DNA of 64,000 bases, from positions 1-64,000 of the IMG/VR virus record IMGVR_UViG_3300017987_000001; one strand, written 5' to 3'. The notes below the pieces were generated by a model. That model saw only the letters and a program-made list of their open reading frames with translations, was not told the DNA's origin and made no database searches. Of the stretch, positions 1 to 64,000 are shown piece by piece (the stretch's first letter is position 1; every line of letters begins with the position of its first letter). The stretch is from a virus. The translations under genes were made by a program, and so were the position numbers.

Positions 1-7
1 AGCATAA

Positions 8-26
8 GCACGATCTGCAGTCGTGC
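8..26 (-). terminator. Possible weak hairpin terminator
   Basis: A 6-bp inverted repeat (GCACGA/TCGTGC, 7-nt loop) lies just past the stop of the membrane-protein gene at 29-313, read on the minus strand. It is followed by TTATGCT rather than a proper T-run, so termination is only a possibility. Confidence 0.2.
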
Positions 27-28
27 GC

Positions 29-313
29 CTAGTCGTTCGGCCACCGACCCTCTTGAATCTCCTTCCAGTCCTTCTCGGACTGTTCCATGTCGATGATCTC
101 GCGGAGGAAGAACTTCCCCATCCACGACAGGATCGACAGTACGACTGCCACGGCCGCGACGAGCAAGAGTGCAGCAAGCGCGCGAATCTGGCCATACGGC
201 TCCGGCCACAGCTCATACCACGCGAACAGCCATCCCACCGTCACCGCCCCGGCCCAGCTGCAGATGCGCTCCGTCCGTTGCAACTTCTGCAGCCACCAGT
301 GCGGATCGGCCAC
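29..313 (-). CDS. Small two-segment membrane protein
   Basis: A protein of about 94 residues with two hydrophobic stretches, roughly residues 18-35 and 42-62, and a charged C-terminus. I recognise no family. The chosen GTG at 313 follows an AAAGGAG ribosome site at 5-nt spacing. A second GTG at 319 overlaps that site and is less likely. The ribosome site lies directly behind the encoded CCA of tRNA-Met, so the gene probably shares a transcript with the tRNAs. The hydrophobic pattern suggests an inner-membrane protein; the role is unknown. Confidence 0.75.
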   Translation of the reverse strand: MADPHWWLQKLQRTERICSWAGAVTVGWLFAWYELWPEPYGQIRALAALLLVAAVAVVLSILSWMGKFFLREIIDMEQSEKDWKEIQEGRWPND

Positions 314-326
314 AGGCACTCCTTTC

Positions 327-404
327 TGGTAGGGAGGAAGGGACTTGAACCCCCAACCTGCGGATTATGATTCCGCCGCTCTGTACCAGTTGAGCTACCT
401 CCCC
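327..404 (-). tRNA. tRNA with CAT anticodon (Met or Ile2)
   Basis: The minus strand folds into a full cloverleaf: acceptor GGGGAGG/CCTCCCT with one G-U pair, D-arm GCTC/GAGC, anticodon stem GCGGA/TCCGC with loop ATCATAA, T-arm with TTCAAGT, discriminator A and encoded CCA. The anticodon is CAT. There is no C1-A72 mismatch, so it is not typical initiator fMet. It could be elongator Met, or Ile2 if C34 is modified to lysidine. Confidence 0.93.
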
Positions 405-405
405 A

Positions 406-479
406 TGGCGGGCCAGCGAGGATTCGAACCCCGAAAGGTGGATTTGGAATCCACTGGTTTACCGTTAGCCTACTGACCC
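406..479 (-). tRNA. tRNA-Trp (CCA anticodon)
   Basis: Acceptor GGGTCAG/CTGGCCC, discriminator G and encoded CCA. The anticodon stem GTGGA/TCCAC closes loop TTCCAAA, giving anticodon CCA. The T-loop is TTCGAAT-like. It is one base away from tRNA-Met, so the pair must be processed from one precursor. Confidence 0.93.
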
Positions 480-535
480 GACCTTCTCAAATTACGCGTG
501 AACCACCGTTCCAGCCAACCGCGTTGGCGGCGGGA

Positions 536-775
536 CTAATAGTCCTCCGCGTCGTCTTCCTTCTCCTGACTTGCGAGCCTCATCTGATTCACCTTGTTCG
601 TCGCGCGAAGCTCGGTGATCGTGTGCTTCTTCTGGCAGTCCGGGCACACGGTCGTGCAGTCATACTGCAGCCAGCCCTTCGGCGTGCGTCGGCCGCCACT
701 GTACGACTGCTCGTGCTCGTGAACCTCTTCCTTCTTGCAGAAGTCGCACTTGATCTTCGTCGAGACGATATGCAT
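536..775 (-). CDS. Small zinc-ribbon protein
   Basis: A protein of about 79 residues with two Cys pairs, CDFC near residue 11 and CPDC near residue 45, which fits one four-cysteine zinc site, and an acidic C-terminus. The ATG at 775 follows AAAGGAACGAG, only a few bases after the CCA end of tRNA-Ser(GGA), so the message starts at the tRNA 3' end. The function is unknown. Confidence 0.8.
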   Translation of the reverse strand: MHIVSTKIKCDFCKKEEVHEHEQSYSGGRRTPKGWLQYDCTTVCPDCQKKHTITELRATNKVNQMRLASQEKEDDAEDY

Positions 776-789
776 CTCGTTCCTTTCGA

Positions 790-876
790 TGGCGGAGGGA
801 GCGGGACTCGAACCCGCGAGGGCTGTTAACCCCACCCGCCTTCCAAGCGGGCGCCTTGCCGCTAGACTACCCCTCC
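790..876 (-). tRNA. tRNA-Ser (GGA)
   Basis: A class II tRNA with a long variable arm. Acceptor GGAGGGG/TCCCTCC, discriminator G and encoded CCA. Anticodon stem CCCGC/GCGGG with loop TTGGAAG gives anticodon GGA, which reads UCC and UCU. The 5' end overlaps the last 10 bases of the gene at 867-1079, whose TAG stop lies in the tRNA. Confidence 0.93.
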
Positions 877-1079
877 ACTCTCAGCTCCTTGATGATCTGG
901 AGATGCTGGTCCACGCTGTACGCTCCAGCATCCGCCAGTCTCTTCGCCACCTTCTCCATAAAGGCCCGCGTATGCGGTCCTTTGAATCGGCTCGGGCACG
1001 CTTCGAGCGACTTCTCGTATACAAGCCCACACGCCAGACATCTCACCATGTTGTGAACTCGCATTTGGGTCGCTATCAC
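867..1079 (-). CDS. Small Cys-pair protein ending inside a tRNA
   Basis: A 70-residue protein of unknown family. It has one CLAC pair near residue 15, a further Cys, and a helical C-terminal half. The TAG stop uses bases 8-10 of tRNA-Ser(GGA), so coding sequence and tRNA overlap. The start overlaps the stop of the preceding gene (1076-1420) in ATGA style, suggesting translational coupling. Confidence 0.75.
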   Translation of the reverse strand: MIATQMRVHNMVRCLACGLVYEKSLEACPSRFKGPHTRAFMEKVAKRLADAGAYSVDQHLQIIKELRVEG

Positions 1080-1420
1080 GCCTCCTGAACCTCAAGCTCC
1101 AGCTCGAATTTCTCACGTCCTGTTGCCGAGATCTTCCTCGGTTCGCGCTTCTGCTTCAGCGAGCGCCACTTCGAAATGTCGTGCTTGAAGAAGCCCAACG
1201 ACGTCTGCGAAGTGCCGAGCGTTCCGTCTTCCTTCACGAAACGATACATGAACGACGTATGATGTCCCGGTCGTTGCGCCACGCCCACCACCTGTACGAG
1301 GCGCGGATACAATCCGTTGGGCGGCGCGTAGATGTAGCGCTGTCCGATATCGATCAGCTCGTCCGGAATGTACGGCATCGCTTTCACGAGAATCGACAGC
1401 TGCCGTGACGTAAGTACCAA
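1076..1420 (-). CDS. Hypothetical protein with TTG start
   Basis: A protein of about 114 residues with a mixed alpha/beta pattern (PYIPDELIDIG, then YPRLVQVVGV), no known motif and a charged C-terminus. The TTG at 1420 is chosen because AAAGGAG precedes it by 4 nt and lies immediately after the CCA end of tRNA-Ser(TGA). An in-frame ATG at 1378 has no such site. It is coupled to 867-1079 by ATGA. Confidence 0.75.
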   Translation of the reverse strand: MVLTSRQLSILVKAMPYIPDELIDIGQRYIYAPPNGLYPRLVQVVGVAQRPGHHTSFMYRFVKEDGTLGTSQTSLGFFKHDISKWRSLKQKREPRKISATGREKFELELEVQEA

Positions 1421-1433
1421 GCTTCTCCTTTCG

Positions 1434-1521
1434 TGGCGGCAGGCGGAGGACACGATCCCCACACCCGTAGGTGCCATCGGCTTTCAAAACCGCGCCGGTA
1501 CGCCTGTCCGGTTCACCTGCC
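1434..1521 (-). tRNA. tRNA-Ser (TGA), slightly divergent
   Basis: Acceptor GGCAGGT/GCCTGCC, discriminator G and encoded CCA. The D-arm is CCGG/CCGG. The anticodon loop TTTGAAA gives TGA, which reads UCA and, by wobble, UCG. A long variable arm is present. The T-arm is unusual: loop ATCGTGT instead of TTCGAAT, with a mismatch at its base. The anticodon stem has a terminal mismatch too, so it is the least canonical of the four serine tRNAs and could be partly decayed. Confidence 0.8.
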
Positions 1522-1523
1522 TG

Positions 1524-1610
1524 TGGCGGCGAGCGAGGGATTCGAACCCCCAAGAGTGATTAGCTCCACCCGCATTCGAAACGGGCGCCTTACCGTTAGA
1601 CTAGCTCGCC
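1524..1610 (-). tRNA. tRNA-Ser (CGA)
   Basis: Acceptor GGCGAGC/GCTCGCC, discriminator G and encoded CCA. Anticodon stem CCCGT/GCGGG and loop TTCGAAT give CGA, reading UCG. It has a class II long variable arm and a canonical TTCGAAT T-loop. Only two bases separate it from tRNA-Ser(TGA). Its 5' 15 bases overlap the end of the 35-codon gene at 1596-1703. Confidence 0.93.
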
Positions 1611-1703
1611 AATCCTGACGACTATGTACATCATCACATGGATTCCGATCCAGATCATCGGGATCCAGAACTCTCCGGCCTCCCTCAGTTCGTCGTCGGT
1701 CAT
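1596..1703 (-). CDS. 35-residue single-pass membrane peptide
   Basis: A short acidic N-terminus is followed by one hydrophobic helix, about residues 12-29, rich in Ile, Met and Trp. The ATG at 1703 follows a strong GGAGAGGAGAG ribosome site just after the 3' end of tRNA-Lys. The TAA stop lies inside the acceptor/D-arm of tRNA-Ser(CGA). The position, ribosome site and membrane-like composition support a real gene. The function is unknown. Confidence 0.65.
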   Translation of the reverse strand: MTDDELREAGEFWIPMIWIGIHVMMYIVVRIGELV

Positions 1704-1715
1704 GTGTCTCTCCTC

Positions 1716-1789
1716 TCCGGGCGGCGGGACTTGAACCCACAACCGGCGGATTAAAAATCCGCTGCTCTCCCAATTGAGCGTACGCCCGG
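1716..1789 (-). tRNA. tRNA-Lys (TTT)
   Basis: Acceptor CCGGGCG/CGCCCGG, D-arm GCTC/GAGC, anticodon stem GCGGA/TCCGC with loop TTTTTAA (anticodon TTT), T-loop TTCAAGT and discriminator A. Unlike the other six tRNAs here it has no encoded CCA; the next bases are GAG, so the end needs a nucleotidyltransferase. The preceding gene stops at the base next to its 5' end. Confidence 0.92.
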
Positions 1790-2053
1790 TTACGCCTCTG
1801 CGTCTGCCACCGCCATCTCGGCGCGACTCGCTGCGGCCATCGCGTCGTCGAGCGAGGTTGCGGCGTCATCACTCAGGTCGGCCATGCGCTTGAGCTTACT
1901 CTTGAGTGTCTCTGCCGCCTCAAGCTTCTCGCGCATCTCGCCGATCTTCTCCTCCAGTTGTGCCACTGCGTCTTCTGCGTCCGCCGCGATCTCCTGCGCC
2001 CGATCGAGCGCGGTATTGAGATCCGTCGTATCGAAGTCGATGTTGATCTGCAT
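1790..2053 (-). CDS. Coiled-coil protein
   Basis: An 87-residue acidic, Ala-rich protein with heptad-like spacing through most of its length (about residues 15-85) and no domain I know. The ATG at 2053 follows GAGAGGAATTG, directly behind the CCA of tRNA-Ser(GCT). The TAA stop abuts the first base of tRNA-Lys. Confidence 0.78.
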   Translation of the reverse strand: MQINIDFDTTDLNTALDRAQEIAADAEDAVAQLEEKIGEMREKLEAAETLKSKLKRMADLSDDAATSLDDAMAAASRAEMAVADAEA

Positions 2054-2065
2054 CAATTCCTCTCG

Positions 2066-2155
2066 TGGCGGAGAGCCGGGGACTTGAACCCCGAAGCCAT
2101 CAAAGATGACCGGCAGATTAGCAATCTGCTGCCTTACCAATTAGGCAAGCTCTCC
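2066..2155 (-). tRNA. tRNA-Ser (GCT)
   Basis: Acceptor GGAGAGC/GCTCTCC, discriminator G and encoded CCA. Anticodon stem GCAGA/TCTGC with loop TTGCTAA gives anticodon GCT, reading AGC and AGU. It has a long variable arm. With GGA, TGA and CGA it completes decoding of all six serine codons. Confidence 0.93.
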
Positions 2156-2196
2156 GCAGTGCTGTATGGGTATGCTGTAGCTGGTAGGTGTGGGCT

Positions 2197-2292
2197 GGTT
2201 AGCTGGTAGCCGGATTGTCCGGCCGTCGGTCCCGGGGGCACGGGAGACAGGGGAAATGTCTAGCGCCGCGTGCGCTACGTGCCCAGCTAACC
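2197..2292. ncRNA. Candidate structured RNA of about 96 nt
   Basis: A non-coding stretch between tRNA-Ser(GCT) and the gene at 2308-2640 with nested self-complementarity. The outer 10-bp stem pairs 2197-2206 with 2283-2292. Hairpin GCCGGA/TCCGGC pairs 2209-2214 with 2218-2223. An inner stem pairs 2238-2242 with 2278-2282, extendable to 7 bp, and encloses two hairpins: AGACA/TGTCT (2245-2249 with 2257-2261) and AGCGC/GCGCT (2262-2266 with 2272-2276). The strand cannot be fixed because all helices are perfect in both senses; the minus strand would be co-transcribed with the tRNAs. It matches no RNA family I know. Confidence 0.55.
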
Positions 2293-2307
2293 CCCCAACA
2301 AGTGACC

Positions 2308-2640
2308 CTACGCGAGCGAAACAGCAAGACCCAGTGCAGCTTTGAGGAGATCCGTCTTATACGTTCTCCTCGCTTCGTACGCGCGCTTCACGGCTTGACG
2401 CGCGTCCTTCAGGATCTGGGACGACAAGCTGTCCCGCTCGGATTCTGACATATGCTCGTAGAGCGTCCGATCGACACGGGACCAATCCTGCGACCCCATA
2501 GCCTCGACGACCTGATTGAAGGCCGTGGTACCGCACCGCTTCATGGCGGGCAGGTACGGGGCGATCGAGTCGACGATCGCCTTGACTTCTGGGTTCATGG
2601 ATTCGGTAATTGCGCCGAGCAGTTCGTTACTGACTGTCAT
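2308..2640 (-). CDS. Hypothetical helical protein
   Basis: A 110-residue, mostly alpha-helical protein (SNELLGAITESM, then a repeated charged helix) with an Ala/Leu-rich end. I recognise no motif. The start overlaps the end of the lipoprotein gene by about 14 bases, suggesting one transcript from the promoter at 2908-2936. Confidence 0.75.
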   Translation of the reverse strand: MTVSNELLGAITESMNPEVKAIVDSIAPYLPAMKRCGTTAFNQVVEAMGSQDWSRVDRTLYEHMSESERDSLSSQILKDARQAVKRAYEARRTYKTDLLKAALGLAVSLA

Positions 2641-2884
2641 CGGCCGGTCCCTCTCGTTCGATCCAACGCCTTAAATTTTCGGTATGGGGTTTCAGGCGCC
2701 GCAACGCGCGAATCGCCTTCTCACCCATACGGCCCTTGTCGACGTCACTTGCTTCCTCGAAGCCTTCCGTCTCGGAGACTCCGGTCTGAACGACGGTATC
2801 GACGAAGTCAATCTCGGTCTTGATTGCTGCCGGGGTGCATCCAATCAGGAATAGCACGAGTCCGGCGCCGAGTACTGCTCGCAC
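2627..2884 (-). CDS. Small lipoprotein
   Basis: A short basic start, a hydrophobic stretch (GAGLVLFLIGC) and a lipobox Cys near residue 16 mark a lipidated secreted protein. The mature part is about 70 charged helical residues. The GTG at 2884 is chosen because GGAGG lies 4 nt before it; an ATG at 2899 has no ribosome site and would lie at the predicted transcript start. A role as an outer spanin (Rz1-like) is possible for a phage lipoprotein of this size, but no paired inner spanin is visible. Confidence 0.75.
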   Translation of the reverse strand: MRAVLGAGLVLFLIGCTPAAIKTEIDFVDTVVQTGVSETEGFEEASDVDKGRMGEKAIRALRRLKPHTENLRRWIEREGPADDSQ

Positions 2885-2907
2885 GATACCTCCGCTCATC
2901 TGCCCGG

Positions 2908-2936
2908 ACTATATACAGTTCCGTCGGGGAAAGCAA
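2908..2936 (-). promoter_or_regulatory. Sigma70-like promoter
   Basis: On the minus strand a -35 box TTGCTT (2936-2931) and a -10 box TATAGT (2913-2908) are exactly 17 nt apart, in the 50-bp gap between the SbcC gene and the lipoprotein gene. Transcription would start near 2901 and serve the lipoprotein, the next gene and possibly the tRNA cluster. Confidence 0.55.
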
Positions 2937-2953
2937 GCCCGTTGTTCAAGAAT

Positions 2954-5056
2954 TTACAGCCGGATGATGTGATCGAACACGGGAATAAGCTCCTCCCGGT
3001 GTGTGATCACAATCAGCTGCAGCCCCGCATTGAGCACGTACGAACGCACGGTGCTCAGCATGTCCGCGATAACGCCCACGTGATGACCGTCAAGCCACGG
3101 AGTTGGCTCGTCGAGTATGACGAACCCCAGTTTGGACGCGAACAGGTTGTAGATCGCGAAACGGAACGCGATGCTCAACATGATCCGCTGACCGCCGCTC
3201 AAGCGTCCTGCAGGCTTGTCGGGGAATCCATCGATCCGACAGATCACGTCCATCTCGTCAGTGATCGCGCACGAGAATGGAACGTTGAAGATCTGCAGGT
3301 ACTTGTCCAGCTCCGCATTGAGCGCCGACAGGTACTGCCGCATCACATACTGCGGAAGCACGTCGCGATGAAGCACTTCACGCGCTTTGACGCACAGTCC
3401 CTTGTACGTGCGCTTGGCCTCCATGGACCCCGCCTGCTGCTTCAGTCCTTCCAGCTCAGCGAGAATGCGCATGCGTGTGGTGTGCAGTTGTTGAAGCTGC
3501 CCGTCGATGCCGGAGACCTCCATCTGCGACTGGATGCGCGCCTGCAGTGTTGACAAGACCGCGTTGTAGCGTCCTTCACTGCACGGCGCCTCAAAATTGA
3601 GTTCAGCCAGCTGACTGTCGACGCTGGCGAGGAGCGCTCGATCGCGTGCGTCGTGCTCACGATGCTCTGCCAGCTGCTTGTCAATCTGCGCCAACTCAGC
3701 CGACACAACATCGTGCCGCTGAATGAGCGTATTCAGCTCCGCCTCATTGACGTCGGGGATCTCACGCCCCTCGTCCTTCGCCACCTCTTCCTGCAACCGC
3801 GCAAGCTGATTGGAGGCTTCGGTGTGCCGCTCGTGCCAGCGCGCTCGCGCTGCGTCGTAGGTTTCGAGCAGCTTCACGCTGTTGGCGATGATCTGCTCTA
3901 CATCCGCCAGCTTACTCGGCTGCGTGAGCAGGTAGGCATGCGCTTCGGAAACGCGCTCGTTCGTGAACTGCAGCGTCTGTCCGCACAGCTCGCACGGCCC
4001 GGTCTTGCCTTGCGTGAAGAGTTCAAGGTAGCGCTGAGTGCGTTCGATCTGCTCCCGCTCGACCGCAACCTGCCGACGTCCTTCGTTGACCTGATCCCAG
4101 CTGACCGGCGGTGCGGTCGGTGCTTCTTCAGCCATGACAGCCTGACAGCGCTCCAGCTCCCGACGAAGGTGTGCGCGCGCACCAGCAGATGCGAGTGCGA
4201 CGTTCGACTGGTCGATCTGCTTGCGCATCTCTTCGTACTGGTGCCGTAACTCAACGCCACGGGTCTCAACGGCCTCTATATCGCCGCGCGCGTGAATGGC
4301 TGTTCTGAGCTTCTCCTGCTGCGCGACCAGATCCGTGCGCCGATTCAGATCAGCTACGTATTGCTCGTAGCGCTTGCGCAAGCTCTCCAGCTCTTCCTGA
4401 TCTTCCGCAGCAAGGAACGCTTCGTGCTTCGCGCGACTATCGTTCAGCTCACGAAGCTGTGGATCGATTTCCTCGTCGAGCTGCTTCTGTAGTTCCTTGA
4501 TCCGATCGTCCGTCGGATCGGTGGTAATGAGCGCGGCTTCCTGATGCAGCAGCTGCCGAAGCTTCTCGACATTCTCGATGCCGAACAGCCCCTGCAGCTT
4601 CTTCGCCCGCTCGGAGGGTCTCTCGAAGAGTATCTCTTCAAGCTTGCCCTGCATCACGAAGATGATGCTCTCCATCACCCTCTTGCTTACGGTGCTGATG
4701 TCCAGCACACGCGCCGTTACTGGGTTCGCGCCGGTGAGCGCCTTGCCGGACCCGAACTTCAGCGACGTGCGCGTGGTGTTGACCGCGCGCTTGATCGTGC
4801 CGGGCTGCCCGGCCACGTCGAACTCCAGCTCCACGAAGCCGGGTTCTCCGTCGGCAGCCGCCTGCCAGTTCAGGTCTTCGACCTTTGCGCCTTCGTTGCC
4901 AGACTCGCCGATGTACGCGAACCGCATCCCTTTGATGAGGTTCGACTTTCCACGGCCGTTCCCGCCGAGAATCCCAATAACCTTTCCCGGCGGGAACTCA
5001 ACCGTGAGATCGGCATGCTGACAGAAGTTATAAAGATGCAACTTCCTGTTCTGCAT
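2954..5056 (-). CDS. SbcC/Rad50-like (T4 gp46-like) nuclease ATPase subunit
   Basis: A 700-residue SMC-type ATPase that, with the SbcD-like partner at 6144-7193, should form an ATP-controlled nuclease that trims DNA ends for recombination-dependent replication and may degrade host DNA. Visible motifs: Walker A GGNGRGKS (residues 31-38), long coiled coils on either side of a zinc hook CELC near the centre, ABC signature RLSGGQR and Walker B FVILDEP in the last hundred residues. The length fits phage gp46 or short SbcC. AAGGAG lies 6 nt before the ATG. It is probably in one operon with the genes upstream to 7686. Confidence 0.95.
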   Translation of the reverse strand: MQNRKLHLYNFCQHADLTVEFPPGKVIGILGGNGRGKSNLIKGMRFAYIGESGNEGAKVEDLNWQAAADGEPGFVELEFDVAGQPGTIKRAVNTTRTSLKFGSGKALTGANPVTARVLDISTVSKRVMESIIFVMQGKLEEILFERPSERAKKLQGLFGIENVEKLRQLLHQEAALITTDPTDDRIKELQKQLDEEIDPQLRELNDSRAKHEAFLAAEDQEELESLRKRYEQYVADLNRRTDLVAQQEKLRTAIHARGDIEAVETRGVELRHQYEEMRKQIDQSNVALASAGARAHLRRELERCQAVMAEEAPTAPPVSWDQVNEGRRQVAVEREQIERTQRYLELFTQGKTGPCELCGQTLQFTNERVSEAHAYLLTQPSKLADVEQIIANSVKLLETYDAARARWHERHTEASNQLARLQEEVAKDEGREIPDVNEAELNTLIQRHDVVSAELAQIDKQLAEHREHDARDRALLASVDSQLAELNFEAPCSEGRYNAVLSTLQARIQSQMEVSGIDGQLQQLHTTRMRILAELEGLKQQAGSMEAKRTYKGLCVKAREVLHRDVLPQYVMRQYLSALNAELDKYLQIFNVPFSCAITDEMDVICRIDGFPDKPAGRLSGGQRIMLSIAFRFAIYNLFASKLGFVILDEPTPWLDGHHVGVIADMLSTVRSYVLNAGLQLIVITHREELIPVFDHIIRL

Positions 5057-5068
5057 GCCCTGCTCCTT

Positions 5069-5851
5069 CTAGCACGATACGGAATTCAGCAGGTACGTGA
5101 GCAACGCCTTCGCGTACAGCCTCCGGCGGCCCTTGACCAGCTCCTTGGTGGCATCGTCGGCGTCGTCGGGGATGACCAGCATCGCCCGGCCGACCCACGG
5201 GAAGCCGCTGAGGACCATGTTGTTGCCGCGCACGATCCCGCTCATGCGTCCGGTGAGCCCGTCGCCGCGCCAGATGAACGCGACCTTGATGCCGCTCGGC
5301 TCCGGCACGTCGACGCCGTTCAGCAGCTCGAACGCGATGCTCGACGGTGCCGACATCGTCGACGCTGACACCGGAAGCACCTCGCGGATGAAGCAGTCGA
5401 CCCACGCCGTGAACTTCTTGGTGCTGGTGTAGACGTCTTCATGGTTGTTCCGGTTGATGTGGTTGGCCGCCGCCGTCATGTACTTGGTGACGATCTCGTC
5501 GAACGCCGCCAGCACGCCCTCGTTGATCGACTGCGAGAGTTCCGCGCTGTAATTCTCGTGGAGGCGCTCGTACATCCATTCGTTCGCTTGGGCCATCTTC
5601 ACGGCGCCCTCGCCGAACTTCTCGATGAGGAGCTTATCGACCTCGGCGCGAATGATCTTCTTGCGCGTACCGGCCGGAAGGAGATTCTGCGCCGTGTGAT
5701 TCAGCGCACCGATCCCTTCGTTGATCTGCTCCTCGATCGCGTCCAAGGTCGCGGTTGCCGGATCGATCGGCGGCGCCTCGGTCGTCTGATTCTGTGGCTG
5801 TTCCTGTTCCGTCTCGGTGCCGCTCGGAGCGGCGAATCCTGCTTCTGCCAT
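5069..5851 (-). CDS. Unknown protein with N-terminal GFAAP motif
   Basis: 260 residues. The first 35 are disordered and rich in Gln, Glu, Thr and Pro, and begin with AEAGFAAP, one of nine copies of a short motif found in this window. The rest looks globular, with a helical middle and a beta-rich C-terminal third containing WRGDGLTGR. It lies between the two nuclease genes, so a role in recombination or replication is possible but unproven. I recognise no family. Confidence 0.82.
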   Translation of the reverse strand: MAEAGFAAPSGTETEQEQPQNQTTEAPPIDPATATLDAIEEQINEGIGALNHTAQNLLPAGTRKKIIRAEVDKLLIEKFGEGAVKMAQANEWMYERLHENYSAELSQSINEGVLAAFDEIVTKYMTAAANHINRNNHEDVYTSTKKFTAWVDCFIREVLPVSASTMSAPSSIAFELLNGVDVPEPSGIKVAFIWRGDGLTGRMSGIVRGNNMVLSGFPWVGRAMLVIPDDADDATKELVKGRRRLYAKALLTYLLNSVSC

Positions 5852-5878
5852 AGGGCTTTCCAGTCCTCCTGTAAGGGC

Positions 5879-6133
5879 CTACAGACGACTCAAGGCATCA
5901 CCAACGTTCGCGGCACGCGTGTCCGCACGCGCGCGAGCATCGCGAAAGTCGGCAACCGTTGCGCGATGACGGCAGTTGACGCACTTGCAGCTCGCGTCGA
6001 TGTCGATGGTCACGTTCTGGTACTCGTAGACCGAGCCATTATCCAAGTACAGCTGGGCATGACCCTCGACCAAGAAGCGCCGGTTGTGCCCACACTTGGG
6101 GCACTGCAGGCGCGGCAGACTGTTGAGATCCAT
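5879..6133 (-). CDS. Zinc ribbon with GDALxRL tail
   Basis: 84 residues. An N-terminal CPKC pair and a second pair CKCVNC about 30 residues later make a likely zinc ribbon. The last residues, VGDALSRL, are a variant of the GDALERL tail on other small proteins here. The ATG at 6133 is the first Met after the SbcD gene's stop. The function is unknown. Confidence 0.8.
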   Translation of the reverse strand: MDLNSLPRLQCPKCGHNRRFLVEGHAQLYLDNGSVYEYQNVTIDIDASCKCVNCRHRATVADFRDARARADTRAANVGDALSRL

Positions 6134-6143
6134 CAGAGTCCTC

Positions 6144-7193
6144 TCAGCTTGTGATACCCATCTCGTTCTTGACTGCTGCAAGTTCCTCCGCTGCGTCTGC
6201 CGCGCGAAGGGTTCGCAGAAGGAACGAGTACAGCTCCGGTGTCTCTTCACGATTCACCACGCGCCCAAGGCACTGCTCAAGCCCAACCTCGAACTCCGTG
6301 GGTTTGTCGAGCTTGGCATCATCCCTCAGTACGGGCAGGTCGCGGATGCGCAAGTGCACGCTTCGCTCTCGACATGCGTCGCCAAGCCGCTTGTATGCCT
6401 CCGGCACGTCCGGGGACACGCGCGCGAGCATCAACGAATCGACAGCCAGCTCGGTTTCGATCAGCTCGACGGTGGCGTCGAGCGTCTCGGGACTATCGAT
6501 GGTCATGATGCTCGTAGGCCGCCCGTGAATCTTGTGCCGCTTGACGGTCATCTTCTTGCCCGAGTGGTGAACGGAGATGAACGACTTCTGCGGATTCTCC
6601 TTCATCGAGCGAATGTGCGTCGATCCGGAATAGTGGCACTTACCCACGGACGCTTCCACGTGGAGATCGCCAAGCAAAGCGACCTTCACGAAGTCCGGGA
6701 TCCACTCCTCGTCCAGATTCCAAGCACCTTCGATCGACATCACCGACTTCAGCGCCTGATGAAGCATGAGAATGTCGCACTCCTTCAGGGCTTCGAGCTT
6801 CTGCTTCACGTCGTCGGCATGCGTATTGTCGAAGCCGTAGAGCAGGTGATCCTTCCCGTCGAAGTTGAGCGTGATCGGATCGTACCCATCGATCGAACTG
6901 ACCTCCGGCACCAGCTCGAACCACGGAGGGCTGCTGCGATCGTGCTGTCCTTGAATCGCGAGCTTCCGTGTCTTCTTCGGGAGCCGTCCGATCTCGTCCT
7001 TGAATGTCCTAACCGACAAGCTATCCGGCTTGCTCTTGTCGAAGATATCGCCGCCGAGCAGGAGCGCCTCTGCCTTGTTCTTCAGGCAGTAATCGATGAT
7101 CTGATGAAGCGCGTTATACGCGTCGCCGCGCATGTCCGGCAGCTCTGCCCAGATCGTCGGCGACAGGTGGAGGTCGGCAGCGAAGGCGATCAT
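6144..7193 (-). CDS. SbcD/Mre11-like (T4 gp47-like) nuclease
   Basis: A 349-residue calcineurin-like metallophosphoesterase expected to be the nuclease partner of the SbcC-like protein. Metal-site motifs in order: DLH (residues 7-9), GGDIFD (47-52), GQHD (82-85), LHQ near 139 and GDLH near 172. The third motif is normally GNHD, so an Asn is replaced by Gln. Its start overlaps the stop of 7190-7471 as ATGA. Confidence 0.94.
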   Translation of the reverse strand: MIAFAADLHLSPTIWAELPDMRGDAYNALHQIIDYCLKNKAEALLLGGDIFDKSKPDSLSVRTFKDEIGRLPKKTRKLAIQGQHDRSSPPWFELVPEVSSIDGYDPITLNFDGKDHLLYGFDNTHADDVKQKLEALKECDILMLHQALKSVMSIEGAWNLDEEWIPDFVKVALLGDLHVEASVGKCHYSGSTHIRSMKENPQKSFISVHHSGKKMTVKRHKIHGRPTSIMTIDSPETLDATVELIETELAVDSLMLARVSPDVPEAYKRLGDACRERSVHLRIRDLPVLRDDAKLDKPTEFEVGLEQCLGRVVNREETPELYSFLLRTLRAADAAEELAAVKNEMGITS

Positions 7194-7471
7194 TTCTGAA
7201 ATCCCGACTGATCGTTCTTGGCTACCTCCTCAGCCCGTACTGCGCCGATGGCGTGTCCCACCATGACGCTGTGTGCGTGAATGATGAACGCCGCACACTT
7301 GTCATTGTCTGCCCCGACGGACATGTTCTTCAAGTACGTCTCGACCTCGCGCTTCACCTCGCTGAGGCAGGAGGCGCAGAACTCCAACTCCTCCACATGC
7401 TTGATGTCCTTCTCGTCGTCGAGCAACCTCCCGCAGGAGTCGCACCGCGTAACGGTGACCTTCACCTTCAA
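7190..7471 (-). CDS. Small zinc-finger protein, TTG start
   Basis: About 93 residues. It has CDSC near residue 10 and CASC about 22 residues later, forming a four-Cys zinc site, then a helical C-terminal half. The TTG start has AAAGGAG 5 nt upstream; an ATG 42 nt further up lacks a site and would overlap the preceding gene. The function is unknown. Confidence 0.75.
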   Translation of the reverse strand: MKVKVTVTRCDSCGRLLDDEKDIKHVEELEFCASCLSEVKREVETYLKNMSVGADNDKCAAFIIHAHSVMVGHAIGAVRAEEVAKNDQSGFQK

Positions 7472-7482
7472 TACATCTCCTT

Positions 7483-7686
7483 TCAGTCCAACTTCGCCAG
7501 TCGCCGTCGGCATGTGTCACATACCGCCATCTCGTCGGTGTCAGAGACCTCGACCAGCTCGTAGCAGTATTCACACATGACCCGAATACGGAAGCGACTT
7601 CGTTTTCTCGGTCGCATTTCAAGGGGAATCCGGAACCGACGGCTGGTTTTCAGTTCCGGATCCATCTCTTTCGTGAAGACCGCCAT
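7483..7686 (-). CDS. Basic protein with C-terminal zinc ribbon
   Basis: 67 residues. A strongly basic middle (RPRKRSRFRIR) is followed by CEYC and CDTC, a treble-clef or zinc-ribbon spacing. The basic segment suggests nucleic-acid binding. The stop precedes the TTG-start gene by 11 bases; the start overlaps the ParB-like gene's stop by one base. Confidence 0.78.
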   Translation of the reverse strand: MAVFTKEMDPELKTSRRFRIPLEMRPRKRSRFRIRVMCEYCYELVEVSDTDEMAVCDTCRRRLAKLD

Positions 7687-8612
7687 CAGCGAGCCACCAG
7701 CCTCTGGGTTCGCTTACCCGGCGGCGTCTTCACAAGCTTGCGTCCGGCGCGGAAGGCATTCCAGCAGCCGATGCACACGTTGTACATGACTTCGGCTGGA
7801 ACCTGCGTCTTGTTGTTCGAGGCTCCGCGAGAGCCGAGAACCGTTCGATGCAGGTAGTCGGAGAGCACCTTCGCCGGATCGCTCTTGCTGCTGAACAATC
7901 CCTCGATGAGGGTGTTCCAGAACTCGATAGCTTTAGTCTTTGCCGCCTTGACCGTCTCCATCATTGCGGCAACGACCGGGCTGCGCCGCAGGTGATATGC
8001 CTGCTGCGCGTTCAGGTACGCGAGCAACTCCGCCACGGCTCGCCCGATCTCGGGGAACTCGAAGCGCAACGCTTCGTGGACCTTGTCGGCCTTCACACGT
8101 TCGTTGTGGAACTTCCAGTACTTCGCGCCTGCGCAGAGGTACTGGATGACCGACTTCTTGATTCCTTCGTACTCGGGCGTGTCGAACAGCGCCATCTTCG
8201 CGAGATGCGCCGCCGTCCGCACACGGTTCCGGTCGAAGTTCTTGTACAGCTGGCGATACTCGTCCTCGGTGTCGACCCGATACTTCACCACTCGGATCGA
8301 TGGTTGGTACTTCGGGATTTCGAGGTACGACCTCGCCCAGCTGATGTGTTGACCGTTCAGCTTCCGTGCCTTCTTGTCCCATCCACACACGGCGATGGAC
8401 ATAACGGCCTGAGCGGCAAGGAACTGTCCGGTCTCCATGGCGCGCACGAGCGTTCCGACATGCTCGTCGCTGACCTCACGCTCGATGTCACGGAACTCTT
8501 CCAGCGACAGGTAGTAGTCCGCAAGCATCTTGGTGAATGGCTTCCGTTTATCCGATACGATTCGGCTTATCCAATCGATCGGAGCGCCCGGAGCCGCCTG
8601 CTTCTTCGCCAA
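7686..8612 (-). CDS. ParB-fold-like protein
   Basis: 308 residues. The segment around residues 84-130, with NGQH, a strand-rich stretch and NFDRNRVRT, resembles the NGQHR box and following region of ParB/Srx-fold proteins seen in phages and plasmids. The remainder is helical. It could be a DNA-binding or nucleotide-hydrolysing protein of that superfamily; assignment rests on short motifs only. The start is a TTG overlapping no other gene. Confidence 0.6.
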   Translation of the reverse strand: MAKKQAAPGAPIDWISRIVSDKRKPFTKMLADYYLSLEEFRDIEREVSDEHVGTLVRAMETGQFLAAQAVMSIAVCGWDKKARKLNGQHISWARSYLEIPKYQPSIRVVKYRVDTEDEYRQLYKNFDRNRVRTAAHLAKMALFDTPEYEGIKKSVIQYLCAGAKYWKFHNERVKADKVHEALRFEFPEIGRAVAELLAYLNAQQAYHLRRSPVVAAMMETVKAAKTKAIEFWNTLIEGLFSSKSDPAKVLSDYLHRTVLGSRGASNNKTQVPAEVMYNVCIGCWNAFRAGRKLVKTPPGKRTQRLVAR

Positions 8613-8615
8613 GAA

Positions 8616-9728
8616 TCACCACCCCTCTTTCGTTCTGGCGTCGTTGCGATGCGCGAATATGTAGAAGCCGGTTTGCGCCCCGGCCATAACAAGGATGAAG
8701 ACAATGTACGTCCATCCCGGCGGCTCTACGCTGAGATAGTCGAACTTGTCCCAGTCCTTGATGATGTAGTTCGCCCGCACCTCCTTCTCGATCACCGGGA
8801 TCATGCCAGCCTCCAACGGCATGTCCCGAAGGAGCATTTCGAGATTGCGCTTCACGATCTCCTGCTCGGTCCAGCCGAACACGTAGACCCATTCGGGAAC
8901 CTGTCCAGCGAGTCCGGCCACGCAGATGACGAGGTCGTTCTTCTTACCGCCCAACCACTTCGCCTCCTGCTGCTGCCCGACGAACGAGTCGGTACCGGGT
9001 TCGAACCCGGCCATGACTACGTTCACCTTCTTCACAGGACCAAGCCGCGCGTTCATCTGATCCCACTTGTAGAGATCAACGGCACGCGCCGTACCCAGCA
9101 AGCGGCCTGAGCGCCAGATACTTGGGTTCCCCGGATAGTCATATACGGGCGCGTCTTCCGGAACTGCAGCGAACTTGAATACGCTCGGCGACGCCTGCAC
9201 CCGGTTCGTCCACCGTTTGGTAGTCGTGACGGGAATAACGTGTCCACTCTTGTTGCGGATCACATAGATGTTTGGATCGCCGCGTACCAGTCCGGACTTC
9301 CACGCCTTGGTCTTGACGGGCGCGCAATCGAACTTCTTGGAGAAGTCGTTGAATTGCGACTTGGAGATCCGGCAACCCATCATGAACCCAAGCGTGGTCC
9401 TGCACGTCCAGTGCTCTGAGTGCTCCCGATATCGCACAACGATGCGTGTGTGCGTTCTGCGGTTCTTTCCCGATCCGGTGGTGTACGTCTCGGTAGTCGT
9501 ATACCGCTCCTTCCACCACGGGTGGAACGTAGCTTGGGTCACGCGGCCCGACCATGTCTCAATATCGGACGTCATCGACGTCGCGATGGTGACATGGAAG
9601 GTAATGGCCAGCACGAAGCCGATCCCAGCTCCGGCCAGCCATTCCCACCACGTGACCTCTTTGTCCTTCACCCACAGGATCGCGCCCGCGACCACGGGGA
9701 TGAAGGCGAAGAGATAGAAGAACCACAT
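8616..9728 (-). CDS. Large membrane-anchored protein
   Basis: 370 residues. Two hydrophobic helices at about residues 2-20 and 30-50, a large polar domain of about 270 residues rich in Trp, Lys and Thr, and a final hydrophobic helix near residues 335-355. The topology resembles envelope proteins of unknown role carried by large phages. It is adjacent to the LemA-like gene, which may act in the same envelope process. Confidence 0.8.
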   Translation of the reverse strand: MWFFYLFAFIPVVAGAILWVKDKEVTWWEWLAGAGIGFVLAITFHVTIATSMTSDIETWSGRVTQATFHPWWKERYTTTETYTTGSGKNRRTHTRIVVRYREHSEHWTCRTTLGFMMGCRISKSQFNDFSKKFDCAPVKTKAWKSGLVRGDPNIYVIRNKSGHVIPVTTTKRWTNRVQASPSVFKFAAVPEDAPVYDYPGNPSIWRSGRLLGTARAVDLYKWDQMNARLGPVKKVNVVMAGFEPGTDSFVGQQQEAKWLGGKKNDLVICVAGLAGQVPEWVYVFGWTEQEIVKRNLEMLLRDMPLEAGMIPVIEKEVRANYIIKDWDKFDYLSVEPPGWTYIVFILVMAGAQTGFYIFAHRNDARTKEGW

Positions 9729-9731
9729 ACG

Positions 9732-10280
9732 CTACTCGAACAGGTCCACGTCGTCGTCGACGCCCGTCTCCATGGCCTTCTTGGCCCTCGTCGACGATAC
9801 GACGGTGATCTCGATCTCTGGACGCCCGCCGACGATCAGCGATGAAGGGAAGATCGTGCGCAGCGTATCGTGTTCGCGCTTGAGGTCGATCAGCTCCTTC
9901 TGCCGCATGGTCCAGCGGTCGCGCGCGGCCGTGACGATCGCCATCAGCTTCTCATATGTCTTGAGATCCTGATTCGGGATCGCTTCGTGCAGTGCGCTGA
10001 CGAGGCCGCCTTCCTTGACGCCGCCCCGCGCCTCCGCGTAGCCGGTGACGAGTTCGAGCGTCTTCTCGGCCTGTCGGTCCGTGATCTGGGCGGTCTGCTT
10101 GATCTTCTTCATCATGTTGTCCAGCTCGGACTCGTTGTCCATCACCTTGGCCTCGATGGCCCGCCTGAGGCGCACCTCCGCGTTGCTGGTACCGACCCAC
10201 CAGCTCAGCAGGATGATAAGGAACAGTACGACACAGCCGCCAATTGCCGTAGGGATGACCCACTTAGGGAGTTCGTTCAT
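9732..10280 (-). CDS. LemA-like membrane protein
   Basis: 182 residues. One N-terminal transmembrane helix (about residues 8-29), then a long three-helix-bundle-type domain with the LemA-like pattern of repeated long helices and a C-terminal acidic tail. LemA proteins are small envelope proteins of uncertain role. The ATG at 10280 follows GAAGGAGACG. An alternate frame just upstream reads as an acidic, Ser-rich, GFA-containing segment (see findings). Confidence 0.7.
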   Translation of the reverse strand: MNELPKWVIPTAIGGCVVLFLIILLSWWVGTSNAEVRLRRAIEAKVMDNESELDNMMKKIKQTAQITDRQAEKTLELVTGYAEARGGVKEGGLVSALHEAIPNQDLKTYEKLMAIVTAARDRWTMRQKELIDLKREHDTLRTIFPSSLIVGGRPEIEITVVSSTRAKKAMETGVDDDVDLFE

Positions 10281-10358
10281 CGTCTCCTTCTTCCGATCCT
10301 TCCGACGAAGCGAACCCCGCCTCGCCGGTATCGCCCGTGAAACGACCGGGACAAACAA

Positions 10359-11441
10359 TCAGGCATTCTCTTCTTCCGCCATCATTTCGGAGCAGCTTTC
10401 GCAGAGGTTGTCTATGTTGAGGTCGTTCACGTTGAACTCGCCTCCGCACTCGCTGCACGTATCGAACTCCGCCGCACAATCCTCGCAGCGGTTGTTCCAG
10501 TCGAGACTGTCCACGTGCGTTTCGTCGCCACACTCCGCGCAGGGGCGGAAGTTTGCTTCGCAGTTCTCGCAGCGTCCGGAGGCGTTGAGTTCATCGGCGG
10601 GGAATGTGTTCCCGCAGTGCTCGCACTCCTCAGGCGCTTCGCAGTTCTCGCAGTAGCCGTCGTCGAGATCGTCGTCGCTGTGCCACGTGCCGCAGCCTTC
10701 GCAGCGTGACATGTAGTTGTCCCGACAATCCTCGCAGTAGCCGTCTTCGAGTTCGTCTTGGGTACGCGCAGAAGAGCAGCGATCGCAGAATACGCGGCAG
10801 CTCTCGCACAGCTCGTCGTCAAGCTCATCCGGCTCGAACATACCCTCGCACTCACGGCACGGGATCAATTCGTCCTCGTCGTCATCCGCGTCTTCTCCGG
10901 CCGAATCCCCGGATGTCTGGATGCGGATGTCGTTCAGGTTCAGGCCGTGTTCGAGACCACCCGTGCCATTCGTGCAAATGCAACGAAGCGTCGCCACCGG
11001 CAGTTGCACCGTGCGTAGTTCGATTTCCTCATCGAGGTGGAGATCGATTTCGAATGCGAGATACGCCACGTCGGCGACGGCGCGCATCGTATCGATATTG
11101 AGCCGGAACATGCTCAGCAACGCGAACTGTTCCGGCGAGAAGTGCACGAAGACGAATTCCGTGCCGTCGTGCAGCCTGTCGATGACCCCACTGGTCAGGT
11201 GCTTCCACATGTGCTCTGGAATCACCATGGCGTCGGGGTATGGATTGACCACAGATTCTGCCTCCGACAGATCTCCGACGTCGAAGTCCTCGAAGTCGAG
11301 AACCGCTGCGTCGCCCGTGAGTGCATCGACGGCATTCATGATCGGGCGCATACGGTCGGCCTCCAGATTGATCAGCGCGTAGAGTCTACTCGTGCCGTAC
11401 CACAGCATCGTAGCACAACCGAGAAATGGCTCGTTCGACAT
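10359..11441 (-). CDS. Multi-zinc-ribbon repeat protein
   Basis: 360 residues. The N-terminal 180 residues form an alpha/beta domain I do not recognise, ending in an acidic linker. The C-terminal half contains about seven tandem zinc modules, each with two CxxC pairs separated by an acidic DDLDDGY-like stretch. Such arrays often bind protein or nucleic acid. AAAGGACATC precedes the ATG. After the TGA the -1 frame stays coding-like for about 27 codons. Confidence 0.82.
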   Translation of the reverse strand: MSNEPFLGCATMLWYGTSRLYALINLEADRMRPIMNAVDALTGDAAVLDFEDFDVGDLSEAESVVNPYPDAMVIPEHMWKHLTSGVIDRLHDGTEFVFVHFSPEQFALLSMFRLNIDTMRAVADVAYLAFEIDLHLDEEIELRTVQLPVATLRCICTNGTGGLEHGLNLNDIRIQTSGDSAGEDADDDEDELIPCRECEGMFEPDELDDELCESCRVFCDRCSSARTQDELEDGYCEDCRDNYMSRCEGCGTWHSDDDLDDGYCENCEAPEECEHCGNTFPADELNASGRCENCEANFRPCAECGDETHVDSLDWNNRCEDCAAEFDTCSECGGEFNVNDLNIDNLCESCSEMMAEEENA

Positions 11442-11451
11442 GATGTCCTTT

Positions 11452-12747
11452 CTAGCCTACTGAGAGTCCTTGCTCCAGCTCACGGTACCACTGCACCACG
11501 TCCGGATCGGCCTCTACGGCGTTTGCCGTGACCGGACGTACCAGCGACAAGCCGTCGAGCGTCTTGACGCGAGATAGCGCAACGTACACGTGACCCGGAC
11601 TGAAGCATTCCGATACGTCGCAGCGCATGGCGCTCAGCGTCATGCCTTGAGACTTGTGGATTGTGATAGCCCACGCGAGTTTCAGCGGGAACTGCTCCAT
11701 CGCAGCAACTTCCTTGTGCTGATGGTTGTACAAGCCCCACCGCTCGGGTTCGACGAATACGATCTCGCCGGTGTCCTTCTTAACCGTGATGGTGTCATCT
11801 GCCAGTTCCTCTATGACACCCCTCTCGCCATTGATGAACAGAGTCTCGACTGGCGGACCGTATTCGTACTTGTTCCGCGCGAACAGCACCGGAGCGCCCG
11901 GCTTCAGCCGAAGCTTGTCGGGCACGATGCAGTCGCGTGCCAGCTTGCTCCACAGGCGCTGGTCGCCGCTGAACTCGGCTTCGTACAGCTTCGCGGCGCC
12001 GGGCAGCTTCGCAAGCTCGCGGTTGTTGACGGCATCTACTGCCGCATTCTTCGCATACAGCTGGACAGGCAGCTTCAGCGGCGCACCGACGCGCGCGTTG
12101 AAGTAGTCGATGGTCTCGCTGCTGGGATTACCGTATCGGATCCCGTTCAGGTGACGGATGAACTCCTTGTCATCCTGCCTGAAGATCTTCGTCAGATAGA
12201 TGATCTTCGGGTTCAGCTTCTGCCACGACTTTGACGCTGGCGCGTACTCGTCGCGAACGGGCTGATCGTATCGAATCACCGGAGGCAGCTGAAGGAAGTC
12301 GCCGGAGAAGATCACCTGTATCCCTCCGAACGGCTTCTTCGTACCTCCGAGCAGTGTCCTGAGCCACCAGTCCATCATCGTGATGTAGTCCCCGCTGAGC
12401 ATGGAGACCTCGTCGAGGATGATGGTATCGAGAGCGCCGAGCTTCCAAGTCGCGCGATCGAGATTGAGCTTCCCGTGCTTGATCGCGACCTTCAGGTCAT
12501 CGACGCTATTGATGATGTTGGTGCCCAGACACGAGTGGATCGTGCACCCGCCGATGCGAACGGCGGCGATCCCTGTTGACGCGCACACGGCGAAACGTCT
12601 GCCCTGTAGCGTCAGCTCTTCGATGATTCGGTTGATCGTCTCCGACTTGCCGGTGCCCCCGGGACCGGTCAGGAAGATGCTCTCACCGGTCGTCACGCAG
12701 TCGAGTGCCTGTTGCTGCTCGTCACTCAACTGGAATGGCGTCTGCAT
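11452..12747 (-). CDS. Pif1/Dda-like superfamily 1 helicase
   Basis: A 431-residue ATP-driven DNA helicase. Walker A GPGGTGKS (residues 28-35), motif Ia region CASTGIAA, Walker B ILDEVSM near 112, GDFLQLPP (motif III) and a C-terminal HKSQG...VALSR pair (motifs V and VI). The length and motif order fit the phage Dda/Pif1 family, which remodels replication forks and displaces bound proteins. GGAGGTGA precedes the ATG. Confidence 0.93.
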   Translation of the reverse strand: MQTPFQLSDEQQQALDCVTTGESIFLTGPGGTGKSETINRIIEELTLQGRRFAVCASTGIAAVRIGGCTIHSCLGTNIINSVDDLKVAIKHGKLNLDRATWKLGALDTIILDEVSMLSGDYITMMDWWLRTLLGGTKKPFGGIQVIFSGDFLQLPPVIRYDQPVRDEYAPASKSWQKLNPKIIYLTKIFRQDDKEFIRHLNGIRYGNPSSETIDYFNARVGAPLKLPVQLYAKNAAVDAVNNRELAKLPGAAKLYEAEFSGDQRLWSKLARDCIVPDKLRLKPGAPVLFARNKYEYGPPVETLFINGERGVIEELADDTITVKKDTGEIVFVEPERWGLYNHQHKEVAAMEQFPLKLAWAITIHKSQGMTLSAMRCDVSECFSPGHVYVALSRVKTLDGLSLVRPVTANAVEADPDVVQWYRELEQGLSVG

Positions 12748-13150
12748 CCTGTTCGGTCACCTCCTTCTTTTCGGTGAGCGCTTCGGCCACCCGCGCGGAC
12801 AGCTCTTCGATCTTCGCGCTGCGCTTCTCGCACTCCTCGCGCATCTTGTGCACGACCTCGCCGTGCCGATGATTCAGCTCCGCGATACGCCCCTCGAACT
12901 CCTTGCGCATTGCGTCAGCCGCTTCAAGCGCCTGCTCCAGAGCCGAGCGCTTCTGGGCAACGACAGCAGCCTGCTCTTCGAAACGCGACTTGTAGTCGGC
13001 AGCCATATCAAGGCTCGACTTCTTGAGCTTGGTCAGCTCGGCCTGCAGCTTCTCGATCTCGGCATCGCGCGACTTCACCGCGCGATCGTGCTCGTCTGCC
13101 GGTACGACGTCGGCGTGCTGCATGGTCTTCTTGGACTTGCCCTTCTTCAC
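12722..13150 (-). CDS. Coiled-coil protein with basic N-terminus
   Basis: 142 residues. The Lys-rich start (KKGKSKK) is followed by heptad repeats from about residue 20 to 130. The GTG start at 13150 follows GGGAG and overlaps the stop of 13147-13488. Its end overlaps the helicase start by 26 bases. No enzymatic motif is visible. Confidence 0.78.
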   Translation of the reverse strand: MKKGKSKKTMQHADVVPADEHDRAVKSRDAEIEKLQAELTKLKKSSLDMAADYKSRFEEQAAVVAQKRSALEQALEAADAMRKEFEGRIAELNHRHGEVVHKMREECEKRSAKIEELSARVAEALTEKKEVTEQDADAIPVE

Positions 13151-13488
13151 GCCGTCGCTCCCTTCTGCAGCTTCTTGAGTTCCACCGCCACGACAATCAG
13201 TTCTGCCTTGGTATCCCGCAGTTCTTCTTTGAGTCGTTCGATATAGTCGTGCGCCTTCTTGAGGCTTCGATCACGGCGTCCGATCATATCGTCCTTCTGC
13301 TTGTGCCGGTTCTGGCACGCATTGAGCTTGCGCTGCAGCGCTGATACGTTGGCACGAAGGCCGTCCAGTTCGTCGAGAAGGTAGCTGAGATCATTCTGAC
13401 GAACCGGCACGGGGAACGGACTGCCTTCGGCCTTCAGCGAATCAAGCCCATTGGCTACACGTGCGCGAATGCTCTGGATCCTACTCAC
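13147..13488 (-). CDS. Coiled-coil protein, GTG start
   Basis: 113 residues, predicted helical throughout, with Leu/Ala heptads and a Cys in the middle. The GTG at 13488 overlaps the stop codon of the preceding zinc-ribbon gene, a coupling style common here. It may pair with the next coiled-coil protein, but nothing in the sequence proves it. Confidence 0.75.
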   Translation of the reverse strand: MSRIQSIRARVANGLDSLKAEGSPFPVPVRQNDLSYLLDELDGLRANVSALQRKLNACQNRHKQKDDMIGRRDRSLKKAHDYIERLKEELRDTKAELIVVAVELKKLQKGATA

Positions 13489-13870
13489 TGATTGGGGTCC
13501 ACCCAACCAGTCGCCAGACCAGCATGTAGAGCTTCCCGCAGTCGTGGCACTCCCACGCTTCCTTGAGCTGCTGATTGGTCGTGACCTCGTCGTGCATAGG
13601 AGCAACGTTGTGCCCACCGCAGTGCGGACACGTTCGCGCGTCCTCTACTGCCTCCAGCTTGTCGTCCGACGTCTCTGGCTTCTTCTCCGCTCGTTCCTTG
13701 ATCTCAACATCGAGCTGCGACCGCATCCAGTGAACGTCCTCAGCGACGCTCACGACGGACGCGGCTAGCCCTTCGAGCACGATGAGTTCCCGGGACTTAC
13801 GCCCTCGGGAAGAGCTGGTCGAACCAGTCCCCCTCTTCTTCGCCTTCTTCTTCCTCTTCGCCTTTGCCAC
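13481..13870 (-). CDS. Basic-tail zinc-ribbon protein
   Basis: About 129 residues. A strongly basic N-terminus (KAKRKKKAKKR), a helical middle, and a C-terminal zinc ribbon with CPHC and CHDC about 28 residues apart. The GTG at 13870 follows GGAAGG at 5-nt spacing and gives a Lys-rich start like two other genes nearby. It overlaps the end of the previous gene by 74 bases in another frame. Probably binds nucleic acid. Confidence 0.7.
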   Translation of the reverse strand: MAKAKRKKKAKKRGTGSTSSSRGRKSRELIVLEGLAASVVSVAEDVHWMRSQLDVEIKERAEKKPETSDDKLEAVEDARTCPHCGGHNVAPMHDEVTTNQQLKEAWECHDCGKLYMLVWRLVGWTPISE

Positions 13871-14513
13871 AATCACCTTCCATTCCGCATATCGGTCGAA
13901 ACTCACAGCCCTCGCAGTCCGGCCCTTCCTCTGGATCGTCGTCGATGAGGATGCGCGAGTAGATCATCTTGTCCACGGGGGACATACGATCAATTACCTC
14001 ACACACCTGCACGAGCCACGCCTGCGCTTCGTTGAATGCACACTCGATATTGCCCGTCGTCTTGATCTTCTTCGACGCTACTGTCCTGACGGTCCGTGTG
14101 ATCGGATTCAGCAGTCCGTAGACCAGCAGAACGCCGTAGCGATCCTTGCGCGCGGGCTTGTCGAGCACAAGCGATACGATGTTGTGCTTGGCGCTCCGAA
14201 ACGCATATGCAAGCTTCGCGAAACTCGGGCTGGGGAGCGAACTGGTCACCTCTTCCATGTCGGACTGCTGAACCAGCGACCTGATGTCCGCTGCTTCGAG
14301 CGTATAGAAGATCTTAGTGCCGGGCTGAATCTCTTCGCCCAACCGCTTGCTCAGCTTCTGAGGATCCGTGAATGACTCATCGACAGCGTCGGCCTCATCG
14401 CGGAACACGTACGGTTGCCGGAAGATGCTCTTCCCGTCCCGGGATACCTGCAGCAAGTAGTCTCCCGTGACCGCTTCGAACGCGATCAGTCTGCTGATGT
14501 TGATGGTCGTCAC
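13797..14513 (-). CDS. Unknown protein with C-terminal Cys cluster
   Basis: 238 residues. The last 40 residues contain CEGCEFRPIC and a further Cys, then a long Glu-rich run. The Cys spacing resembles the C-terminal iron-sulphur cluster of Cas4/RecB-type nucleases, but I see no clear PD-(D/E)xK motifs, so nuclease function is only a possibility. The GTG start overlaps the stop of the HD hydrolase gene (GTGA), with GGAGGAG just upstream. Confidence 0.75.
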   Translation of the reverse strand: MTTINISRLIAFEAVTGDYLLQVSRDGKSIFRQPYVFRDEADAVDESFTDPQKLSKRLGEEIQPGTKIFYTLEAADIRSLVQQSDMEEVTSSLPSPSFAKLAYAFRSAKHNIVSLVLDKPARKDRYGVLLVYGLLNPITRTVRTVASKKIKTTGNIECAFNEAQAWLVQVCEVIDRMSPVDKMIYSRILIDDDPEEGPDCEGCEFRPICGMEGDCGKGEEEEEGEEEGDWFDQLFPRA

Positions 14514-15058
14514 TTCTCCTCCAGTGAAGCTATACGTAACGTACGCGCAGCCTTCGGATCGACGCTCACAACAACGGACAGCAGGTGGTTCCAGAGTTCG
14601 TGCTCGTGGCAGTCTTCGAACGTGCCCTTCAGGAGCCGAACCGTGTTCTTGACGTACCGCTGTACCCATTCGCTGTCGAACGTCTTCACTCCGTCGCTGA
14701 GGTTGTCGATCCTGTCGGCGAGCTTGATCAGAAGTCCTTCCCGATCACGCGACGCGCAGATTCGATCGACCATTCGACTCTTGTTCTCGTAGTCCTTCAC
14801 GGTGAGCAGATCGACGAGCTGCTCCACCCGAAGCGGGAACTGTTCGATCCCATGGTCAGTATCTTCGAGGACGTCGTGAAGCAGGGCAGCAGCAACACCC
14901 GCCGCCGACACGTGTGGGAATACCAGCACGGCCACACGCAGCGGGTGCTGCACGAACGGCTCATGAACGCCTTTCCGGAACTGGCCTTCATGCGCCATCA
15001 CTGCCCATTTATACGCCTCGTGTATGAGGCCGCCCTCTTGGAACGGGAACTCACTCAT
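14510..15058 (-). CDS. SpoT/MESH1-like HD hydrolase
   Basis: A 182-residue stand-alone HD domain of the RelA/SpoT hydrolase type. Motifs: AHEGQFRK (residues 22-29), VQHPLRVA with H38, LLHDVLEDT with HD at 61-62 and ED at 65-66, and KLADRIDNL near 115-123. There is no synthetase domain. Relatives (MESH1, small alarmone hydrolases) remove the 3' pyrophosphate of (p)ppGpp, so this protein may blunt a host alarmone response during infection. The start overlaps the preceding gene by 8 bases. Confidence 0.88.
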   Translation of the reverse strand: MSEFPFQEGGLIHEAYKWAVMAHEGQFRKGVHEPFVQHPLRVAVLVFPHVSAAGVAAALLHDVLEDTDHGIEQFPLRVEQLVDLLTVKDYENKSRMVDRICASRDREGLLIKLADRIDNLSDGVKTFDSEWVQRYVKNTVRLLKGTFEDCHEHELWNHLLSVVVSVDPKAARTLRIASLEEK

Positions 15059-15362
15059 GGATGGTTGCACTCGCATTCTGCTGTGCTCGCTGCTGATCCA
15101 GTCTACGCGGCCGTTGAATCACTACGTGGCTGCGCGGTATCGTGAGGATTTCCACGTTCGGTATCTTCGCCGTGCCAATCTGCGCACCGACGCTCATCAC
15201 AACCGAGCGCGTGCCGTCCGTGATCCCCTCCTTGCGATATGCCGGGCCTTCGTAGAGCACGAGACCCGTTATGCCTTTGGGGATCACCCGATCAGCTAGC
15301 GCAAACTTGACGGCGGTCTTGGGGATTCGGAAGTCCCTGACGACCCTTGCTACTAGATCCAT
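15051..15362 (-). CDS. Hypothetical protein
   Basis: About 103 residues, mostly beta-strand in character (KGITGLVLYEG, NVEILTIP), with a basic, Gln-rich C-terminus. The ATG at 15362 lies inside the end of the preceding zinc-ribbon gene, overlapping by 71 bases in another frame. No family recognised. Confidence 0.65.
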   Translation of the reverse strand: MDLVARVVRDFRIPKTAVKFALADRVIPKGITGLVLYEGPAYRKEGITDGTRSVVMSVGAQIGTAKIPNVEILTIPRSHVVIQRPRRLDQQRAQQNASATIHE

Positions 15363-15549
15363 TCCTGTCCAATCTGTCCAGCGCGTCGCCGAGATCTTTC
15401 GACTCCTCTCGCTTGGTACTCTTTGCGGGTTCAGCCCACGCCCACTGAACGCCACAACTCGGGCAGTAGTTCCCGATCTGCATGTAGGCGTAGCCGGGGC
15501 GCTTAACCAACGCGCCACAGTGTCCGCAACGGCCTAGTGAGAACCGCAT
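15292..15549 (-). CDS. Zinc ribbon carrying an internal GDALDRL motif
   Basis: 85 residues. An N-terminal zinc ribbon (CGHC, CPSC) is followed by a short linker and LGDALDRLDR. In the other tagged proteins this motif is C-terminal, but here the frame continues for about 24 polar residues over the start of the next gene. Either the tail was extended by loss of a stop or the overlap is functional. Confidence 0.7.
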   Translation of the reverse strand: MRFSLGRCGHCGALVKRPGYAYMQIGNYCPSCGVQWAWAEPAKSTKREESKDLGDALDRLDRNGSSSKGRQGLPNPQDRRQVCAS

Positions 15550-15550
15550 A

Positions 15551-16018
15551 TTACTCCTTCAGACTGAAGGCGACGACGGTGTTCTTCAGGATCTTCTTCA
15601 GCTGCGCGGAGATGCCCTTCTTCTCCGCCAGCTCCTCGATCGACTTCATGATGTTTCCGTCGTTGTGGCGCTCCGATGCCGCCTTGCAGTCGGCGAGGAA
15701 CTCCACGAGATCGATGAGGTTCATGTCATCGATACCGTTCTCGAAGTGCTCCGGATGATGCCGGTTACGCGCGTAGTGGTGCGCGAGAGCGTCGCCCAGA
15801 GCCTCCACCTTCTGCTGCTCATACTCTGGCGTGCCGAACGTCATCGCGTTCAGCTTCTCCGTGTTCGCTTCGAACTTCTCGCGCTCCGGCGATTCGAGCT
15901 TGGTGCTGTCGTGCTCGTTTGCCCGCTTCAGCAGTTCGACAACGAACAGGGTGAGGATTTGCACAACACGAGCCTTGTGCTTCCGCGTCTCACACGTCGG
16001 GCAGAAGTCTTCGCTCAC
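15551..16018 (-). CDS. DUF5662-like protein
   Basis: 155 residues. The pattern KRANEHDSTKL, then HHYARNRHHPEHF and NLIDLVEFLADC matches the DUF5662 family common in phages, whose many His and Asp residues suggest an HD-like metal site. The activity is unknown. An N-terminal CPTC pair precedes the domain. Confidence 0.8.
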   Translation of the reverse strand: MSEDFCPTCETRKHKARVVQILTLFVVELLKRANEHDSTKLESPEREKFEANTEKLNAMTFGTPEYEQQKVEALGDALAHHYARNRHHPEHFENGIDDMNLIDLVEFLADCKAASERHNDGNIMKSIEELAEKKGISAQLKKILKNTVVAFSLKE

Positions 16019-16239
16019 GGCGTACCTCCTAGCTTCTTGATGCGCTCTTCGAGATACTCGGTGACAGCGTCCACGTCCTGTCGAGCAGCGTCGAGCGTAT
16101 CCTTCGCGTTCTCCAGCTCCATCTCCGCATTATCGAGGGCGCTACTCGCACCTTCGACAGCGTCCTTCACTCGCTTCAGCGCACGCTCGGTCTCGACAAT
16201 CGGCTTAGTGCGGCGCTTCCGCTTCTTCTTTTTCGCCAT
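16015..16239 (-). CDS. Coiled coil with polybasic N-terminus
   Basis: 74 residues: MAKKKKRKRR, then a single amphipathic helix with heptads to near the end. The ATGA overlap with 15551-16018 indicates coupling. The basic start resembles those of 13481-13870 and 16798-17112. Confidence 0.75.
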   Translation of the reverse strand: MAKKKKRKRRTKPIVETERALKRVKDAVEGASSALDNAEMELENAKDTLDAARQDVDAVTEYLEERIKKLGGTP

Positions 16240-16540
16240 CCAGCTCTCCGGGGTCGATCAACCCCATGCCCTCGCTGCACAGGTCGCACAGCTGACTCCA
16301 CCCGGTCATGTAGTGAATCGACCGGTCATCCGGAGCATCCTCCCACGCCTGCTGGAGGATCTTCCAGAGTTCGTACAGCTTGTCGGGCGGCGAGTCGGCC
16401 GGGAGGTTCTTGAACTTGTCGAGCGCATTGCCCGCCGGGGATCCGCTGTAGAAGCGGACGAGCGGACGCACCACGTCGAAATGCTCATTGAAGAACCCGA
16501 TCCAGCCTTCCCGCGTCTGGTACCACTTATCGTTTGACAT
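16205..16540 (-). CDS. Hypothetical protein
   Basis: 111 residues, helical and rich in Trp and aromatic residues (YQTREGWIGFFNEHF), with one CDLC pair and a Glu-rich C-terminus. GAGGAGGATCGG precedes the ATG. The repeat at 16558-16571 lies just upstream of the ribosome site. No family recognised. Confidence 0.75.
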   Translation of the reverse strand: MSNDKWYQTREGWIGFFNEHFDVVRPLVRFYSGSPAGNALDKFKNLPADSPPDKLYELWKILQQAWEDAPDDRSIHYMTGWSQLCDLCSEGMGLIDPGELDGEKEEAEAPH

Positions 16541-16557
16541 CCGATCCTCCTCGATTG

Positions 16558-16571
16558 TTGAACGCGTCCAA
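16558..16571. repeat. Near-palindromic TTGNACGCGTNCAA element, copy 1
   Basis: A 14-bp near-palindrome in the 34-bp gap upstream of 16205-16540. It also occurs at 27820-27833 (coding), 46264-46277 (non-coding) and 59560-59573 (coding). A 21-bp stretch around this copy is identical to that around copy 2. The two non-coding copies share a flanking GATAGT, which suggests an operator or promoter element. Confidence 0.4.
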
Positions 16572-16574
16572 CTA

Positions 16575-16808
16575 TCAGAGCAGCTCGCTGCACTTGTCGA
16601 CAGCATTATTCAGGCTTCGCAAGCCGTACTCCAATTCGTCGACGCCGTCGTTGAGGCTATCGATGATATCCTCGACATCGCTGACTGCCTCACGCAGCTC
16701 GTCACGCTTCGCTGCGATCTGCTCCTTGAGTTTCTCTATCTTTTCAAGCCGCTGGCTGAGTGCAGCAACCCACGTAGGCTTCTCCGGCTTTACGCGCTTA
16801 GCTGTCAT
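16575..16808 (-). CDS. Coiled-coil protein
   Basis: 77 residues. A short basic start followed by continuous heptads from about residue 13 to the end, acidic overall. It overlaps the previous gene by 11 bases. Possibly a small multimerising adaptor; no direct evidence for partners. Confidence 0.75.
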   Translation of the reverse strand: MTAKRVKPEKPTWVAALSQRLEKIEKLKEQIAAKRDELREAVSDVEDIIDSLNDGVDELEYGLRSLNNAVDKCSELL

Positions 16809-17112
16809 CGCATATCACCAGCACTTCCGTTCCGTCCGGCTTGCCGTTGTGGGTCCAGCCAATGCCAACCCACTCGCGCCGCTCGCCGTGCAGCTCGATG
16901 GCGTGCGGAAGCTTGGGGCTATTGCAGACCGAGAGCCGCTTCAGCGTTGCGAACTTGATCGTCTTGCGTTTGCCTTTCCGCTTGGCGGTCTCTTCGTCGA
17001 AGATCTCCTTCTCCAGCTTCTTGATCTCCTGCTCGTGCCGACGGATGTCCGCACGCATCTGCCGAACGGTGCGTTTCTTCGCCTTCTTCTTCGCAACCTT
17101 CTTCTTGGCCAT
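16798..17112 (-). CDS. Basic coiled-coil plus beta domain protein
   Basis: 104 residues. MAKKKVAKKKAKKR, a charged helix to about residue 50, then a strand-rich segment (HAIELHGERREWVGIGW) ending in VLVICDDS. The ATG shares its A with the upstream TGA (TGATG). Unknown function. Confidence 0.75.
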   Translation of the reverse strand: MAKKKVAKKKAKKRTVRQMRADIRRHEQEIKKLEKEIFDEETAKRKGKRKTIKFATLKRLSVCNSPKLPHAIELHGERREWVGIGWTHNGKPDGTEVLVICDDS

Positions 17113-17321
17113 CAGGCCCTCGAATTCAGGTTGAGGTTCAGCCACATGTCACCCTGTCCGGGGATCGTGGCAAAGCCGTGCGTCGTGGCGACCGTGATCG
17201 ACCGCCCGTTCTTGGACGGCCCGTGTCGCTCGGTCAGGTTGCACCGAATGATGAGAATGTCATCTTCGATCGTCATCCTGACGTTCGTTGGTGGCTTCTT
17301 TTCCTTCCTCGACTCCGCCAT
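17112..17321 (-). CDS. Small beta-rich protein
   Basis: 69 residues. After a basic start it is mostly predicted strands (DDILIIRCN, GRSITVATT, MWLNLNLNS). It overlaps the end of the dehydrogenase gene by 62 bases in a different frame. No family recognised. Confidence 0.7.
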   Translation of the reverse strand: MAESRKEKKPPTNVRMTIEDDILIIRCNLTERHGPSKNGRSITVATTHGFATIPGQGDMWLNLNLNSRA

Positions 17322-18150
17322 ACACGTCCCTTCTGATTCCCTTGTTCGTCTCGATCGCACCAAACATCGTATTCGGCGTGACGCCGATACTGTGTGCGAG
17401 ATCCGCAAACGCAGCCAAATCCTTGGGCAGGCACGCTCCGCCGAATCCGTACTTCCCGTCCGGTCCGGGCACCTGCGTGTGCATCTTGTTGACCCACCCA
17501 CTGGTGAGCATGCCCTGCAACACGCGACCGTAATCGATCTTCAGCGTGTCACACATGAGTGCCACTTCGTTCATGAACGACAGCTTCGTCGCGAAGAACG
17601 AATTGCAGGCACACTTGATCATGGCTGCCTCATCGTGCGAGACGATCAGGATAGGTGTATCCGCCTTGACCATGCTGCGGTAGATCGCCCACAGCGCCAT
17701 CGTCGCGAGCGTCTTGCTGTGCTCGTCGGTTCCGATGACCACGCGCGACGGCTTTGCGAAGTCGTCGCGTGCCGTACGCTGCGTAAGGAACTCGGGGTTC
17801 GAGATGAAGCGCTGCGCCGGGTACCTGCCGCGATACCCCTCCACGACGCCCGGAAGCACCGTGGACTTGATCACGATCGTACCGGGTTCACGCCCCTCTA
17901 CTCGCAGCTTCTGAATCTGCTTAACGACTGAATCGAGGATGACGAAATCCATCGAACCGTCGGAACGGGATGGCGTGGGCACGCAGACGAAGACGAACTC
18001 CTGCGTAGCGGCACGCTCGAAGCTCACCTCCGATCGATCCGGCTTGGCATCGTAGATGTAGGGGGTCAGCCCGTGGCGCGCGAAACCGTGCGCTACTGCA
18101 TCTCCTACGAATCCGTGACCGATGATCCCGATGCCCATCTCCATCTTCAT
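17260..18150 (-). CDS. UDP-glucose/GDP-mannose dehydrogenase-like protein, shortened
   Basis: 296 residues. N-terminal NAD-binding fold with GHGFVG (residues 11-16), CVPTPS, a central helix with MIKCACNSFFATK, and the catalytic-Cys motif FGGACLPKD near 250. Family members are about 430 residues; the C-terminal nucleotide-sugar-binding domain is absent here. It could use a different partner or substrate, oxidising a sugar nucleotide for glycan synthesis, perhaps with the glycosyltransferases at 48.6-53.1 kb. ATGA overlap with 18147-18374. Confidence 0.85.
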   Translation of the reverse strand: MKMEMGIGIIGHGFVGDAVAHGFARHGLTPYIYDAKPDRSEVSFERAATQEFVFVCVPTPSRSDGSMDFVILDSVVKQIQKLRVEGREPGTIVIKSTVLPGVVEGYRGRYPAQRFISNPEFLTQRTARDDFAKPSRVVIGTDEHSKTLATMALWAIYRSMVKADTPILIVSHDEAAMIKCACNSFFATKLSFMNEVALMCDTLKIDYGRVLQGMLTSGWVNKMHTQVPGPDGKYGFGGACLPKDLAAFADLAHSIGVTPNTMFGAIETNKGIRRDVYGGVEEGKEATNERQDDDRR

Positions 18151-18374
18151 GTACCATCCCCGTTCGTTTCGAGTTCGACCTCATCCACTTCGTGCTCGAT
18201 GTTCAGCCACTCGGCTTCCTCGCCGGTCTCAAGGGCTTCGAGCGCCATCGTGTGCGCGTCGTCCTTGTCGGCAGCCGTGACTGTGATCATTCCGTACGAG
18301 ATGCGACGTACGTACGCAATGTAAGTGTGCTCACTGGCTATGGCTTCTCTCCTTGTGTGCCCTACGACAATCAC
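18147..18374 (-). CDS. Small hypothetical protein, uncertain start
   Basis: Up to 75 residues, with strands followed by an ADKDDAHTMALEA helix and a Glu-rich C-terminus. The GTG at 18374 has no ribosome site. A strong AAGGAG lies 7 nt before an in-frame ATA at 18341, which would give a 64-residue protein starting with ASEHTY. The similar shape of 19393-19584 suggests a shared fold. Confidence 0.65.
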   Translation of the reverse strand: MIVVGHTRREAIASEHTYIAYVRRISYGMITVTAADKDDAHTMALEALETGEEAEWLNIEHEVDEVELETNGDGT

Positions 18375-18567
18375 TGAGCATCACGCGCTTCTCCATCTCG
18401 ATCAGATCCAGATTGATCTCGAAGTACTCGGCGAGGAGCACTTCGATTCGCTCCGGGAGGATCACGCCCTTCTCGCACTGCAACCAGTCGAGGAAGGTTC
18501 CGATCGGCTGCGACTCGGCGTGAACCGCAGCCAGCTTGTCGTGCTCAGGGTAGACTCGCTTTGCCAT
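18331..18567 (-). CDS. Small conserved-type phage protein
   Basis: 78 residues, helical. YPEHDKLAAV, then SQPIGTFLDWLQCEKG and a long LLAEYFEINLDLIEMEK helix resemble a widespread small phage protein type whose role is unknown. The ATG at 18567 is the first Met after the upstream stop. Confidence 0.75.
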   Translation of the reverse strand: MAKRVYPEHDKLAAVHAESQPIGTFLDWLQCEKGVILPERIEVLLAEYFEINLDLIEMEKRVMLSDCRRAHKERSHSQ

Positions 18568-18569
18568 TG

Positions 18570-18833
18570 TTATACCTTGAAGATGTGCCAGACGAACGGC
18601 GGGGTGTGTACCGTTCCAAGGTAGTCCCAATCCGCCACTTCGCGCGGCAGTTCCCATCCTGTGCCGATGATCCGAATTTCGATCTCGGTATCCGGGAACT
18701 CGGGGTCGACCAGCGCCCACAGCGTGGGCACGTCATTCTGTGCGTGTACCTTCAGTAGCCGATGCCGGGTGGGGAGCTTGACTTTCTGTACGTCCTCCAC
18801 CGTCAGCGGGTACTTGTAGATCGTCATGGCCAT
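18570..18833 (-). CDS. DUF7352-like protein
   Basis: 87 residues. The pattern IYKYPL at the start, LWALVDPE in the middle, IGTGW and a final PFVWHIFKV matches the DUF7352 family of small phage proteins. The function is unknown. It has an ATG start and no overlaps. Confidence 0.8.
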   Translation of the reverse strand: MAMTIYKYPLTVEDVQKVKLPTRHRLLKVHAQNDVPTLWALVDPEFPDTEIEIRIIGTGWELPREVADWDYLGTVHTPPFVWHIFKV

Positions 18834-18855
18834 ATGTACACCACGTTGGGCTTCT

Positions 18856-19008
18856 TCATCGCTTCTTCGCCTTCTTCCGTTTCGGCCGCGCCTTCAACTG
18901 CGCGCGCAACTCCCTGTTCTCCTTCTGTAGCTTGCGTATCTTGGCGCGCAGCTCCGGGCAGGTCTGACACGGGCCATAGAGCGATTCGAAGTAACGGTCA
19001 ACCCCCAC
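18856..19008 (-). CDS. Small polybasic-tail protein
   Basis: About 50 residues. One CQTC pair, a charged helix (LRAKIRKLQKENREL) and a tail RPKRKKAKKR. The GTG at 19008 follows GGAG and overlaps the stop of 18998-19396. Likely binds nucleic acid or a charged surface. Confidence 0.65.
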   Translation of the reverse strand: MGVDRYFESLYGPCQTCPELRAKIRKLQKENRELRAQLKARPKRKKAKKR

Positions 19009-19396
19009 GGCACGCTCCGCATCCGGAGCACGACGGGCCGCCGTATATCTCGCGCATCGCACTCCTTGTAGCAGCCACGACACGCTCATACTCCTCGTCC
19101 GTGATCATGCCCAAGTCGTGCTGCTTGGAGGCATCGATGATCTTCTCGCTGAGTATGTTGACTTCGCGCATCTTGTCGAACGTCTTCGCGGTATTGATCG
19201 CCGAGGCGAGCGTGGAGCGAATCACGAAATAGTGCATGACCGCCCAGAGCGTGATAATGATAAGCTTGTACGCGATATGCCCGGTCGGGTTAGTCGCGTG
19301 ATCTACGACGGCAATCCAGCCGAGTACCGCGAACAGTGTCGGCGCGTACAGCGACCATTTGATCAGCGTATGCATCGGATCGCGTGAAGCACTCAT
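18998..19396 (-). CDS. Two-helix membrane protein
   Basis: 132 residues. Two hydrophobic helices (about residues 12-33 and 43-60), then a cytoplasmic-type helical region and a C-terminal Cys/Gly cluster, CSGCGAC. No family recognised. ATGA overlap with the next gene upstream. Confidence 0.78.
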   Translation of the reverse strand: MSASRDPMHTLIKWSLYAPTLFAVLGWIAVVDHATNPTGHIAYKLIIITLWAVMHYFVIRSTLASAINTAKTFDKMREVNILSEKIIDASKQHDLGMITDEEYERVVAATRSAMREIYGGPSCSGCGACRGG

Positions 19397-19584
19397 GTAC
19401 TCTCCTGAACTTCAACATCTTCGGGGAACACGCCATCGCAGACGAGGCCGCTACCGTGCGTGCCCTCCAAGCGATATGCGAGGCGCTGTGCCCATTTGTC
19501 CGCCTTCTCGCGCGCCGACTCCTCATCCTTTGCTTCGATGGTAAGATCGGCGTGCATCGGTACCTGTACGAGGTACTGCTTCAT
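19393..19584 (-). CDS. Small hypothetical protein
   Basis: 63 residues. Strand-helix-strand pattern with AKDEESAREKADKWA, similar in shape to the product of 18147-18374. Coupled to 19581-19955 by an ATGA overlap. Confidence 0.72.
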   Translation of the reverse strand: MKQYLVQVPMHADLTIEAKDEESAREKADKWAQRLAYRLEGTHGSGLVCDGVFPEDVEVQEST

Positions 19585-19955
19585 ACTTCCACCTCGCTAC
19601 TCTGTGCTGATTCCGCCAGTCCCGAGCAAACGGCGCGAACGAACGCTGCGACTTCGTCCACGAAGTCCAGCACCTGCTGCGCCGTCTCGAACTTCCGATG
19701 CTGGTAACGAATGCGCGTGCCCGCAACCCAGAAGTGGTGACCGTCCGAGCGCAGGGATTCATACCGTGAGGTCAGCCCCGCCTGCTTTGCGAGGAAATGC
19801 ACGATGCCCGGAATGATGCTCGACGACCCGGTCGACGGCTGCACCTGCAGCACCTTCGGCTCGGGATCGTTCCAGCGCTTCATCTCCACGCGGACGTATT
19901 CGCCACGAACGTACGCGGTCGTGGCTACGGTTGCTTGAGGTTTGTAGGTTCCCAC
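19581..19955 (-). CDS. Hypothetical protein
   Basis: 124 residues, alpha/beta, with a helix (FETAQQVLDFVDEVAAFVRAV) near the end and an acidic tail. GTG start after GGAGGAG, overlapping the preceding gene by 31 bases. Nothing further recognised. Confidence 0.75.
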   Translation of the reverse strand: MGTYKPQATVATTAYVRGEYVRVEMKRWNDPEPKVLQVQPSTGSSSIIPGIVHFLAKQAGLTSRYESLRSDGHHFWVAGTRIRYQHRKFETAQQVLDFVDEVAAFVRAVCSGLAESAQSSEVEV

Positions 19956-20596
19956 TCAGGCTCCTCCATGAGTTGGATTGACTCCAACTTCTGTCGGATC
20001 TCAGCAAGCCTGTTGCTTGCTTCCATCCTAGGCTTCTCGATGACCGTGTCAACCATGTCACCGTGCCCCTCTGCTATCAGCTCGCCCTCGTCCTGCACGA
20101 GCTGATCGAGCTTGGTTTGAAGCTGATGGTACTCCTCAGCCAGCTTCATTGCGGTCTGCTTGCCCAAGTGCCTTCCTTTCTTGTCGAATCGTTCGATGGC
20201 CGCGCGCACGTCGGAGTAATCGCCAGAATACTCCTCATATGACACACACCGCTCCGGACGATAGTCCATCCACGGCGCTGCCCTATTGAGCAGTGCTACC
20301 AGCTCTGCAATCTCCTCCTCGCGACGGCCATGCTGATGGCCGCACGCCGACAAGTCACCCTTCAGTTCCTCGATCTCCTGTTCCTGCTCTTCCATGGCTT
20401 TCCGGAGTTCGATAGCCTCGTTGAGCAACTTGACGATGTATTCGGCCTTGCGCTTGTCTTCGTTGAAGTAGCAGTAGACGTAACCGACTTGGCGGTCGTC
20501 CGCATCAACAAGGCACCATCCGTGCCCCTGCACGGGCTTCCGCCACATGCGAATGGGGAACGTGATCTTGTACCCGATGTTCGATAGGTCTTTCAT
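19925..20596 (-). CDS. Hypothetical coiled-coil protein
   Basis: 223 residues. The first 60 look like a small beta domain with GWCLVDADDRQVGYVYC, followed by two coiled-coil segments (about residues 58-110 and 145-205). Coupled to the preceding gene. Unknown role. Confidence 0.78.
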   Translation of the reverse strand: MKDLSNIGYKITFPIRMWRKPVQGHGWCLVDADDRQVGYVYCYFNEDKRKAEYIVKLLNEAIELRKAMEEQEQEIEELKGDLSACGHQHGRREEEIAELVALLNRAAPWMDYRPERCVSYEEYSGDYSDVRAAIERFDKKGRHLGKQTAMKLAEEYHQLQTKLDQLVQDEGELIAEGHGDMVDTVIEKPRMEASNRLAEIRQKLESIQLMEEPEWEPTNLKQP

Positions 20597-20904
20597 GCCA
20601 GTCGATCCAATGCATCGCCGAGCCGTACCACCTGCTTGGGGTTCAGCTTGCGCACCAGCTCGTCGGCGAGCTTGGGGTAGGCGTACCGGATCGCATCGAT
20701 CAGCCCGGGGTGGTGCTCTATATGCTGCAGCTGTGGGTTTTCGAGCGGGACGCTTACCGACTGCGATCGCGAGTTACCCCATCGAGCTACCGCATAGAGG
20801 TAGTTGTAGCTGCCCATGTTGCACGCGTACAGATCGTCATCGCCGTGCATGCCGACGAACTGGCAGTACGTGCAATCATGTTCGTAACGCGGGGCACCCC
20901 TCAT
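20593..20904 (-). CDS. Cys-motif protein with GDALDRL tail
   Basis: 103 residues. One CTYC pair near residue 11 with further Cys and His, a helical middle, and the C-terminus VRLGDALDRLA. It is not an obvious paralogue of the tagged family at 21.2-22.5 kb, so the tail is shared by convergence, recombination or common function. Confidence 0.8.
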   Translation of the reverse strand: MRGAPRYEHDCTYCQFVGMHGDDDLYACNMGSYNYLYAVARWGNSRSQSVSVPLENPQLQHIEHHPGLIDAIRYAYPKLADELVRKLNPKQVVRLGDALDRLA

Positions 20905-21185
20905 TTCGCCTTCTTCTTCGCCTTCTTCTTATGCTCCAGCTGCGAGCGAAGCGGCTCGGCCTTCTTGATCAGCTGGTAGACACCGTTGAGATGGATCCAC
21001 AACTCGGGCTTGTTGGACTGCAGTGCATCGCGCATCGCCTGCTTGAACGCGGCGGTCACTGCAACCCACGCCGGGATGTCGCCCTGATACTTCTCGCAGA
21101 CGTCGCAGCGTTGGATCTCATCGCGTTCGAGCGTACTGGAGTAGACCCAGCCGGTTCCTTCACACGCCTTGCACGTGACGCTCAT
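20901..21185 (-). CDS. Zinc-ribbon protein with Lys-rich tail
   Basis: 94 residues. CKACEGTGW near the start and CDVC about 22 residues later resemble a DnaJ-type zinc module. A helical middle and a KKKAKKKAK tail follow. ATGA overlaps on both sides place it in a coupled series. Confidence 0.8.
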   Translation of the reverse strand: MSVTCKACEGTGWVYSSTLERDEIQRCDVCEKYQGDIPAWVAVTAAFKQAMRDALQSNKPELWIHLNGVYQLIKKAEPLRSQLEHKKKAKKKAK

Positions 21186-21496
21186 TTCAGCCTTTCCAAG
21201 GCATCGCCGAGAACGGTCCTCGCGGCCTTGATCAGCCCGTCCTCCATCATGCGCGAGAGCGGGCCGAGGTAGAACACACGCCGATCGTGCTCGTCGGCGA
21301 AGAACGTGCGCTTCTCGGTCGAGTAGATGTGCCGCAGTTTCGACCCCGGGTGGTAAACGCGCCCGCCGATGCTTACCGGCGAGGGCAATCTTCCCCCGTA
21401 CTTGAGCCGCGTTGCGGTCTTCAGCTCGTACACTGGGGCCATCGAGCTGATGGGGATGAACTTGACGAGCTCATCCCCGCGAATGGTGCTAGCCAT
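21182..21496 (-). CDS. Tandem paralogue 1 with GDALERL tail
   Basis: 104 residues. A beta-rich protein with YGGRLPSPV, a GSKLRHI stretch, FFADEHDRR and the tail VLGDALERLK. The next three genes share this order of features, so they arose by tandem duplication. No outside family recognised. The ATG shares its A with the stop of the neighbouring gene (TAATG). Confidence 0.8.
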   Translation of the reverse strand: MASTIRGDELVKFIPISSMAPVYELKTATRLKYGGRLPSPVSIGGRVYHPGSKLRHIYSTEKRTFFADEHDRRVFYLGPLSRMMEDGLIKAARTVLGDALERLK

Positions 21497-21801
21497 TACG
21501 CAAGCCTTTCCAGCGCATCGCCGAGAATGACGCCTACCTGTTCGAACCGACCAGTCCTGAGCGTGTCTTCGAGCTGCCCGCACAGGAAGCAGCGGCGCTG
21601 CTCCTCGTCTGCGAACACGGTGACGTGCTTCGTCGACGCGATGTGTCGCAATATCACACCCGGCTCGTAGCGACGAGATCCCTCGTTCAGCGGATCGGGC
21701 AGCGTGCCGCCCACGTACATGACCGTTCGCTTCAGCACCCGATACATCGGCGCACCGTCGGGAATGGGTGTACGATTGACACGACAGGTAAGGCTAGACA
21801 T
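21496..21801 (-). CDS. Tandem paralogue 2 with GDALERL tail
   Basis: 101 residues. Aligns by eye with 21182-21496: VGGTLPDPL, GVILRHIASTK, VFADEEQRR and the tail VILGDALERLA. A CFLC pair in place of a strand is particular to this copy. TAATG junction with the following gene. Confidence 0.8.
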   Translation of the reverse strand: MSSLTCRVNRTPIPDGAPMYRVLKRTVMYVGGTLPDPLNEGSRRYEPGVILRHIASTKHVTVFADEEQRRCFLCGQLEDTLRTGRFEQVGVILGDALERLA

Positions 21802-22168
21802 CACGCAACCTTTCCAGCGCGTCCCCGATGATGTACTTGGGGGGTACCGCCTCAAGATAGCCGTCACTGATGAGGGCGCTGATGCCATAATTGTAGGTGA
21901 GGTAGCCGATGCGCCCTACGTCGTACGCGAAGAAGACGTAGATGCCCGTGTAGCCGATGTACCCGATGATGGTTCCCGGGTCGAGGTAGTAGCTGTCAGC
22001 TGCTACCGGTTCGGGCAGGCGCCCGCCGCGCAACGCCCGCAGCGCGCTCAATACCCGGTAGCGCTTCACGTCGCCCGGGACTTCGAGCGTGTCGACATTG
22101 CAGCGCTTATCCGACAAGTCCAGCGGATCGGCGGCTTGCGCAGGTCCGGAACTTGGTGCGATGTCCAT
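21794..22168 (-). CDS. Tandem paralogue 3 with GDALERL tail
   Basis: 124 residues. Longer N-terminus; shared core RGGRLPEPV, PGTIIGYI and a Tyr-rich strand region, with the tail IIGDALERLRDV extending four residues beyond the motif. The start overlaps the stop of 22168-22497 by one base. Confidence 0.8.
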   Translation of the reverse strand: MDIAPSSGPAQAADPLDLSDKRCNVDTLEVPGDVKRYRVLSALRALRGGRLPEPVAADSYYLDPGTIIGYIGYTGIYVFFAYDVGRIGYLTYNYGISALISDGYLEAVPPKYIIGDALERLRDV

Positions 22169-22497
22169 TACTTCAACCTTTCCAATGCGTCACCAACGAA
22201 GTTTGGCGGATTCACGTGCTTGAGGTGGTTGTAATTCACGAGCGACTCGACGCCGCCCGCCTCGTAGCAGTAGCAGCGGATGCCCGTATTCACGGTCGAG
22301 AAGAAGTGATAGTACCCCGCCGTGCCGAGATAGCGCAGCTTCTCGTCGCGCTTGACGAATATGTAGGTACTGCTCGACGGCAGGGGTAGGAAGCCGTTGG
22401 TGCCCAACCGCATCTCCGTCAGCACTTGAAGCCACGGTGCGTCCTCGTGCACCTCCAGCTCATTGACGTCGCAGCGCAGCGTCGTCAGATCCTGCAT
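22168..22497 (-). CDS. Tandem paralogue 4 with GDALERL tail
   Basis: 109 residues. It shares the CDVNELEV start with paralogue 3 and the order of LPLPSSSTY, a KLRYLGTAG strand and the tail FVGDALERLK. The most Tyr/Phe-rich copy. Probably the start of the tandem array in the direction of transcription. Confidence 0.8.
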   Translation of the reverse strand: MQDLTTLRCDVNELEVHEDAPWLQVLTEMRLGTNGFLPLPSSSTYIFVKRDEKLRYLGTAGYYHFFSTVNTGIRCYCYEAGGVESLVNYNHLKHVNPPNFVGDALERLK

Positions 22498-22793
22498 CAG
22501 TCATTCTTTCCTTGTATGAGCGCCGGGTCGGTCCTCACGCTGAGGAGTCCGTCGATGCCGTAGATGTACCACGTGTTGCAATGCGTGCAGATGCAGTACT
22601 GCAACCCCGGTGCCATTGGTGCGTCTGTTTCGATTCGTTCTATCTCGTCCGGCCTGCGGAACTGCTGCAGTGCGTTGCAGATCGCGCAGTACTCGCGGAA
22701 GTTCCACCAGTCCTTGATGCCCTGCCAGAGAGACCGATCGTCGCGCTTCTGGAACCGGAGGGTTTGCGCCTGTATGAAGTCGAACAGGTCCAT
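22497..22793 (-). CDS. Zinc-site protein
   Basis: 98 residues. CAIC and CTHC lie about 32 residues apart, with many Trp and Tyr residues between, suggesting a zinc ribbon inserted in a small globular fold. No family recognised. The ATG at 22793 is the first Met after the upstream stop. Confidence 0.75.
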   Translation of the reverse strand: MDLFDFIQAQTLRFQKRDDRSLWQGIKDWWNFREYCAICNALQQFRRPDEIERIETDAPMAPGLQYCICTHCNTWYIYGIDGLLSVRTDPALIQGKND

Positions 22794-22795
22794 GG

Positions 22796-23005
22796 CTACT
22801 CCTGCTTCCTGCGCGCGGCGAAGCCGAGCAACAGGACCATTCCGATCAGTGCGGTCGCCGCTGGCAGCGCCGTCCACACTTGGTTGCCGCCGTTCGGCCC
22901 CGCCGAGTTGTAGTGCATCACCGCCACCATGCCCAAGGACATGACGATGACGATTGCCGTTACGGCGAGCATGCCGTTCTTGAAGTCATCACTTTGTCCG
23001 TACAC
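22796..23005 (-). CDS. Two-helix membrane protein, GTG start
   Basis: 69 residues with two hydrophobic helices (about 12-29 and 44-62) and a basic end. The GTG at 23005 follows AAAGGA at 8-nt spacing. First of three consecutive small membrane-protein genes. Confidence 0.7.
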   Translation of the reverse strand: MYGQSDDFKNGMLAVTAIVIVMSLGMVAVMHYNSAGPNGGNQVWTALPAATALIGMVLLLGFAARRKQE

Positions 23006-23006
23006 G

Positions 23007-23210
23007 TCACTTGTCCTTTCTCGGGAAGACGGCGTAGATGATCCCGCCCAGTACCGGTATGCCGAAAATGATACCAAGCATGATCGCGGCGCCCGGTTCT
23101 CTGCTACACAACTCGACTACCGTGTAACCTATGGCGACGACGATCACCACGACGGCCAACGCGCAGAATGTTTTCAAGCCTCCTTCAACAAACTGATCCC
23201 AGAAGCTCAC
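23007..23210 (-). CDS. Two-helix membrane protein, GTG start
   Basis: 67 residues with two hydrophobic helices (about 16-34 and 40-60) and a short basic end. The GTG overlaps the TGA of 23207-23587, giving translational coupling. Unknown role. Confidence 0.72.
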   Translation of the reverse strand: MSFWDQFVEGGLKTFCALAVVVIVVAIGYTVVELCSREPGAAIMLGIIFGIPVLGGIIYAVFPRKDK

Positions 23211-23587
23211 TTGAGTACCTCCAGCTCCGCCACACCATCGTGGCACCACCAATCGAGCACGCCATCGTTGTGGGCGGAGTCGAAGTTGATCTCGCTATTG
23301 ATCCGGCGCATTCGCGTGGCGAAGATCTGCCGCGTGGTGAGCGACAGTTCGATGTCTTCGCGATCGTCGATGAGCTTGAAGTAGCTCTTCAGCGCCGCGT
23401 GCTCGGCGATGATCTCCGCGCCCTCTTCCTGCTCGACGATCATGACGACGCCCATGATGAACAGGACGCAGGCGCCGACCGATGCGAGCATGACGCCGGT
23501 GACGTGCCACCATTCGTACGTCTCGTAATTGACGGCGCAGTAGATGCCGATGAGCAGCATCACGAGCGGGATGGCCAGAATGATCAT
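23207..23587 (-). CDS. Membrane-anchored protein
   Basis: 126 residues. Two N-terminal hydrophobic helices (1-18 and 28-48), a charged helix and a Trp/His-containing C-terminus. The ATG overlaps the upstream stop (ATGA). No family recognised. Confidence 0.75.
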   Translation of the reverse strand: MIILAIPLVMLLIGIYCAVNYETYEWWHVTGVMLASVGACVLFIMGVVMIVEQEEGAEIIAEHAALKSYFKLIDDREDIELSLTTRQIFATRMRRINSEINFDSAHNDGVLDWWCHDGVAELEVLK

Positions 23588-24165
23588 CCCTGCCCCTTCA
23601 TGACTTCGTCCGCCGCAGGGCACTCACCCTGCGAGCGGCAGAAGCGTTCGATGCGTATCACCAGATTGATCCCGAGAACCCTCATGTTCTGGTCCGGGCT
23701 GTTCGCCAACGCGCCTGCGGCGAGCGCGACGAACGCCATGACGTCGTCGAACTCCCGCATGACGCCTGCCGCCGTCGCCAGCAGCATCACCTCGTCGAAG
23801 GAATCCACGGCGCATTGCCACAGTTCCTTGTCCAGAGGATCCTTGCCCTCGACCTTCAGCGGCGGCGGGAACGAGGTGAACGCCCGGCTGATCCTGCGCA
23901 GCACCGCCCACGTGAGACGGGTCGCTGCGGCGTAGGATTCGATCTTGTCCACCGCCTCCGTGATCGACATGTTCTCGTCCGGCTTATCGAGCACCAGCTC
24001 TCCGAAGGCGACCTTCGCGCCTTCGAAGTGCACGTCCTCGGCGATGTCGGTGGGCAGCTTCTTGAGTGTCTCGGCGTAGTCCTTGTCGCACATGTTGAAG
24101 TGTGCGCGCATTTCGGCGGGAGCGCCGCATACGATGCACTTCATATCGTTCGGTTCTTCTCCCAT
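23584..24165 (-). CDS. Hypothetical protein with N-terminal CxxC
   Basis: 193 residues. CIVC near residue 10 and another Cys about 15 residues on, then an Ala-rich helical domain. Nothing links it to a known family. TAATG junction upstream. Confidence 0.78.
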   Translation of the reverse strand: MGEEPNDMKCIVCGAPAEMRAHFNMCDKDYAETLKKLPTDIAEDVHFEGAKVAFGELVLDKPDENMSITEAVDKIESYAAATRLTWAVLRRISRAFTSFPPPLKVEGKDPLDKELWQCAVDSFDEVMLLATAAGVMREFDDVMAFVALAAGALANSPDQNMRVLGINLVIRIERFCRSQGECPAADEVMKGQG

Positions 24166-24473
24166 TAGTCTCCGTCCATCTCATCGAAGTCCTTGAGTGC
24201 GGCGAGGATGCGAGCCTTCTGCTCGGGCGTGGTCTTCTGATGAATGATCTCGCCCTTCTCCTCGTCCCACCCGACCGTGAACTCGCCCTGCTGCATCATG
24301 GCCAGCAGCCAGATGCTGACCTTGGCGAGGTCGAACTCTTCGATGATCTTTTCGAGGTTCCCGTGTGTCTCCCCGCCGTCCTTGCACGTCGCGGCGGAGA
24401 AGAGTCCCGCGAATTCGCGCGGCTCCAAGAACTGCGCCTTTGCTAGCAGGTCCGCCGGATTTGGCGCGACCAT
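24165..24473 (-). CDS. Hypothetical acidic protein
   Basis: 102 residues, helical, acidic, ending DFDEMDGD. The middle (LEKIIEEFDLAKVSIWLL) is a clear amphipathic helix. Overlaps the next gene by one base. No function can be proposed. Confidence 0.75.
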   Translation of the reverse strand: MVAPNPADLLAKAQFLEPREFAGLFSAATCKDGGETHGNLEKIIEEFDLAKVSIWLLAMMQQGEFTVGWDEEKGEIIHQKTTPEQKARILAALKDFDEMDGD

Positions 24474-24782
24474 CTATGCCTCCATTCCTAGTTCAACCTG
24501 AATTCGGTGCGCGCGGTCGGACAGCTCTTCCCATCCGCCCCGGCGCAGGTCGGCAGCCGTCTCCTTGCACTTCTCCCACGATCGGGCGCTCATTGGCTCC
24601 ACGCGAACGCTGGCTACCCACTGCTCCGGGTTGCGGATGCTTTCGCTCCACGATACGGATTGCACTTCGCGGCTGTTGATGGACTCGCCGACGCGCGGTA
24701 CTGCGGGCATCTCCGTGTCCCGGCACATGATGAGCGCCGCCATGCCGTCTTCGTTGGCGATCGGGAGCTGGATGGTGACCAT
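24474..24782 (-). CDS. Hypothetical protein
   Basis: 102 residues, beta-rich first half and a helical second half with AWRG-like Trp residues. The ATG at 24782 shares its A with the TAA of the preceding gene. No family recognised. Confidence 0.75.
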   Translation of the reverse strand: MVTIQLPIANEDGMAALIMCRDTEMPAVPRVGESINSREVQSVSWSESIRNPEQWVASVRVEPMSARSWEKCKETAADLRRGGWEELSDRAHRIQVELGMEA

Positions 24783-25276
24783 TACAGCGCCCACAGGTCA
24801 TCCTCCGTGAAGGAGAACCCGCTCAGTGCGGTGTGGATGTCGATCATCACGCGCGACTCGGCCGTGTCGATCTCCACCACCCCGTCGTTGAACGTGTACT
24901 TCACCTGCTGTACCTGCGTCTGCCCCTTGGCGAACGCGACGCCGGAGCGGGTGACGCGCCAGAAGCCCCGGCGTCCCCTGACCGAGTTCGGGCACTCTTC
25001 GATCAAGCCCCAGTACTTCAGACGGGGCCAGTCCCGACCGGTCTTGACGCCGAGCTTGTTGAGTAGGCGGGTGACGTGTATCCACTCGTCCGCCGGGTAC
25101 TTCTCGCGGTACTTGCACATGAGGACGAGTACCTTCGCCATGTCGCGATTGAAGCGCCTGCGGTCGGCGTGACAGCGCTTGCTGCAGCAGGGGCACTTCA
25201 CGGTGCGTCTTGAGCTTACCGCACGCCGCACATACTCCACGGCGTCGGCAAGCAGTGTGATCTTCGGCCTTCCCAT
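24782..25276 (-). CDS. Zinc-finger plus winged-helix-like protein
   Basis: 164 residues. CPCC...C near residue 28 suggests a zinc finger. The segment VTRLLNKLGVKTGRDWPRLKYWGLI followed by a strand and GFWRVTRSG has the spacing of a winged helix, so this may be a DNA-binding regulator. AAGGAG precedes the ATG. Confidence 0.7.
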   Translation of the reverse strand: MGRPKITLLADAVEYVRRAVSSRRTVKCPCCSKRCHADRRRFNRDMAKVLVLMCKYREKYPADEWIHVTRLLNKLGVKTGRDWPRLKYWGLIEECPNSVRGRRGFWRVTRSGVAFAKGQTQVQQVKYTFNDGVVEIDTAESRVMIDIHTALSGFSFTEDDLWAL

Positions 25277-25311
25277 CTATTGCTCCTTGATCTCCAGCAG
25301 GTATGTCGGAA

Positions 25312-26733
25312 TCACTTGCGAACCCTGTATAGGTGCCGTAGTGCTTGTTCATCCACATCCGGCCCCTTCTCGAACGGTCCGCGCCATTTCACGATCATCT
25401 TCGCATTGCGGAGGGGTGTTACAGTGCCGCACTCCTTACATGGCTCCACCTTCAGCAACTCCTTGATGGTGCGCCGCTTGTCACAGTTGGGACAGTAGCG
25501 ATACCTCACCTTGTGGCGCTGGACGCTGACTCTGTGGTCCAGCTTCGTTCCGGTGCCGGTCGCTATCTGGTCCCGTATCCGCAGTACGTAGTCGTTGCGC
25601 ACTTCGGTCACGTGATACGGCTTGGGCGGATTCTTTCTCTTGACCTTCGATGAGCCGGTATACTGCCGGGTCTGCAGCTCGTAGGTGATGTTCTTCGACA
25701 TCAGGTACTTTATGATTCGCAGCGGCATCCGCGTTTCGGTGGCCGTTCTCAGATCTTCGCCACCAAGAGTAAGCAGCACGATGCCATCGTCGTCGTATCC
25801 CTGATACGCTTCAGGCGCGTACCACGTACTCTGGTTTGGGACGGTGTATGTATTTGCCGTGGTCGTAATCTTCTTACGCAGTTTCAACATCCCACGATAG
25901 GCATGCCGCACGTTATCCGCCATCAGGTACAGATCGCAGAAGGACCAGCCGCCGTAGTCGACAGCGCCTCGATGTGCTGGTTCCACCCATACACTCTTGA
26001 ATGGCAATTCCAGCGGCTCATCGCTGGGGTACACGACCGTGTTCTCGATCGCATTCAATAGCTCATTGTCGAGGATGAAGAGCTTGGCCTTGAGAAGCGC
26101 TATGTGGCTCTCTATGATCACCCACTGGTCTACGATACCGTTCCGCTGGTCTCTCGGGATATCTAGCTCTTTCGATCCAGCGATTTCCCCGCAGCAGTGC
26201 AGTGTCACGCTGGTTATCCATGACATATAGACGCTCAGCGACGCACGTGTCAGTTCCACCGCTCGCGTGCCGTGCTTGCCTATTGTTGTGGGGATTATGA
26301 GGGCGTCGCCACGCAACTGCTTGCCCGCAGCTGTTTCCGCTGAGTGCACCTCTACGCCGCTCTCCTCCATCTTCGCTACCACTTTTTTGCCGCTCCCCAG
26401 CAGCGGAGCTGTAAATGCGTGTACCAAGCTCAGCTGGGTCTGCGTAGTTGTGATATACCCCTCCGGCCCGGCTATTCCGGCCAGTCCGGCTATGAGCTGC
26501 GCCTGTAGGAACAGGAACTTCTCTTTTGGCGTCATGAGATGCATTGCTCGGCTGAGCGGGAGCATGACCGTGGCAAGGATGAGGATTGCATTCGTCTGCT
26601 CTGTGGTCGTCACCTTGGCATCTATGAGCTTGCTCATCGCATTTATTCGATTTGTGGTTTCGTCCTCCGAACACTCTCGATCTACCGATCGTATTAGTTC
26701 GGCGATCGTATCATCGTAGTTGAGTGTCCTCAC
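25312..26733 (-). CDS. Unknown 473-residue protein with C-terminal zinc ribbon
   Basis: A largely helical N-terminal 230 residues, a mixed middle, and a C-terminal zinc ribbon (CPNC and CKEC, about 20 residues apart) near residue 430. GTG start after a G-rich ribosome site. Codon use looks less GC-biased than the neighbours, which could mean more recent acquisition. No family recognised. Confidence 0.8.
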   Translation of the reverse strand: MRTLNYDDTIAELIRSVDRECSEDETTNRINAMSKLIDAKVTTTEQTNAILILATVMLPLSRAMHLMTPKEKFLFLQAQLIAGLAGIAGPEGYITTTQTQLSLVHAFTAPLLGSGKKVVAKMEESGVEVHSAETAAGKQLRGDALIIPTTIGKHGTRAVELTRASLSVYMSWITSVTLHCCGEIAGSKELDIPRDQRNGIVDQWVIIESHIALLKAKLFILDNELLNAIENTVVYPSDEPLELPFKSVWVEPAHRGAVDYGGWSFCDLYLMADNVRHAYRGMLKLRKKITTTANTYTVPNQSTWYAPEAYQGYDDDGIVLLTLGGEDLRTATETRMPLRIIKYLMSKNITYELQTRQYTGSSKVKRKNPPKPYHVTEVRNDYVLRIRDQIATGTGTKLDHRVSVQRHKVRYRYCPNCDKRRTIKELLKVEPCKECGTVTPLRNAKMIVKWRGPFEKGPDVDEQALRHLYRVRK

Positions 26734-26858
26734 GTTGAGTCACCCCCCATCTCCCAGTCTGTATATAGTATGGTCCAAGCACTCTACGGGCGTAGAATGC
26801 TATCGCGCCCCCGTCACCAGCCTGTGTAGACGTCAGCATCGCTAACGCCAGCCGGTAC

Positions 26859-27314
26859 TTACGACGGGGCAGCTCTGAGGTTGTTGCTGACGGCGATTCG
26901 GCCGTTTCCGGGGCGATACTTCTTGGCGAGGTAGGCAGTGCCGCGCATGTAGGGTTTGTAGATCTCGACCAGTCCGTCACCGGCGAGTCGGGACCAAGCC
27001 TGCTGTGCGAACTCCGGCGTCAGCGTTCTGCCGAAGGGCGCGATGACTGGTCCGTGCCCGATCAGGACATGGTAGTGGATCACATCCCTGCGCTGCAGTT
27101 CCTCCCCGCGAACCCAGCGTAGCCCCGTGTGATGCTTCCAATACGTCTGGCCGTACAGCCGCCTGTTGAGCTTGTGAATCAGTTTGTGGAAAGCGTCCTC
27201 CGCACGACGACAGGAGGGAGTACCGCGAAACGTGAGGTGGCCGTAGAGATCCCACGAATACCGCCGTAGGAACTGGTCCCATGCTTCGATGTACTCATTG
27301 ACGTCAAGACTCAC
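26859..27314 (-). CDS. HUH-superfamily Rep-like endonuclease
   Basis: About 151 residues. Rolling-circle motif order is visible: motif 1 YGHLTF (24-29), motif 2 HYHVLI with His80 and His82, and a C-terminal YLAKKY with candidate nucleophile Tyr128. Such enzymes nick single-stranded DNA and stay linked through Tyr. It is unusual in a large tailed phage; it could act at a phage origin, on satellites, or be a domesticated Rep. The GTG at 27314 limits overlap with the next gene; a TTG at 27374 is an alternative. Confidence 0.8.
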   Translation of the reverse strand: MSLDVNEYIEAWDQFLRRYSWDLYGHLTFRGTPSCRRAEDAFHKLIHKLNRRLYGQTYWKHHTGLRWVRGEELQRRDVIHYHVLIGHGPVIAPFGRTLTPEFAQQAWSRLAGDGLVEIYKPYMRGTAYLAKKYRPGNGRIAVSNNLRAAPS

Positions 27315-27747
27315 CGACGCTTCCCGATGCAGCTCCGCGAGGAACAACTCTAGACTTTGTGAGGTCTGTGTCAAGAGTTTCTTCGAGATCTCCGACGGCG
27401 TCGATCACCATCCGGACGAGGTTATCGCCATCGACCTCGGCTATCGAGAACGGTGTCACGGCGTGGAGGCGTATCGGGTTGCCGAACACGTCGACATCCA
27501 CGGTCTCGCCGAAGAGCATCCACTCACCGTCCTTGAGCAGTGGCTGCAGTTGTCGCATGAGTGCCGGGGCGGAGAACCCGGAGTCGTAGGGCACGACGAG
27601 CTTGATGTGCATCGGCAGCGGCCCCTCCCAATGCACGACCGACTCCTCCTTCGCCTTGAATCGGTTCCACGCCCAGTACAGCTTGCTCGTCACGGCGTCC
27701 TTCTGGTCTATGGTTGTCGATCGAAGTAGCTGGAACATCCAACTCAT
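27304..27747 (-). CDS. Hypothetical protein beside the HUH gene
   Basis: 147 residues, alpha/beta, with LPMHIKLVVPYDSGF and an acidic helical C-terminus. Coupled upstream by ATGA and downstream to the HUH gene. It may work with the HUH protein, but this rests on position only. Confidence 0.75.
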   Translation of the reverse strand: MSWMFQLLRSTTIDQKDAVTSKLYWAWNRFKAKEESVVHWEGPLPMHIKLVVPYDSGFSAPALMRQLQPLLKDGEWMLFGETVDVDVFGNPIRLHAVTPFSIAEVDGDNLVRMVIDAVGDLEETLDTDLTKSRVVPRGAASGSVGES

Positions 27748-28496
27748 AGGATCTCACCTATCTTCGTGATGACGGCACTGACGCCTCCGTGCACGGTATG
27801 CCCTGCGGCACCCCGATTGTTGAACGCGTCCAACACTTTGTTCTGGGTATCGTGCGGGGTGAACCGCGAATTGATGATCGCCACATCCGCCTGTGGGATC
27901 CCTCGCTCGTGGCCATCCGACGGCAGGAACAGCAGTTCCGCACGTCCCTTGAATCTCGCGCTGATCTCGTGCGACTGGCTGGCGAGCATGCCCACCACCA
28001 GTACGCGCGGCAGCTTCTTCTCCGGCTTCGGTTTCGGAATCTCGACCTTCACGGGAACGGCACGACCCTCCAGCCGCGCTAGTCGCTGCAGGATCTCCTG
28101 ATGCTGGGTCTCCACACGCGCCATGATCTCTATCAGAAGATCCTCCGTGCTCGTCTTCTTGATGGCGTCGCGGCGTGCGTCGCTGACCATGTCCGTAAGC
28201 CGTTGCTTCAGGTCCGACTGCGTCTTCTTTGCCGTCGTTGCTTCCGTCTTGGCGCTCTCTAGAGCACGCGCCTTCTCCCGCATATCGCGGAACTTGGTCT
28301 TCAGCGCCTCGCTCAACCATGGGATGACCTTCACCGATGGAATGGTGCGTTGCCGATCCTTGGGTAGCTGAGCTTGGGCGCGGTTGATGATTGAGATCAG
28401 TGATGAGTCCGGATCATTCTGGCGCATTACGAACACGGCGTCGATCAGCTTGTGCTTCTCGTCGTCGTTCCAGTAGATCCGCTCCTTTTCAGCCAC
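27744..28496 (-). CDS. SANT-like plus DUF2325-like protein
   Basis: 250 residues. The N-terminal 60 (IYWNDDEKHKLIDAV and following helices) resemble a SANT/Myb-type helical domain. A coiled coil spans about 75-145. The C-terminal 100 (RVLVVGM, then ADVAIINSRFTPHD and HTVHGGVS) resemble DUF2325-like domains. GTG start after AGGAGGG. It contains copy 2 of the TTGNACGCGTNCAA element within coding sequence. Confidence 0.7.
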   Translation of the reverse strand: MAEKERIYWNDDEKHKLIDAVFVMRQNDPDSSLISIINRAQAQLPKDRQRTIPSVKVIPWLSEALKTKFRDMREKARALESAKTEATTAKKTQSDLKQRLTDMVSDARRDAIKKTSTEDLLIEIMARVETQHQEILQRLARLEGRAVPVKVEIPKPKPEKKLPRVLVVGMLASQSHEISARFKGRAELLFLPSDGHERGIPQADVAIINSRFTPHDTQNKVLDAFNNRGAAGHTVHGGVSAVITKIGEIL

Positions 28497-28512
28497 ACAC
28501 CCTCCTATGGAA

Positions 28513-28540
28513 ATGGCCCGACCATTACTGGCCGGGCCAT
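28513..28540 (-). terminator. Hairpin after the 28547-28753 gene
   Basis: A 12-bp stem with a 4-nt GTAA loop (ATGGCCCGGCCA and its complement, one G-U pair), directly downstream of the small gene on the minus strand and before the next ribosome site. The following bases are T-poor, so it may be a weak or Rho-assisted terminator, or a processing hairpin. Confidence 0.6.
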
Positions 28541-28546
28541 CTCTTG

Positions 28547-28753
28547 TCAGTACCTCGCGTCAGTCGTGTAGTCGGTCAGGCCGTGCATACGAATCCACTG
28601 CACGACGAATTCTGGCGGCGGGATCTTGGCGTCGAACGCCTCCCGCAACCGCTTCGGCTCGCAGTTCAGCTCGTCACACGCCTTGCGCGTTCGGATACGG
28701 AACTGCCTGTCGACTTCGAACCTCCACTCGGCAAAGGTTTTGTAGTTTGCCAC
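28547..28753 (-). CDS. Small hypothetical protein
   Basis: 68 residues, basic and aromatic-rich. AEWRFEVDRQFRIRT and a C-terminal WIRMHGLTD suggest two helices. GTG start after GGGAGC. It separates RNase H from the hairpin at 28513-28540. Unknown function. Confidence 0.72.
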   Translation of the reverse strand: MANYKTFAEWRFEVDRQFRIRTRKACDELNCEPKRLREAFDAKIPPPEFVVQWIRMHGLTDYTTDARY

Positions 28754-28762
28754 GGCTGCTCC

Positions 28763-29425
28763 CTACATCGTCGTGGTGCTGAGACCACACTGGGGGCATG
28801 TCGCTTCAGATGGTAACCTCGGAGCCTGACAGTGAGCGCACTTGATGACCTTGACCTTCACTTCCTCAAGCGTGTCACCTGCGTCAGGCAGTAACTGGAA
28901 CAGTTCTTGGTCGGGTACGAGGATGGGCTTCAGCGCCTTCCGCGCGTTGCCGGACAACTGATCGGCCTTCGCGTGCAACGGGTTGCTGTTGCGCGGAACC
29001 CACCGCCAGCGGATTCGGTACCCGCGCGTCTCGTACCAATCCACGACGGTCCACAAGTCCAAGTTGGCCTTACGTCCGTATTCGCGGGAGCCGCACTTGA
29101 TCGTGTACTCCGAGTCGGAGAAGACCCAGACACGGTACGGCGGATCCTTCACGGATTCGCTGAGCAACTTGTAGTAGTGGTAGCTGAGCGCCTCAGTATA
29201 CGCCGTCAGCTCCATCCTGTTCACGGTTGAGTGCGACCGTCCGCCAATGACGACTGCACGCGCGTGAAGCCGTCTATCGACTAGGAACGCTGAATACCCT
29301 CCCGCGCCCTTCCAGTCCAGCCCACTGCCGTCTCCGAAGAGCAGGAGATCCCACTGTGAGAGCGGGATCTCCTGACTCTTCAGGAAAGCGGCAAGCGGCA
29401 TCTCAGGCGAGGTTTTCTGAGTCAT
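28763..29425 (-). CDS. Ribonuclease HI with C-terminal zinc ribbon
   Basis: 220 residues. The catalytic set is D32 (FGDGSG), E72 (NRMELTAYTEAL), D104 (FSDSEYTI) and D155 (KADQLSG), typical of RNase HI cleaving RNA in RNA-DNA hybrids, for example primers. Residues about 190-215 add a zinc ribbon (CAHC, CPQC). The start overlaps the E1 gene's stop by 23 bases, so both are likely on one transcript. Confidence 0.92.
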   Translation of the reverse strand: MTQKTSPEMPLAAFLKSQEIPLSQWDLLLFGDGSGLDWKGAGGYSAFLVDRRLHARAVVIGGRSHSTVNRMELTAYTEALSYHYYKLLSESVKDPPYRVWVFSDSEYTIKCGSREYGRKANLDLWTVVDWYETRGYRIRWRWVPRNSNPLHAKADQLSGNARKALKPILVPDQELFQLLPDAGDTLEEVKVKVIKCAHCQAPRLPSEATCPQCGLSTTTM

Positions 29426-30170
29426 GCAGTACGTCGCCGGACAGGATATTGAGCAGCGTATCCCGATTCGGGCGCATCCCTCTCAGCCATCTGGTGAATG
29501 TGCCGACCACCAGTCCTGCGGCAATGTTCGCGCAGTAGATGGTCGACTTCGCGGTACAGGACTGCTGCAGCCCCTCGCCCTCACTGAAGAGCGTGCGCTC
29601 GTAGTAGTCCCGCTCGTCCGTGGCACTCACGGCGAGCACGCGCGCGATTTCGGAAGCCATGCGCGAGTCGATGAACAGGGCGTTGCTGTTGCCCTTGAAC
29701 TTCTCCGCGTACGCCTCCCATATTTCCTTCCGAACCTCCATCTTGTCAACAGCGGATATCACGACGAACCGCTGCGGCTCGGGCGGATCCTCTCCGTCCT
29801 CGACCGGCTCCGGCTCCTCGATCTTGATGTTCGAGATCATCTCGGGCCGGAACTTGTTCTTGGAGGTCTTGAGCGTGACCGCGCTGTTGATCTGGAGACA
29901 CGCCTCGGCCACGGCTTCGACCTTCAGCTTGCCCAGATCGGACTCGATGAATCCCTGAACGGCGAGGTTCTCGACGTCCACGGTGTCGAAGTCGACGATG
30001 CGGATGTTCTCGACACCGATGTGTGCCAGCTGCTTTGCGACGAGCGAGCCGATTGCGCCAACGCCGATCAGCGTGACGCTGGCCGACGCGACCTTCTCCG
30101 GCTTGATGATGTCGCGGTGCCGAATCGCGCGATTGCTAAGGTCCGGCGAATCCGGCGGCGTCGTCGTCAT
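29403..30170 (-). CDS. E1/ThiF-like ubiquitin-activating adenylyltransferase
   Basis: About 255 residues. A Rossmann-type nucleotide site GVGAIGS (36-42), acidic IVDFDTVDVENL (58-69) and SAVDK (139-143) match the ThiF/MoeB/E1 fold, which adenylates the C-terminus of a ubiquitin-like protein. Candidate thioester cysteines are C205 and C213 in LQQSCTAKSTIYCANIAAG. The two CxxC pairs of MoeB are absent. It is adjacent to JAB, E2 and Ubl genes. The ATG at 30170 is preferred; a TTG at 30269 would give a disordered extension over the JAB frame. Confidence 0.9.
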   Translation of the reverse strand: MTTTPPDSPDLSNRAIRHRDIIKPEKVASASVTLIGVGAIGSLVAKQLAHIGVENIRIVDFDTVDVENLAVQGFIESDLGKLKVEAVAEACLQINSAVTLKTSKNKFRPEMISNIKIEEPEPVEDGEDPPEPQRFVVISAVDKMEVRKEIWEAYAEKFKGNSNALFIDSRMASEIARVLAVSATDERDYYERTLFSEGEGLQQSCTAKSTIYCANIAAGLVVGTFTRWLRGMRPNRDTLLNILSGDVLHDSENLA

Positions 30171-31917
30171 CTCCGAGTTCGACGAGTCCTCCGGTTCTGA
30201 CGGTGTACTCTGCTGTAGCGTGCTCTCCAGCAGTGACTGCGTCTCCTCCATCGTCTGCTCTTGCGGCAAGCTCCGCCTCCACTTCCTTGCGAACTTCGCT
30301 GATGGTGATTACGTCAGTGTCGCGGCGGGCGAGCGCGGCGTCCGTTACGTCCGCTTTCTTCTCGTCTGCCGTCTTGGTGGCGTCATCGGGTTCCGCGAAA
30401 CCGGGCGCCCCGTTCGACCCCGAGCTGCATGTTGCTGCGGATACGGCTCCCGTCGCGCCGGTTTCGGCCTTCTTCTCGGACTTGTTCGCGTCCTTCGGAT
30501 TGCCCAGACACAGTTCGAGGTCTGCGGCTTCCTCGTCCTCGCGCAGGTCGATGATGTGCCCCACATTGGTGAGACGGGTGATCTTCAGCGGAGCGTACTC
30601 GCCATCGACGAATCGCCATGTGATCTCGCCGTATGCGACCGGCGATTCGGTGGCGATATCGCACAGGCTGTCGATGTCGTCCTCTTCCGAGGCATACACG
30701 TCGATGCCTTCGGCGTACTCGTACCACCCGAAGTCGGTGATGACGATGGTGCCGTTCTTGTAGCGCTCGATCTGCCAGATCTGCTCTACGCTTTCGCTGA
30801 CGAGCTTCTGCGCAGGATCATCTTCACCAGACGCGAGACGATGGCGCCCACCCCAGTCAGGAATCTCCTCCTGATCGAAGATGGAGCGGGAAGCGACGCG
30901 ACGGCGGGCGGACGAAAAGGACGAATCCGAGTTCGCCGGTGTCTTGGTCTCGAATCCCTCCGTCCCCTCATTGTCGCCACGATTCCACTGGTTGCGCCAC
31001 TCGCGCCAGTCCTGCTCGTCCATGTAGTGGCCGTAGTGCCTGCCACCGTAGTTGTCGTAGCAGCCGCCGTAGCTTCCGCCGCCGTGAACCGTGACGGACG
31101 AGCCGGACGTGTACGAGCGCGTGAGGATGTTCGCCTGATACTCCTCCTCCCACGCCTCGTAGTCCTCCTGCGTCACGCCGAGGAACGGCGGGTTGATGTC
31201 CAGCTGCACCTTCAGATCGGCCTCTCGACCTCCGCCGAAGACTTCGCCGACAATACCCTGCTCTTGGATGTTGTAGCGGAACTTGGCCTTGAACTCCCCG
31301 CCCTTCGCGAGGATGGCCATGATCGACCAGTCGCTCCCACCGAACACGTCGCGGAACGTAGCCACGTCCGTGCTGCTGGGACTGGCCGAGTTGCCCGGAT
31401 GCGTGTGCAACCAGATCCGGAGCACCTCCGACGGGTGCCATCCGACCTTGACCATGTCGTCGAGGTACTTGTTCAGCGCATCGTCGTCGAACTCGACCGA
31501 CGCGGCGCTCGCCTTCTGCTTGATGGTCAGGAAGTCGGCCACGTACAGAAGCTCGCTGCGATAGCTGAGGCCGAAACCGCTGATCTCGGTGGATCCCCGG
31601 TCCCTGAACCACTGCAGCTTCGCGTATGCTCGCGGACCGAGACGCAATGCGCCCGGAACGTTCGGGCGCGTGGCAACCTCCTTGCGCTCCGGCGTCTTCC
31701 ACGAGCTGATGGCCGAGTGCTGGCTCGCTGCGGAGCCACTGCTTCCACGCGACGTCTGCGCTGCGGCAGACGGTGTCGACGCGGACGAATTCGCCGGTAC
31801 GCTTGACCGCCCCTGATTGGGGTGGCCAAGCGTCGGCGTGTTACCGGCAAATCCTGCGGACGGGTTACTGATGATATTCTCCTCTCGTCGCCTTCTTCGA
31901 CGCCTTCGCCTACCCAT
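30136..31917 (-). CDS. JAB/JAMM metalloprotease (deubiquitinase-like)
   Basis: 593 residues. A disordered Ser-rich N-terminus with GFAGN, then a JAB domain (about 90-300). Metal motif: E110, HTH at 170-172, and S180..D183, a perfect HxHx7SxxD. JAB enzymes cut ubiquitin-like tails or isopeptide bonds. A second unknown domain, an acidic linker with GFAEP and a C-terminus AGFAGP follow. The ATG at 31917 gives an odd Arg8 run; an AGGAG 6 nt before an in-frame ATC may mark the true start. Lies between the E1 and E2 genes. Confidence 0.92.
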   Translation of the reverse strand: MGRRRRRRRRREENIISNPSAGFAGNTPTLGHPNQGRSSVPANSSASTPSAAAQTSRGSSGSAASQHSAISSWKTPERKEVATRPNVPGALRLGPRAYAKLQWFRDRGSTEISGFGLSYRSELLYVADFLTIKQKASAASVEFDDDALNKYLDDMVKVGWHPSEVLRIWLHTHPGNSASPSSTDVATFRDVFGGSDWSIMAILAKGGEFKAKFRYNIQEQGIVGEVFGGGREADLKVQLDINPPFLGVTQEDYEAWEEEYQANILTRSYTSGSSVTVHGGGSYGGCYDNYGGRHYGHYMDEQDWREWRNQWNRGDNEGTEGFETKTPANSDSSFSSARRRVASRSIFDQEEIPDWGGRHRLASGEDDPAQKLVSESVEQIWQIERYKNGTIVITDFGWYEYAEGIDVYASEEDDIDSLCDIATESPVAYGEITWRFVDGEYAPLKITRLTNVGHIIDLREDEEAADLELCLGNPKDANKSEKKAETGATGAVSAATCSSGSNGAPGFAEPDDATKTADEKKADVTDAALARRDTDVITISEVRKEVEAELAARADDGGDAVTAGEHATAEYTVRTGGLVELGDDDDAAGFAGP

Positions 31918-33649
31918 TGTTGTCGGCCGGAGGCCCGAAGCCTGTTCCTGCGTTTGCGCCCGGATCGATCGCGCCGATGTACTGCGGTGCTTCGCTGCTC
32001 GGCAGCTCTTCATAGCGACCGTTTGCGCCCAGCCGTCGCAGCATATGACCGTACGCACACTGGCGCGTGGGGTCTTCGCAGCACGGCTCGTTGTCGTTGA
32101 CGGCGTTTTCGAGACAGCCAGCACAGAAGTACACGTCGCTGCAGTCGTACATCTCGTTTACGTCGAACGACTCACTGCACGTCGCGCACATGCGCGTGCC
32201 GGTTGGTGCTGCGATCAGTGTTTCTACGTTGAAGTTCAGCGGGTTGACCTCATCCTGCGGGATCGTCGGGATCGAGTCGATCGTGATTCCCCGTCGCGGT
32301 GGGATGTTCACGTAGTTCGGGTGATTGGAATCCTCACCCCGCCCGGTCTCGGGCTGCTCGGGCGGCGCGAAACCGGTACCGGCTTCGTTGCGCGCCTGAT
32401 TCTGCTGCGCCCGCTGCGTGATCTCGCGATGCCATGGATGACGCGTGGCGGCAAGCCAGTTGCCAAGCGGACAGTACTGCGAGAAGTCTGCGCAGCATGT
32501 TCTGCGATCGTCCGCACGCCGCTGCACACACGCCGTGCAGCGCCATACGCTACGACACTGAATCGCATCATGTGCGTTCACGCTCGTGCCGCACTCCCCG
32601 CATTCTATGGATTCGCGAATTGCACAACCGGTCGTGCCGAACCCGTCACAGTCCTCGCAGCCCTCGTTGCGCATATCTTCGTCGGTGCGGCAGTTGCCAC
32701 AGATCGACACGTCGCCGATATCGCAGTAGTGCGAACAGTCGCGACACACCGCGTTCTCGCAGACCGCGCACGTGTACATGTCGTCCGGGTAGCCGCGATG
32801 GCCACAAACGATACACGTGTGCGTGCGCCGGTGATTTGCAGGCGGGGGCGCCGTGCCCACATTTGGGTTACGCCGCTTGAACTCCTTCGCGAAGTACTCC
32901 AGTCGCAGGAACGGCGACCTGTGGTTGTACGTTCGAAGTACCTGATCGATGAGGATGAAGAAGGTGAACAGGTCGCCTCGCTTCAGTGCATCGCCGATCT
33001 GCAGCTCGCCGTCGCCCTCGCACATCGACGCGTCCCGCACGTGCGGGTGACAGATCGTTGAGTGATCGGGAGCCAATAGTGGGGTCTCGGCGTAGACGCG
33101 GTACGGGCGCACCACGCCACGCAAGACCTGATTCATGTTCAGCTTGACCATGTACCGGCCGAACTCGACATTGAGTTGATTAACCTCACAGTAGAGTGCA
33201 ACCGGACGGGTGAGCACGACGAGGTACCAGCCGTCGATCGAACGCTCCATCCTCCAACCGTCGAAATCGCCGGTCAGCCGCTGAAGCATTCGCGTCATGC
33301 TGGTCTTTGTGATCGGAGTCAGCTGCTTATCGTCCTTGTTGTCCGTCTTTGTGATCGTCCGACGACATGACTCGACCTGATTCTGCAGGAACGCGTGATG
33401 ATTGCGCAGAAGCGTCAACCAGTCACGGATCTCGTCGAGAAGCACGCACGCCGAGTTGACCTCACCTTTCCCGGTGTAGAGAAAATCTGCGCGGTCGCAG
33501 ATCGCCATGTACTCTTGGCTCTCCTCCACGAGGGACTGAATCATAACCTTGAGGTCTTCTGGGCGACGGGCGTTCCTGCGGCGCAGCACATCCTGCAGAA
33601 TTTCCGCAGCTTGTGCCGTGTCCGTCAGTGTCTCCATCGTTTCAGACAA
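31910..33649 (-). CDS. E2-like conjugating enzyme fused to RING-like zinc modules
   Basis: 579 residues. Helical N-terminus; an E2-type fold at about 120-255 with YRVYAETP, HPHV (201-204) and the candidate catalytic Cys210 in ASMCEGDG, followed by a helix ending YNHRSPF, the usual E2 layout. Residues 279-341 form a RING-like cysteine/histidine array, and further zinc modules lie near 350-374 and 475-500. It ends GTGFGPPADNNG. TTG start with GGAGG 4 nt upstream. A fused E2-E3-like enzyme would transfer the Ubl from the E1. Confidence 0.85.
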   Translation of the reverse strand: MSETMETLTDTAQAAEILQDVLRRRNARRPEDLKVMIQSLVEESQEYMAICDRADFLYTGKGEVNSACVLLDEIRDWLTLLRNHHAFLQNQVESCRRTITKTDNKDDKQLTPITKTSMTRMLQRLTGDFDGWRMERSIDGWYLVVLTRPVALYCEVNQLNVEFGRYMVKLNMNQVLRGVVRPYRVYAETPLLAPDHSTICHPHVRDASMCEGDGELQIGDALKRGDLFTFFILIDQVLRTYNHRSPFLRLEYFAKEFKRRNPNVGTAPPPANHRRTHTCIVCGHRGYPDDMYTCAVCENAVCRDCSHYCDIGDVSICGNCRTDEDMRNEGCEDCDGFGTTGCAIRESIECGECGTSVNAHDAIQCRSVWRCTACVQRRADDRRTCCADFSQYCPLGNWLAATRHPWHREITQRAQQNQARNEAGTGFAPPEQPETGRGEDSNHPNYVNIPPRRGITIDSIPTIPQDEVNPLNFNVETLIAAPTGTRMCATCSESFDVNEMYDCSDVYFCAGCLENAVNDNEPCCEDPTRQCAYGHMLRRLGANGRYEELPSSEAPQYIGAIDPGANAGTGFGPPADNNG

Positions 33650-33675
33650 GGTGCCTCCAAAAAAAGAAGAGAAGA

Positions 33676-33705
33676 GCGCCCGCCCGGCCGAAGCCGAGCG
33701 GGCGC
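33676..33705 (-). terminator. Rho-independent terminator of the Ubl gene
   Basis: On the minus strand a GC-rich 13-bp stem (GCGCCCGC outer, TCGGC/GCCGG inner with one G-U pair) is capped by a UUCG tetraloop and followed by a pyrimidine run ending in seven T. It stands between the Ubl gene and the E2 gene's ribosome site, so the Ubl should be made from its own short transcript. Confidence 0.88.
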
Positions 33706-33737
33706 CCTGTACACATCAGACGACGTGCGTCAGACGA

Positions 33738-34046
33738 CTAACCCGCGAAGCCGGGGAGGTCCGCTCCCGCGACCTTGTGCGGGCTGATGGTGACCCTGTC
33801 ACCGTCCTGCAGGACGAAGTCGGCGGGCATCCGGCCGCCCGTGAACCGCTCGCAGCGGATCACGTACTTGGCCGGATCCTGCGTGCCCATGTGGCGCTCC
33901 CAGAGCGTCTTGACGGTGGAGCCTGCGGGCAGCGAGACGAAGTCCGCGAAGCCCGTGTCGGAGGTGGACGTCAGGAAGATGCGCATCTCGCCTTCGGGAG
34001 CCGGGGCCATCTCGGGGGCGGCGGGGGTCTCGTTCTGATCGGTCAC
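33738..34046 (-). CDS. Ubiquitin-like beta-grasp protein
   Basis: 102 residues. About 20 disordered Pro/Ala-rich residues, then a beta-grasp pattern: MRIFLTSTS, VSLPAGSTVKTLWERHMG (strand-helix), and a final VLQDGDRVTISPHKVAG, which resembles the end of MoaD/ThiS/ubiquitin folds. The C-terminus is LPGFAG, not GG. The E1, E2 and JAB genes next to it make a conjugated modifier the best reading. The GTG at 34046 follows AAAGG at 7-nt spacing. Flanked by a palindrome upstream and its own terminator. Confidence 0.82.
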   Translation of the reverse strand: MTDQNETPAAPEMAPAPEGEMRIFLTSTSDTGFADFVSLPAGSTVKTLWERHMGTQDPAKYVIRCERFTGGRMPADFVLQDGDRVTISPHKVAGADLPGFAG

Positions 34047-34082
34047 GATGAAACCTTTCGCGAAAGTAAGGGTGAATGATAC

Positions 34083-34100
34083 GAGGAGCGCGCGCTCCTC
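34083..34100. promoter_or_regulatory. Perfect 18-bp palindrome upstream of the Ubl gene
   Basis: GAGGAGCGC and its exact complement sit in the 58-bp gap between the VWA gene's stop and the Ubl start. There is no T-run. It could be an operator, a transcript-stabilising hairpin or a weak terminator separating VWA and Ubl expression. Confidence 0.45.
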
Positions 34101-34104
34101 ACGG

Positions 34105-35502
34105 TTACGGCATAAACGGGGAATTGAGGCGGTCCTTCTTGACGATAATCGTCTTACCCCACGGAACGATGCTCCGTTCAAACTCGTCCGTGGTCATACA
34201 GTCCTCGGGCAACAACCACAGTGTGGGGAAGCCGTCTGGACTCTTGTCGGGACGGGACGCGGTATACGTGTCCCACCATGACTGGCCGCGCTCTTTCAGG
34301 ATGTTTGCCTTGTACGTGGCGATGGTACCGTAGCCGTCCGTGTAACCGACTATGTAGTGTGGCCTCGGGTGCATTTGTCGAATATGCATGAGGGCACTAC
34401 TGTAGTCGGTCCCACCGCGTCCAAAGAATCGCTCAAGTGGTTCGCCCGGGCGATATGGGTGAACCTTCGCGACACGCGCGTCACTCTGTACGACAGTGAT
34501 CGTCGCGCCCCGCGCACACATGCCCCGAAGTTCGGGGTCAACGAGCTTGAGTTCTTCTGCTCCCATGGACCCGCTGGTATCGATCAAGAATGCTACGCGC
34601 AATCCGCCGGTCCACGTATAGCCGCGATACGCTGGATGGCGCCGCGACGGTCGTCTACGTGTTTCGGTCCGGATCTGATGACTGTGCTGGGTTTCCATAG
34701 CGCGCAAGTGTCTGTACCACGGAACTACCGCGTCCCGCTTGGACGCCTTCATGAGTTGCTCGTGATCAGCACCGAGAGTGCCGCGCCATTTCTTGTGCAC
34801 CTCATCGCCGAACATCTTGAGTGCTTCGGACACCGACGTGATGATGTTCCTCGTGCGTTCGTCTGCGAACGTACCGTCGCTCTCACTGAGGCGGAGCACC
34901 TCACTCATGAGATACGGTACGTTCTTGCCCGGGAATCCATCCGACTGACCTGCAGTGCCAGTCGACAAGGCGGAGTTGGGTGACTGGAATTTCGGAAGCT
35001 TCAGCTTGCCTTCATTGACGAGCGTCTGGATGACTTCTGCATACTGCATTGACGTCATGCCCATCGGCACGCCCTGAAGGTGCTGTAATTGAAAACCTAC
35101 CAACCCCTCTTGCGACAAGTGCGGACTGGGATGCTTCTGGTTGACGTAGACGTCCATCGCTGCGGTTGCGATCTCTGGACCGAATCGATCAATCAGGAAT
35201 CTCCCATAGCTGGTGAAGTGCCCCTCAATGATGTGTGCTGCCTGATGTTCGAGGACTTCCAGCCGTGCTTCGAAGCTCAGCTCCTTCATAATTGGCCAGT
35301 ACAGCGTGATCTGCAATTGGCCATCGACGACGTCACAGCCCGCGTGAATCGGATAGGATCCACTGTAGCCGATCGGTGCCGATGTAGCGACGATATTGAC
35401 GTTGTGCAGGACGTAGCACAGGTCATGCCTCTTCGTCGTTACGAGATAGTAGAGGAGTTCGCTGAGCCAGTTACCGTCACCGCTGTGCTGCTCTGCGTCC
35501 AC
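34105..35502 (-). CDS. DUF2201-like metallopeptidase-fold protein with VWA domain
   Basis: 465 residues. The N-terminal half resembles the DUF2201 putative metallopeptidase region, but the zinc motif reads HQAAH (86-90) instead of HExxH, so catalysis may be lost. The C-terminal VWA domain has the MIDAS motifs DTSGS (308-312), GGTDYSS near 366 and YTDG. Such proteins pair with MoxR ATPases, as here with the gene just upstream. The GTG overlaps the last base of the MoxR stop. The partner and substrate are unknown; the Ubl system is the obvious candidate. Confidence 0.86.
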   Translation of the reverse strand: MDAEQHSGDGNWLSELLYYLVTTKRHDLCYVLHNVNIVATSAPIGYSGSYPIHAGCDVVDGQLQITLYWPIMKELSFEARLEVLEHQAAHIIEGHFTSYGRFLIDRFGPEIATAAMDVYVNQKHPSPHLSQEGLVGFQLQHLQGVPMGMTSMQYAEVIQTLVNEGKLKLPKFQSPNSALSTGTAGQSDGFPGKNVPYLMSEVLRLSESDGTFADERTRNIITSVSEALKMFGDEVHKKWRGTLGADHEQLMKASKRDAVVPWYRHLRAMETQHSHQIRTETRRRPSRRHPAYRGYTWTGGLRVAFLIDTSGSMGAEELKLVDPELRGMCARGATITVVQSDARVAKVHPYRPGEPLERFFGRGGTDYSSALMHIRQMHPRPHYIVGYTDGYGTIATYKANILKERGQSWWDTYTASRPDKSPDGFPTLWLLPEDCMTTDEFERSIVPWGKTIIVKKDRLNSPFMP

Positions 35503-36734
35503 TAGCCGAGTACCTTCTCGAACTTCTTGACGAAGTCGTGGTACACTTTGCCCATCTGCGCGACGACATCCGATTTCTTGAAGACGTCCATGATCGGACT
35601 GCGCACGAATCTGGGCGCGCGATACACCGCATCGCACAACGACGATACGATGTCCGCAGCGTTGTTCAGCATCAGCACCTGACAGAAGCCGGTGAATCGC
35701 TCTCCCGCTTCCGGGTACTGGGTCGTGAACGTGTTGTCGGACTGTGCGATCACGCGAATCACATCGAGCTGCGTCGCACCAATGTATCCGCGTGCCTTGG
35801 TCCCACCACTGAACCAGCGCTGAACACGCTCTAGTTGCGCCGCGAACTGCTCCACGCTACTTCCGAGCAGCTCACGACCGAGAATAGGCACCTTGTCCGG
35901 CTGGTACCCACTCTGAAGGAACGTCAGCAACGGTGGCGAGATCGTATCGTCAATGACCGCTCGTGCGCTCTTGACGATGTTCGCGGCCGATTCGCCAGCG
36001 GCCCGTTGCGCCTCGACATGCACCGCCAACCCCATCCAACCACGCGGTGTGAGCTGGTTGAAGAAGCTGTCGTGGTTGAGGATGAACTGGTAGACCGTCG
36101 GCTTCATGATGATCGACCAGACGGCCAGCAGTTCAGCCTTCTCCGGTACGACGATGTACGGGTGCAGTCGTTCTTCGATCGAGTGGCACAGCTCGGCCTC
36201 AACCGTCGTGTAGTCGGCGGTCAGTGGGTTGCCGGTTGCCACGAGGATGCAGTTGGGGCTTACCTCGCGGTTATTGAACTTGGCCTTTCCCGCCGTCGAG
36301 TCGACGATCTGTCGCAGCTGGTTGAGCACCTTCTTGCTGGCCGTGGGAAGCTCGCTGATCTCCAGCAGCAGCGCTTCCTGTTCGAAGATCGGAAGCATCG
36401 CAGCTTCCATGTTCTCGGTGACCTTCTTGGTGGTCCCGTCCGGATTCGTGACAATCTTGCCCGCTGGGTCGGGAACGCCAAGGTTGTCATCGAAGAGTTG
36501 TGCGTCGGGATCCCAGCGACAGTACGGTATGCCGAGGTCGTCGGCGATGCACGTACACGTTGTCGACTTACCGTCTCCCGACTCACTGAGCATGATCGGG
36601 ATCTTGTTCACCCGTTCGCGCTTCGGCTGGCTCAGCAGGTACTTCGCGTGATTCGTGATCGCTCGGCGAGCGAACCCGAGGCTCACTTGGTACTTGTTCT
36701 GCTGATTCCAGACCGTCGTGAGCAGCCTGCCCAT
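35502..36734 (-). CDS. MoxR-type AAA+ ATPase
   Basis: 410 residues. Walker A SESGDGKS (50-57); Walker B region ALLLEISELP (about 121-130) with Glu where Asp is usual; sensor 1 ATGNPL. The arrangement with a VWA gene directly downstream is the MoxR-VWA pattern, in which the ATPase remodels or assembles targets chosen by the VWA protein. AGGAG sits 6 nt before the ATG. Its first 150 bases overlap the preceding gene. Confidence 0.88.
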   Translation of the reverse strand: MGRLLTTVWNQQNKYQVSLGFARRAITNHAKYLLSQPKRERVNKIPIMLSESGDGKSTTCTCIADDLGIPYCRWDPDAQLFDDNLGVPDPAGKIVTNPDGTTKKVTENMEAAMLPIFEQEALLLEISELPTASKKVLNQLRQIVDSTAGKAKFNNREVSPNCILVATGNPLTADYTTVEAELCHSIEERLHPYIVVPEKAELLAVWSIIMKPTVYQFILNHDSFFNQLTPRGWMGLAVHVEAQRAAGESAANIVKSARAVIDDTISPPLLTFLQSGYQPDKVPILGRELLGSSVEQFAAQLERVQRWFSGGTKARGYIGATQLDVIRVIAQSDNTFTTQYPEAGERFTGFCQVLMLNNAADIVSSLCDAVYRAPRFVRSPIMDVFKKSDVVAQMGKVYHDFVKKFEKVLG

Positions 36735-36981
36735 TACGATCTCCTGTCAGTCCGCGAGCTAGCACGCTGATGTGTTCCGAGAGCCGTACGATAGCCTTAA
36801 GCAATGTGTCGGCCCCTTGGTGCTGCTTGTCGTAAATGATGACCCCGAGAGGGACGTCGTCGTCCCCCACGTGCGTGATGAGTACAGCGTTGATCCCCGG
36901 GACTTTCAGGATCTTCTGCCCCGCATCTCTACTGATTTCGATTGCGAGGTCGTTCAGATTGGTCCTGTCCGTCGGGTTCAT
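36583..36981 (-). CDS. Hypothetical protein overlapping the MoxR gene
   Basis: 132 residues. The first 75 look folded (LNDLAIEISRDAG, VPGINAVLITHVG, LGVIIYDKQ); the last 55, which lie in the MoxR gene's region, are polar and low-complexity. The 152-bp overlap is long for this genome, so the true product may be shorter through a missed stop or a sequence error. AAGGG precedes the ATG at 36981. Confidence 0.6.
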   Translation of the reverse strand: MNPTDRTNLNDLAIEISRDAGQKILKVPGINAVLITHVGDDDVPLGVIIYDKQHQGADTLLKAIVRLSEHISVLARGLTGDRNGQAAHDGLESAEQVPSEPRVRSPSDHESREVPAEPAEARTGEQDPDHAQ

Positions 36982-37147
36982 TGGAATCACCCTTCACAAC
37001 GGCATACACGACTCCGAAGAGCACGAGCATGCCGCCGATGAAGAAGCCTATGGATTTTCCGAGGATCGCGCCACCCGCTATGCCGATGAGCGCTCCGAGG
37101 AAGGCAAAACCGATCGTTTCGTCACTCGGTCGATATGGTTCGCTCAA
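36929..37147 (-). CDS. Small Gly-rich membrane protein
   Basis: 72 residues. Two Gly-rich hydrophobic helices (about 12-32 and 34-51) and a polar, Gln/Asn-rich C-terminus. TTG start after AAGGGCGAGA, overlapping the previous gene by 26 bases. The glycine-zipper-like pattern could support oligomerisation in a membrane; no lysis role can be shown. Confidence 0.7.
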   Translation of the reverse strand: MSEPYRPSDETIGFAFLGALIGIAGGAILGKSIGFFIGGMLVLFGVVYAVVKGDSNEPDGQDQSERPRNRNQ

Positions 37148-37343
37148 TCTCGCCCTTCACTTGATTGAGCGGCTTCGTCGCTAGTCGGTTGTCTGGTTCC
37201 TCCAGATTCCGAAGCTCCGGCAGTAAGTCGTGCGGCCGGAAGTGCGTCTTCAGCCGCCCCGGCGGGAAGCGTGGCAGGTCATCGAGTTCCTGTAGCACCA
37301 CCTTCTTGCGTTCGAGGTAGAGCATGGATGATCTTGTTGCCAT
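37122..37343 (-). CDS. Small basic hypothetical protein
   Basis: 73 residues, basic with many Pro and Arg (LPRFPPGRLKTHFRPHDLLPEL). ATG preceded by AGGAGG at 8-nt spacing. No family recognised. Confidence 0.72.
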   Translation of the reverse strand: MATRSSMLYLERKKVVLQELDDLPRFPPGRLKTHFRPHDLLPELRNLEEPDNRLATKPLNQVKGEIERTISTE

Positions 37344-37369
37344 AATGTGTGCCTCCTGCTACACTTCCA

Positions 37370-37453
37370 CTAGAGGTCTTTCGCGATACCACGCAGGATG
37401 CTGAGGATGGATCGAAAGTACACACCAACCTTGTCAGCAAAGTTATCCCACAT
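37370..37453 (-). CDS. 27-residue peptide gene
   Basis: A short reading frame beginning MWDNFADKVG with an amphipathic hydrophobic end. GGAGGG lies 8 nt before the ATG. It occupies the gap between the minus-strand operon and the divergent terminase gene. Very short, so the call rests on the good ribosome site and position only. Confidence 0.4.
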   Translation of the reverse strand: MWDNFADKVGVYFRSILSILRGIAKDL

Positions 37454-37503
37454 GATTCTGACCCTCCAATTGTACATTATCGATGCACCGAAGGGAAGGC
37501 GTG

Positions 37504-39303
37504 ATGGTAATCACTGAAGCACAGACGCCGCAAGCGCCGAAGTCTGTGGCGGAAGCGATCACCTCGCTTGCCCATCAGTACACGGAGCACACAGTCGACA
37601 CCTTGGTGCCACTGTTGCCCCTTCTGACCTTAAAGGGCGAGCCGTACACGCTCAGTCACCACGCGCCGTTCGAGCCGCTCTTCGATTTGAGCTTGCCCAA
37701 GCGGACGACGTGGAAGACCGGACGGCAGGTCTCGAAGACGACAGGGCTATCGTCGCAGTCGGTCCTTCACTGCGCGATTCAGCCCTACTTCGCCACCCTT
37801 TTCGTGGCTCCACGCTTTGAGCAGATCCGCCGCGTCTCGGCGAACTACGTGAAGCCGTTCATTGAGAACAGCATACTGGACAAACTGATCGCGGGGAAAT
37901 CCGTCGAACGGTCTGTCCTTCAGAAGACCTTCCGCAACGAGGCGCGGATGTACTTCAGCTTTGCGTTCCTCGACGTCGACCGCATTCGTGGTCTGTCCGT
38001 CGACTGCGTGAAGTACGACGAGATCCAAGATATCGATACTGACTTCATCCCGATTATCAAGGAGTGTATGTCCGCGTCGCGCTATGGAATCGAAATGTTC
38101 TTCGGCACGCCCAAGACTCTCGACAACACCATTCAGGTGCTGTGGGAGCGCTCATCGCAGGCCGAATGGGTCACACGATGTCAGGCGTGCAACCACGAGA
38201 ATATTCCGGGGCTTGAGTATCACCTTCTCAAGATGATCGGCCCGCGCGGGCCGGTCTGTGCCAAATGCGGACGTGACATCCAGCCTAGGACTGGGCGCTG
38301 GATACACGCTAACCCCGATGAGCTTCCGTTGAACGTCGGGTACCATGTTCCCCAGATCATCATGCCGATGCACTATGAGGATCTGGACGAACCGTGGAAG
38401 CTACAGGAACATCCTACCGAGAAGTGGTTGGATCTGCTCGGTAAGCGGGAAGGCCGCAACAACTACACTGAGGCCAAGTTCCTGAACGAGGTTTTGGGCG
38501 AGTCATGTGATGTCGGCACCAAACTGGTTACGCTCACCGACATCAAACGCGTCGCCACGTTGAACAAGAACACCGAGAAAGACGCACTTCGCAGCATCCA
38601 TAACTACCTGTACCGGGCCATGGGCGTTGACTGGGGCGGCGGCGGTGAGGACGAAATCTCCTTCACTGTCGTCACCGTCGTCGGCATGAACCCACAGAGC
38701 GGTAAGATGGAGTGCATCTTCGCGAAACGACTACACTTGGGCTACTCCCATATCGAGGAAGCACAGGAGGTGATGCGCCTGTTCAAGGCGTTCCAGTGCC
38801 ACTACTTCTGCCACGATTACGGAGGTTCGGGATCTGTCCGTGAGGCCCTGATGATTCAATCCGGGTTCCCCATAGAGAAGATCCTGCCCTTCATGTACGT
38901 TCGCGCGACCGTGAACAAGATGGTCGAAGCCAAGCGTCCCGGCGGCTTCAACCAACGCGCCTACTACACGGTCGACAAGGCGCGATCGCTGGTCCTGCAG
39001 GCTCAGTGCATCAAGACCCAAGCCATTCAGCTGTTCAAATACGACTCTGAATCGCAGGAAATCCTACACGACCTACTCGCTCTCATTGAGGCCAAGAGCG
39101 AGCGCCCCGGTGCCGCAGACGTATTCCTCATCACGCGCAATGCGAAGATGCCCGACGACTTCGCACACGCTCTGAATTTCGCCTGCATCGGCATCTGGCA
39201 CGTCCACAAAGCGTATCCAGACCTGACAAAGCTCACCCAAATCAAGCTTACGCCCGAGCAGCGGAACTTCGCTGACCCGGTCGTACAGGACTGGAACGAG
39301 TAG
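37504..39303 (+). CDS. terL: Terminase large subunit (GpA-like)
   Basis: 599 residues. The ATPase and nuclease that packages DNA into proheads. P-loop variant KTGRQVSKTT near residue 70, Walker B VKYDEIQD, a zinc module (CQAC, CAKC near 230-265), and nuclease-domain acidic motifs VDWGGG, HDYGGSG and a late DD. The zinc module and layout fit the GpA-like class. The ATG at 37504 follows GGAAGG; an ATG seven codons earlier lacks a site. It is the only plus-strand gene in its neighbourhood. Confidence 0.92.
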   Translation: MVITEAQTPQAPKSVAEAITSLAHQYTEHTVDTLVPLLPLLTLKGEPYTLSHHAPFEPLFDLSLPKRTTWKTGRQVSKTTGLSSQSVLHCAIQPYFATLFVAPRFEQIRRVSANYVKPFIENSILDKLIAGKSVERSVLQKTFRNEARMYFSFAFLDVDRIRGLSVDCVKYDEIQDIDTDFIPIIKECMSASRYGIEMFFGTPKTLDNTIQVLWERSSQAEWVTRCQACNHENIPGLEYHLLKMIGPRGPVCAKCGRDIQPRTGRWIHANPDELPLNVGYHVPQIIMPMHYEDLDEPWKLQEHPTEKWLDLLGKREGRNNYTEAKFLNEVLGESCDVGTKLVTLTDIKRVATLNKNTEKDALRSIHNYLYRAMGVDWGGGGEDEISFTVVTVVGMNPQSGKMECIFAKRLHLGYSHIEEAQEVMRLFKAFQCHYFCHDYGGSGSVREALMIQSGFPIEKILPFMYVRATVNKMVEAKRPGGFNQRAYYTVDKARSLVLQAQCIKTQAIQLFKYDSESQEILHDLLALIEAKSERPGAADVFLITRNAKMPDDFAHALNFACIGIWHVHKAYPDLTKLTQIKLTPEQRNFADPVVQDWNE

Positions 39304-39330
39304 CTGATATCAAAAAGGGGATTCAGCCAT

Positions 39331-39357
39331 GCCCCGGTCGCGCAAGGCGACCGGGGC
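39331..39357. terminator. Hairpin between convergent genes
   Basis: A perfect 11-bp GC-rich stem with a 5-nt loop lies 27 bp after the terminase stop and 23 bp before the end of the convergent gene at 39380-39619. No strong T-run on either side, but the position suggests a shared bidirectional terminator. Confidence 0.6.
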
Positions 39358-39379
39358 GTGGTCAGGTGTAAAGAAGCCC

Positions 39380-39619
39380 CTAGTGGATGGCCCGGCTAGC
39401 CCGGGCCGACGACGGATCGAGAAGACCCGGCGTGAGTGAAGACATCAGTGCAATGTCGTCCGTGTAATCATCGGACGACCTGCCACACGCGTGACACACC
39501 TCACCGATTGTATCATTGGTGAGTTGCTCCCCGCATTCACAAACCTTGTCGTTCCGCAGTTGCAGTTCGAGCAACCTCAGTTCGACACGATCTCTCTGAC
39601 GCTCCGCCCAGTCCTGCAT
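39380..39619 (-). CDS. Small zinc-ribbon protein
   Basis: 79 residues. A charged helical start (DWAERQRDRVELRLLE), CECG and CHAC about 16 residues apart, and a Ser-rich tail. Convergent with the terminase. The ATG at 39619 follows GGTGGAATGGG. Unknown role. Confidence 0.72.
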   Translation of the reverse strand: MQDWAERQRDRVELRLLELQLRNDKVCECGEQLTNDTIGEVCHACGRSSDDYTDDIALMSSLTPGLLDPSSARASRAIH

Positions 39620-39654
39620 GACAGTCCCATTCCACCCCCCACGGTAGAAAAGAC

Positions 39655-39687
39655 TTGGGCCGTCCCTACGTAGTAGGGGCGGCCCAA
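39655..39687 (-). terminator. Rho-independent terminator
   Basis: A 15-bp stem with a 3-nt loop (two G-U-type pairs) followed on the minus strand by GTCTTTTCT. It lies downstream of the primase-like operon (genes ending at 39769) and upstream of the small zinc gene. Confidence 0.75.
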
Positions 39688-39768
39688 CACCCGAAAAACA
39701 GCCATTTGCCGATGCGCGCATAGCACGATCGGCGGTCCATATCATTATAACGCGAAAATGGCCCGAAT

Positions 39769-39993
39769 TTAGGCTCTCAGGACTACTTTCGGCCCCCAAC
39801 GCCCTTTGCACTTGTAGAGCGTCGCGGACCACAATCTGCGGCATCGTTGACACCTACAGACCGCCTTCAGCTTGCGCTGCTTGGACGGAATGCCGTCTAT
39901 CACGATGCGCAAGCGTCGATGACAGCATGGGGAGACAACTATGAGCAGCGTGTCGGACCATTGGGTGACCCGACCATTGAATGACTGCCCCAT
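39769..39993 (-). CDS. Basic zinc-finger protein
   Basis: About 74 residues. CCHRR in the middle, then CRCQRC and a further C, in a strongly basic context ending GPKVVLRA, suggest nucleic-acid binding. The ATG at 39993 lacks a strong ribosome site, so the start may be a few codons earlier. It follows the primase-like gene and may be coupled to it. Confidence 0.6.
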   Translation of the reverse strand: MGQSFNGRVTQWSDTLLIVVSPCCHRRLRIVIDGIPSKQRKLKAVCRCQRCRRLWSATLYKCKGRWGPKVVLRA

Positions 39994-40033
39994 CGAGACG
40001 GTTGCAGGGGGTGGCGTGCGCGGGATCTTGATC

Positions 40034-42682
40034 TTACGGTCGGGTGTTTGACCAGCGGCGCGCTTCGTTCTCCCAGTAGTCGAGGTTGAGGATGAAGCCG
40101 TTCGACCCTGATTCGAAGCCGTTTTGCCGGGAGTTGACTGCCAGCTCCCGGATCGCGGTTTCAGTATCCGGTTTTGGATACGCTTTGAGCGCTTTGAGGA
40201 GCGCTGGCTCGTGGACAAAGACTTTCTCGGCACCATCGTCAATAACGACAAGGGTGCTTTGAGAGCGAACGTCGCCAGCGCCGCGTCGCTGGAAGTCTGC
40301 ATAGATGTCGTCATGGTCTACCCTCAATTTCTGATCTTCCCGCACCCAAAAGATCAGCTGCAGCAGCTTCAGGTCAGGGCTGCCGATGTCCGGCGTCTGA
40401 ATCAGCTTCGCAGCTTCGGAGAATACGCCCATATCGAGAGCATGTAGCTCTTCGTCCGCCCACTCTGTGAGCGCAGTCAGTACGCTAGACTGAAGGTTGG
40501 ACCCGAATCCCAGTTGGAATCCCCGAGCCTGCAGCCATGCGACAAAGCGCATGGCGCCCTGCAACTTCGGGAGGGCCGTACGCTGTGAAATCACCTCCGA
40601 ACTGTGGATGAAGACCCAGCTATCTCCGACGGCCAGCGCCACGGCCTGCGGCTTCGCGAACTGCGTCATGATGTTGACCTGATCCGTGGCGCTGAGTCGG
40701 GCGAGGATGTGCGTGGCTTGCGGGTCGAAGTCGACCCAGATCGGGTAGCCGTGCTGGTTGCTCTCCTTGTGGACATCCTGAAGTGCGTAGGCGGGCTGCT
40801 TGCGCGCCATCCGCTCGTGCTGGAACGTCGGCATGTCGAGCTGTCGGGCGAAGTGCCGACCGACAATGCTCGCTATGGAGCCTACACCCCCCACGAACGC
40901 GATCGGGGATACCTCATCGCCCACGACCGGGGCCAAGAGGTTTGCCATGAAGCAAGCCAATCCGGCCCAGATCGTGGCGTTCTCCTTCGTGTTCGTCATC
41001 GCCGCGTCCCAGTCCCCCTGACTCAGTGGCTCCGAGGTCAGGTTGGCTGCCGGGAGCTTCGACCCCATGGCATACAGCGTGTCATCGATGCGTCCGTCCC
41101 GAATACTGAAGTTCGGGAAGATGAATGCCTGCTGGTCCGGGTACCACCCGATGCGACTGTACCCCTGCGCATAGACGGGGGGACAGAACTGCTTCGCGAT
41201 CTCGATGATGTGCCGTCCCATGATCCGCTGCAGCGTCGGAACGCCCAGACCTCCGGCCATCATCGTCTTGCGCAGCCAGTCGGCCGGGCGCCGCTCGACA
41301 ACATCGATGTGCTCTTGGAAGCGGACCGTCTTGCCTTCGGCAGTGATCGTGCCCTCGTACTGATCGACCCCGGAGTCCTGCGCGTGAATGGCGCGGGTGA
41401 TTCGGATGACGGCATTGCACAGCAGCTCGCGGTGTCCGTCGCGCACGATCCACCACGCTCCGTCCGCTTCGACGACGCGCTGCTTGTTGACATAGACCGC
41501 CTGCTCGATCGGCTTCTCGCCAATAACCTGCTTCACCATCTCGCGCTCGATGGTCGAGCACAGCTCGTAGACGCGATTCATGTCGTATGCGGTCAGGTCG
41601 AGGCTCTTGATCGTGTCATAGATCTCGCCGCGATCGTCGTGCGTCAGAATGTACTGCTTCAGTGCTTCCGACCACGGCACCGCCGAGTCGGACATCAGCG
41701 TGAGCACCTTCGGGACCGTCGTATGTCGCAGATACTCGTAGGCGTCCGAGAAGCGCGGCCTCGTCGCGACGTGCGCGCGTGCATGCTTGCGCGACTGGAA
41801 GAACATCCGGAAGCTGAGTTCGTGGTCCCAGAAGATCACGCGCCGCGCGTAGATCGACATCCACGACTTGTCCGTCATCGTCCCATACACCACGACCTTC
41901 AGCGGCTCGTTCTCACAAACGAAGTTCCGCCGCTGCAGCTGAAGTGCGAACAGCGGGTCGCTGACGGCGAGAACGATGTCGTCCTCCAGTCCAGTCGAGT
42001 CGAGCATCATGAGACCGTCGTCGCGCGGGGCGTCCCACAGGTGCACGCGCGCCGTACCGCTCTTCCCGATCAGCAGGAACGATACGATGCGCCCGGGCAC
42101 GTCGTAGTACGGGCACACGAAGAAGTACGTGTTGAAGCCGTTCGGGACGTCGAGGCCAGCCCTGCGGGCCGTTGCCTTGTCAGCACAACCGAGGAAGCGC
42201 CCAAGCGTAGCTGCCCACTCGGCCGGTACGCTGCGCCCGATCCAGAGCTGGTGCGCTTGGAACAGCTCCAGCCAATGCTGGTTAATGTTGAGCACCTGCT
42301 GGCGGGCATTCTCGAAGAACTGCTGGAACTGCTTGCGCCTCGTGATGTAGTACTTGACGTATGACTCGACGCACTCACGGGTTAGCTCACTGACCGTCAT
42401 GGGGATCAGGCGCTGCTTCGCCAGCTCAAGCACCGCAGCGTGTAGGTCGTGGAAGCCGTGTCCGGCCGCGTACAGCTCGATCGAGTCCCCGTTGAAGTTG
42501 CAGGCACGACAGGTGTACCAGCGACCGCCCGCGCCGGGAGACACGTAAACGTAGAGCGATTCACGCCTACAGAGCGGGCATACGGTAGCGGAGGGGAGAT
42601 GATTCTTGACCGGCACGTCGAAAGACTGTAATATCTGGTCGTGACCTATGTGAACATTCAAGTCCGTTGGAGGGTTTACCAT
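40034..42682 (-). CDS. CHC2-zinc primase-like replication protein
   Basis: 882 residues. N-terminal zinc finger CPLC...CRAC (about 35-60) followed by GDSIELYAA, as in DnaG/gp4-type primases. A toprim-like stretch around 230-270 (DIVLAVSDPLFAL, VVVYG). The C-terminal half resembles the DUF927-type helicase region, but its P-loop-like GGVGSIASIVG lacks the GKS Lys, so ATPase activity is doubtful. The ATG at 42682 has no ribosome site and overlaps the divergent gene's ATG; a later start is possible. Confidence 0.8.
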   Translation of the reverse strand: MVNPPTDLNVHIGHDQILQSFDVPVKNHLPSATVCPLCRRESLYVYVSPGAGGRWYTCRACNFNGDSIELYAAGHGFHDLHAAVLELAKQRLIPMTVSELTRECVESYVKYYITRRKQFQQFFENARQQVLNINQHWLELFQAHQLWIGRSVPAEWAATLGRFLGCADKATARRAGLDVPNGFNTYFFVCPYYDVPGRIVSFLLIGKSGTARVHLWDAPRDDGLMMLDSTGLEDDIVLAVSDPLFALQLQRRNFVCENEPLKVVVYGTMTDKSWMSIYARRVIFWDHELSFRMFFQSRKHARAHVATRPRFSDAYEYLRHTTVPKVLTLMSDSAVPWSEALKQYILTHDDRGEIYDTIKSLDLTAYDMNRVYELCSTIEREMVKQVIGEKPIEQAVYVNKQRVVEADGAWWIVRDGHRELLCNAVIRITRAIHAQDSGVDQYEGTITAEGKTVRFQEHIDVVERRPADWLRKTMMAGGLGVPTLQRIMGRHIIEIAKQFCPPVYAQGYSRIGWYPDQQAFIFPNFSIRDGRIDDTLYAMGSKLPAANLTSEPLSQGDWDAAMTNTKENATIWAGLACFMANLLAPVVGDEVSPIAFVGGVGSIASIVGRHFARQLDMPTFQHERMARKQPAYALQDVHKESNQHGYPIWVDFDPQATHILARLSATDQVNIMTQFAKPQAVALAVGDSWVFIHSSEVISQRTALPKLQGAMRFVAWLQARGFQLGFGSNLQSSVLTALTEWADEELHALDMGVFSEAAKLIQTPDIGSPDLKLLQLIFWVREDQKLRVDHDDIYADFQRRGAGDVRSQSTLVVIDDGAEKVFVHEPALLKALKAYPKPDTETAIRELAVNSRQNGFESGSNGFILNLDYWENEARRWSNTRP
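42606..42634 (+). promoter_or_regulatory. Sigma70-like promoter for the plus-strand operon
   Basis: TTGACC (42606-42611), a 17-nt spacer and TAATAT (42629-42634). Transcription would begin near 42641, leaving a 40-nt leader that carries GGAGG before the ATG at 42681. It lies inside the first codons of the divergent primase-like gene, if that gene starts at 42682. Confidence 0.7.
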
Positions 42683-43814
42683 GCCCGTTGCCCAGATCGT
42701 TGATGTTGCCAGCGATGCGAGCCATCAGACACTATTCAAGCTCGCCAAGCTTGTCGACTTCCCCGCCTTCGTGAAGGATGCGGACGCCGACGATGCCGAG
42801 ACGGTCAGCAAGCTCCCTCCAGCGGTATTCGCCGACCCGATCAACCGCAAGTTCCCGTGCCACACGAAGGCAGCAACGTGGCTCTCGCAGCTGTACTTCC
42901 TCGACTCCCGGCATCAGTACCCTACCCGCCGGATTTCAGAAGTTCAAGACCGAATCAGCAAGGCTGCTGCTTTCTTCGCGATCGACGAGGACGTGAAGCA
43001 GGCAATGGCCCGCTGGGGCGACCACGAGAAGACCACGCAGGAGCTGACAGACCGCGATTTCGCCATCATCGCCGACTTCGACGACCAGCGTCATCGCGCG
43101 CTGCCCATCAACAACGCCGAGAGCATCAAGGCAGCTGCACGGGAGATCTCCGAGAAGAAGGCCAACTACCCCTTCGAGATTCGCCACCTCGCCGCTCGTC
43201 GTATCCTGCACGCCGCCAAGGAGCAGCAGGTGCAGCTCCCACTGGAGACCACCGAGTATCTGCACAAGGCCGCAGGCTTCGGCATGACGCTGCCCGAGCG
43301 CGCCGCCGAGAAGCTTGGCCTTCGCGTGCTCATGATGCCGAAGAGTGCATCCGCCGAGCGGCTCACCGGCGCGAAGCTCGCTCAGACCATCTCGAAGATG
43401 GAAGAGATCTCGAACTCCGAGCTTGTGAAGCTCGCGCACATCGTCGATCGCATCGACCTTGAGTTCGGACTGCATCACCACTACGACGAGGGTGTCGACA
43501 CCCCCGAGGAGATCTTCTTCGAGCTGACCTCCAACAAGGCTGCGTCTCTTCGTGACGACTACGTCGAGCTGACCACCGGTACGATCGTCCCGATCAGCGC
43601 GCTGGAGAACATCCCCATCGCCAAGGTCGCTGCAGCGCTCGGTGACGACTTCATGAAGTCGATCACCGCTGACGGCAATCTCGACATCGACTTCGACAAG
43701 TTCGCGCGCATCGCTCCGACGCTTCCACGCAGCGACGCTGAACTGCTTGAGCGCGCGATCGCGTCTTGCGGCGTCAACCTCGACGCGCTCGGCATGGACG
43801 AGCTGGTGAGCTGA
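42681..43814 (+). CDS. Unknown protein, possibly structural
   Basis: 377 residues, mainly helical. The segment FADPINRKFPCHTKAATWLS near residue 50 resembles a motif I have seen in large-phage proteins of unknown role. GGAGG lies 7 nt before the ATG, behind a good promoter. Followed by two plus-strand genes with tight junctions (TGATG), so all three probably form an operon. Assignment as a virion or assembly protein is inference from position. Confidence 0.8.
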   Translation: MPVAQIVDVASDASHQTLFKLAKLVDFPAFVKDADADDAETVSKLPPAVFADPINRKFPCHTKAATWLSQLYFLDSRHQYPTRRISEVQDRISKAAAFFAIDEDVKQAMARWGDHEKTTQELTDRDFAIIADFDDQRHRALPINNAESIKAAAREISEKKANYPFEIRHLAARRILHAAKEQQVQLPLETTEYLHKAAGFGMTLPERAAEKLGLRVLMMPKSASAERLTGAKLAQTISKMEEISNSELVKLAHIVDRIDLEFGLHHHYDEGVDTPEEIFFELTSNKAASLRDDYVELTTGTIVPISALENIPIAKVAAALGDDFMKSITADGNLDIDFDKFARIAPTLPRSDAELLERAIASCGVNLDALGMDELVS

Positions 43815-44041
43815 TGCCTGCAACGAACGGTCTTCCTATCAATCCGGCGCTCAGTCCGATGAAGATGAAGATCCGGGCGATGATGAACGCGTCCAAGCAG
43901 AACCCGAACAGTCAGAAGACCAAGGCGAACATGAGCCTGCTCACGCAGACCGGCGGTATCACGCCGCAGGCTGCCGCACTCGCACTCGTCGAGAAGCGCG
44001 CACAGATCGATCGCTTCGTCGATCACATCCTGTTTGGATAA
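43814..44041 (+). CDS. Small basic protein
   Basis: 75 residues with many Met, Lys, Asn and Gln at the start (PMKMKIRAMMNASKQNPN) and a helical C-terminus. The ATG shares its A with the previous TGA. Unknown function. Confidence 0.8.
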   Translation: MPATNGLPINPALSPMKMKIRAMMNASKQNPNSQKTKANMSLLTQTGGITPQAAALALVEKRAQIDRFVDHILFG

Positions 44042-44043
44042 CC

Positions 44044-44796
44044 ATGCCCCTGCTCCGCAAGGACCAACTCGCTGCTGTCATCGAGAACGAGGAGTCGCTT
44101 GCGACTACGCTCCTCGTCGCGTGTATCGATCAGTTCGGCACCGACTTCTTCGAGTGGGAGCCTCAGACATTCGACCTCGAACTGAAGGGCGCCTTCGGCA
44201 CCGAGATGCCGCAGGTCAATCGCGACAAGCTCTGGGCACTCATCACGTCTCTCACCACGAACCTCTTCTACATCAGCCTTGAGACGTTCATCCCCACCTG
44301 CAACTCACTGAACGACGCCGAGGCGAACTTCCAGTATTACGACCCCGTCACCAGCGAAGAGGCGGCGTGGGCGATCACCGAGGTGCTTCTCAACAGCCCG
44401 CCGGAGGGTGACGAAGATCCGGCCGATCGCTTTAGCCACGAGATCAAGCAGTACATCGGGTACACGCTCGAATCGGAGGGGATCACCGAGCCTCCGGCAT
44501 CGCTGGAACCCTACGTCGAGATGCGCGCGAAGCCCGGCGAAGATCTCGGGATTACCGTCGGCCCGGACGAGACGATGGTGAAGATGTACGCTGATCGGCA
44601 GGCTGGTGAGAAGGAGAACATCGAGAAGTACGTTACGGACCGTCTGGACCAGCTGGCTGCTCAGCTTCAACAGCTTCCGCTTGTGCACGGCGAGGTTGCC
44701 GGGCTTGTTGATCACCTACGACAAGCGCGAGTAGCCGCGACAGCGATATCCCAACCTGCAGAATCGGCGGCCCCCAACCCTCTGCCACTTCTGTAG
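44044..44796 (+). CDS. Unknown acidic protein
   Basis: 250 residues, acidic and mostly helical with aromatic patches (FGTDFFEWEP). The C-terminus (residues about 197-250) is Gln/Ala-rich and overlaps the convergent gene at 44633-45136 by 164 bp. No family recognised. Last gene of the plus-strand operon. Confidence 0.8.
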   Translation: MPLLRKDQLAAVIENEESLATTLLVACIDQFGTDFFEWEPQTFDLELKGAFGTEMPQVNRDKLWALITSLTTNLFYISLETFIPTCNSLNDAEANFQYYDPVTSEEAAWAITEVLLNSPPEGDEDPADRFSHEIKQYIGYTLESEGITEPPASLEPYVEMRAKPGEDLGITVGPDETMVKMYADRQAGEKENIEKYVTDRLDQLAAQLQQLPLVHGEVAGLVDHLRQARVAATAISQPAESAAPNPLPLL

Positions 44797-45136
44797 CCTT
44801 CCTGAAGTCGAAGTAGCTCCGATTGGTCAGCAGGTCTGCCAGCAACGACGTCACCTGATTGTCGAGCACCGTCAGCAGCAGCGGAGTACGCTTCGTCTGC
44901 CCCCACTGCTCCATCGTCTCCCTGTAGTGCCGGAAGATCGCCTGCACGTGCTGGAGCGTATGCCCTACGTCGAGCAGTAGCTGCGAGCCGAGCACCGCCA
45001 TCGTCTCGGTCTCGCTGAGCTTGTCATCGTCGGTGACGTCGCGATTGAACACAGAAGCGACAACAGTCCGAACAAGCCCACTGCCGGGCTTGATCGGACT
45101 GTCGTTGAGCTGCTTCTGTGAGATGTCGTAAGACAT
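44633..45136 (-). CDS. Hypothetical protein with long convergent overlap
   Basis: 167 residues, helical, starting SYDISQKQLND and ending in a low-complexity Ala/Gln/Pro tail that lies opposite the end of the plus-strand gene. The ATG shares its A with the upstream TGA (TGATG). The two proteins' last 54 residues are encoded on opposite strands of the same DNA. Possible tail or virion-assembly role by position only. Confidence 0.75.
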   Translation of the reverse strand: MSYDISQKQLNDSPIKPGSGLVRTVVASVFNRDVTDDDKLSETETMAVLGSQLLLDVGHTLQHVQAIFRHYRETMEQWGQTKRTPLLLTVLDNQVTSLLADLLTNRSYFDFRKATEVAEGWGPPILQVGISLSRLLALVVGDQQARQPRRAQAEAVEAEQPAGPDGP

Positions 45137-45534
45137 CAGATACCCGGAGTGAGCCGGAAGTCGCGCCGCCAGACCTGCGGGTTGCGCTGCTCTTCCTTCG
45201 CCGCAGCCATCTCCTCCTCGGGCACGTACATGCCCGCGAGCGCCTCGATACCGGCGTTGGTCAGTCCGAACTCGAAGCGCTGGGCATAGGCAAGGTTCCG
45301 CGCCTTCGTCGACATCAGCTGCTCGGGGTCTGCGCACTCCACCGTCACGTGCAGCTTGCCGCCCTCGAACTTCGACTCGACGACCTTGACGTCCCCGTCC
45401 TCTTTCGGGATGCCCTTCCCGCCCGACTGATTCTTCGCCTCCGCCTGCTGCCCCTGCTCGCCTACCGGCTTCGGCTGCAGGATGTTCCCAACCCGTCTTC
45501 CTTCAGTGTCGTGAGAGTCGAATGGATCGCCCAT
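45136..45534 (-). CDS. Hypothetical protein
   Basis: 132 residues. Polar, Gln/Gly/Lys-rich first 50 residues, then a strand-helix segment (KLHVTVECADPEQL) and a Glu-rich helix. GAAAGGAG precedes the ATG. Coupled to the next gene. Confidence 0.8.
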   Translation of the reverse strand: MGDPFDSHDTEGRRVGNILQPKPVGEQGQQAEAKNQSGGKGIPKEDGDVKVVESKFEGGKLHVTVECADPEQLMSTKARNLAYAQRFEFGLTNAGIEALAGMYVPEEEMAAAKEEQRNPQVWRRDFRLTPGI

Positions 45535-45559
45535 AACGATCTCCTTTCAAGGTTCGTTC

Positions 45560-45589
45560 AGTGTAAATCAACCCTCATGCTCAGGTCAA
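45560..45589 (-). promoter_or_regulatory. Possible sigma70-like promoter
   Basis: TTGACC (45589-45584) and TACACT (45565-45560) with an 18-nt spacer on the minus strand. It lies just after the terminator at 45611-45634 and 26 bases before the ATG of 45136-45534, a sensible place for a new transcription unit. The -10 is only a four-of-six match. Confidence 0.45.
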
Positions 45590-45610
45590 GCGGAACTGAT
45601 AGCTAAAAAA

Positions 45611-45634
45611 AGCCCGGGCTAGAATGCCCGGGCT
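45611..45634 (-). terminator. Rho-independent terminator
   Basis: Perfect 9-bp stem AGCCCGGGC with a 6-nt loop, followed on the minus strand by seven T. The TAG stop of the 40-codon gene at 45619-45741 lies inside the hairpin. Confidence 0.9.
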
Positions 45635-45741
45635 GTGAGTTCATGCCACATCCAGCTGAGTACGTGAAAGAAGATCCACGCACCTAAGATCCAGCCAACC
45701 ACACGGGCCGTCCACGTGTCGGACGCGTCCATCTTGGCCAT
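45619..45741 (-). CDS. 40-residue single-pass membrane peptide
   Basis: A short polar start, one Trp-rich hydrophobic helix (about residues 14-32) and a short tail. GAGAGG lies 5 nt before the ATG, which directly follows the TAG of the previous gene. The stop is within the terminator stem. Good signals for a real small gene; function unknown. Confidence 0.62.
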   Translation of the reverse strand: MAKMDASDTWTARVVGWILGAWIFFHVLSWMWHELTARAF

Positions 45742-46032
45742 CTAGACCTCTCGTCGCTGCGTCTTGCCTTTCGGTCCCCGTATGTAGAGGACAAGCTTGT
45801 CGGCCTTCAGCAGCTGCTTCAGCGCCAGCAGCGAGGCTGGCGTTTTCGCGAGCGCAGTACGCACCGCGATGACGGACTGTGAGAGCTTGGCGCGCTTCGC
45901 GCACGTCCCACATCCGCCCTTCTTCTTTCTCATTGCGTTGTAGACGGCCTGTAGCAGCGGTACGCGCTTCCGCGCATTGCTGTCTTTGGCTAGGTTCAGT
46001 AGCGTCGCATCTGATACTGTGACCGTCTTCAT
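45742..46032 (-). CDS. Basic protein with CGTC motif
   Basis: 96 residues, basic and helical, with GGCGTCAKR in the middle and a C-terminal YIRGPKGKTQRREV. The Cys pair may bind metal or be redox-active. GGAGG precedes the ATG at 46032, with a stable hairpin further upstream. Unknown family. Confidence 0.78.
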   Translation of the reverse strand: MKTVTVSDATLLNLAKDSNARKRVPLLQAVYNAMRKKKGGCGTCAKRAKLSQSVIAVRTALAKTPASLLALKQLLKADKLVLYIRGPKGKTQRREV

Positions 46033-46056
46033 ATGTATCCTCCGGGGTGGGAAGAT

Positions 46057-46082
46057 GCCCTCGCTCACCCGAGAGCGAGGGC
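46057..46082 (-). promoter_or_regulatory. 5' leader hairpin
   Basis: A 9-bp stem (GCCCTCGCT and its complement, 8-nt loop) sits 14 bases upstream of the ribosome site of 45742-46032. It could stabilise the transcript's 5' end or mark the end of an upstream RNA. Confidence 0.45.
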
Positions 46083-46437
46083 AAAGAGACTGCCGACGAA
46101 GGTATGGAGAGAGGGTCCGGGTACCGCACAGAACACCTGTACGAACTAACCGGGAACAATTGGTTAACGATGATCACGAGGGTCGTTCACTCCCTTGGAC
46201 GAACTACCTTCGGGTAAGATAGGCGCCCTGTTCACACCGAACTGCGCTTGAGCCTTCACTTAGTTGTACGCGTCCAACTATCCAGCTCATTGGGTACGCT
46301 GACCCTTGGTTTGCATGTAATCGATGGTACGATCACACACGCAGTCGACTCACCAAGGGCGGTCAAAGCATCACGACCACCTTAACCTTGATCGCTATGT
46401 ACTCCCTCCGGCCATTCGGCAGACTTCCCCCCAAAGA
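46083..46437. other. Gene-free 355-bp region with short repeats
   Basis: No convincing reading frame. It holds two direct repeats of ACGAACTA followed by C-rich/CGGG (46141-46154 and 46199-46214, 58 bp apart) and copy 3 of the TTGNACGCGTNCAA element (46264-46277). On the minus strand near 46204-46214 the string CCGAAGGTAGT resembles part of the Ro-binding stem of animal Y RNAs, but the matching second strand is not seen. It could be a control region, a small RNA or an origin. Confidence 0.4.
46264..46277. repeat. Near-palindromic TTGNACGCGTNCAA element, copy 3
   Basis: Non-coding copy of the element described at 16558-16571, sharing with it the flanking GATAGT on the minus strand. Its distance to the nearest minus-strand gene is about 230 bp. 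Confidence 0.4.
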
Positions 46438-46464
46438 AACGGCCCGCGAACGACGCGGGCCGTT
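46438..46464 (-). terminator. Terminator of the Ro60 gene
   Basis: A perfect 11-bp stem (AACGGCCCGCG and complement) with a 5-nt loop lies five bases after the stop of the Ro60-like gene, followed on the minus strand by TTTCTTT (counting stem bases). Confidence 0.85.
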
Positions 46465-46469
46465 TGCTT

Positions 46470-48137
46470 CTACATTTTAGCCGTCAGCTTGTCCAGATCA
46501 ATGGCCTTGATCTGATCGAGCCAGTAATCGGCTGCACGTCCGGCGCTCCAGTCACCGATGTACGTGAAGACCTGATCGGAGAAGCCGCCGATCTGGTACA
46601 CGTCCGGATGATTCTCCGGCATCTGGTTGCTGGTGTTGGCGTACACGTTAATGTTCACCAACTGCGCCTTCGGGTTGCGCTTCTTGTAAGCCGCCCACGC
46701 CGTGGCCATCCCAGTGGCTCGGGAGCCATAGATGGATCCGAACTCGGCGTACGGCGTCTCGACCCACGCCTCGTTGTCCGAGACGTAGATCACCAGATTG
46801 CCCTTGTGCTTCTGGGCGTTCAGGTGCTTCAGCGCGACGGAGCAGTCCGTGCCTCCACCATGGAGCGCCAACTTGCGCGCGTTGGTCATGACCGAATCGC
46901 GCGGGTTGGCGGCAACCCGATGCACGCGCGTGTCGAACGGTACGATCGTCGTGGCGTCCGGGTTCTTGCGCAGCAGCGACGCTGCGACAAGCCCGGCCAC
47001 ATCCACGGCGAGCACCTTCGACGTTGCGCCTCCGCGCATGCCCGTGACAGGCCACGTCATCGATCCGCTCGTGTCAATGCAGACCGCGACGTTACCTTCG
47101 ATCGCCGGAACGTTCTCGCACGCGACTTCCATCGCGTCCTGTAGGGCGTTCGTGATCTTGGTCGGCGCCGAGCCTTCGTTCATCTTGAAGGCCATGAGGA
47201 TCTGGTACGGGAAGACCCGCGCCTTCCGGATCACGTCCGGGTCGCGCAGCTTCGCCGCGATCAGATCCACCATCGCAGGGTCGTTGTAGACCCCGTGACG
47301 GAGCGCCGTCTGCAGGTTCATCCTGCAGAAGTGCCAGCCGCCCTTCTTGAACAGTTCGCCCCATTCCGCCGTCGTCAGCGGGGAGGGGAGGCCGTCGAGC
47401 CGCTGGAACGGAACGGCCGGTACTTCCATGGCCAGTCCGCTCTCGGGCATCTTCGCACCGTTCGCAACCACCTGCTTCATGGCCTTGAACGCTTCGAACT
47501 GCTGAACCAGCTCGGGCAGCTGACTCAGATACTTCGACACCGGATCCCCGTCCTTCTTCAGGAAGTACCTGTAGATGGCCGAGTGCTGCGGCGTCGCGGG
47601 CTTCGGGTGCATCATCGTGATGACGTCCTTCATGGACGGCTTCCCGATGTCCCATCTGAAGAGCATCTCCGGGGACGTCCGGTCGAGCATCTGCTGGAGC
47701 AGACGTCGCGGACGGTGACCGATGTTGTCGCGACCGGTCACGTTGCTCCAGAGGATCTCGAAGAACCTCAGGAACATCTTCCCATTGTCGATGATCTTCG
47801 GGAACGCCTTCTCCAGATGGCGCATTCCCTCATTTCCGAGAGTCGTGAGGTAGCACGCCAGCAACGCTGGCATGTCCTTCATGTACCCTCGCTGACGGGC
47901 GAAGACTGCGATCTTCGCCACTAGTTCAGCTGAGACCTTCGGGAGCAATCCCACGATGGCCTTCAGCTGGTCCTCGGCTGAGCTGTAGTACGCATCACCG
48001 AACGTGCACGTCGCAGCCATCTGCGCCAGTGCCAGTTCGGGCGACAATGCGTACGCAGCTCCCCCAGCCTCGTTGGCTGCGGTTGCCGCCGGTGCAGCGA
48101 ACCCACCTCGCTGCGATCGAAAGACTCGGTTACTCAT
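46470..48137 (-). CDS. Ro60/TROVE-domain RNA-binding protein
   Basis: 555 residues. TROVE HEAT-like repeats span about 31-340 (MAATCTFGDAYYSS, then ARQRGYMKDMPALLACYL). A C-terminal VWA domain has DTSGSM (355-360), FDTRV and GGGTDCSVAL. Ro proteins bind misfolded RNA and Y RNAs and help exonucleases degrade structured RNA. The N-terminus carries GGFAAP, the motif shared with the Ubl-locus proteins. It has its own promoter and terminator. GAGGAGGGC precedes the ATG at 48137. Confidence 0.92.
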   Translation of the reverse strand: MSNRVFRSQRGGFAAPAATAANEAGGAAYALSPELALAQMAATCTFGDAYYSSAEDQLKAIVGLLPKVSAELVAKIAVFARQRGYMKDMPALLACYLTTLGNEGMRHLEKAFPKIIDNGKMFLRFFEILWSNVTGRDNIGHRPRRLLQQMLDRTSPEMLFRWDIGKPSMKDVITMMHPKPATPQHSAIYRYFLKKDGDPVSKYLSQLPELVQQFEAFKAMKQVVANGAKMPESGLAMEVPAVPFQRLDGLPSPLTTAEWGELFKKGGWHFCRMNLQTALRHGVYNDPAMVDLIAAKLRDPDVIRKARVFPYQILMAFKMNEGSAPTKITNALQDAMEVACENVPAIEGNVAVCIDTSGSMTWPVTGMRGGATSKVLAVDVAGLVAASLLRKNPDATTIVPFDTRVHRVAANPRDSVMTNARKLALHGGGTDCSVALKHLNAQKHKGNLVIYVSDNEAWVETPYAEFGSIYGSRATGMATAWAAYKKRNPKAQLVNINVYANTSNQMPENHPDVYQIGGFSDQVFTYIGDWSAGRAADYWLDQIKAIDLDKLTAKM

Positions 48138-48263
48138 TCTGCCCTCCTCTCGAATAGCAGACAAAGCACGCGCTCGAAATGAGCGCATGGCGAACCGGGT
48201 CCAACATATAGTAACGCGATATGGGCCTGTTTTAACCCCGGCCTAGGGCGTTCCACGGGTGTC

Positions 48264-48291
48264 AGATTACAGCAAGTAGGTTGCTTGTCAA
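48264..48291 (-). promoter_or_regulatory. Promoter of the Ro60 gene
   Basis: Consensus -35 TTGACA (48291-48286), 16-nt spacer, -10 TAATCT (48269-48264) on the minus strand. The -35 overlaps the TGA of the preceding gene. The transcript would have a leader of about 120 nt with a GCGCTC/GAGCGC hairpin before the ribosome site; that leader might itself hold regulatory structure. Confidence 0.65.
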
Positions 48292-48623
48292 TAGGGACTG
48301 TCGGCAAAAACGATGGTCTTCGCGTTGACCCATTTCCGCCGCAGCAGGAAGGTTCGGAGGGCGTCGTAGTCCGACGGTTTGAAGAGGCGGTGGAAGTGCC
48401 GCACGATATCCTGATACTTCTCCCGGGTCTCCGGCCGGAGCGCCCCGCGCGTGGTTTCACGGAGCTTGGTCATGTGTGCGGTCAGCTTCAGGACCGGCCC
48501 CTTCAGCGGAGCAAGGGATGGCACGTCGTCGTAGATGCGCAGGTCGGCGAGCAGCTTGCAGATCAGCCGATCGTCGATGAGATAGATGTCGTGATGCTTT
48601 ACTGCTCGTCCTGCTTTATGCAT
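48288..48623 (-). CDS. Hypothetical phage protein
   Basis: Up to 111 residues. KHHDIYLIDDRLICKLLADLRIY, then a helical, basic body and FADSPY at the end. Start uncertain: the ATG at 48623 overlaps the glycosyltransferase gene by 25 bases and lacks a clear ribosome site. No known fold. Confidence 0.68.
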   Translation of the reverse strand: MHKAGRAVKHHDIYLIDDRLICKLLADLRIYDDVPSLAPLKGPVLKLTAHMTKLRETTRGALRPETREKYQDIVRHFHRLFKPSDYDALRTFLLRRKWVNAKTIVFADSPY

Positions 48624-50065
48624 GGGCGCACCACCGGAATCTGTACGTCTGTCCCGACCGGCAGGAAGTGATCCTGCGAGATCTGTCGGAACAGGTCTGT
48701 ATACGTCTCCGCCTCCTTGTCCAGCTGCTGTGCCGGGGCGATGAAGAAGCCCGGGTGGGGGTAGTGTCGACCCCCCGCTGTACGGTAGATCCTACCACAG
48801 ACAGTAGCTGGAGCCACGGCGTTGGTCATCATGCGCAGCCAGTACGCGGAGGTCGGCTTGGCTCCCTGCTCGAACCAGAACAGGTGCCCGGACGTTCCTG
48901 CCGCGATCTCCTTGATGTCCTTCACCAGCTCACCGTCCCGCCGCACGATCGGGCTATCATCCCCGCTCTCACGAATCAGCGAGACCATGGAGTCGTACCA
49001 CTCCCCCTCGGGACCGTGGAGGCAGAAGACGTGCGACGGCAATGACGGCGGCTTGGCCACGACGTTCAGCCCACGCTCGATGGTCCCCTCCTTGTAGTAG
49101 GAGAAGATCGAGTCGATGACCTTGTCGGGCGTGATCATCGCCAAGCACTTCGGGAGCGACTGCTTGCCAATCTGTACGATGTTCTGACACTTCGAAGAGC
49201 CACCAGCCAGCTTCGACTTCCAGCAGCCCTTGCCCTTGCAGCAAGATAGCTGATCCTGCGTGTGTAGAAACCGGTGCTCGACGTAGTTGTCGTCGGCCGG
49301 GATCTGCCAGTGCGGGTCGCCGACCCGCATGTTGAAGAGCCGGTTCTCGTTGTTGTACGCCTCCCACCACCATGGCTCCCGACCCCCTGCTATGACCACG
49401 CAGGGCTTGTTGAAGGCCGCAGCGATATGCATGGCCGCCGTCACCGCACAAACCACACCCTCGGCATGATAGATCAGCCGGATGAACTCGCGCAGACCGG
49501 TCTTCTTGACCATGTAGTGCGCGACCCCGTCGATCTTCTCGTGCATGATGTGGTTCTTGCTACCTCCGCCGCACTGCACCCAGTCGATCTGGTCCTTCGT
49601 AGCAGTGATCACATCCTGCCAGTACTTCCGTGCCCAGATCTTTGTTCTGAAGTCCGTCTTGCCGCCGGAGAGGAAGAGCCAGTACGGAGGCTCGATGACT
49701 GGGTTCGTCTTCTCTTCTAGGGATAGGTGCAAGTCGGGCCTGAAGTCGGTCAGCTTGATGTCCGTCTTCAGTTTGTTGTTCATGTGCTCGATGAAGCCCC
49801 AGAGGAAGTGCTTCTTCGCTTGGTTCGACTTGTGGATCAACGGGTAGTGCGCGACGAACTGCTGCCCCTTCGGTGCCGGGCGCTTCGCCTTCTGCGCGTG
49901 CTTGATGTACGGGTTGTTCCTGAAGACATGCTCGGAGCCGGGAGAGACCGTCATCGTCACGTCGAACTTCCCCGGGTGGCGGAGCGCGAGATCGCGGATG
50001 GCTGCCGACAGTACGACGATGTCACCGGGACTCTGGGTGTTACGGACAATCAGTGGGGAACCCAT
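48599..50065 (-). CDS. GT9-like glycosyltransferase with extra C-terminal domain
   Basis: 488 residues. The N-terminal 330 resemble GT-B heptosyltransferase-type enzymes: SPGDIVVLSAAIRDL at the start, LFLSGGKTDFR mid-way and a TAAMHIAAAFNKPCVVIAGGREP donor-site-like stretch. A Cys-rich patch (CCKGKGC) follows, then about 150 residues of unknown fold. Probably transfers a sugar to a phage or cell-surface acceptor. GAGGAG precedes the ATG at 50065. Confidence 0.82.
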   Translation of the reverse strand: MGSPLIVRNTQSPGDIVVLSAAIRDLALRHPGKFDVTMTVSPGSEHVFRNNPYIKHAQKAKRPAPKGQQFVAHYPLIHKSNQAKKHFLWGFIEHMNNKLKTDIKLTDFRPDLHLSLEEKTNPVIEPPYWLFLSGGKTDFRTKIWARKYWQDVITATKDQIDWVQCGGGSKNHIMHEKIDGVAHYMVKKTGLREFIRLIYHAEGVVCAVTAAMHIAAAFNKPCVVIAGGREPWWWEAYNNENRLFNMRVGDPHWQIPADDNYVEHRFLHTQDQLSCCKGKGCWKSKLAGGSSKCQNIVQIGKQSLPKCLAMITPDKVIDSIFSYYKEGTIERGLNVVAKPPSLPSHVFCLHGPEGEWYDSMVSLIRESGDDSPIVRRDGELVKDIKEIAAGTSGHLFWFEQGAKPTSAYWLRMMTNAVAPATVCGRIYRTAGGRHYPHPGFFIAPAQQLDKEAETYTDLFRQISQDHFLPVGTDVQIPVVRPCIKQDEQ

Positions 50066-51047
50066 GCGTCTCCTCTTCAATCAACTGTAGTACCTTCTCG
50101 ACCACAACCGCCGGATTGATCCGCTCCAGCGCGAGACAGCCCTTCCGGCACGACGGCTTGCACCCGTACGAAGCGCGGCGGTAGCAGGGCATCGTGCACT
50201 CAAGTCCGACACGCTCGCGCTCTCCCGCCATGATCGCATGACACGTGCGGTAGTCACTGCCAATAGCCTCCCCGTTCGTCTGCGCGAACAGTCCCACGGT
50301 GGGCCGTTCGAGGAAGCCACCGATGTGGAAGAACGCGCTATCGCCGGTTATGATCGCGTCGCAGATCCGCACGGTCTCTACGATCATCCTCGGATCGGCA
50401 CCAATCATCGCCCATGCGTCCATCTCCTCTGCCCACTCCTGCATGAACTTCTCGTGGTGAAAGAGGATGCACTTCGCGCCCTCCAAGCGGAAGGCGTCGA
50501 CCATACCGGCAACCTGCTCCTTGCTGAGCGAGCGCCACTTCCAGTGCGACAGCGGCTGGATGCCGACCAGATATCGCTCCGGCAAGTCCTTCTGCTTGTG
50601 AAGCCACCCCGCCGTGCGCAGTACCCACTCGCGCCGACGCGGGATCTTGATGTGACACAGCGGCAGCTCCTCGCCGAGGATGTTCGACGCAACCTCACGC
50701 CACTTCTGCCAGCGGCTGTGGTTGATCGGGCTGAAGGCTGCATTCTCGTACGACTCCGCCGGGTCGTACAGGTCTACGACGCGATCGAAGTCTACGTTGA
50801 TGTCGAGGTAGGGATACCGCGCCGGGTCAGGTGGTTGACTCAGGCCACGGCGTGCGCCGGAGTTCACGACCACCAGCGGCGAGGCGACCGGATCGAGCTG
50901 CGCCCAACTAAGCAGGCTATCCTGTACGAACGTCCATACCTCCGCGTTCGGTATGGCTTCGCGAATTGAGTAGGCGATACTGAGGCGTCGGAGGACGTCA
51001 CCGATGCCTCCGCCCTCACTCAGCAGCTGGATCTTCGGGTTTCGCAT
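50040..51047 (-). CDS. GT9-like glycosyltransferase
   Basis: 335 residues. SEGGGIGDVLRRLSIAYSIREAIP near the N-terminus matches the GT9 start. A second half with LVGIQPLSHWKWRSL, CDAIITGDSAFFHIGGFLERPTVGLFA is the typical ADP-heptose-transferase-like donor site. A C-terminal Cys-rich knot (CMPCYRR-like, then CKPSCRKGC) is unusual. It overlaps both neighbours and belongs to a five-gene sugar-transfer cluster. Confidence 0.85.
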   Translation of the reverse strand: MRNPKIQLLSEGGGIGDVLRRLSIAYSIREAIPNAEVWTFVQDSLLSWAQLDPVASPLVVVNSGARRGLSQPPDPARYPYLDINVDFDRVVDLYDPAESYENAAFSPINHSRWQKWREVASNILGEELPLCHIKIPRRREWVLRTAGWLHKQKDLPERYLVGIQPLSHWKWRSLSKEQVAGMVDAFRLEGAKCILFHHEKFMQEWAEEMDAWAMIGADPRMIVETVRICDAIITGDSAFFHIGGFLERPTVGLFAQTNGEAIGSDYRTCHAIMAGERERVGLECTMPCYRRASYGCKPSCRKGCLALERINPAVVVEKVLQLIEEETHGFPTDCP

Positions 51048-51702
51048 CGTCAATAGCTCTTGTCCCAAGGGCTATACGGAGCAGCTCCATCGAAGCCCAT
51101 CGCGCCTTGTTCGGCGTACCCGGGAAGTGGATCAGTCGCGCATCGGCAACCTCGTCGTAGCTGGAGTGCACAAGACAGTGCACGTTCCCCGGCAGCCAGT
51201 GCACCTTGAAGTTCACCTGTATGAGGTGGTTCATCGGCATCTGCTCGTACGTACCGTTGTACGGATCCCTGAAGCCCATATTGAGCATGAAGCCTTTGAG
51301 CTGTTCGAATACCGGCTTCGTGTCTCGTCGCATAACGAAGAAGCCCGCATTGAACACGTGCTTGTTCCTCGCAAACAGCGGGTGCGCCGCACACATCTGA
51401 CTGACCCACCACGGGGCGTCCGGCACCGCCGCGAACGGAACATCGGGGATCTCCGGCATAGCGCGGATCGGCGCAGCATCGAAGTCGATGTACATGATGC
51501 GCTGCGTATCCTCCGGAACGACGTCCCACAGCCATGCCTTCGCGTAGGTCGGGTGGCCAAGAAGCGCCTCGTCAGGGAGCATATCCCGACGGATGATCAG
51601 CATCTTACGGTTGTTCAGCGCTTCGAACCGATCCGCGATCCACTGCTCGATCTTCGGGTACGGGTGGTCAACAGAGAGCAGCACCGGCAGGTAATCAGTC
51701 AC
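51016..51702 (-). CDS. GT8-like glycosyltransferase, copy 1
   Basis: 228 residues. GT-A-type fold suggested by AWLWDVVPEDTQRIMYIDFDAAPIR, whose DFD is a DxD metal site, and by FNAGFFVMRRD. It is paralogous to the next two genes. Probably adds a sugar from a nucleotide donor. GTG start overlapping the neighbour's stop (GTGA). Confidence 0.82.
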   Translation of the reverse strand: MTDYLPVLLSVDHPYPKIEQWIADRFEALNNRKMLIIRRDMLPDEALLGHPTYAKAWLWDVVPEDTQRIMYIDFDAAPIRAMPEIPDVPFAAVPDAPWWVSQMCAAHPLFARNKHVFNAGFFVMRRDTKPVFEQLKGFMLNMGFRDPYNGTYEQMPMNHLIQVNFKVHWLPGNVHCLVHSSYDEVADARLIHFPGTPNKARWASMELLRIALGTRAIDDAKPEDPAAE

Positions 51703-52366
51703 GGTCTTCCTCCTCCGGCAGAGGGTCCAGTCCGATCGTGTGTCGCAGCAAGTTCATCATGACGAGGTTCGTATCCATGGGGAGCGCGCAGAAGTGCACG
51801 GCGATCGCCGTCTTCATCATCTCGGGATCGGCGCAGAGCATGACCGTGTTCAGGTCGTGTGACATCCACTCAACCCCTACCGTCGACTGCATGATGTGGT
51901 TGAAGTGGGTCTGCAGGAACTCGCCGTTCGTGTAGTCGTCCTGCCCGTTCCACACTGCGAACGACTTGAGCTGGTCGAAGAGTGGTTGCGTGTCTCGCCG
52001 GGCCACGAAGAAGCCAACGTTGAAGAAGCACGGCAGGCTCGGGTACAGCCCAGCCATGTACTCGATCTGCATCTCCGCGTCGCGCGCCGCGACGAATGGC
52101 GCATCCGGGATCTCCGGCAGCGGGCGCAACGGGACCATATCGGTGTCGACGAACAAGACCCTGCGCGTGAACTTCGGGACCACATCCCAGATCCACGCTT
52201 GGCGATACGGTCCGTAGACCTCCTTCGCCACGTCCGGTAGGTCGTCACGCTCGACAATGTGTACGCGCTTGCCGTTCAGCCTCTCGAAGCGCTCCGCTAT
52301 CCACTGCTGCAGATCAGGATGCGGTTGGTCAATAGACAGCATGACAGGCAGGTAGTCGGAAGCCAT
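51695..52366 (-). CDS. GT8-like glycosyltransferase, copy 2
   Basis: 223 residues. Same layout as copy 1: AWIWDVVPKFTRRVLFVDTDMVPLR with DTD as the metal motif, FVAARDAEM and FFNVGFFVARRD. A full set of motifs, so probably active. ATG start. Confidence 0.82.
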   Translation of the reverse strand: MASDYLPVMLSIDQPHPDLQQWIAERFERLNGKRVHIVERDDLPDVAKEVYGPYRQAWIWDVVPKFTRRVLFVDTDMVPLRPLPEIPDAPFVAARDAEMQIEYMAGLYPSLPCFFNVGFFVARRDTQPLFDQLKSFAVWNGQDDYTNGEFLQTHFNHIMQSTVGVEWMSHDLNTVMLCADPEMMKTAIAVHFCALPMDTNLVMMNLLRHTIGLDPLPEEEDRD

Positions 52367-52383
52367 TGCTACCTCCGTCGAGG

Positions 52384-53112
52384 TTACTTAGCGTCGCGCG
52401 GATGCGCTACCCACCCGGGGGTTGGGGGGCCGTCAAGATTCCCGCCGAACGCCTCGATTCGTTCGGTGAGATGCTTGACGTATCTGTGGTAGGCCCACGT
52501 GCCGTGCTCGTTGGCGTTGAAGTTGATCATGTACGGGTAGTCGTAGTAGTACTGCTTCTCGTACGTGATATTCCAGTTCCACTCGCGTGGTAATTCGTGG
52601 ACCTCAAACCGAGACTGAATCTCTTCATTCAGCGGGGTGTAACACGCCCGGCCATCGAAGCCGAGACCACCCTGCTTCTCGAACTTGGGCGTGCCCTCCA
52701 GAAGCTTCACCTTGTCAAAGGCAACGCGCGTATCGCGATGTGCGACAAACATATGCATCTGGAAGTACTTCTGCGTCTGCTTGATGACCTCTGAGTGGTA
52801 CATCCCCTGATTGACGCGATCGTGCCGATCCATGACAGCCGCGAACTTCAGCTCCGGCAGTGGTGGTAGCGTACGGATCGGAAGCACCTTCGAGTCCAAG
52901 ACCATGATGTACTCCACGTCGTCCGGAACCATGTCCCAGACCCACAGGAAGTACCAGTACTTATTGACCTCTTTGGGGAAGTCGGCCGTCGTCAGAAGCT
53001 GCGGCCTGATATCGTTCAGCCGCTCGAACTGATCTACCGTATCCCGGGCGCGCGCTACTGACTCCTTGCGCGTCTCTGTCGTATGAACGACTACCGGGTG
53101 ATACGCGATCAT
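52384..53112 (-). CDS. GT8-like protein, copy 3, DxD altered
   Basis: 242 residues. Shares LWVWDMVPDDVEYIMVLDSKVLPIR and FAAVMD with copies 1 and 2, but the DxD is DSK. This suggests loss of metal-dependent transfer or a different substrate. TAATG junction with the collagen-like gene upstream, so it should be co-translated with that virion protein. Confidence 0.78.
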   Translation of the reverse strand: MIAYHPVVVHTTETRKESVARARDTVDQFERLNDIRPQLLTTADFPKEVNKYWYFLWVWDMVPDDVEYIMVLDSKVLPIRTLPPLPELKFAAVMDRHDRVNQGMYHSEVIKQTQKYFQMHMFVAHRDTRVAFDKVKLLEGTPKFEKQGGLGFDGRACYTPLNEEIQSRFEVHELPREWNWNITYEKQYYYDYPYMINFNANEHGTWAYHRYVKHLTERIEAFGGNLDGPPTPGWVAHPRDAK

Positions 53113-56100
53113 TATGCCGTTCCGCTCACGCAGCAGCTTCCCGAAGCGCCGGACTGACCCGACGTACCGGAGAGGCCCGACGCACCGGAGAGGCCCGAGG
53201 CGCCCGACAACCCGGAAGCGCCCGACAAGCCCGATTCTCCCGACTGACCGGATGCACCAGACTGGCCCGACTGTCCGGACTGACCCGACTGACCCGACTG
53301 GCCAGACTCACCGGACTCACCGGACTCACCCGATTGGCCAGACTCACCGGACTCACCCGACTGGCCGGACTCTCCGCCACCGCCACCGGGGACCGGCGGG
53401 CAACAGAGAATCACCGGCTCAGGCGGAACCGGGATGTCACAGTCTTCGACTAGCGCACCAGTGATGCGACGGACGTACGGGATCTCGCATCCTGCCCGCC
53501 GCCAGTATGCGGGCATCGCGAATTCGACGGGCAGGTACGCGAACACCTCGGCTGCGTACGTGTACGGATCGTCGACGTCGCTGCGAGTCCGTATCTTGAG
53601 GGTGGTGCGGTAATCCTCCTCGTTGTCAGAAAATGGTACTTCTGTCGGGAAGAGTGTCAACACCTGATTCTCGTAGTTGGGACTGTCGTCGTTGATCGTG
53701 TACTGCAGCCAGTACGGAATCGGGTATGCCGGGTCTCCCGTGATGACCGAGATTGCTTCCTTGCCCGTGCCGCGCACCAAGTTGAAGAGTACGTACTGAG
53801 GAAGCGGGATCTGCCAGTCCGCTGTCGGCTCGAAGTAGATCGATCGCGGGTTGTAGTCGTAAAGTTCCGACTCTTCCCAGTTCACCGTGATGGTGACGGT
53901 AGCCGGGATGATTGTCGACAGTTGCGTCTGCCCCTCCGCGTACGCATTCGCTGCGGACACGTCGATGTCCTGCGAGTACGACGACGCAGGAGGATCAGCG
54001 AGGCCGGTCATCACTCCGATATCGACAGTTAGGTCTACGTACTGGTCGTTCCCCGAACCGCCGTAGCTGTCCACGGACAACCACGTGCCGAGGCTGCTCA
54101 CAGCGATCGGGTCGAGGATGAAGTCCCCGATGTTCGTCACTGGAACGCGGATCGTCAGCGACGTGTCCTCCCCGGCAATGAACGTGGCAGACACATCTTC
54201 GACGCCAAGCACCGGCGCCTGAATGTACAGGTTGACCGGCACGTCCAGCTCGATCGCGCACCCGGGCGATGACGACGAGTGGAAGGATGACGAGCTGTCC
54301 GAATTGTCGGGGGCGCAGATCTTGAAGGTGCCTTGATAGAGTCCCTGTGGCACCGTCACGCCAGCCACCGTCGGGCGTACGTGCAGGTAACCGACCCGGT
54401 CCTGATAGCGCGACTCGGTGAACGACGCGGTCAGCCACGCCGGGACGTCCTGCACCGTGATCGGTGAGCCGATCGGGACGCTCTCCGGCCAGTACTTGTC
54501 ATACACCGGGATGATCTGCTCATCCGGCTGAACGCCAAGCGGCGTGACGAACTGGATCGGCAGGTTGTCAATCTCGAACGTGGGCGCTGGTTCGATGTCG
54601 TAGCGAACGTAGTACTTGCGCGGGGTGTTCAGCGCGTTCGGGACCGAGATCTGAATGATCGCCTCGTACGGTGAGTTCTCGGGAGCCAGCTCCGTCGTGT
54701 TCGGTTGGAAGTTGAGGTACTGGTCGTCACCGCTTCCGATGCGTGTCAGGTCAAGCCAACCGGGTTTCGATACGACCGCGTCCAGCAGCGTGTCGGTCGC
54801 CCCCGGTTCGGGTGTGACGTGGATCGTCTCCATGGGCGGTGCGGGATCGCCGTAGACCGCGTCAAACTGGATGATCGGCTGCGGCGGCCACGGGTTCCTG
54901 AAGTACGTACCAACCCGCGTCGGCGTGTCCGGACAGCCGTTGAAGTCAGTACCGCTGCTGGAGATTCCGGTACAGGCGGCAACAGTGTTGGTATCGGAGC
55001 CAGCCTCCCAGTTCTTTCCATCGATACCATTCTTTGACTTCAGCGTCGTGTTAACGTCTGAAAAGCGCGCATACTCAGGCTTCGGCGTAGTTTCAGCAGT
55101 GAGCGTTACGTCGTTTGCCGCTGCAGCGATCCATGGCCGTGCTGTTAGGGTAAGCGGGCAACGAGTTCCTTGTCCTTGCGCGTCGATCTCCTTGGCGGCA
55201 ATCCACGCATAACCCGGACCCTCGCTAGGATTCGATCCGTCGTTGGGCAAATGCACAAGAAAGTCACCGCTTGTCGCCTTGAACGACAGCTTGTTGCGCA
55301 CGTACAACTGAGCACCAGTCTTCGCGATCGTCATGTCCTGCGGCGCGATACCGCCAGCCCCGGCAACATCACGAATCGTGAGGTCGTAGAAGTTGTAGAC
55401 CGATGAGTCACCCGTCCCGAACGTATAGGTGCGGCCGTGCGTCAGTGCCGCGTGCAGCTCAACGAGGCTGCCGTTGGCGCAGTCGATCTCGACGTTGGTG
55501 AAGTCGACGTTCGAGCCGCCGGTTGCATCCTCGCTGAGCGTAAGCAGCGCACCGGCCTCGACCGAGATTGTGATGTCGGCCGTGGTAGCCCCGAAGCGCT
55601 GGAAGTCCCTGCACTTCACGCCCTCCTGTAGTGCAATACCTCCGATAGGTGGCTTTACCACGATGTCGACAGTCTTACCAGCCGCCCCGGTATGGGAGAC
55701 TCTTAGTTCAGCGCTGATGTCGAAGTTGCCGTGGAAGTTGATCGTACCGCCGTCTGCAGCTACGACTCCAGAGCCAACAGAGAGGTAGTTCGTCACCTCA
55801 GCAACGAAGACGTGCTCCGTTGGGTCATCGCCCTGATCGTACGGATACAGATCGATCGTCTGGCCAGTCCCGTTCAACAGGCAAGCTATTATATTACTCC
55901 TAATCGTGCCTCGCGGCAGCCGCACCGTGACTGCAGCATTGGGATACGCAGCGAACATGCTCAGCGCGAATGAGTTGATCCTGTTCGTAGACGTGTCGAA
56001 CGGCTCGCCACCGCCGATATTGCGCATGTCGCTGATGTCGCCGTCCTGACCGCTGACGAGGAAGTTCCGCGTCCCGTCCGCGTCCGGAGCGATCTGGTAC

Positions 56101-56297
56101 TGATAGCCCGAGAATGTAACCGTGCGCGCGTTCCCGTTCGTGTTCAGCACGCAGCCGCCGGGCGCGTTCTCGTTGAAAATGACGTGGTCGGATAGTGTGG
56201 GTATGGCTCCCGCAGGCGTACTAAGGCTGGCGTCCGTGTACCACTTGGTGGTATCGGACCAGTTGTCGCCGTTGCCACCCCAGTACAGCGTTGCCAT
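53112..56297 (-). CDS. Large virion-type protein with collagen-like Gly-X-Ser tail
   Basis: 1061 residues. The N-terminal 450 look like a beta-helix or beta-sandwich-rich adhesin (YWGGNGDNWSDTTKWY at the start). The middle repeats Ig-like beta domains, with a Ser run near residue 665. The C-terminal 90 residues are an uninterrupted Gly-Glu/Gln/Ala/Leu-Ser repeat, about 27 triplets, ending in a CC pair. This resembles collagen-like stalks of phage tail fibres. The glycosyltransferase genes follow directly. The repeat is a tandem DNA repeat at 53.15-53.37 kb. Confidence 0.85.
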   Translation of the reverse strand: MATLYWGGNGDNWSDTTKWYTDASLSTPAGAIPTLSDHVIFNENAPGGCVLNTNGNARTVTFSGYQYQIAPDADGTRNFLVSGQDGDISDMRNIGGGEPFDTSTNRINSFALSMFAAYPNAAVTVRLPRGTIRSNIIACLLNGTGQTIDLYPYDQGDDPTEHVFVAEVTNYLSVGSGVVAADGGTINFHGNFDISAELRVSHTGAAGKTVDIVVKPPIGGIALQEGVKCRDFQRFGATTADITISVEAGALLTLSEDATGGSNVDFTNVEIDCANGSLVELHAALTHGRTYTFGTGDSSVYNFYDLTIRDVAGAGGIAPQDMTIAKTGAQLYVRNKLSFKATSGDFLVHLPNDGSNPSEGPGYAWIAAKEIDAQGQGTRCPLTLTARPWIAAAANDVTLTAETTPKPEYARFSDVNTTLKSKNGIDGKNWEAGSDTNTVAACTGISSSGTDFNGCPDTPTRVGTYFRNPWPPQPIIQFDAVYGDPAPPMETIHVTPEPGATDTLLDAVVSKPGWLDLTRIGSGDDQYLNFQPNTTELAPENSPYEAIIQISVPNALNTPRKYYVRYDIEPAPTFEIDNLPIQFVTPLGVQPDEQIIPVYDKYWPESVPIGSPITVQDVPAWLTASFTESRYQDRVGYLHVRPTVAGVTVPQGLYQGTFKICAPDNSDSSSSFHSSSSPGCAIELDVPVNLYIQAPVLGVEDVSATFIAGEDTSLTIRVPVTNIGDFILDPIAVSSLGTWLSVDSYGGSGNDQYVDLTVDIGVMTGLADPPASSYSQDIDVSAANAYAEGQTQLSTIIPATVTITVNWEESELYDYNPRSIYFEPTADWQIPLPQYVLFNLVRGTGKEAISVITGDPAYPIPYWLQYTINDDSPNYENQVLTLFPTEVPFSDNEEDYRTTLKIRTRSDVDDPYTYAAEVFAYLPVEFAMPAYWRRAGCEIPYVRRITGALVEDCDIPVPPEPVILCCPPVPGGGGGESGQSGESGESGQSGESGESGESGQSGQSGQSGQSGQSGASGQSGESGLSGASGLSGASGLSGASGLSGTSGQSGASGSCCVSGTA

Positions 56298-57367
56298 CAG
56301 ACATCGACCTCACAAATACCTTCATCCTCGAAGCGAACCACAATACGATTCTTGTCGGGCTGCGGGTCAATCACGACCCCCGGACCGCCGACAAGCTGCA
56401 ATTGATCCACTCCAAAGCCAACACCATTCAGAGCGAACACGAGGCCATCACACGTCACACAGCTGTTCGGGCTGAGATCGCCCGTTGGCGTCATGCGTAG
56501 ATCCTCGCACTGCATCCCTTCACCTTCGTCCACGCCTGCACCAAGCGTAATTGCGTTCTGCAGCTCGTCCACCTCAACCAAGAAATTGTATCCAGCCTTG
56601 ATCGCTACGTCACCAAGGAACAGTCCGGCTGGGAGTGGCGTGCGCTCTGGCGCGGAAACATCCGCTGGCTCAGGCTCAAGCGGATCCTCGCACGAAGCTA
56701 TTGATGAGGATGAAGATGACGATAAGGATGGCGATGAAGACGAGGATAGCGATGAAGACGAGGATAGCGATGACAAGCTGCTTGAAGAACTTGAATCGCA
56801 CGGGCATTCCGGTGGACACGGTCGTGGTTCGTTTGCCACGCTGATTCCCGCTACATGTGCCAGCATGTCCGACTGAATGACTCCCGGCTCGACCTGTGGT
56901 TGCAACACGAAGATACCATCGTCCACGCCGAAGGTAGCAACGATGATATTCACATTGCCGGTGGTCATGAAGCCCAGCCCAAGCGCGGGGTTCTCCGCTC
57001 CCGGCTGCGCGAGATCATCAGTGATTCGTGTCGGGATGGCGTACTGCGTAATGAAATTGCCGTCCGCAATATTGAACTCGAACACGAACTGGTAGCACTT
57101 TAGCGGATCCCACGTTGCCGCTGCGCCATACGCTACGCGAAACGCGAAGTACAGCTTATCCGCTGTTGCCTTCCACGCGTCGAGGTAGACCGTATCGCGC
57201 CCCGGCTCGAAGTTGCTATCAACCCCAAGCGTGAATCCTGCATCAGCGAAGATCTCGTTACCGGGCGGCTCAATCAGCCCAGCCCCGCCAAACATTGTGA
57301 AGTCCGAGCCAGCGAGAAGCGGGTAGGCGCGCTGGGTATTCTGTGTGAGCCAATCAGTCTGAGGCAT
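56297..57367 (-). CDS. Virion-type protein with long serine run
   Basis: 356 residues. N-terminal WLTQNTQRAYPL, a variant of the W-N-NELR-YPL motif shared with its neighbours. Beta-rich body. About 190-225 is nearly all Ser with occasional Leu and Pro; a PDKN/GGPGV segment lies near the end. The Ser run uses TCA, TCC, TCT, TCG and AGC codons. Probably a tail or surface component. TAATG junctions on both sides. Confidence 0.8.
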   Translation of the reverse strand: MPQTDWLTQNTQRAYPLLAGSDFTMFGGAGLIEPPGNEIFADAGFTLGVDSNFEPGRDTVYLDAWKATADKLYFAFRVAYGAAATWDPLKCYQFVFEFNIADGNFITQYAIPTRITDDLAQPGAENPALGLGFMTTGNVNIIVATFGVDDGIFVLQPQVEPGVIQSDMLAHVAGISVANEPRPCPPECPCDSSSSSSLSSLSSSSSLSSSSSPSLSSSSSSSIASCEDPLEPEPADVSAPERTPLPAGLFLGDVAIKAGYNFLVEVDELQNAITLGAGVDEGEGMQCEDLRMTPTGDLSPNSCVTCDGLVFALNGVGFGVDQLQLVGGPGVVIDPQPDKNRIVVRFEDEGICEVDV

Positions 57368-58206
57368 TACGTCCCCCTGAGCCGACGCTCGCCAAGCATT
57401 TCGATCTTCACCGTCGCTACCTTGAGCGACGTCTCACCCTCAAGGTGCTCCGTGACATCCGACCCCGACTCGGACCCCGGCGTGATACGCAGGATCGGCG
57501 TCAGCGACTGGTTGCTGCCTACGATGAGCTGAAAATTTCCCTTCCCGTCCGGTGTAATGCCGTTGAGTGTCTTGATCGGGCAGTACGGCCGCAGCGCTGG
57601 CAGCTCCTCGTTCGCGTCCGATTCGGCACACAGCTTTCGATTGGCAAACGGGTCACCAATCACGTCGATACGTAGGTCGGAGCCATCACGACGGATCACC
57701 ACGCCATCCTCGCCCACCAGCCACACGTTCCCCGTCACCAGCTCGCCCGACGGGAGAATGAAGCCACGAACACCGGCCTCGGGCTGAGGTACGTTCACTG
57801 CCGCCGCGAACTCGGTCTGGCTGAGCAGGAACGTGTACACACCAACATTGACACCTGAGAAGGACTGCAATGCCGTCTTGCTGGAAACCAATACGCCAGC
57901 AGGTCGCCCGTACGTATCAAAGAAGGCAAGCTGTCCATTCTCCGGGATATCGGTCAGCTCAAAGGATGCGGTAGCTAGCTCGTCTGTACCTGTCGCACGA
58001 ATCGCGAACGTGATCTCGTTGGTGTCCTTGGTGATCCGGCTCAGGTACAGCTGCTCGTTGCCGCCGATCGGGTACAGCCGCCCATCCACGAACAGATCAT
58101 CGGGGATATCGAGCGTGCCATTCGACGCAGGTACGTGGTCCGCGAAGGGGTACTTTCTCCGCGAGTTCGTGTCACGCCAGTCGTGGAAGCGAACACCGAG
58201 AGCCAT
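57367..58206 (-). CDS. Virion-type tandem paralogue
   Basis: 279 residues. N-terminal FHDWRDTNSRRKYPF and a later TLNGITPDGKGNFQL match the paired motifs of this tandem family. Beta-rich throughout, with no Ser run. Likely a structural tail or decoration protein. Confidence 0.78.
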   Translation of the reverse strand: MALGVRFHDWRDTNSRRKYPFADHVPASNGTLDIPDDLFVDGRLYPIGGNEQLYLSRITKDTNEITFAIRATGTDELATASFELTDIPENGQLAFFDTYGRPAGVLVSSKTALQSFSGVNVGVYTFLLSQTEFAAAVNVPQPEAGVRGFILPSGELVTGNVWLVGEDGVVIRRDGSDLRIDVIGDPFANRKLCAESDANEELPALRPYCPIKTLNGITPDGKGNFQLIVGSNQSLTPILRITPGSESGSDVTEHLEGETSLKVATVKIEMLGERRLRGT

Positions 58207-58208
58207 AG

Positions 58209-59876
58209 CTAGATCCCAAAGACACCGAAATTATCGTAGTGCGCTTCACATCCTACAGCGCCCACACCACATATGCCAGATAGATCGAAACCAGTGACGA
58301 GTTTGGCCGTATTGAACGGATCCGTGGGGTTCGGGAACCCCTGTCCGCTCCTGTTCCAGTACCACTCAACCGTAACAAGCTTCAGCTCGCTGGCCGCCTC
58401 AACCGGCTCAACTCGCACATCCACACGCACGTCGACATCGATCACTCCGTCCGAGGAGATGATGCCAGCTCCGGCGTCCATGTCCGGAGCGCCCGATAGG
58501 TCGAACTGGTAGCCGAACTCCAGCCCATACGGCCAAGCATCGAGCGAGCTTCCGAGATCTCCGGTCTTGTGCCCGAAGTAGAGCAGACCATTCGTAGCGC
58601 GCTCCGTATTGACGCTGACTCCGGCGTACCAGAAGTCGTCGAGGCCCTTGTAGCCGAAGATCACGTGGCCGTTCGCAGCAGCGCTGAACGGGCGGATCAC
58701 GCTGAACGTGCGGTATCCGATCGTGTCCACCTTCGGTACGCGTGGGACCACGATCACCGACGGGGCGTCGCTCTCCGTACAATAGAGCCGTGAGATGCCG
58801 GAAGTAGCCTCCGACGGTTCGACCTCCTTGATCGACCAGATCCCCTGCTGCGGTATCATCCATTCGAACGTGCGCTCCGGATCGGTGAAGTCGTCGAAGT
58901 ACGAGTCGTACACCGGCTCCGGGGTTGCGGATGACGACGACGGAGGGATCTCGGATGACGAGGAGTCCGACGACTCGCTGGACGATGGCTGTTCCTCGCA
59001 CAGATCGTTCGGGTCGTAGCGCTCCGGGTCGAACTCGGTACATACGTCGTCCAGCCCGATAGGGACATCAACCACAAGCCCTGCGTCGACGCCCGTAAGC
59101 TGCGCGTCGAGACCCTCAAAGATGATGTCCACGTTCCCATCACAGTCAGGCGGCACGCCATTGATCGTCAGGAACGCCTTACCCTGCTCGCACGTCTCAT
59201 CTTCGGGGCGTGTCCCGCAGGCTCCGGCATACTCCCGGAGCTTCTCCGCAGCCTCCGTGGTCAGATCGAGGCCGATGGTAATCACGTTGCGCTTGCGTCC
59301 GTTGATCGTGCGCACACTCTTGTTGATCACGATGTCGTCGCCCGCGAAGAGCTGTACGAGGCCGGTCAGCTCCGTGAGGCGCCCGGCCTTCTTGAGCGAG
59401 GATACCGGGTAGTCCCGATAGCTTCGCGCGGCTTTGGCGTCGAGCACCGATTGGCTAGCCTCCGTGAACCGGAACGCGAGATTGTCGTTCTCCTCCACGT
59501 CGCTGCCGAACGCCACCCAGCCCGCAACACCCGGGTAGAGCGGCGTGATCGGGTAATTTTTGAACGCGTCCAACGGTCTCGTCACCACGATCGAGGCGAG
59601 CGGTACGAATCCAGCGCCGGATGAGGACGACTGCCCGGCGGAGCTGAAGGGGTCTTCGTCGGTTGCGAGGAACGTAACGCTGACCAATCCGGGCGTCACG
59701 ACCAGCGAGCTGACGAACACGAAGCGTCCGGCCGACTCGGGTACCATGATATTGGCATCCGCAATCAGGCCATCAGGCATGACGGCTCCGGTCGCCGACT
59801 GCTTCGACGCGTAGTCGTGCAGCGGGTAGTTCCGCAGCTCGTTCGTATTCGACCAGCCTGTGAATACCGTAGGCAT
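58209..59876 (-). CDS. Virion-type tandem paralogue with Ser-rich linker
   Basis: 555 residues. GWSNTNELRNYPLHDYA at the start; ING-PPD-GN motif near 237; a Ser-rich linker near 300-320; then a beta-sandwich-like C-terminal domain of about 230 residues that could bind carbohydrate. It contains copy 4 of the TTGNACGCGTNCAA element within coding sequence. Confidence 0.8.
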   Translation of the reverse strand: MPTVFTGWSNTNELRNYPLHDYASKQSATGAVMPDGLIADANIMVPESAGRFVFVSSLVVTPGLVSVTFLATDEDPFSSAGQSSSSGAGFVPLASIVVTRPLDAFKNYPITPLYPGVAGWVAFGSDVEENDNLAFRFTEASQSVLDAKAARSYRDYPVSSLKKAGRLTELTGLVQLFAGDDIVINKSVRTINGRKRNVITIGLDLTTEAAEKLREYAGACGTRPEDETCEQGKAFLTINGVPPDCDGNVDIIFEGLDAQLTGVDAGLVVDVPIGLDDVCTEFDPERYDPNDLCEEQPSSSESSDSSSSEIPPSSSSATPEPVYDSYFDDFTDPERTFEWMIPQQGIWSIKEVEPSEATSGISRLYCTESDAPSVIVVPRVPKVDTIGYRTFSVIRPFSAAANGHVIFGYKGLDDFWYAGVSVNTERATNGLLYFGHKTGDLGSSLDAWPYGLEFGYQFDLSGAPDMDAGAGIISSDGVIDVDVRVDVRVEPVEAASELKLVTVEWYWNRSGQGFPNPTDPFNTAKLVTGFDLSGICGVGAVGCEAHYDNFGVFGI

Positions 59877-59877
59877 G

Positions 59878-61323
59878 CTACACCGATATCGAAGCCGAGC
59901 CGCTTAGTGCCTCGGCATTAGACCCAGAGGTGATAACGGTGACCTCCACCGTCTCGCCCGTGATGTCACCCAGCGTGAACTGTCCGACCCAATACAGCAT
60001 CGTATGCGGCTGCACCTCCATGTTGTTCACTTCGATCACCGGCTCCCAGTCCGTGGACATGTCGGGATTGAGTGGCATTGCCGCAGAACTCGAACTGACC
60101 ACGCGCCCGGAGTTCGCTACGTAGCTGAGTGACTTACCTTCAATCTCGTCGAACGTCAGGTTGAACGTCATCGGATCCGTATCCCAGTCGGTAGCCGGAT
60201 TGACCACGTTCTCCGTGTCATTCAGGTATGCGATCGTGACCGTGACGACCTGCGAGTCGTTCACCGCCAGCGATAGGATCGACGGTCCGCTGCGGTTCTT
60301 GTATGTGTCAATGAGGCTGGTGACTGCGCCGCGCAGCGCATTGATCTGGTCTGACACGACCTTCGCGCGATCCCAGATGCCCTGCAGGTGCAGGTACGTA
60401 TCGACGTACGCCTCGCACGAGCAGCACGGGCCGCAGCCGTTCTTGATCTGCAGCTCATTCGGCTTGAGCGTCGCGTTGTAGCGGATCCCGTGGGAGCCGT
60501 CCGCCGACACAGGCTCTCCTTCGAGCGCGCGCTCCAGCCAGTAGCACTCGATCGGCTTCAGCTGTGTGTCGCCCTGCTGGTTCGGCCCAACACCGTTGAG
60601 CGTCAGGAGGTAAAGCGAGCCGGGGCACAGGAGGTACTGGCCGCGTCCGGCCCCCGGGACCGCGTTGATGGCAACGCGCGTCTGCGGACGCCCCTCCTGC
60701 ACCGTAAAGGTCTCGGCTTGGAACCCCGTCGTCTCTTCCTCCTGCTGCTCAATCTCCATGTTGAAACCAGCCTGCAAAACCAGCTCTTCGCCCCTATCGG
60801 CCACCAGCTCCAGCGTGCTCCCGCGCTTCCAGTAGACGCGGCGAACCTCGTTCGGTCCCTGCTTCACGACCGACGGCTGGAACGGGACGTCTCCGTAGAG
60901 ATCCTCCATCTGGATGTAATAGGTGCCCGCGAGATCCTCCACCGCCGACGTAGGGAAGACCATGCGAACGGACGTGGTCTCACCTGCCGCCATGTCCGTC
61001 TCATCGGCGAACCAGTCGACGACGATCCACGTGCCATACGCGTAGGCTTTCGCATACGCCGTACCTACAATGGCAACCTCCTCGCCAGCGGTCTCCCACT
61101 CCATGCGGATCTCTGCAGTGGTGAGGGTAGCGAAGTCGGCAGATGCCGAGCGCAGGTCGACCTTCGTCAGCTTCAGCGTGTCGTCGCGCTGGTCGACCGT
61201 CCTGATCTGAGCACCGGCGCAGAACGGCGCCACGTCCCCCGCAGCGGACAGGCGTTCGATCTGAACGCTCTCCTTGAAGGGGTACGGAATCTGAAGGTTG
61301 CTCGACAGGAACTCAAATCCCAT
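59878..61323 (-). CDS. Virion-type tandem paralogue
   Basis: 481 residues. The N-terminus (FEFLSSNLQIPYPFKE) is a looser form of the YPL motif. TLNGVGPNQQGDTQL near 243 is the second family motif. A Cys-rich segment (CGPCCSC) near 300 may bind metal or form disulphides. Beta-rich C-terminus. Confidence 0.78.
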   Translation of the reverse strand: MGFEFLSSNLQIPYPFKESVQIERLSAAGDVAPFCAGAQIRTVDQRDDTLKLTKVDLRSASADFATLTTAEIRMEWETAGEEVAIVGTAYAKAYAYGTWIVVDWFADETDMAAGETTSVRMVFPTSAVEDLAGTYYIQMEDLYGDVPFQPSVVKQGPNEVRRVYWKRGSTLELVADRGEELVLQAGFNMEIEQQEEETTGFQAETFTVQEGRPQTRVAINAVPGAGRGQYLLCPGSLYLLTLNGVGPNQQGDTQLKPIECYWLERALEGEPVSADGSHGIRYNATLKPNELQIKNGCGPCCSCEAYVDTYLHLQGIWDRAKVVSDQINALRGAVTSLIDTYKNRSGPSILSLAVNDSQVVTVTIAYLNDTENVVNPATDWDTDPMTFNLTFDEIEGKSLSYVANSGRVVSSSSAAMPLNPDMSTDWEPVIEVNNMEVQPHTMLYWVGQFTLGDITGETVEVTVITSGSNAEALSGSASISV

Positions 61324-61326
61324 AGC

Positions 61327-62265
61327 TTACCCTGAGCACGTTCCGAGTGTGGTCATCAGCGTCTGCATGATCGCTACGACGCCTTCCAGTCTGGAGGCGA
61401 GGTTCTCCAGCGTCTGGACCTGATCACGCATCCTGTTCTGATCATCCACGAGCGTTTCGAGTTCGGGGCATCCGCAGCACGGCTTCGAGCAGACGTCCGA
61501 GATCTCTACCGCGTTCTCATCGGCTTTCGCCTCAGGGACAAGACAGTCGTCGCCAAGGAGATTGATGTTCCCCAGCGCATCCGGTGGGACATTGTTGATC
61601 GTGCGAATAGCCGGAGTCGCGGCTGCCTCCCCCTCGCAGACACAATCGGCGATCGTACCCTCGCCGTCGATTGCGCTGAACTGCAGAACGGTCACGCCGT
61701 TGAAGTTGGACTTCGTGATGCGGAAGTTCGAGCCAGCTTCGAAGGCGATATCGCCCTGATACAACTCTCCGAGATCGTCGCCGTCGAGAATGCGCATCCC
61801 GGCAACGCCCCGGATATCTGGAACGACAACCGTCGATTCGATACGTCCGCCCGCCAGTGCGAACGCGAAAACGCCCGGAGTCAGCAGGACAGTGTCGAGT
61901 GTTCCGATCACGACCTTGCCCGTCACGCCTTCGAAGTCATCGTCACCCTCGATCGTGAACGTATCGAATCGCTCGAACGTCGAGGTCTGGATCGATACGC
62001 GCCCGAGCAACGACGCTTGCGTACCCGTCCAGTACGAGATCTCCATCACCACGCCAGTACCGAAAACCGACAATTGCGACAGGTAGAAGTTCGCGGGGCT
62101 GTAGTTGAGGCCGCCGTTCACCGAGATCACCATGTCGGCGAGGAAATTGTTCGGTAGCGTGTATGTTGACGTCGTGTCCTGCCGCGTGGCAGCCTCGCTG
62201 AGCGGATACGCGCGCAGCTCGTTCTGATTCAGCCAGCCGACGTTAACAACGCCCTGCGCAGGCAT
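61327..62265 (-). CDS. Virion-type tandem paralogue
   Basis: 312 residues. VGWLNQNELRAYPLSEAA near the start and TINNVPPDALGNINLL near 232. CSKPCCGCPE and a final coiled coil (about 265-305) could trimerise, as in fibre proteins. GGAG precedes the ATG. Confidence 0.8.
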   Translation of the reverse strand: MPAQGVVNVGWLNQNELRAYPLSEAATRQDTTSTYTLPNNFLADMVISVNGGLNYSPANFYLSQLSVFGTGVVMEISYWTGTQASLLGRVSIQTSTFERFDTFTIEGDDDFEGVTGKVVIGTLDTVLLTPGVFAFALAGGRIESTVVVPDIRGVAGMRILDGDDLGELYQGDIAFEAGSNFRITKSNFNGVTVLQFSAIDGEGTIADCVCEGEAAATPAIRTINNVPPDALGNINLLGDDCLVPEAKADENAVEISDVCSKPCCGCPELETLVDDQNRMRDQVQTLENLASRLEGVVAIMQTLMTTLGTCSG

Positions 62266-62277
62266 AGGAACTCCTCG

Positions 62278-64000
62278 TTACGTTTTGACGACGCGTGCTC
62301 CGAAGCGCATGATGCCGAAGCCGTCGGACGGGCCGCCAGTGCCATCCCATCCAATTGTGAAGTCCACTGTATCGCCCATCGCCACGCTGAAGAAGTCCGT
62401 TTCTGCCGGACCATACTCACCTGCGGCAAGGGTCAACCCCGGCGTCCAGTCGCCACCGCCGCCTTCGATATCCGTGTCCGCAACCGGAAGGGCGGTAGCT
62501 GCTGTCGGCTGCGCGTAGCGACGGTACGTCGCTTCCAGCGCGGGGATGGCCCCGGCAGAGCGGCCTACGAACCAGAACCACAGCTGCAGCTCTAGTGGGC
62601 TGGACAGACCGAGGCGGGGGATCTCGACCCGCCCACGCATGCTCGAAGGACGCCCTGCCGGGAAATGGAGGTAATAGAACAGATTCGCACTGTCGTATGC
62701 CTCAAGGATGTCATTCAGCGCGACGATCGTGATCTGGTATTCTTTCGGATCCCCGGTTGTGTCTTCGAGCTGGACCTGCAGATCTCCATGGTAGAAGCCT
62801 TCGTCGTCTACCGACCAATCGGTATCTTCCGTGCCGACGCCGACCACTTCCGCGCCCGTACCGGCCTTCAGCCCGATCACGGCCGGACCGCGCTGGACCT
62901 TGTCGGTGCTGAAGCTCTTGACTACGGCGATGCCCGCAACAGGCTCTTCGACCTCCAAGAGGCTGAGGTCGAGGTAGCTGAAGATCCTGCCTGCGCTGGC
63001 CTCATTGCCGTCACAGTCCACGTACCGAATCGGCGTGGTGTCGCTGAGCGGAGACAGCTCGTTGACCACGTTCGGATCGGTCTTGTAGACCATCTTCGAG
63101 TACCACAGAATGAGCCGCTTCTCGTCGAGCCACGTGTCGTCGAGGCCGAGGTACTCAAGCGGCGTGTGACAATGGTACTCCGGCTCCCCGGAAGAGGTCG
63201 AGGGGTCCGGGCCGAACGACTGCGAGGATGAGGACGACTCACACTCGGGGTAGCTCGGCGCCCACGGAGCCGCACCGTAACAGTTCTCCATCCACCACAG
63301 CCCACTGCAGTCGATGATCGCCGTCGGGCGCTCTGTGGCATTGATCGGCAGTCCGTAGCCGTTCTGCTCCAGATAGACGCTGCCACTCGGGTTCGGCGGC
63401 CACACCTTCTGCAGTTCCGGATGCTGCGCGAGGTTGTAGCCGAACTTGGCACCGTCCGGAGCTGCGCCTTGGAACAGCGGGTGATCGGCCGGTAGCCAGC
63501 CCTGCTGGGTCGGGTCCGGGTCGACCACCTGATGAACTTGGCCGTCCCCCCGCACGACGCAGTTCGCCTCGCCTGCGGGCTTGGCGTACAGCTCAAACTT
63601 GTAGTGCACGTGATCTTCGAGCAGGTCACGCGGCGTCGGCATGAAGTGGAACGTGTCGTCGCCACGATTGTAGAGCACGTAGACGCTGATGGCGGGCTTC
63701 TGCAGCGTCAGCTTACCCGGCGTCTGCATCGATAGGAAGTACGGACCTACCTCGTCCGGACCGCCGTTGACGATCGCGTTCGTCAGGTCGAAGTCGCGCA
63801 GCGTACCAGCCGTCAGGATGTGGCCCGCTTCCGTACCAGTCTTCGCGTACACCATACCGACAACGAAGGCGGACGGTGCGAGCATGTACCAGCCCGCCGT
63901 CTGGTTGAACTCGACGGCAGCCAGCGCGCGCTTGTACCCGTTGTAGGTCTCGTCGAAGTAGACGAGATCGCCCGGAGCCGCGTCGGCTTCGATCTTCTGG
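62278..64000 (-). CDS. Large virion-type protein, 5' end outside window
   Basis: The frame is open to 64000, so the true start is outside the window; at least 574 residues are present. Beta-rich, with a Ser-rich linker (ECESSSSSQSF) near the middle of the visible part and a C-terminal globular domain. Lacks the paralogue N-terminal motif because the N-terminus is not in view. Likely a tail or capsid-surface protein. Confidence 0.8.
   Translation of the reverse strand, partial: QKIEADAAPGDLVYFDETYNGYKRALAAVEFNQTAGWYMLAPSAFVVGMVYAKTGTEAGHILTAGTLRDFDLTNAIVNGGPDEVGPYFLSMQTPGKLTLQKPAISVYVLYNRGDDTFHFMPTPRDLLEDHVHYKFELYAKPAGEANCVVRGDGQVHQVVDPDPTQQGWLPADHPLFQGAAPDGAKFGYNLAQHPELQKVWPPNPSGSVYLEQNGYGLPINATERPTAIIDCSGLWWMENCYGAAPWAPSYPECESSSSSQSFGPDPSTSSGEPEYHCHTPLEYLGLDDTWLDEKRLILWYSKMVYKTDPNVVNELSPLSDTTPIRYVDCDGNEASAGRIFSYLDLSLLEVEEPVAGIAVVKSFSTDKVQRGPAVIGLKAGTGAEVVGVGTEDTDWSVDDEGFYHGDLQVQLEDTTGDPKEYQITIVALNDILEAYDSANLFYYLHFPAGRPSSMRGRVEIPRLGLSSPLELQLWFWFVGRSAGAIPALEATYRRYAQPTAATALPVADTDIEGGGGDWTPGLTLAAGEYGPAETDFFSVAMGDTVDFTIGWDGTGGPSDGFGIMRFGARVVKT

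Follow-up and report, generated by a model that had tools for sequence, protein, structure and literature searches.

A ubiquitin-like conjugation gene set shared by phages of several lineages and Planctomycetota

Does a phage that carries genes for an E1, an E2, a JAB peptidase and a ubiquitin-like protein (Ubl) possess a conjugation pathway of its own, and to what end would it be used? In bacteria, Ubl conjugation has been described as a form of anti-phage immunity, and it also occurs on plasmids; the Bil, Bub, PRTRC and CBASS systems are cellular or plasmid-borne. The locus that raises the question, carried by a giant bacterial virus, lies in the first 64,000 nucleotides (the window) of a 207,857-base IMG/VR virus record (IMGVR_UViG_3300017987_000001), in which a sequence-only reading had recognized a phage-borne Ubl pathway encoded by six adjacent genes.

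Genome and gene arrangement

The genome was identified as that of a phage by its matches to the terminase large subunit TerL (37483-39303, plus strand; phrog_675, 1e-54), to RNA polymerase beta-subunit families, and to a baseplate wedge as well as a tail fibre; the gene set is thus situated in the phage itself, as had been stated. All six genes named in the sequence-only reading were found side by side on the minus strand; the range assigned to them (28763-36734) additionally includes the gene of an RNase H with C-terminal zinc ribbon (28763-29425, minus strand), which is syntenic in the related loci L013 and L028. In the direction of transcription, the locus comprises MoxR (36734-35502), VWA (35502-34105), Ubl (34046-33738), E2 (33649-31910), JAB (31917-30136), E1 (30269-29403) and RNase H (29425-28763); the four-gene Ubl cassette (29403-34046, minus strand, order Ubl-E2-JAB-E1) is flanked by MoxR and VWA upstream and RNase H downstream, and adjoins TerL rather than replication genes in the window. 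The JAB start, corrected to ATG 31917, is located within the end of the E2 gene (ATGGGTAG), E1 overlaps with JAB, and RNase H with the end of E1, which suggests translational coupling. The interval between Ubl and E2 contains a terminator-like hairpin (33673-33708, minus strand; 16-bp stem and T-rich tail, z=-5.5), also present in the relative L013 (z=-6.3), that may permit a Ubl output in excess over the enzymes.

Elsewhere in the window, six tRNA genes are clustered at 327-2155, and the product of 46470-48188 combines a vWA-like DTSGS motif with a match to the RNA-binding protein family phrog_850 (1.7e-35); it presumably resembles the Ro60/TROVE proteins. The proteins of this phage that match RNA polymerase beta-subunit families are encoded at 6628-8490 and 14427-19925 of L005.

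Active sites and folds of the cassette proteins

The E1/ThiF-type adenylyltransferase (29403-30269, minus strand; 288 aa, start TTG 30269 or ATG 30251) possesses the predicted GVGAIGS and DFD motifs and matched PF00899 with E=1.7e-26; a ten-sequence profile retrieved UBA6, UBA5 and UBA1 (5e-23 to 1e-18). In the E1 alignment (A3), GxGxxG and the cysteine of CTAKSTIYCAN are both invariant, the latter being the candidate thioester residue. The assignment as E1 is firm, and so is that of the JAB/JAMM peptidase (30136-31917, minus strand; 593 aa): The perfect HxHx7SxxD motif reported previously is present (HTHPGNSASPSSTD) and recurs in 110 of 113 sequences, Glu-111, His-171, His-173, Ser-181 and Asp-184 (full-length numbering) are invariant, and the match of the single sequence to Prok-JAB (1.5e-4), weak on its own, is complemented by that of the profile to Rpn11-like JAMM peptidases (7e-11). 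The N-terminus of the window JAB reads MGRRRRRRRRR; a similar arginine run is found in L013.

The Ubl (33738-34046, minus strand; 102 aa, GTG start) was modeled by AlphaFold as a beta-beta-alpha-beta-beta structure (pLDDT 76), i.e. as the beta-grasp fold on which the earlier reading had been staked in advance. The best PDB match of the model in Foldseek was Caldiarchaeum ubiquitin (E=8.5e-4); the 51-row profile matched SAMP2 (4.3e-4), MoaD (0.004) and Urm1 (0.34), and both the assignment and the fold are regarded as firm. Gly-32 and Gly-94 (codon 33767-33765) are invariant across the 51 rows. In nearly all rows, P-x-K-[IV]-[ED]-G-A or V-K-G-G closes the core, which is followed either by the stop or by up to approximately 20 unrelated residues that differ in length and sequence; in the window, the conserved core terminates with KVAG-A and is extended by the tail DLPGFAG. 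A constant end with a variable tail is the pattern expected from JAB-dependent maturation; the mature terminus would be either glycine or alanine. Searched alone, neither the Ubl nor the E2 matched any family significantly in Pfam, NCBIfam, PHROGs or PADLOC.

The E2-like enzyme (31910-33649, minus strand; 579 aa, TTG start after GGAGG) has a Cys-rich C-terminal region. Both parts of the active-site motif predicted for it, HPHV and a potential catalytic cysteine, are present (HPHVRDASMCEGDG; pattern HPHV-x6-CxG): HPH corresponds to residues 201-203 (33049-33041), and Cys-210 (33022-33020) is the candidate catalytic residue. The eukaryotic HPN...C site has its counterpart in the motif HPH-[VILM]-x-C-x-G; HxH...CxG is found in 93 of 102 sequences, L015 reads HPHINIDGSICLG, and L053 retains HPN. 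A nine-row profile of the core yielded 35 matches in the PDB up to E=10, all of them E2s (best single E-value 0.37), and hhalign comparison of two phage E2 profiles with three canonical human E2s, whose sequences were entered by hand, gave p values of 9e-5 and 2.7e-4 versus 0.26 and 0.15 for reversed E2 controls. In Foldseek searches with the model of the catalytic core (residues 100-275, 32825-33352, minus strand; pLDDT 80.9), the top five matches were all UFC1, at a non-significant level (TM 0.27, E 0.03); matches in the viral structure library included a crAss-like virus protein (E 0.01, probability 0.98) and other phage proteins. As none of the E2 matches of the nine-row profile was returned by a 63-row profile (A5), the assignment relies on the motif, the hhalign comparison with reversed controls and the ranking of the fold matches. 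A search of 50,697 phage records yielded no match to the window E2, nor did a pattern search of viral_contigs, as is expected for fast-evolving E2s. The central domain is hence E2-like by profile and by the ranking of its fold matches, as proposed beforehand; according to sequence and model, the E2 identity is well supported, less so than those of E1, JAB and Ubl and short of proof, with moderate support from the fold.

The E2 had furthermore been designated as a RING protein. Nine CxxC motifs follow the active site in the window, and at least three follow the E2 cysteine in 85 of 102 sequences (25 of 42 viral ones); the region is Cys-rich, no RING profile matched, and the designation is unproven. 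No dedicated E3 was identified.

Distribution and relation to known systems

Profiles based on nine phage cassettes recovered Ubl, E2 and JAB genes upstream of E1 in loci that had been fetched by E1 alone (43 viral loci from IMG/VR and 80 genome loci). The four-gene set is complete at 91 loci (40 of 43 IMG/VR, 51 of 80 genome loci), and many of the incomplete loci are interrupted by contig ends; the order Ubl-E2-JAB-E1 is preserved in 88 of the 91, the exceptions being L071 (extra E2 copies) as well as L096 and L123 (overlapping ORF calls). The genome loci are nearly all from Planctomycetota. Divergent sets of the same order occur in the named phages crAss001 (gp79-gp76), cr85, cr111, Dulem virus 41 and Flavobacterium phage Fpv1, while Xanthomonas phage PhiXhv-12 carries Ubl-like, E2-like and E1 genes and no adjacent JAB gene. 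In the E1 tree, phages are placed on several branches; the window phage forms one clade with L013 and L028, beside a mixed group of phages and Planctomycetota (97/98). The kit, with its gene order unchanged, is thus common to Planctomycetota and to several phage lineages that are not related to one another. This suggests that phages employ a tagging chemistry hitherto seen chiefly in bacterial defence against them; it also means that the Ubl system moves between mobile elements and Planctomycetota.

Three viral contigs (L040, L043 and L046) carry a second set of cassette genes within a few kb of the first; on a 138-kb viral contig (L044, 3117-6608), three successive E2-like matches precede a long JAB ORF and E1; and the JAB of Fpv1 (L022, 3707-5999) is apparently split, with an opposite-strand ORF (4223-4972) between the pieces. 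A conserved Ycf46/IetA-like AAA ATPase is encoded near the cassette at 27 loci (e.g. L139, 2830-4374); it recurs in Planctomycetota, where DUF1257 and DUF2997 proteins are encoded close to some of the cassettes, and the ATPase is also found at ten viral loci; it was sought in the phage of the window and not found. L140 is flanked by sulfatase-like genes (named, like the integrase-like genes mentioned below, from their sequence).

The general features of E1-E2-Ubl systems, i.e. the E1 loop and cysteine, the E2 fold and cysteine, and a beta-grasp Ubl with C-terminal glycine, are recognizable in the cassette from sequences and models. Among the known systems, the bacterial anti-phage system Bil (BilABCD) encodes a Ubl, an E2, a JAB-type peptidase and an E1 in that order. 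The likeness to the present cassette consists in this gene order; Bil is bacterial, whereas the cassette is carried by a phage, and no Bil-named PADLOC match was obtained for Ubl, E2 or JAB with a PADLOC version that may contain no Bil models. A second candidate was PRTRC, which we take to be identical with group 6d. In the latter, too, Ubl, E2, JAB and E1 are encoded by individual genes of mobile DNA (Iyer 2006, PMC1779556), and an E2 with CxG at the active site (L025) is a further common feature. However, the window E1 scored 27.3 bits against a PRTRC_ThiF cut-off of 144.75; the E2s of group 6d lack the active-site histidine (PMC1779556), whereas HPH is kept here; only L020 matched Prok-E2_D/PRTRC_B (E=0.19), and hhalign values against PRTRC_B were not significant (p 0.12 and 0.025). 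Membership in PRTRC was rejected, since the E1 is below the cut-off and the E2 is not of the Prok-E2_D/PRTRC_B type.

The sets of crAss001 and Fpv1 share with the cassette the gene order, an E2 with HSH...CxG, a JAB with HSH...SxxD and an E1 of the same family, whereas their E2 and Ubl are too divergent for direct profile matches. The annotation of their genes does not go beyond thiamine biosynthesis, metalloprotease or hypothetical protein, and no instance of their being named as a Ubl system was met in the literature searchable here. A phage-encoded combination described earlier is that of tail genes I and K of lambda and T1, which specify the Ubl TAPI and the JAB TAPK (PMC1779556): It resembles the present set in comprising Ubl and JAB, but is devoid of E1 and E2, is part of tail operons and has its JAB fused to NlpC/P60, whereas the window has E1 and E2 and no such fusion. 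Iyer 2006 documented E1/E2/JAB/Ubl operons in bacteria and, for phages, only this tail pair (PMC1779556). A comparable Ubl set is not mentioned in the 2021 survey of jumbo phages (PMC7824862), nor is ubiquitin in a 2026 jumbo-phage review; the limited literature consulted yielded no earlier account of a complete Ubl set in a phage, and the phage or Planctomycetota family may have been described earlier.

Possible use of the pathway by the phage

The chemistry of E1-E2-Ubl systems comprises trimming of the Ubl, adenylation, formation of the E1 and E2 thioesters, transfer to an amine and removal by a JAMM peptidase. As the residues for each step are conserved, a working pathway of Ubl conjugation and removal is the simplest reading of the cassette and, judged by its sequences, a highly probable one. 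The JAB would cut the variable Ubl tail after KVAG(A); E1 would adenylate the Ubl C-terminus and then hold the Ubl as thioester on the CTAKS cysteine, from where it would pass to Cys-210 of the E2; the Cys-rich E2 tail may recruit substrates, and the JAB would also take the tag off conjugates. Of the phage-borne pathway proposed at the outset, the complete gene set for maturation, activation, conjugation and removal is thus retained, and the RING and the MoxR-VWA pair as parts of the mechanism are not.

With respect to its purpose, we favor the view that host or phage proteins are modified at an early stage of infection, in support of the phage's own replication cycle, because the cassette is positioned among replication genes where the surroundings are readable (primase/UDG in crAss001; D5-like primase, SNF2 helicase and Pol A in L019; DNA and RNA ligases in L014) and is retained across divergent members of each phage lineage. 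This specific purpose is put forward tentatively, its chances being close to, and slightly below, even; a pathway used by the phage with a role in early infection is considered the best explanation overall, and a fairly probable one.

A serious, if rather unlikely, rival is that the cassette serves as a weapon against competitors, i.e. as a Bil-like system, borne by mobile elements, for tagging the virion proteins of phages that superinfect. Bil conjugates its Ubl in bacteria and thereby interferes with phage assembly, according to PMC12660748, which cites Hor 2024; a chromosomal cassette (L069, 2.86-Mb contig) has type I-C Cas3/Cas5 on one side and a predicted AAA/coiled-coil cluster on the other, L116 and L118 are flanked by integrase-like genes, and the doubled sets in some phages (L040, L043, L046) would likewise be in line with such a function. 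However, several phage lineages retain the cassette amid replication genes instead of in variable accessory spots, and the phage sets include no recognizable effector or sensor.

An aid to virion assembly, in which the Ubl set together with MoxR-VWA would remodel or mature structural proteins, is improbable. Both neighbors were correctly announced: The MoxR-type AAA+ ATPase (35502-36734, minus strand) contains SESGDGKS and matched the ATPase family phrog_1297 (4.4e-8), and the VWA protein with its N-terminal metallopeptidase-like region (34105-35502, minus strand; start probably GTG 35502, overlapping the MoxR stop) matched DUF2201 (1.2e-10). The seven-gene synteny from MoxR to RNase H in the window, L013 and L028 argues for the assembly role, as do the MoxR-vWA pairs of jumbo phages, for which a function in virion assembly has been proposed (PMC7824862), and the coupling of MoxR-vWA to Ubl conjugation in bacterial conflict systems of different architecture (PMC7159879). 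The jumbo-phage pairs consist of a MoxR ATPase and a vWA protein fused to an N-terminal metallopeptidase, as here (phrog_1314, 9e-25), but were reported without a Ubl set (PMC7824862), whereas the present pair adjoins one and has the Glu of HExxH replaced by Gln. The FtsH-type MoxR-vWA system with Ubl (Kaur 2020) features a Ubl-E2 fusion, a beta-propeller vWA and a separate RING, in contrast to the separate Ubl and E2 genes, the VWA with DUF2201 only and the absence of a RING match in the window. Homologues of MoxR-VWA beside the cassette are restricted to the window phage, L013 and L028; the flanks retrieved for the other 41 viral and the 80 genome loci contained none, and searches for MoxR relatives returned none. 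The pair as a core part of the cassette is rejected on this distribution, and its linkage, which had been taken to indicate a remodeling step, is suggestive for that lineage only.

Counter-defence, in which the phage enzymes or Ubl would jam or reverse a Bil-like or Planctomycetota Ubl system of the host, is hardly any likelier: JAB peptidases remove Ubls, Planctomycetota as possible hosts harbor homologous sets, and the multiple JAMM peptidases of Borg elements have been proposed for such a role (PMC12660748), but the JAB alone would suffice for it, and there would be no need for a full E1-E2-Ubl set whose active sites are conserved. A sulfur-carrier pathway for cofactor or tRNA modification, to which the resemblance of the Ubl to MoaD/ThiS and of the E1 to ThiF would be suited, is very improbable, since, on every contig of sufficient length, the E1 is found together with a JAMM peptidase and an E2 with conserved cysteine, and no sulfurtransferase or biosynthesis gene was recognized beside the window set.

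The presence of complete and conserved sets in phages means that protein tagging may be put to use by viruses for purposes of their own. That Ubl conjugation represents an old, retained core of the infection programme in jumbo, crAss-like and Flavobacterium phages and in small phages with a Pol A module, and tagging a general phage strategy beyond its use by bacteria in defence, is conceivable, though we incline to doubt it. The E1-E2-JAB-Ubl architecture, with an E2 site near the eukaryotic HPN motif, bears on the origin of eukaryotic ubiquitination. Since a divergent set is present in the cultured phage crAss001, the question is testable now.

Two features of the lineage bearing MoxR-VWA are added. 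The metallopeptidase-like HExxH motif of the VWA protein reads HQAAH in the window versus HETLH in L013 and L028; judged by this substitution, the window copy has probably lost peptidase activity. A motif GF[AG][GPAE], found only in this lineage, recurs in linkers and ends of the JAB (SAGFAGN, PGFAEP, AAGFAGP at the C-terminus), the E2 (GTGFAPP, GTGFGPP) and the Ubl tail (PGFAG at the C-terminus) between 30136 and 34046 of the window, with five occurrences counted (JAB N-terminus left out) versus about 0.2 expected by shuffling; it is also present at 5069-5851 and 46470-48188 and has copies in L013 and L028, and one guess is that it serves as a vWA docking peptide.
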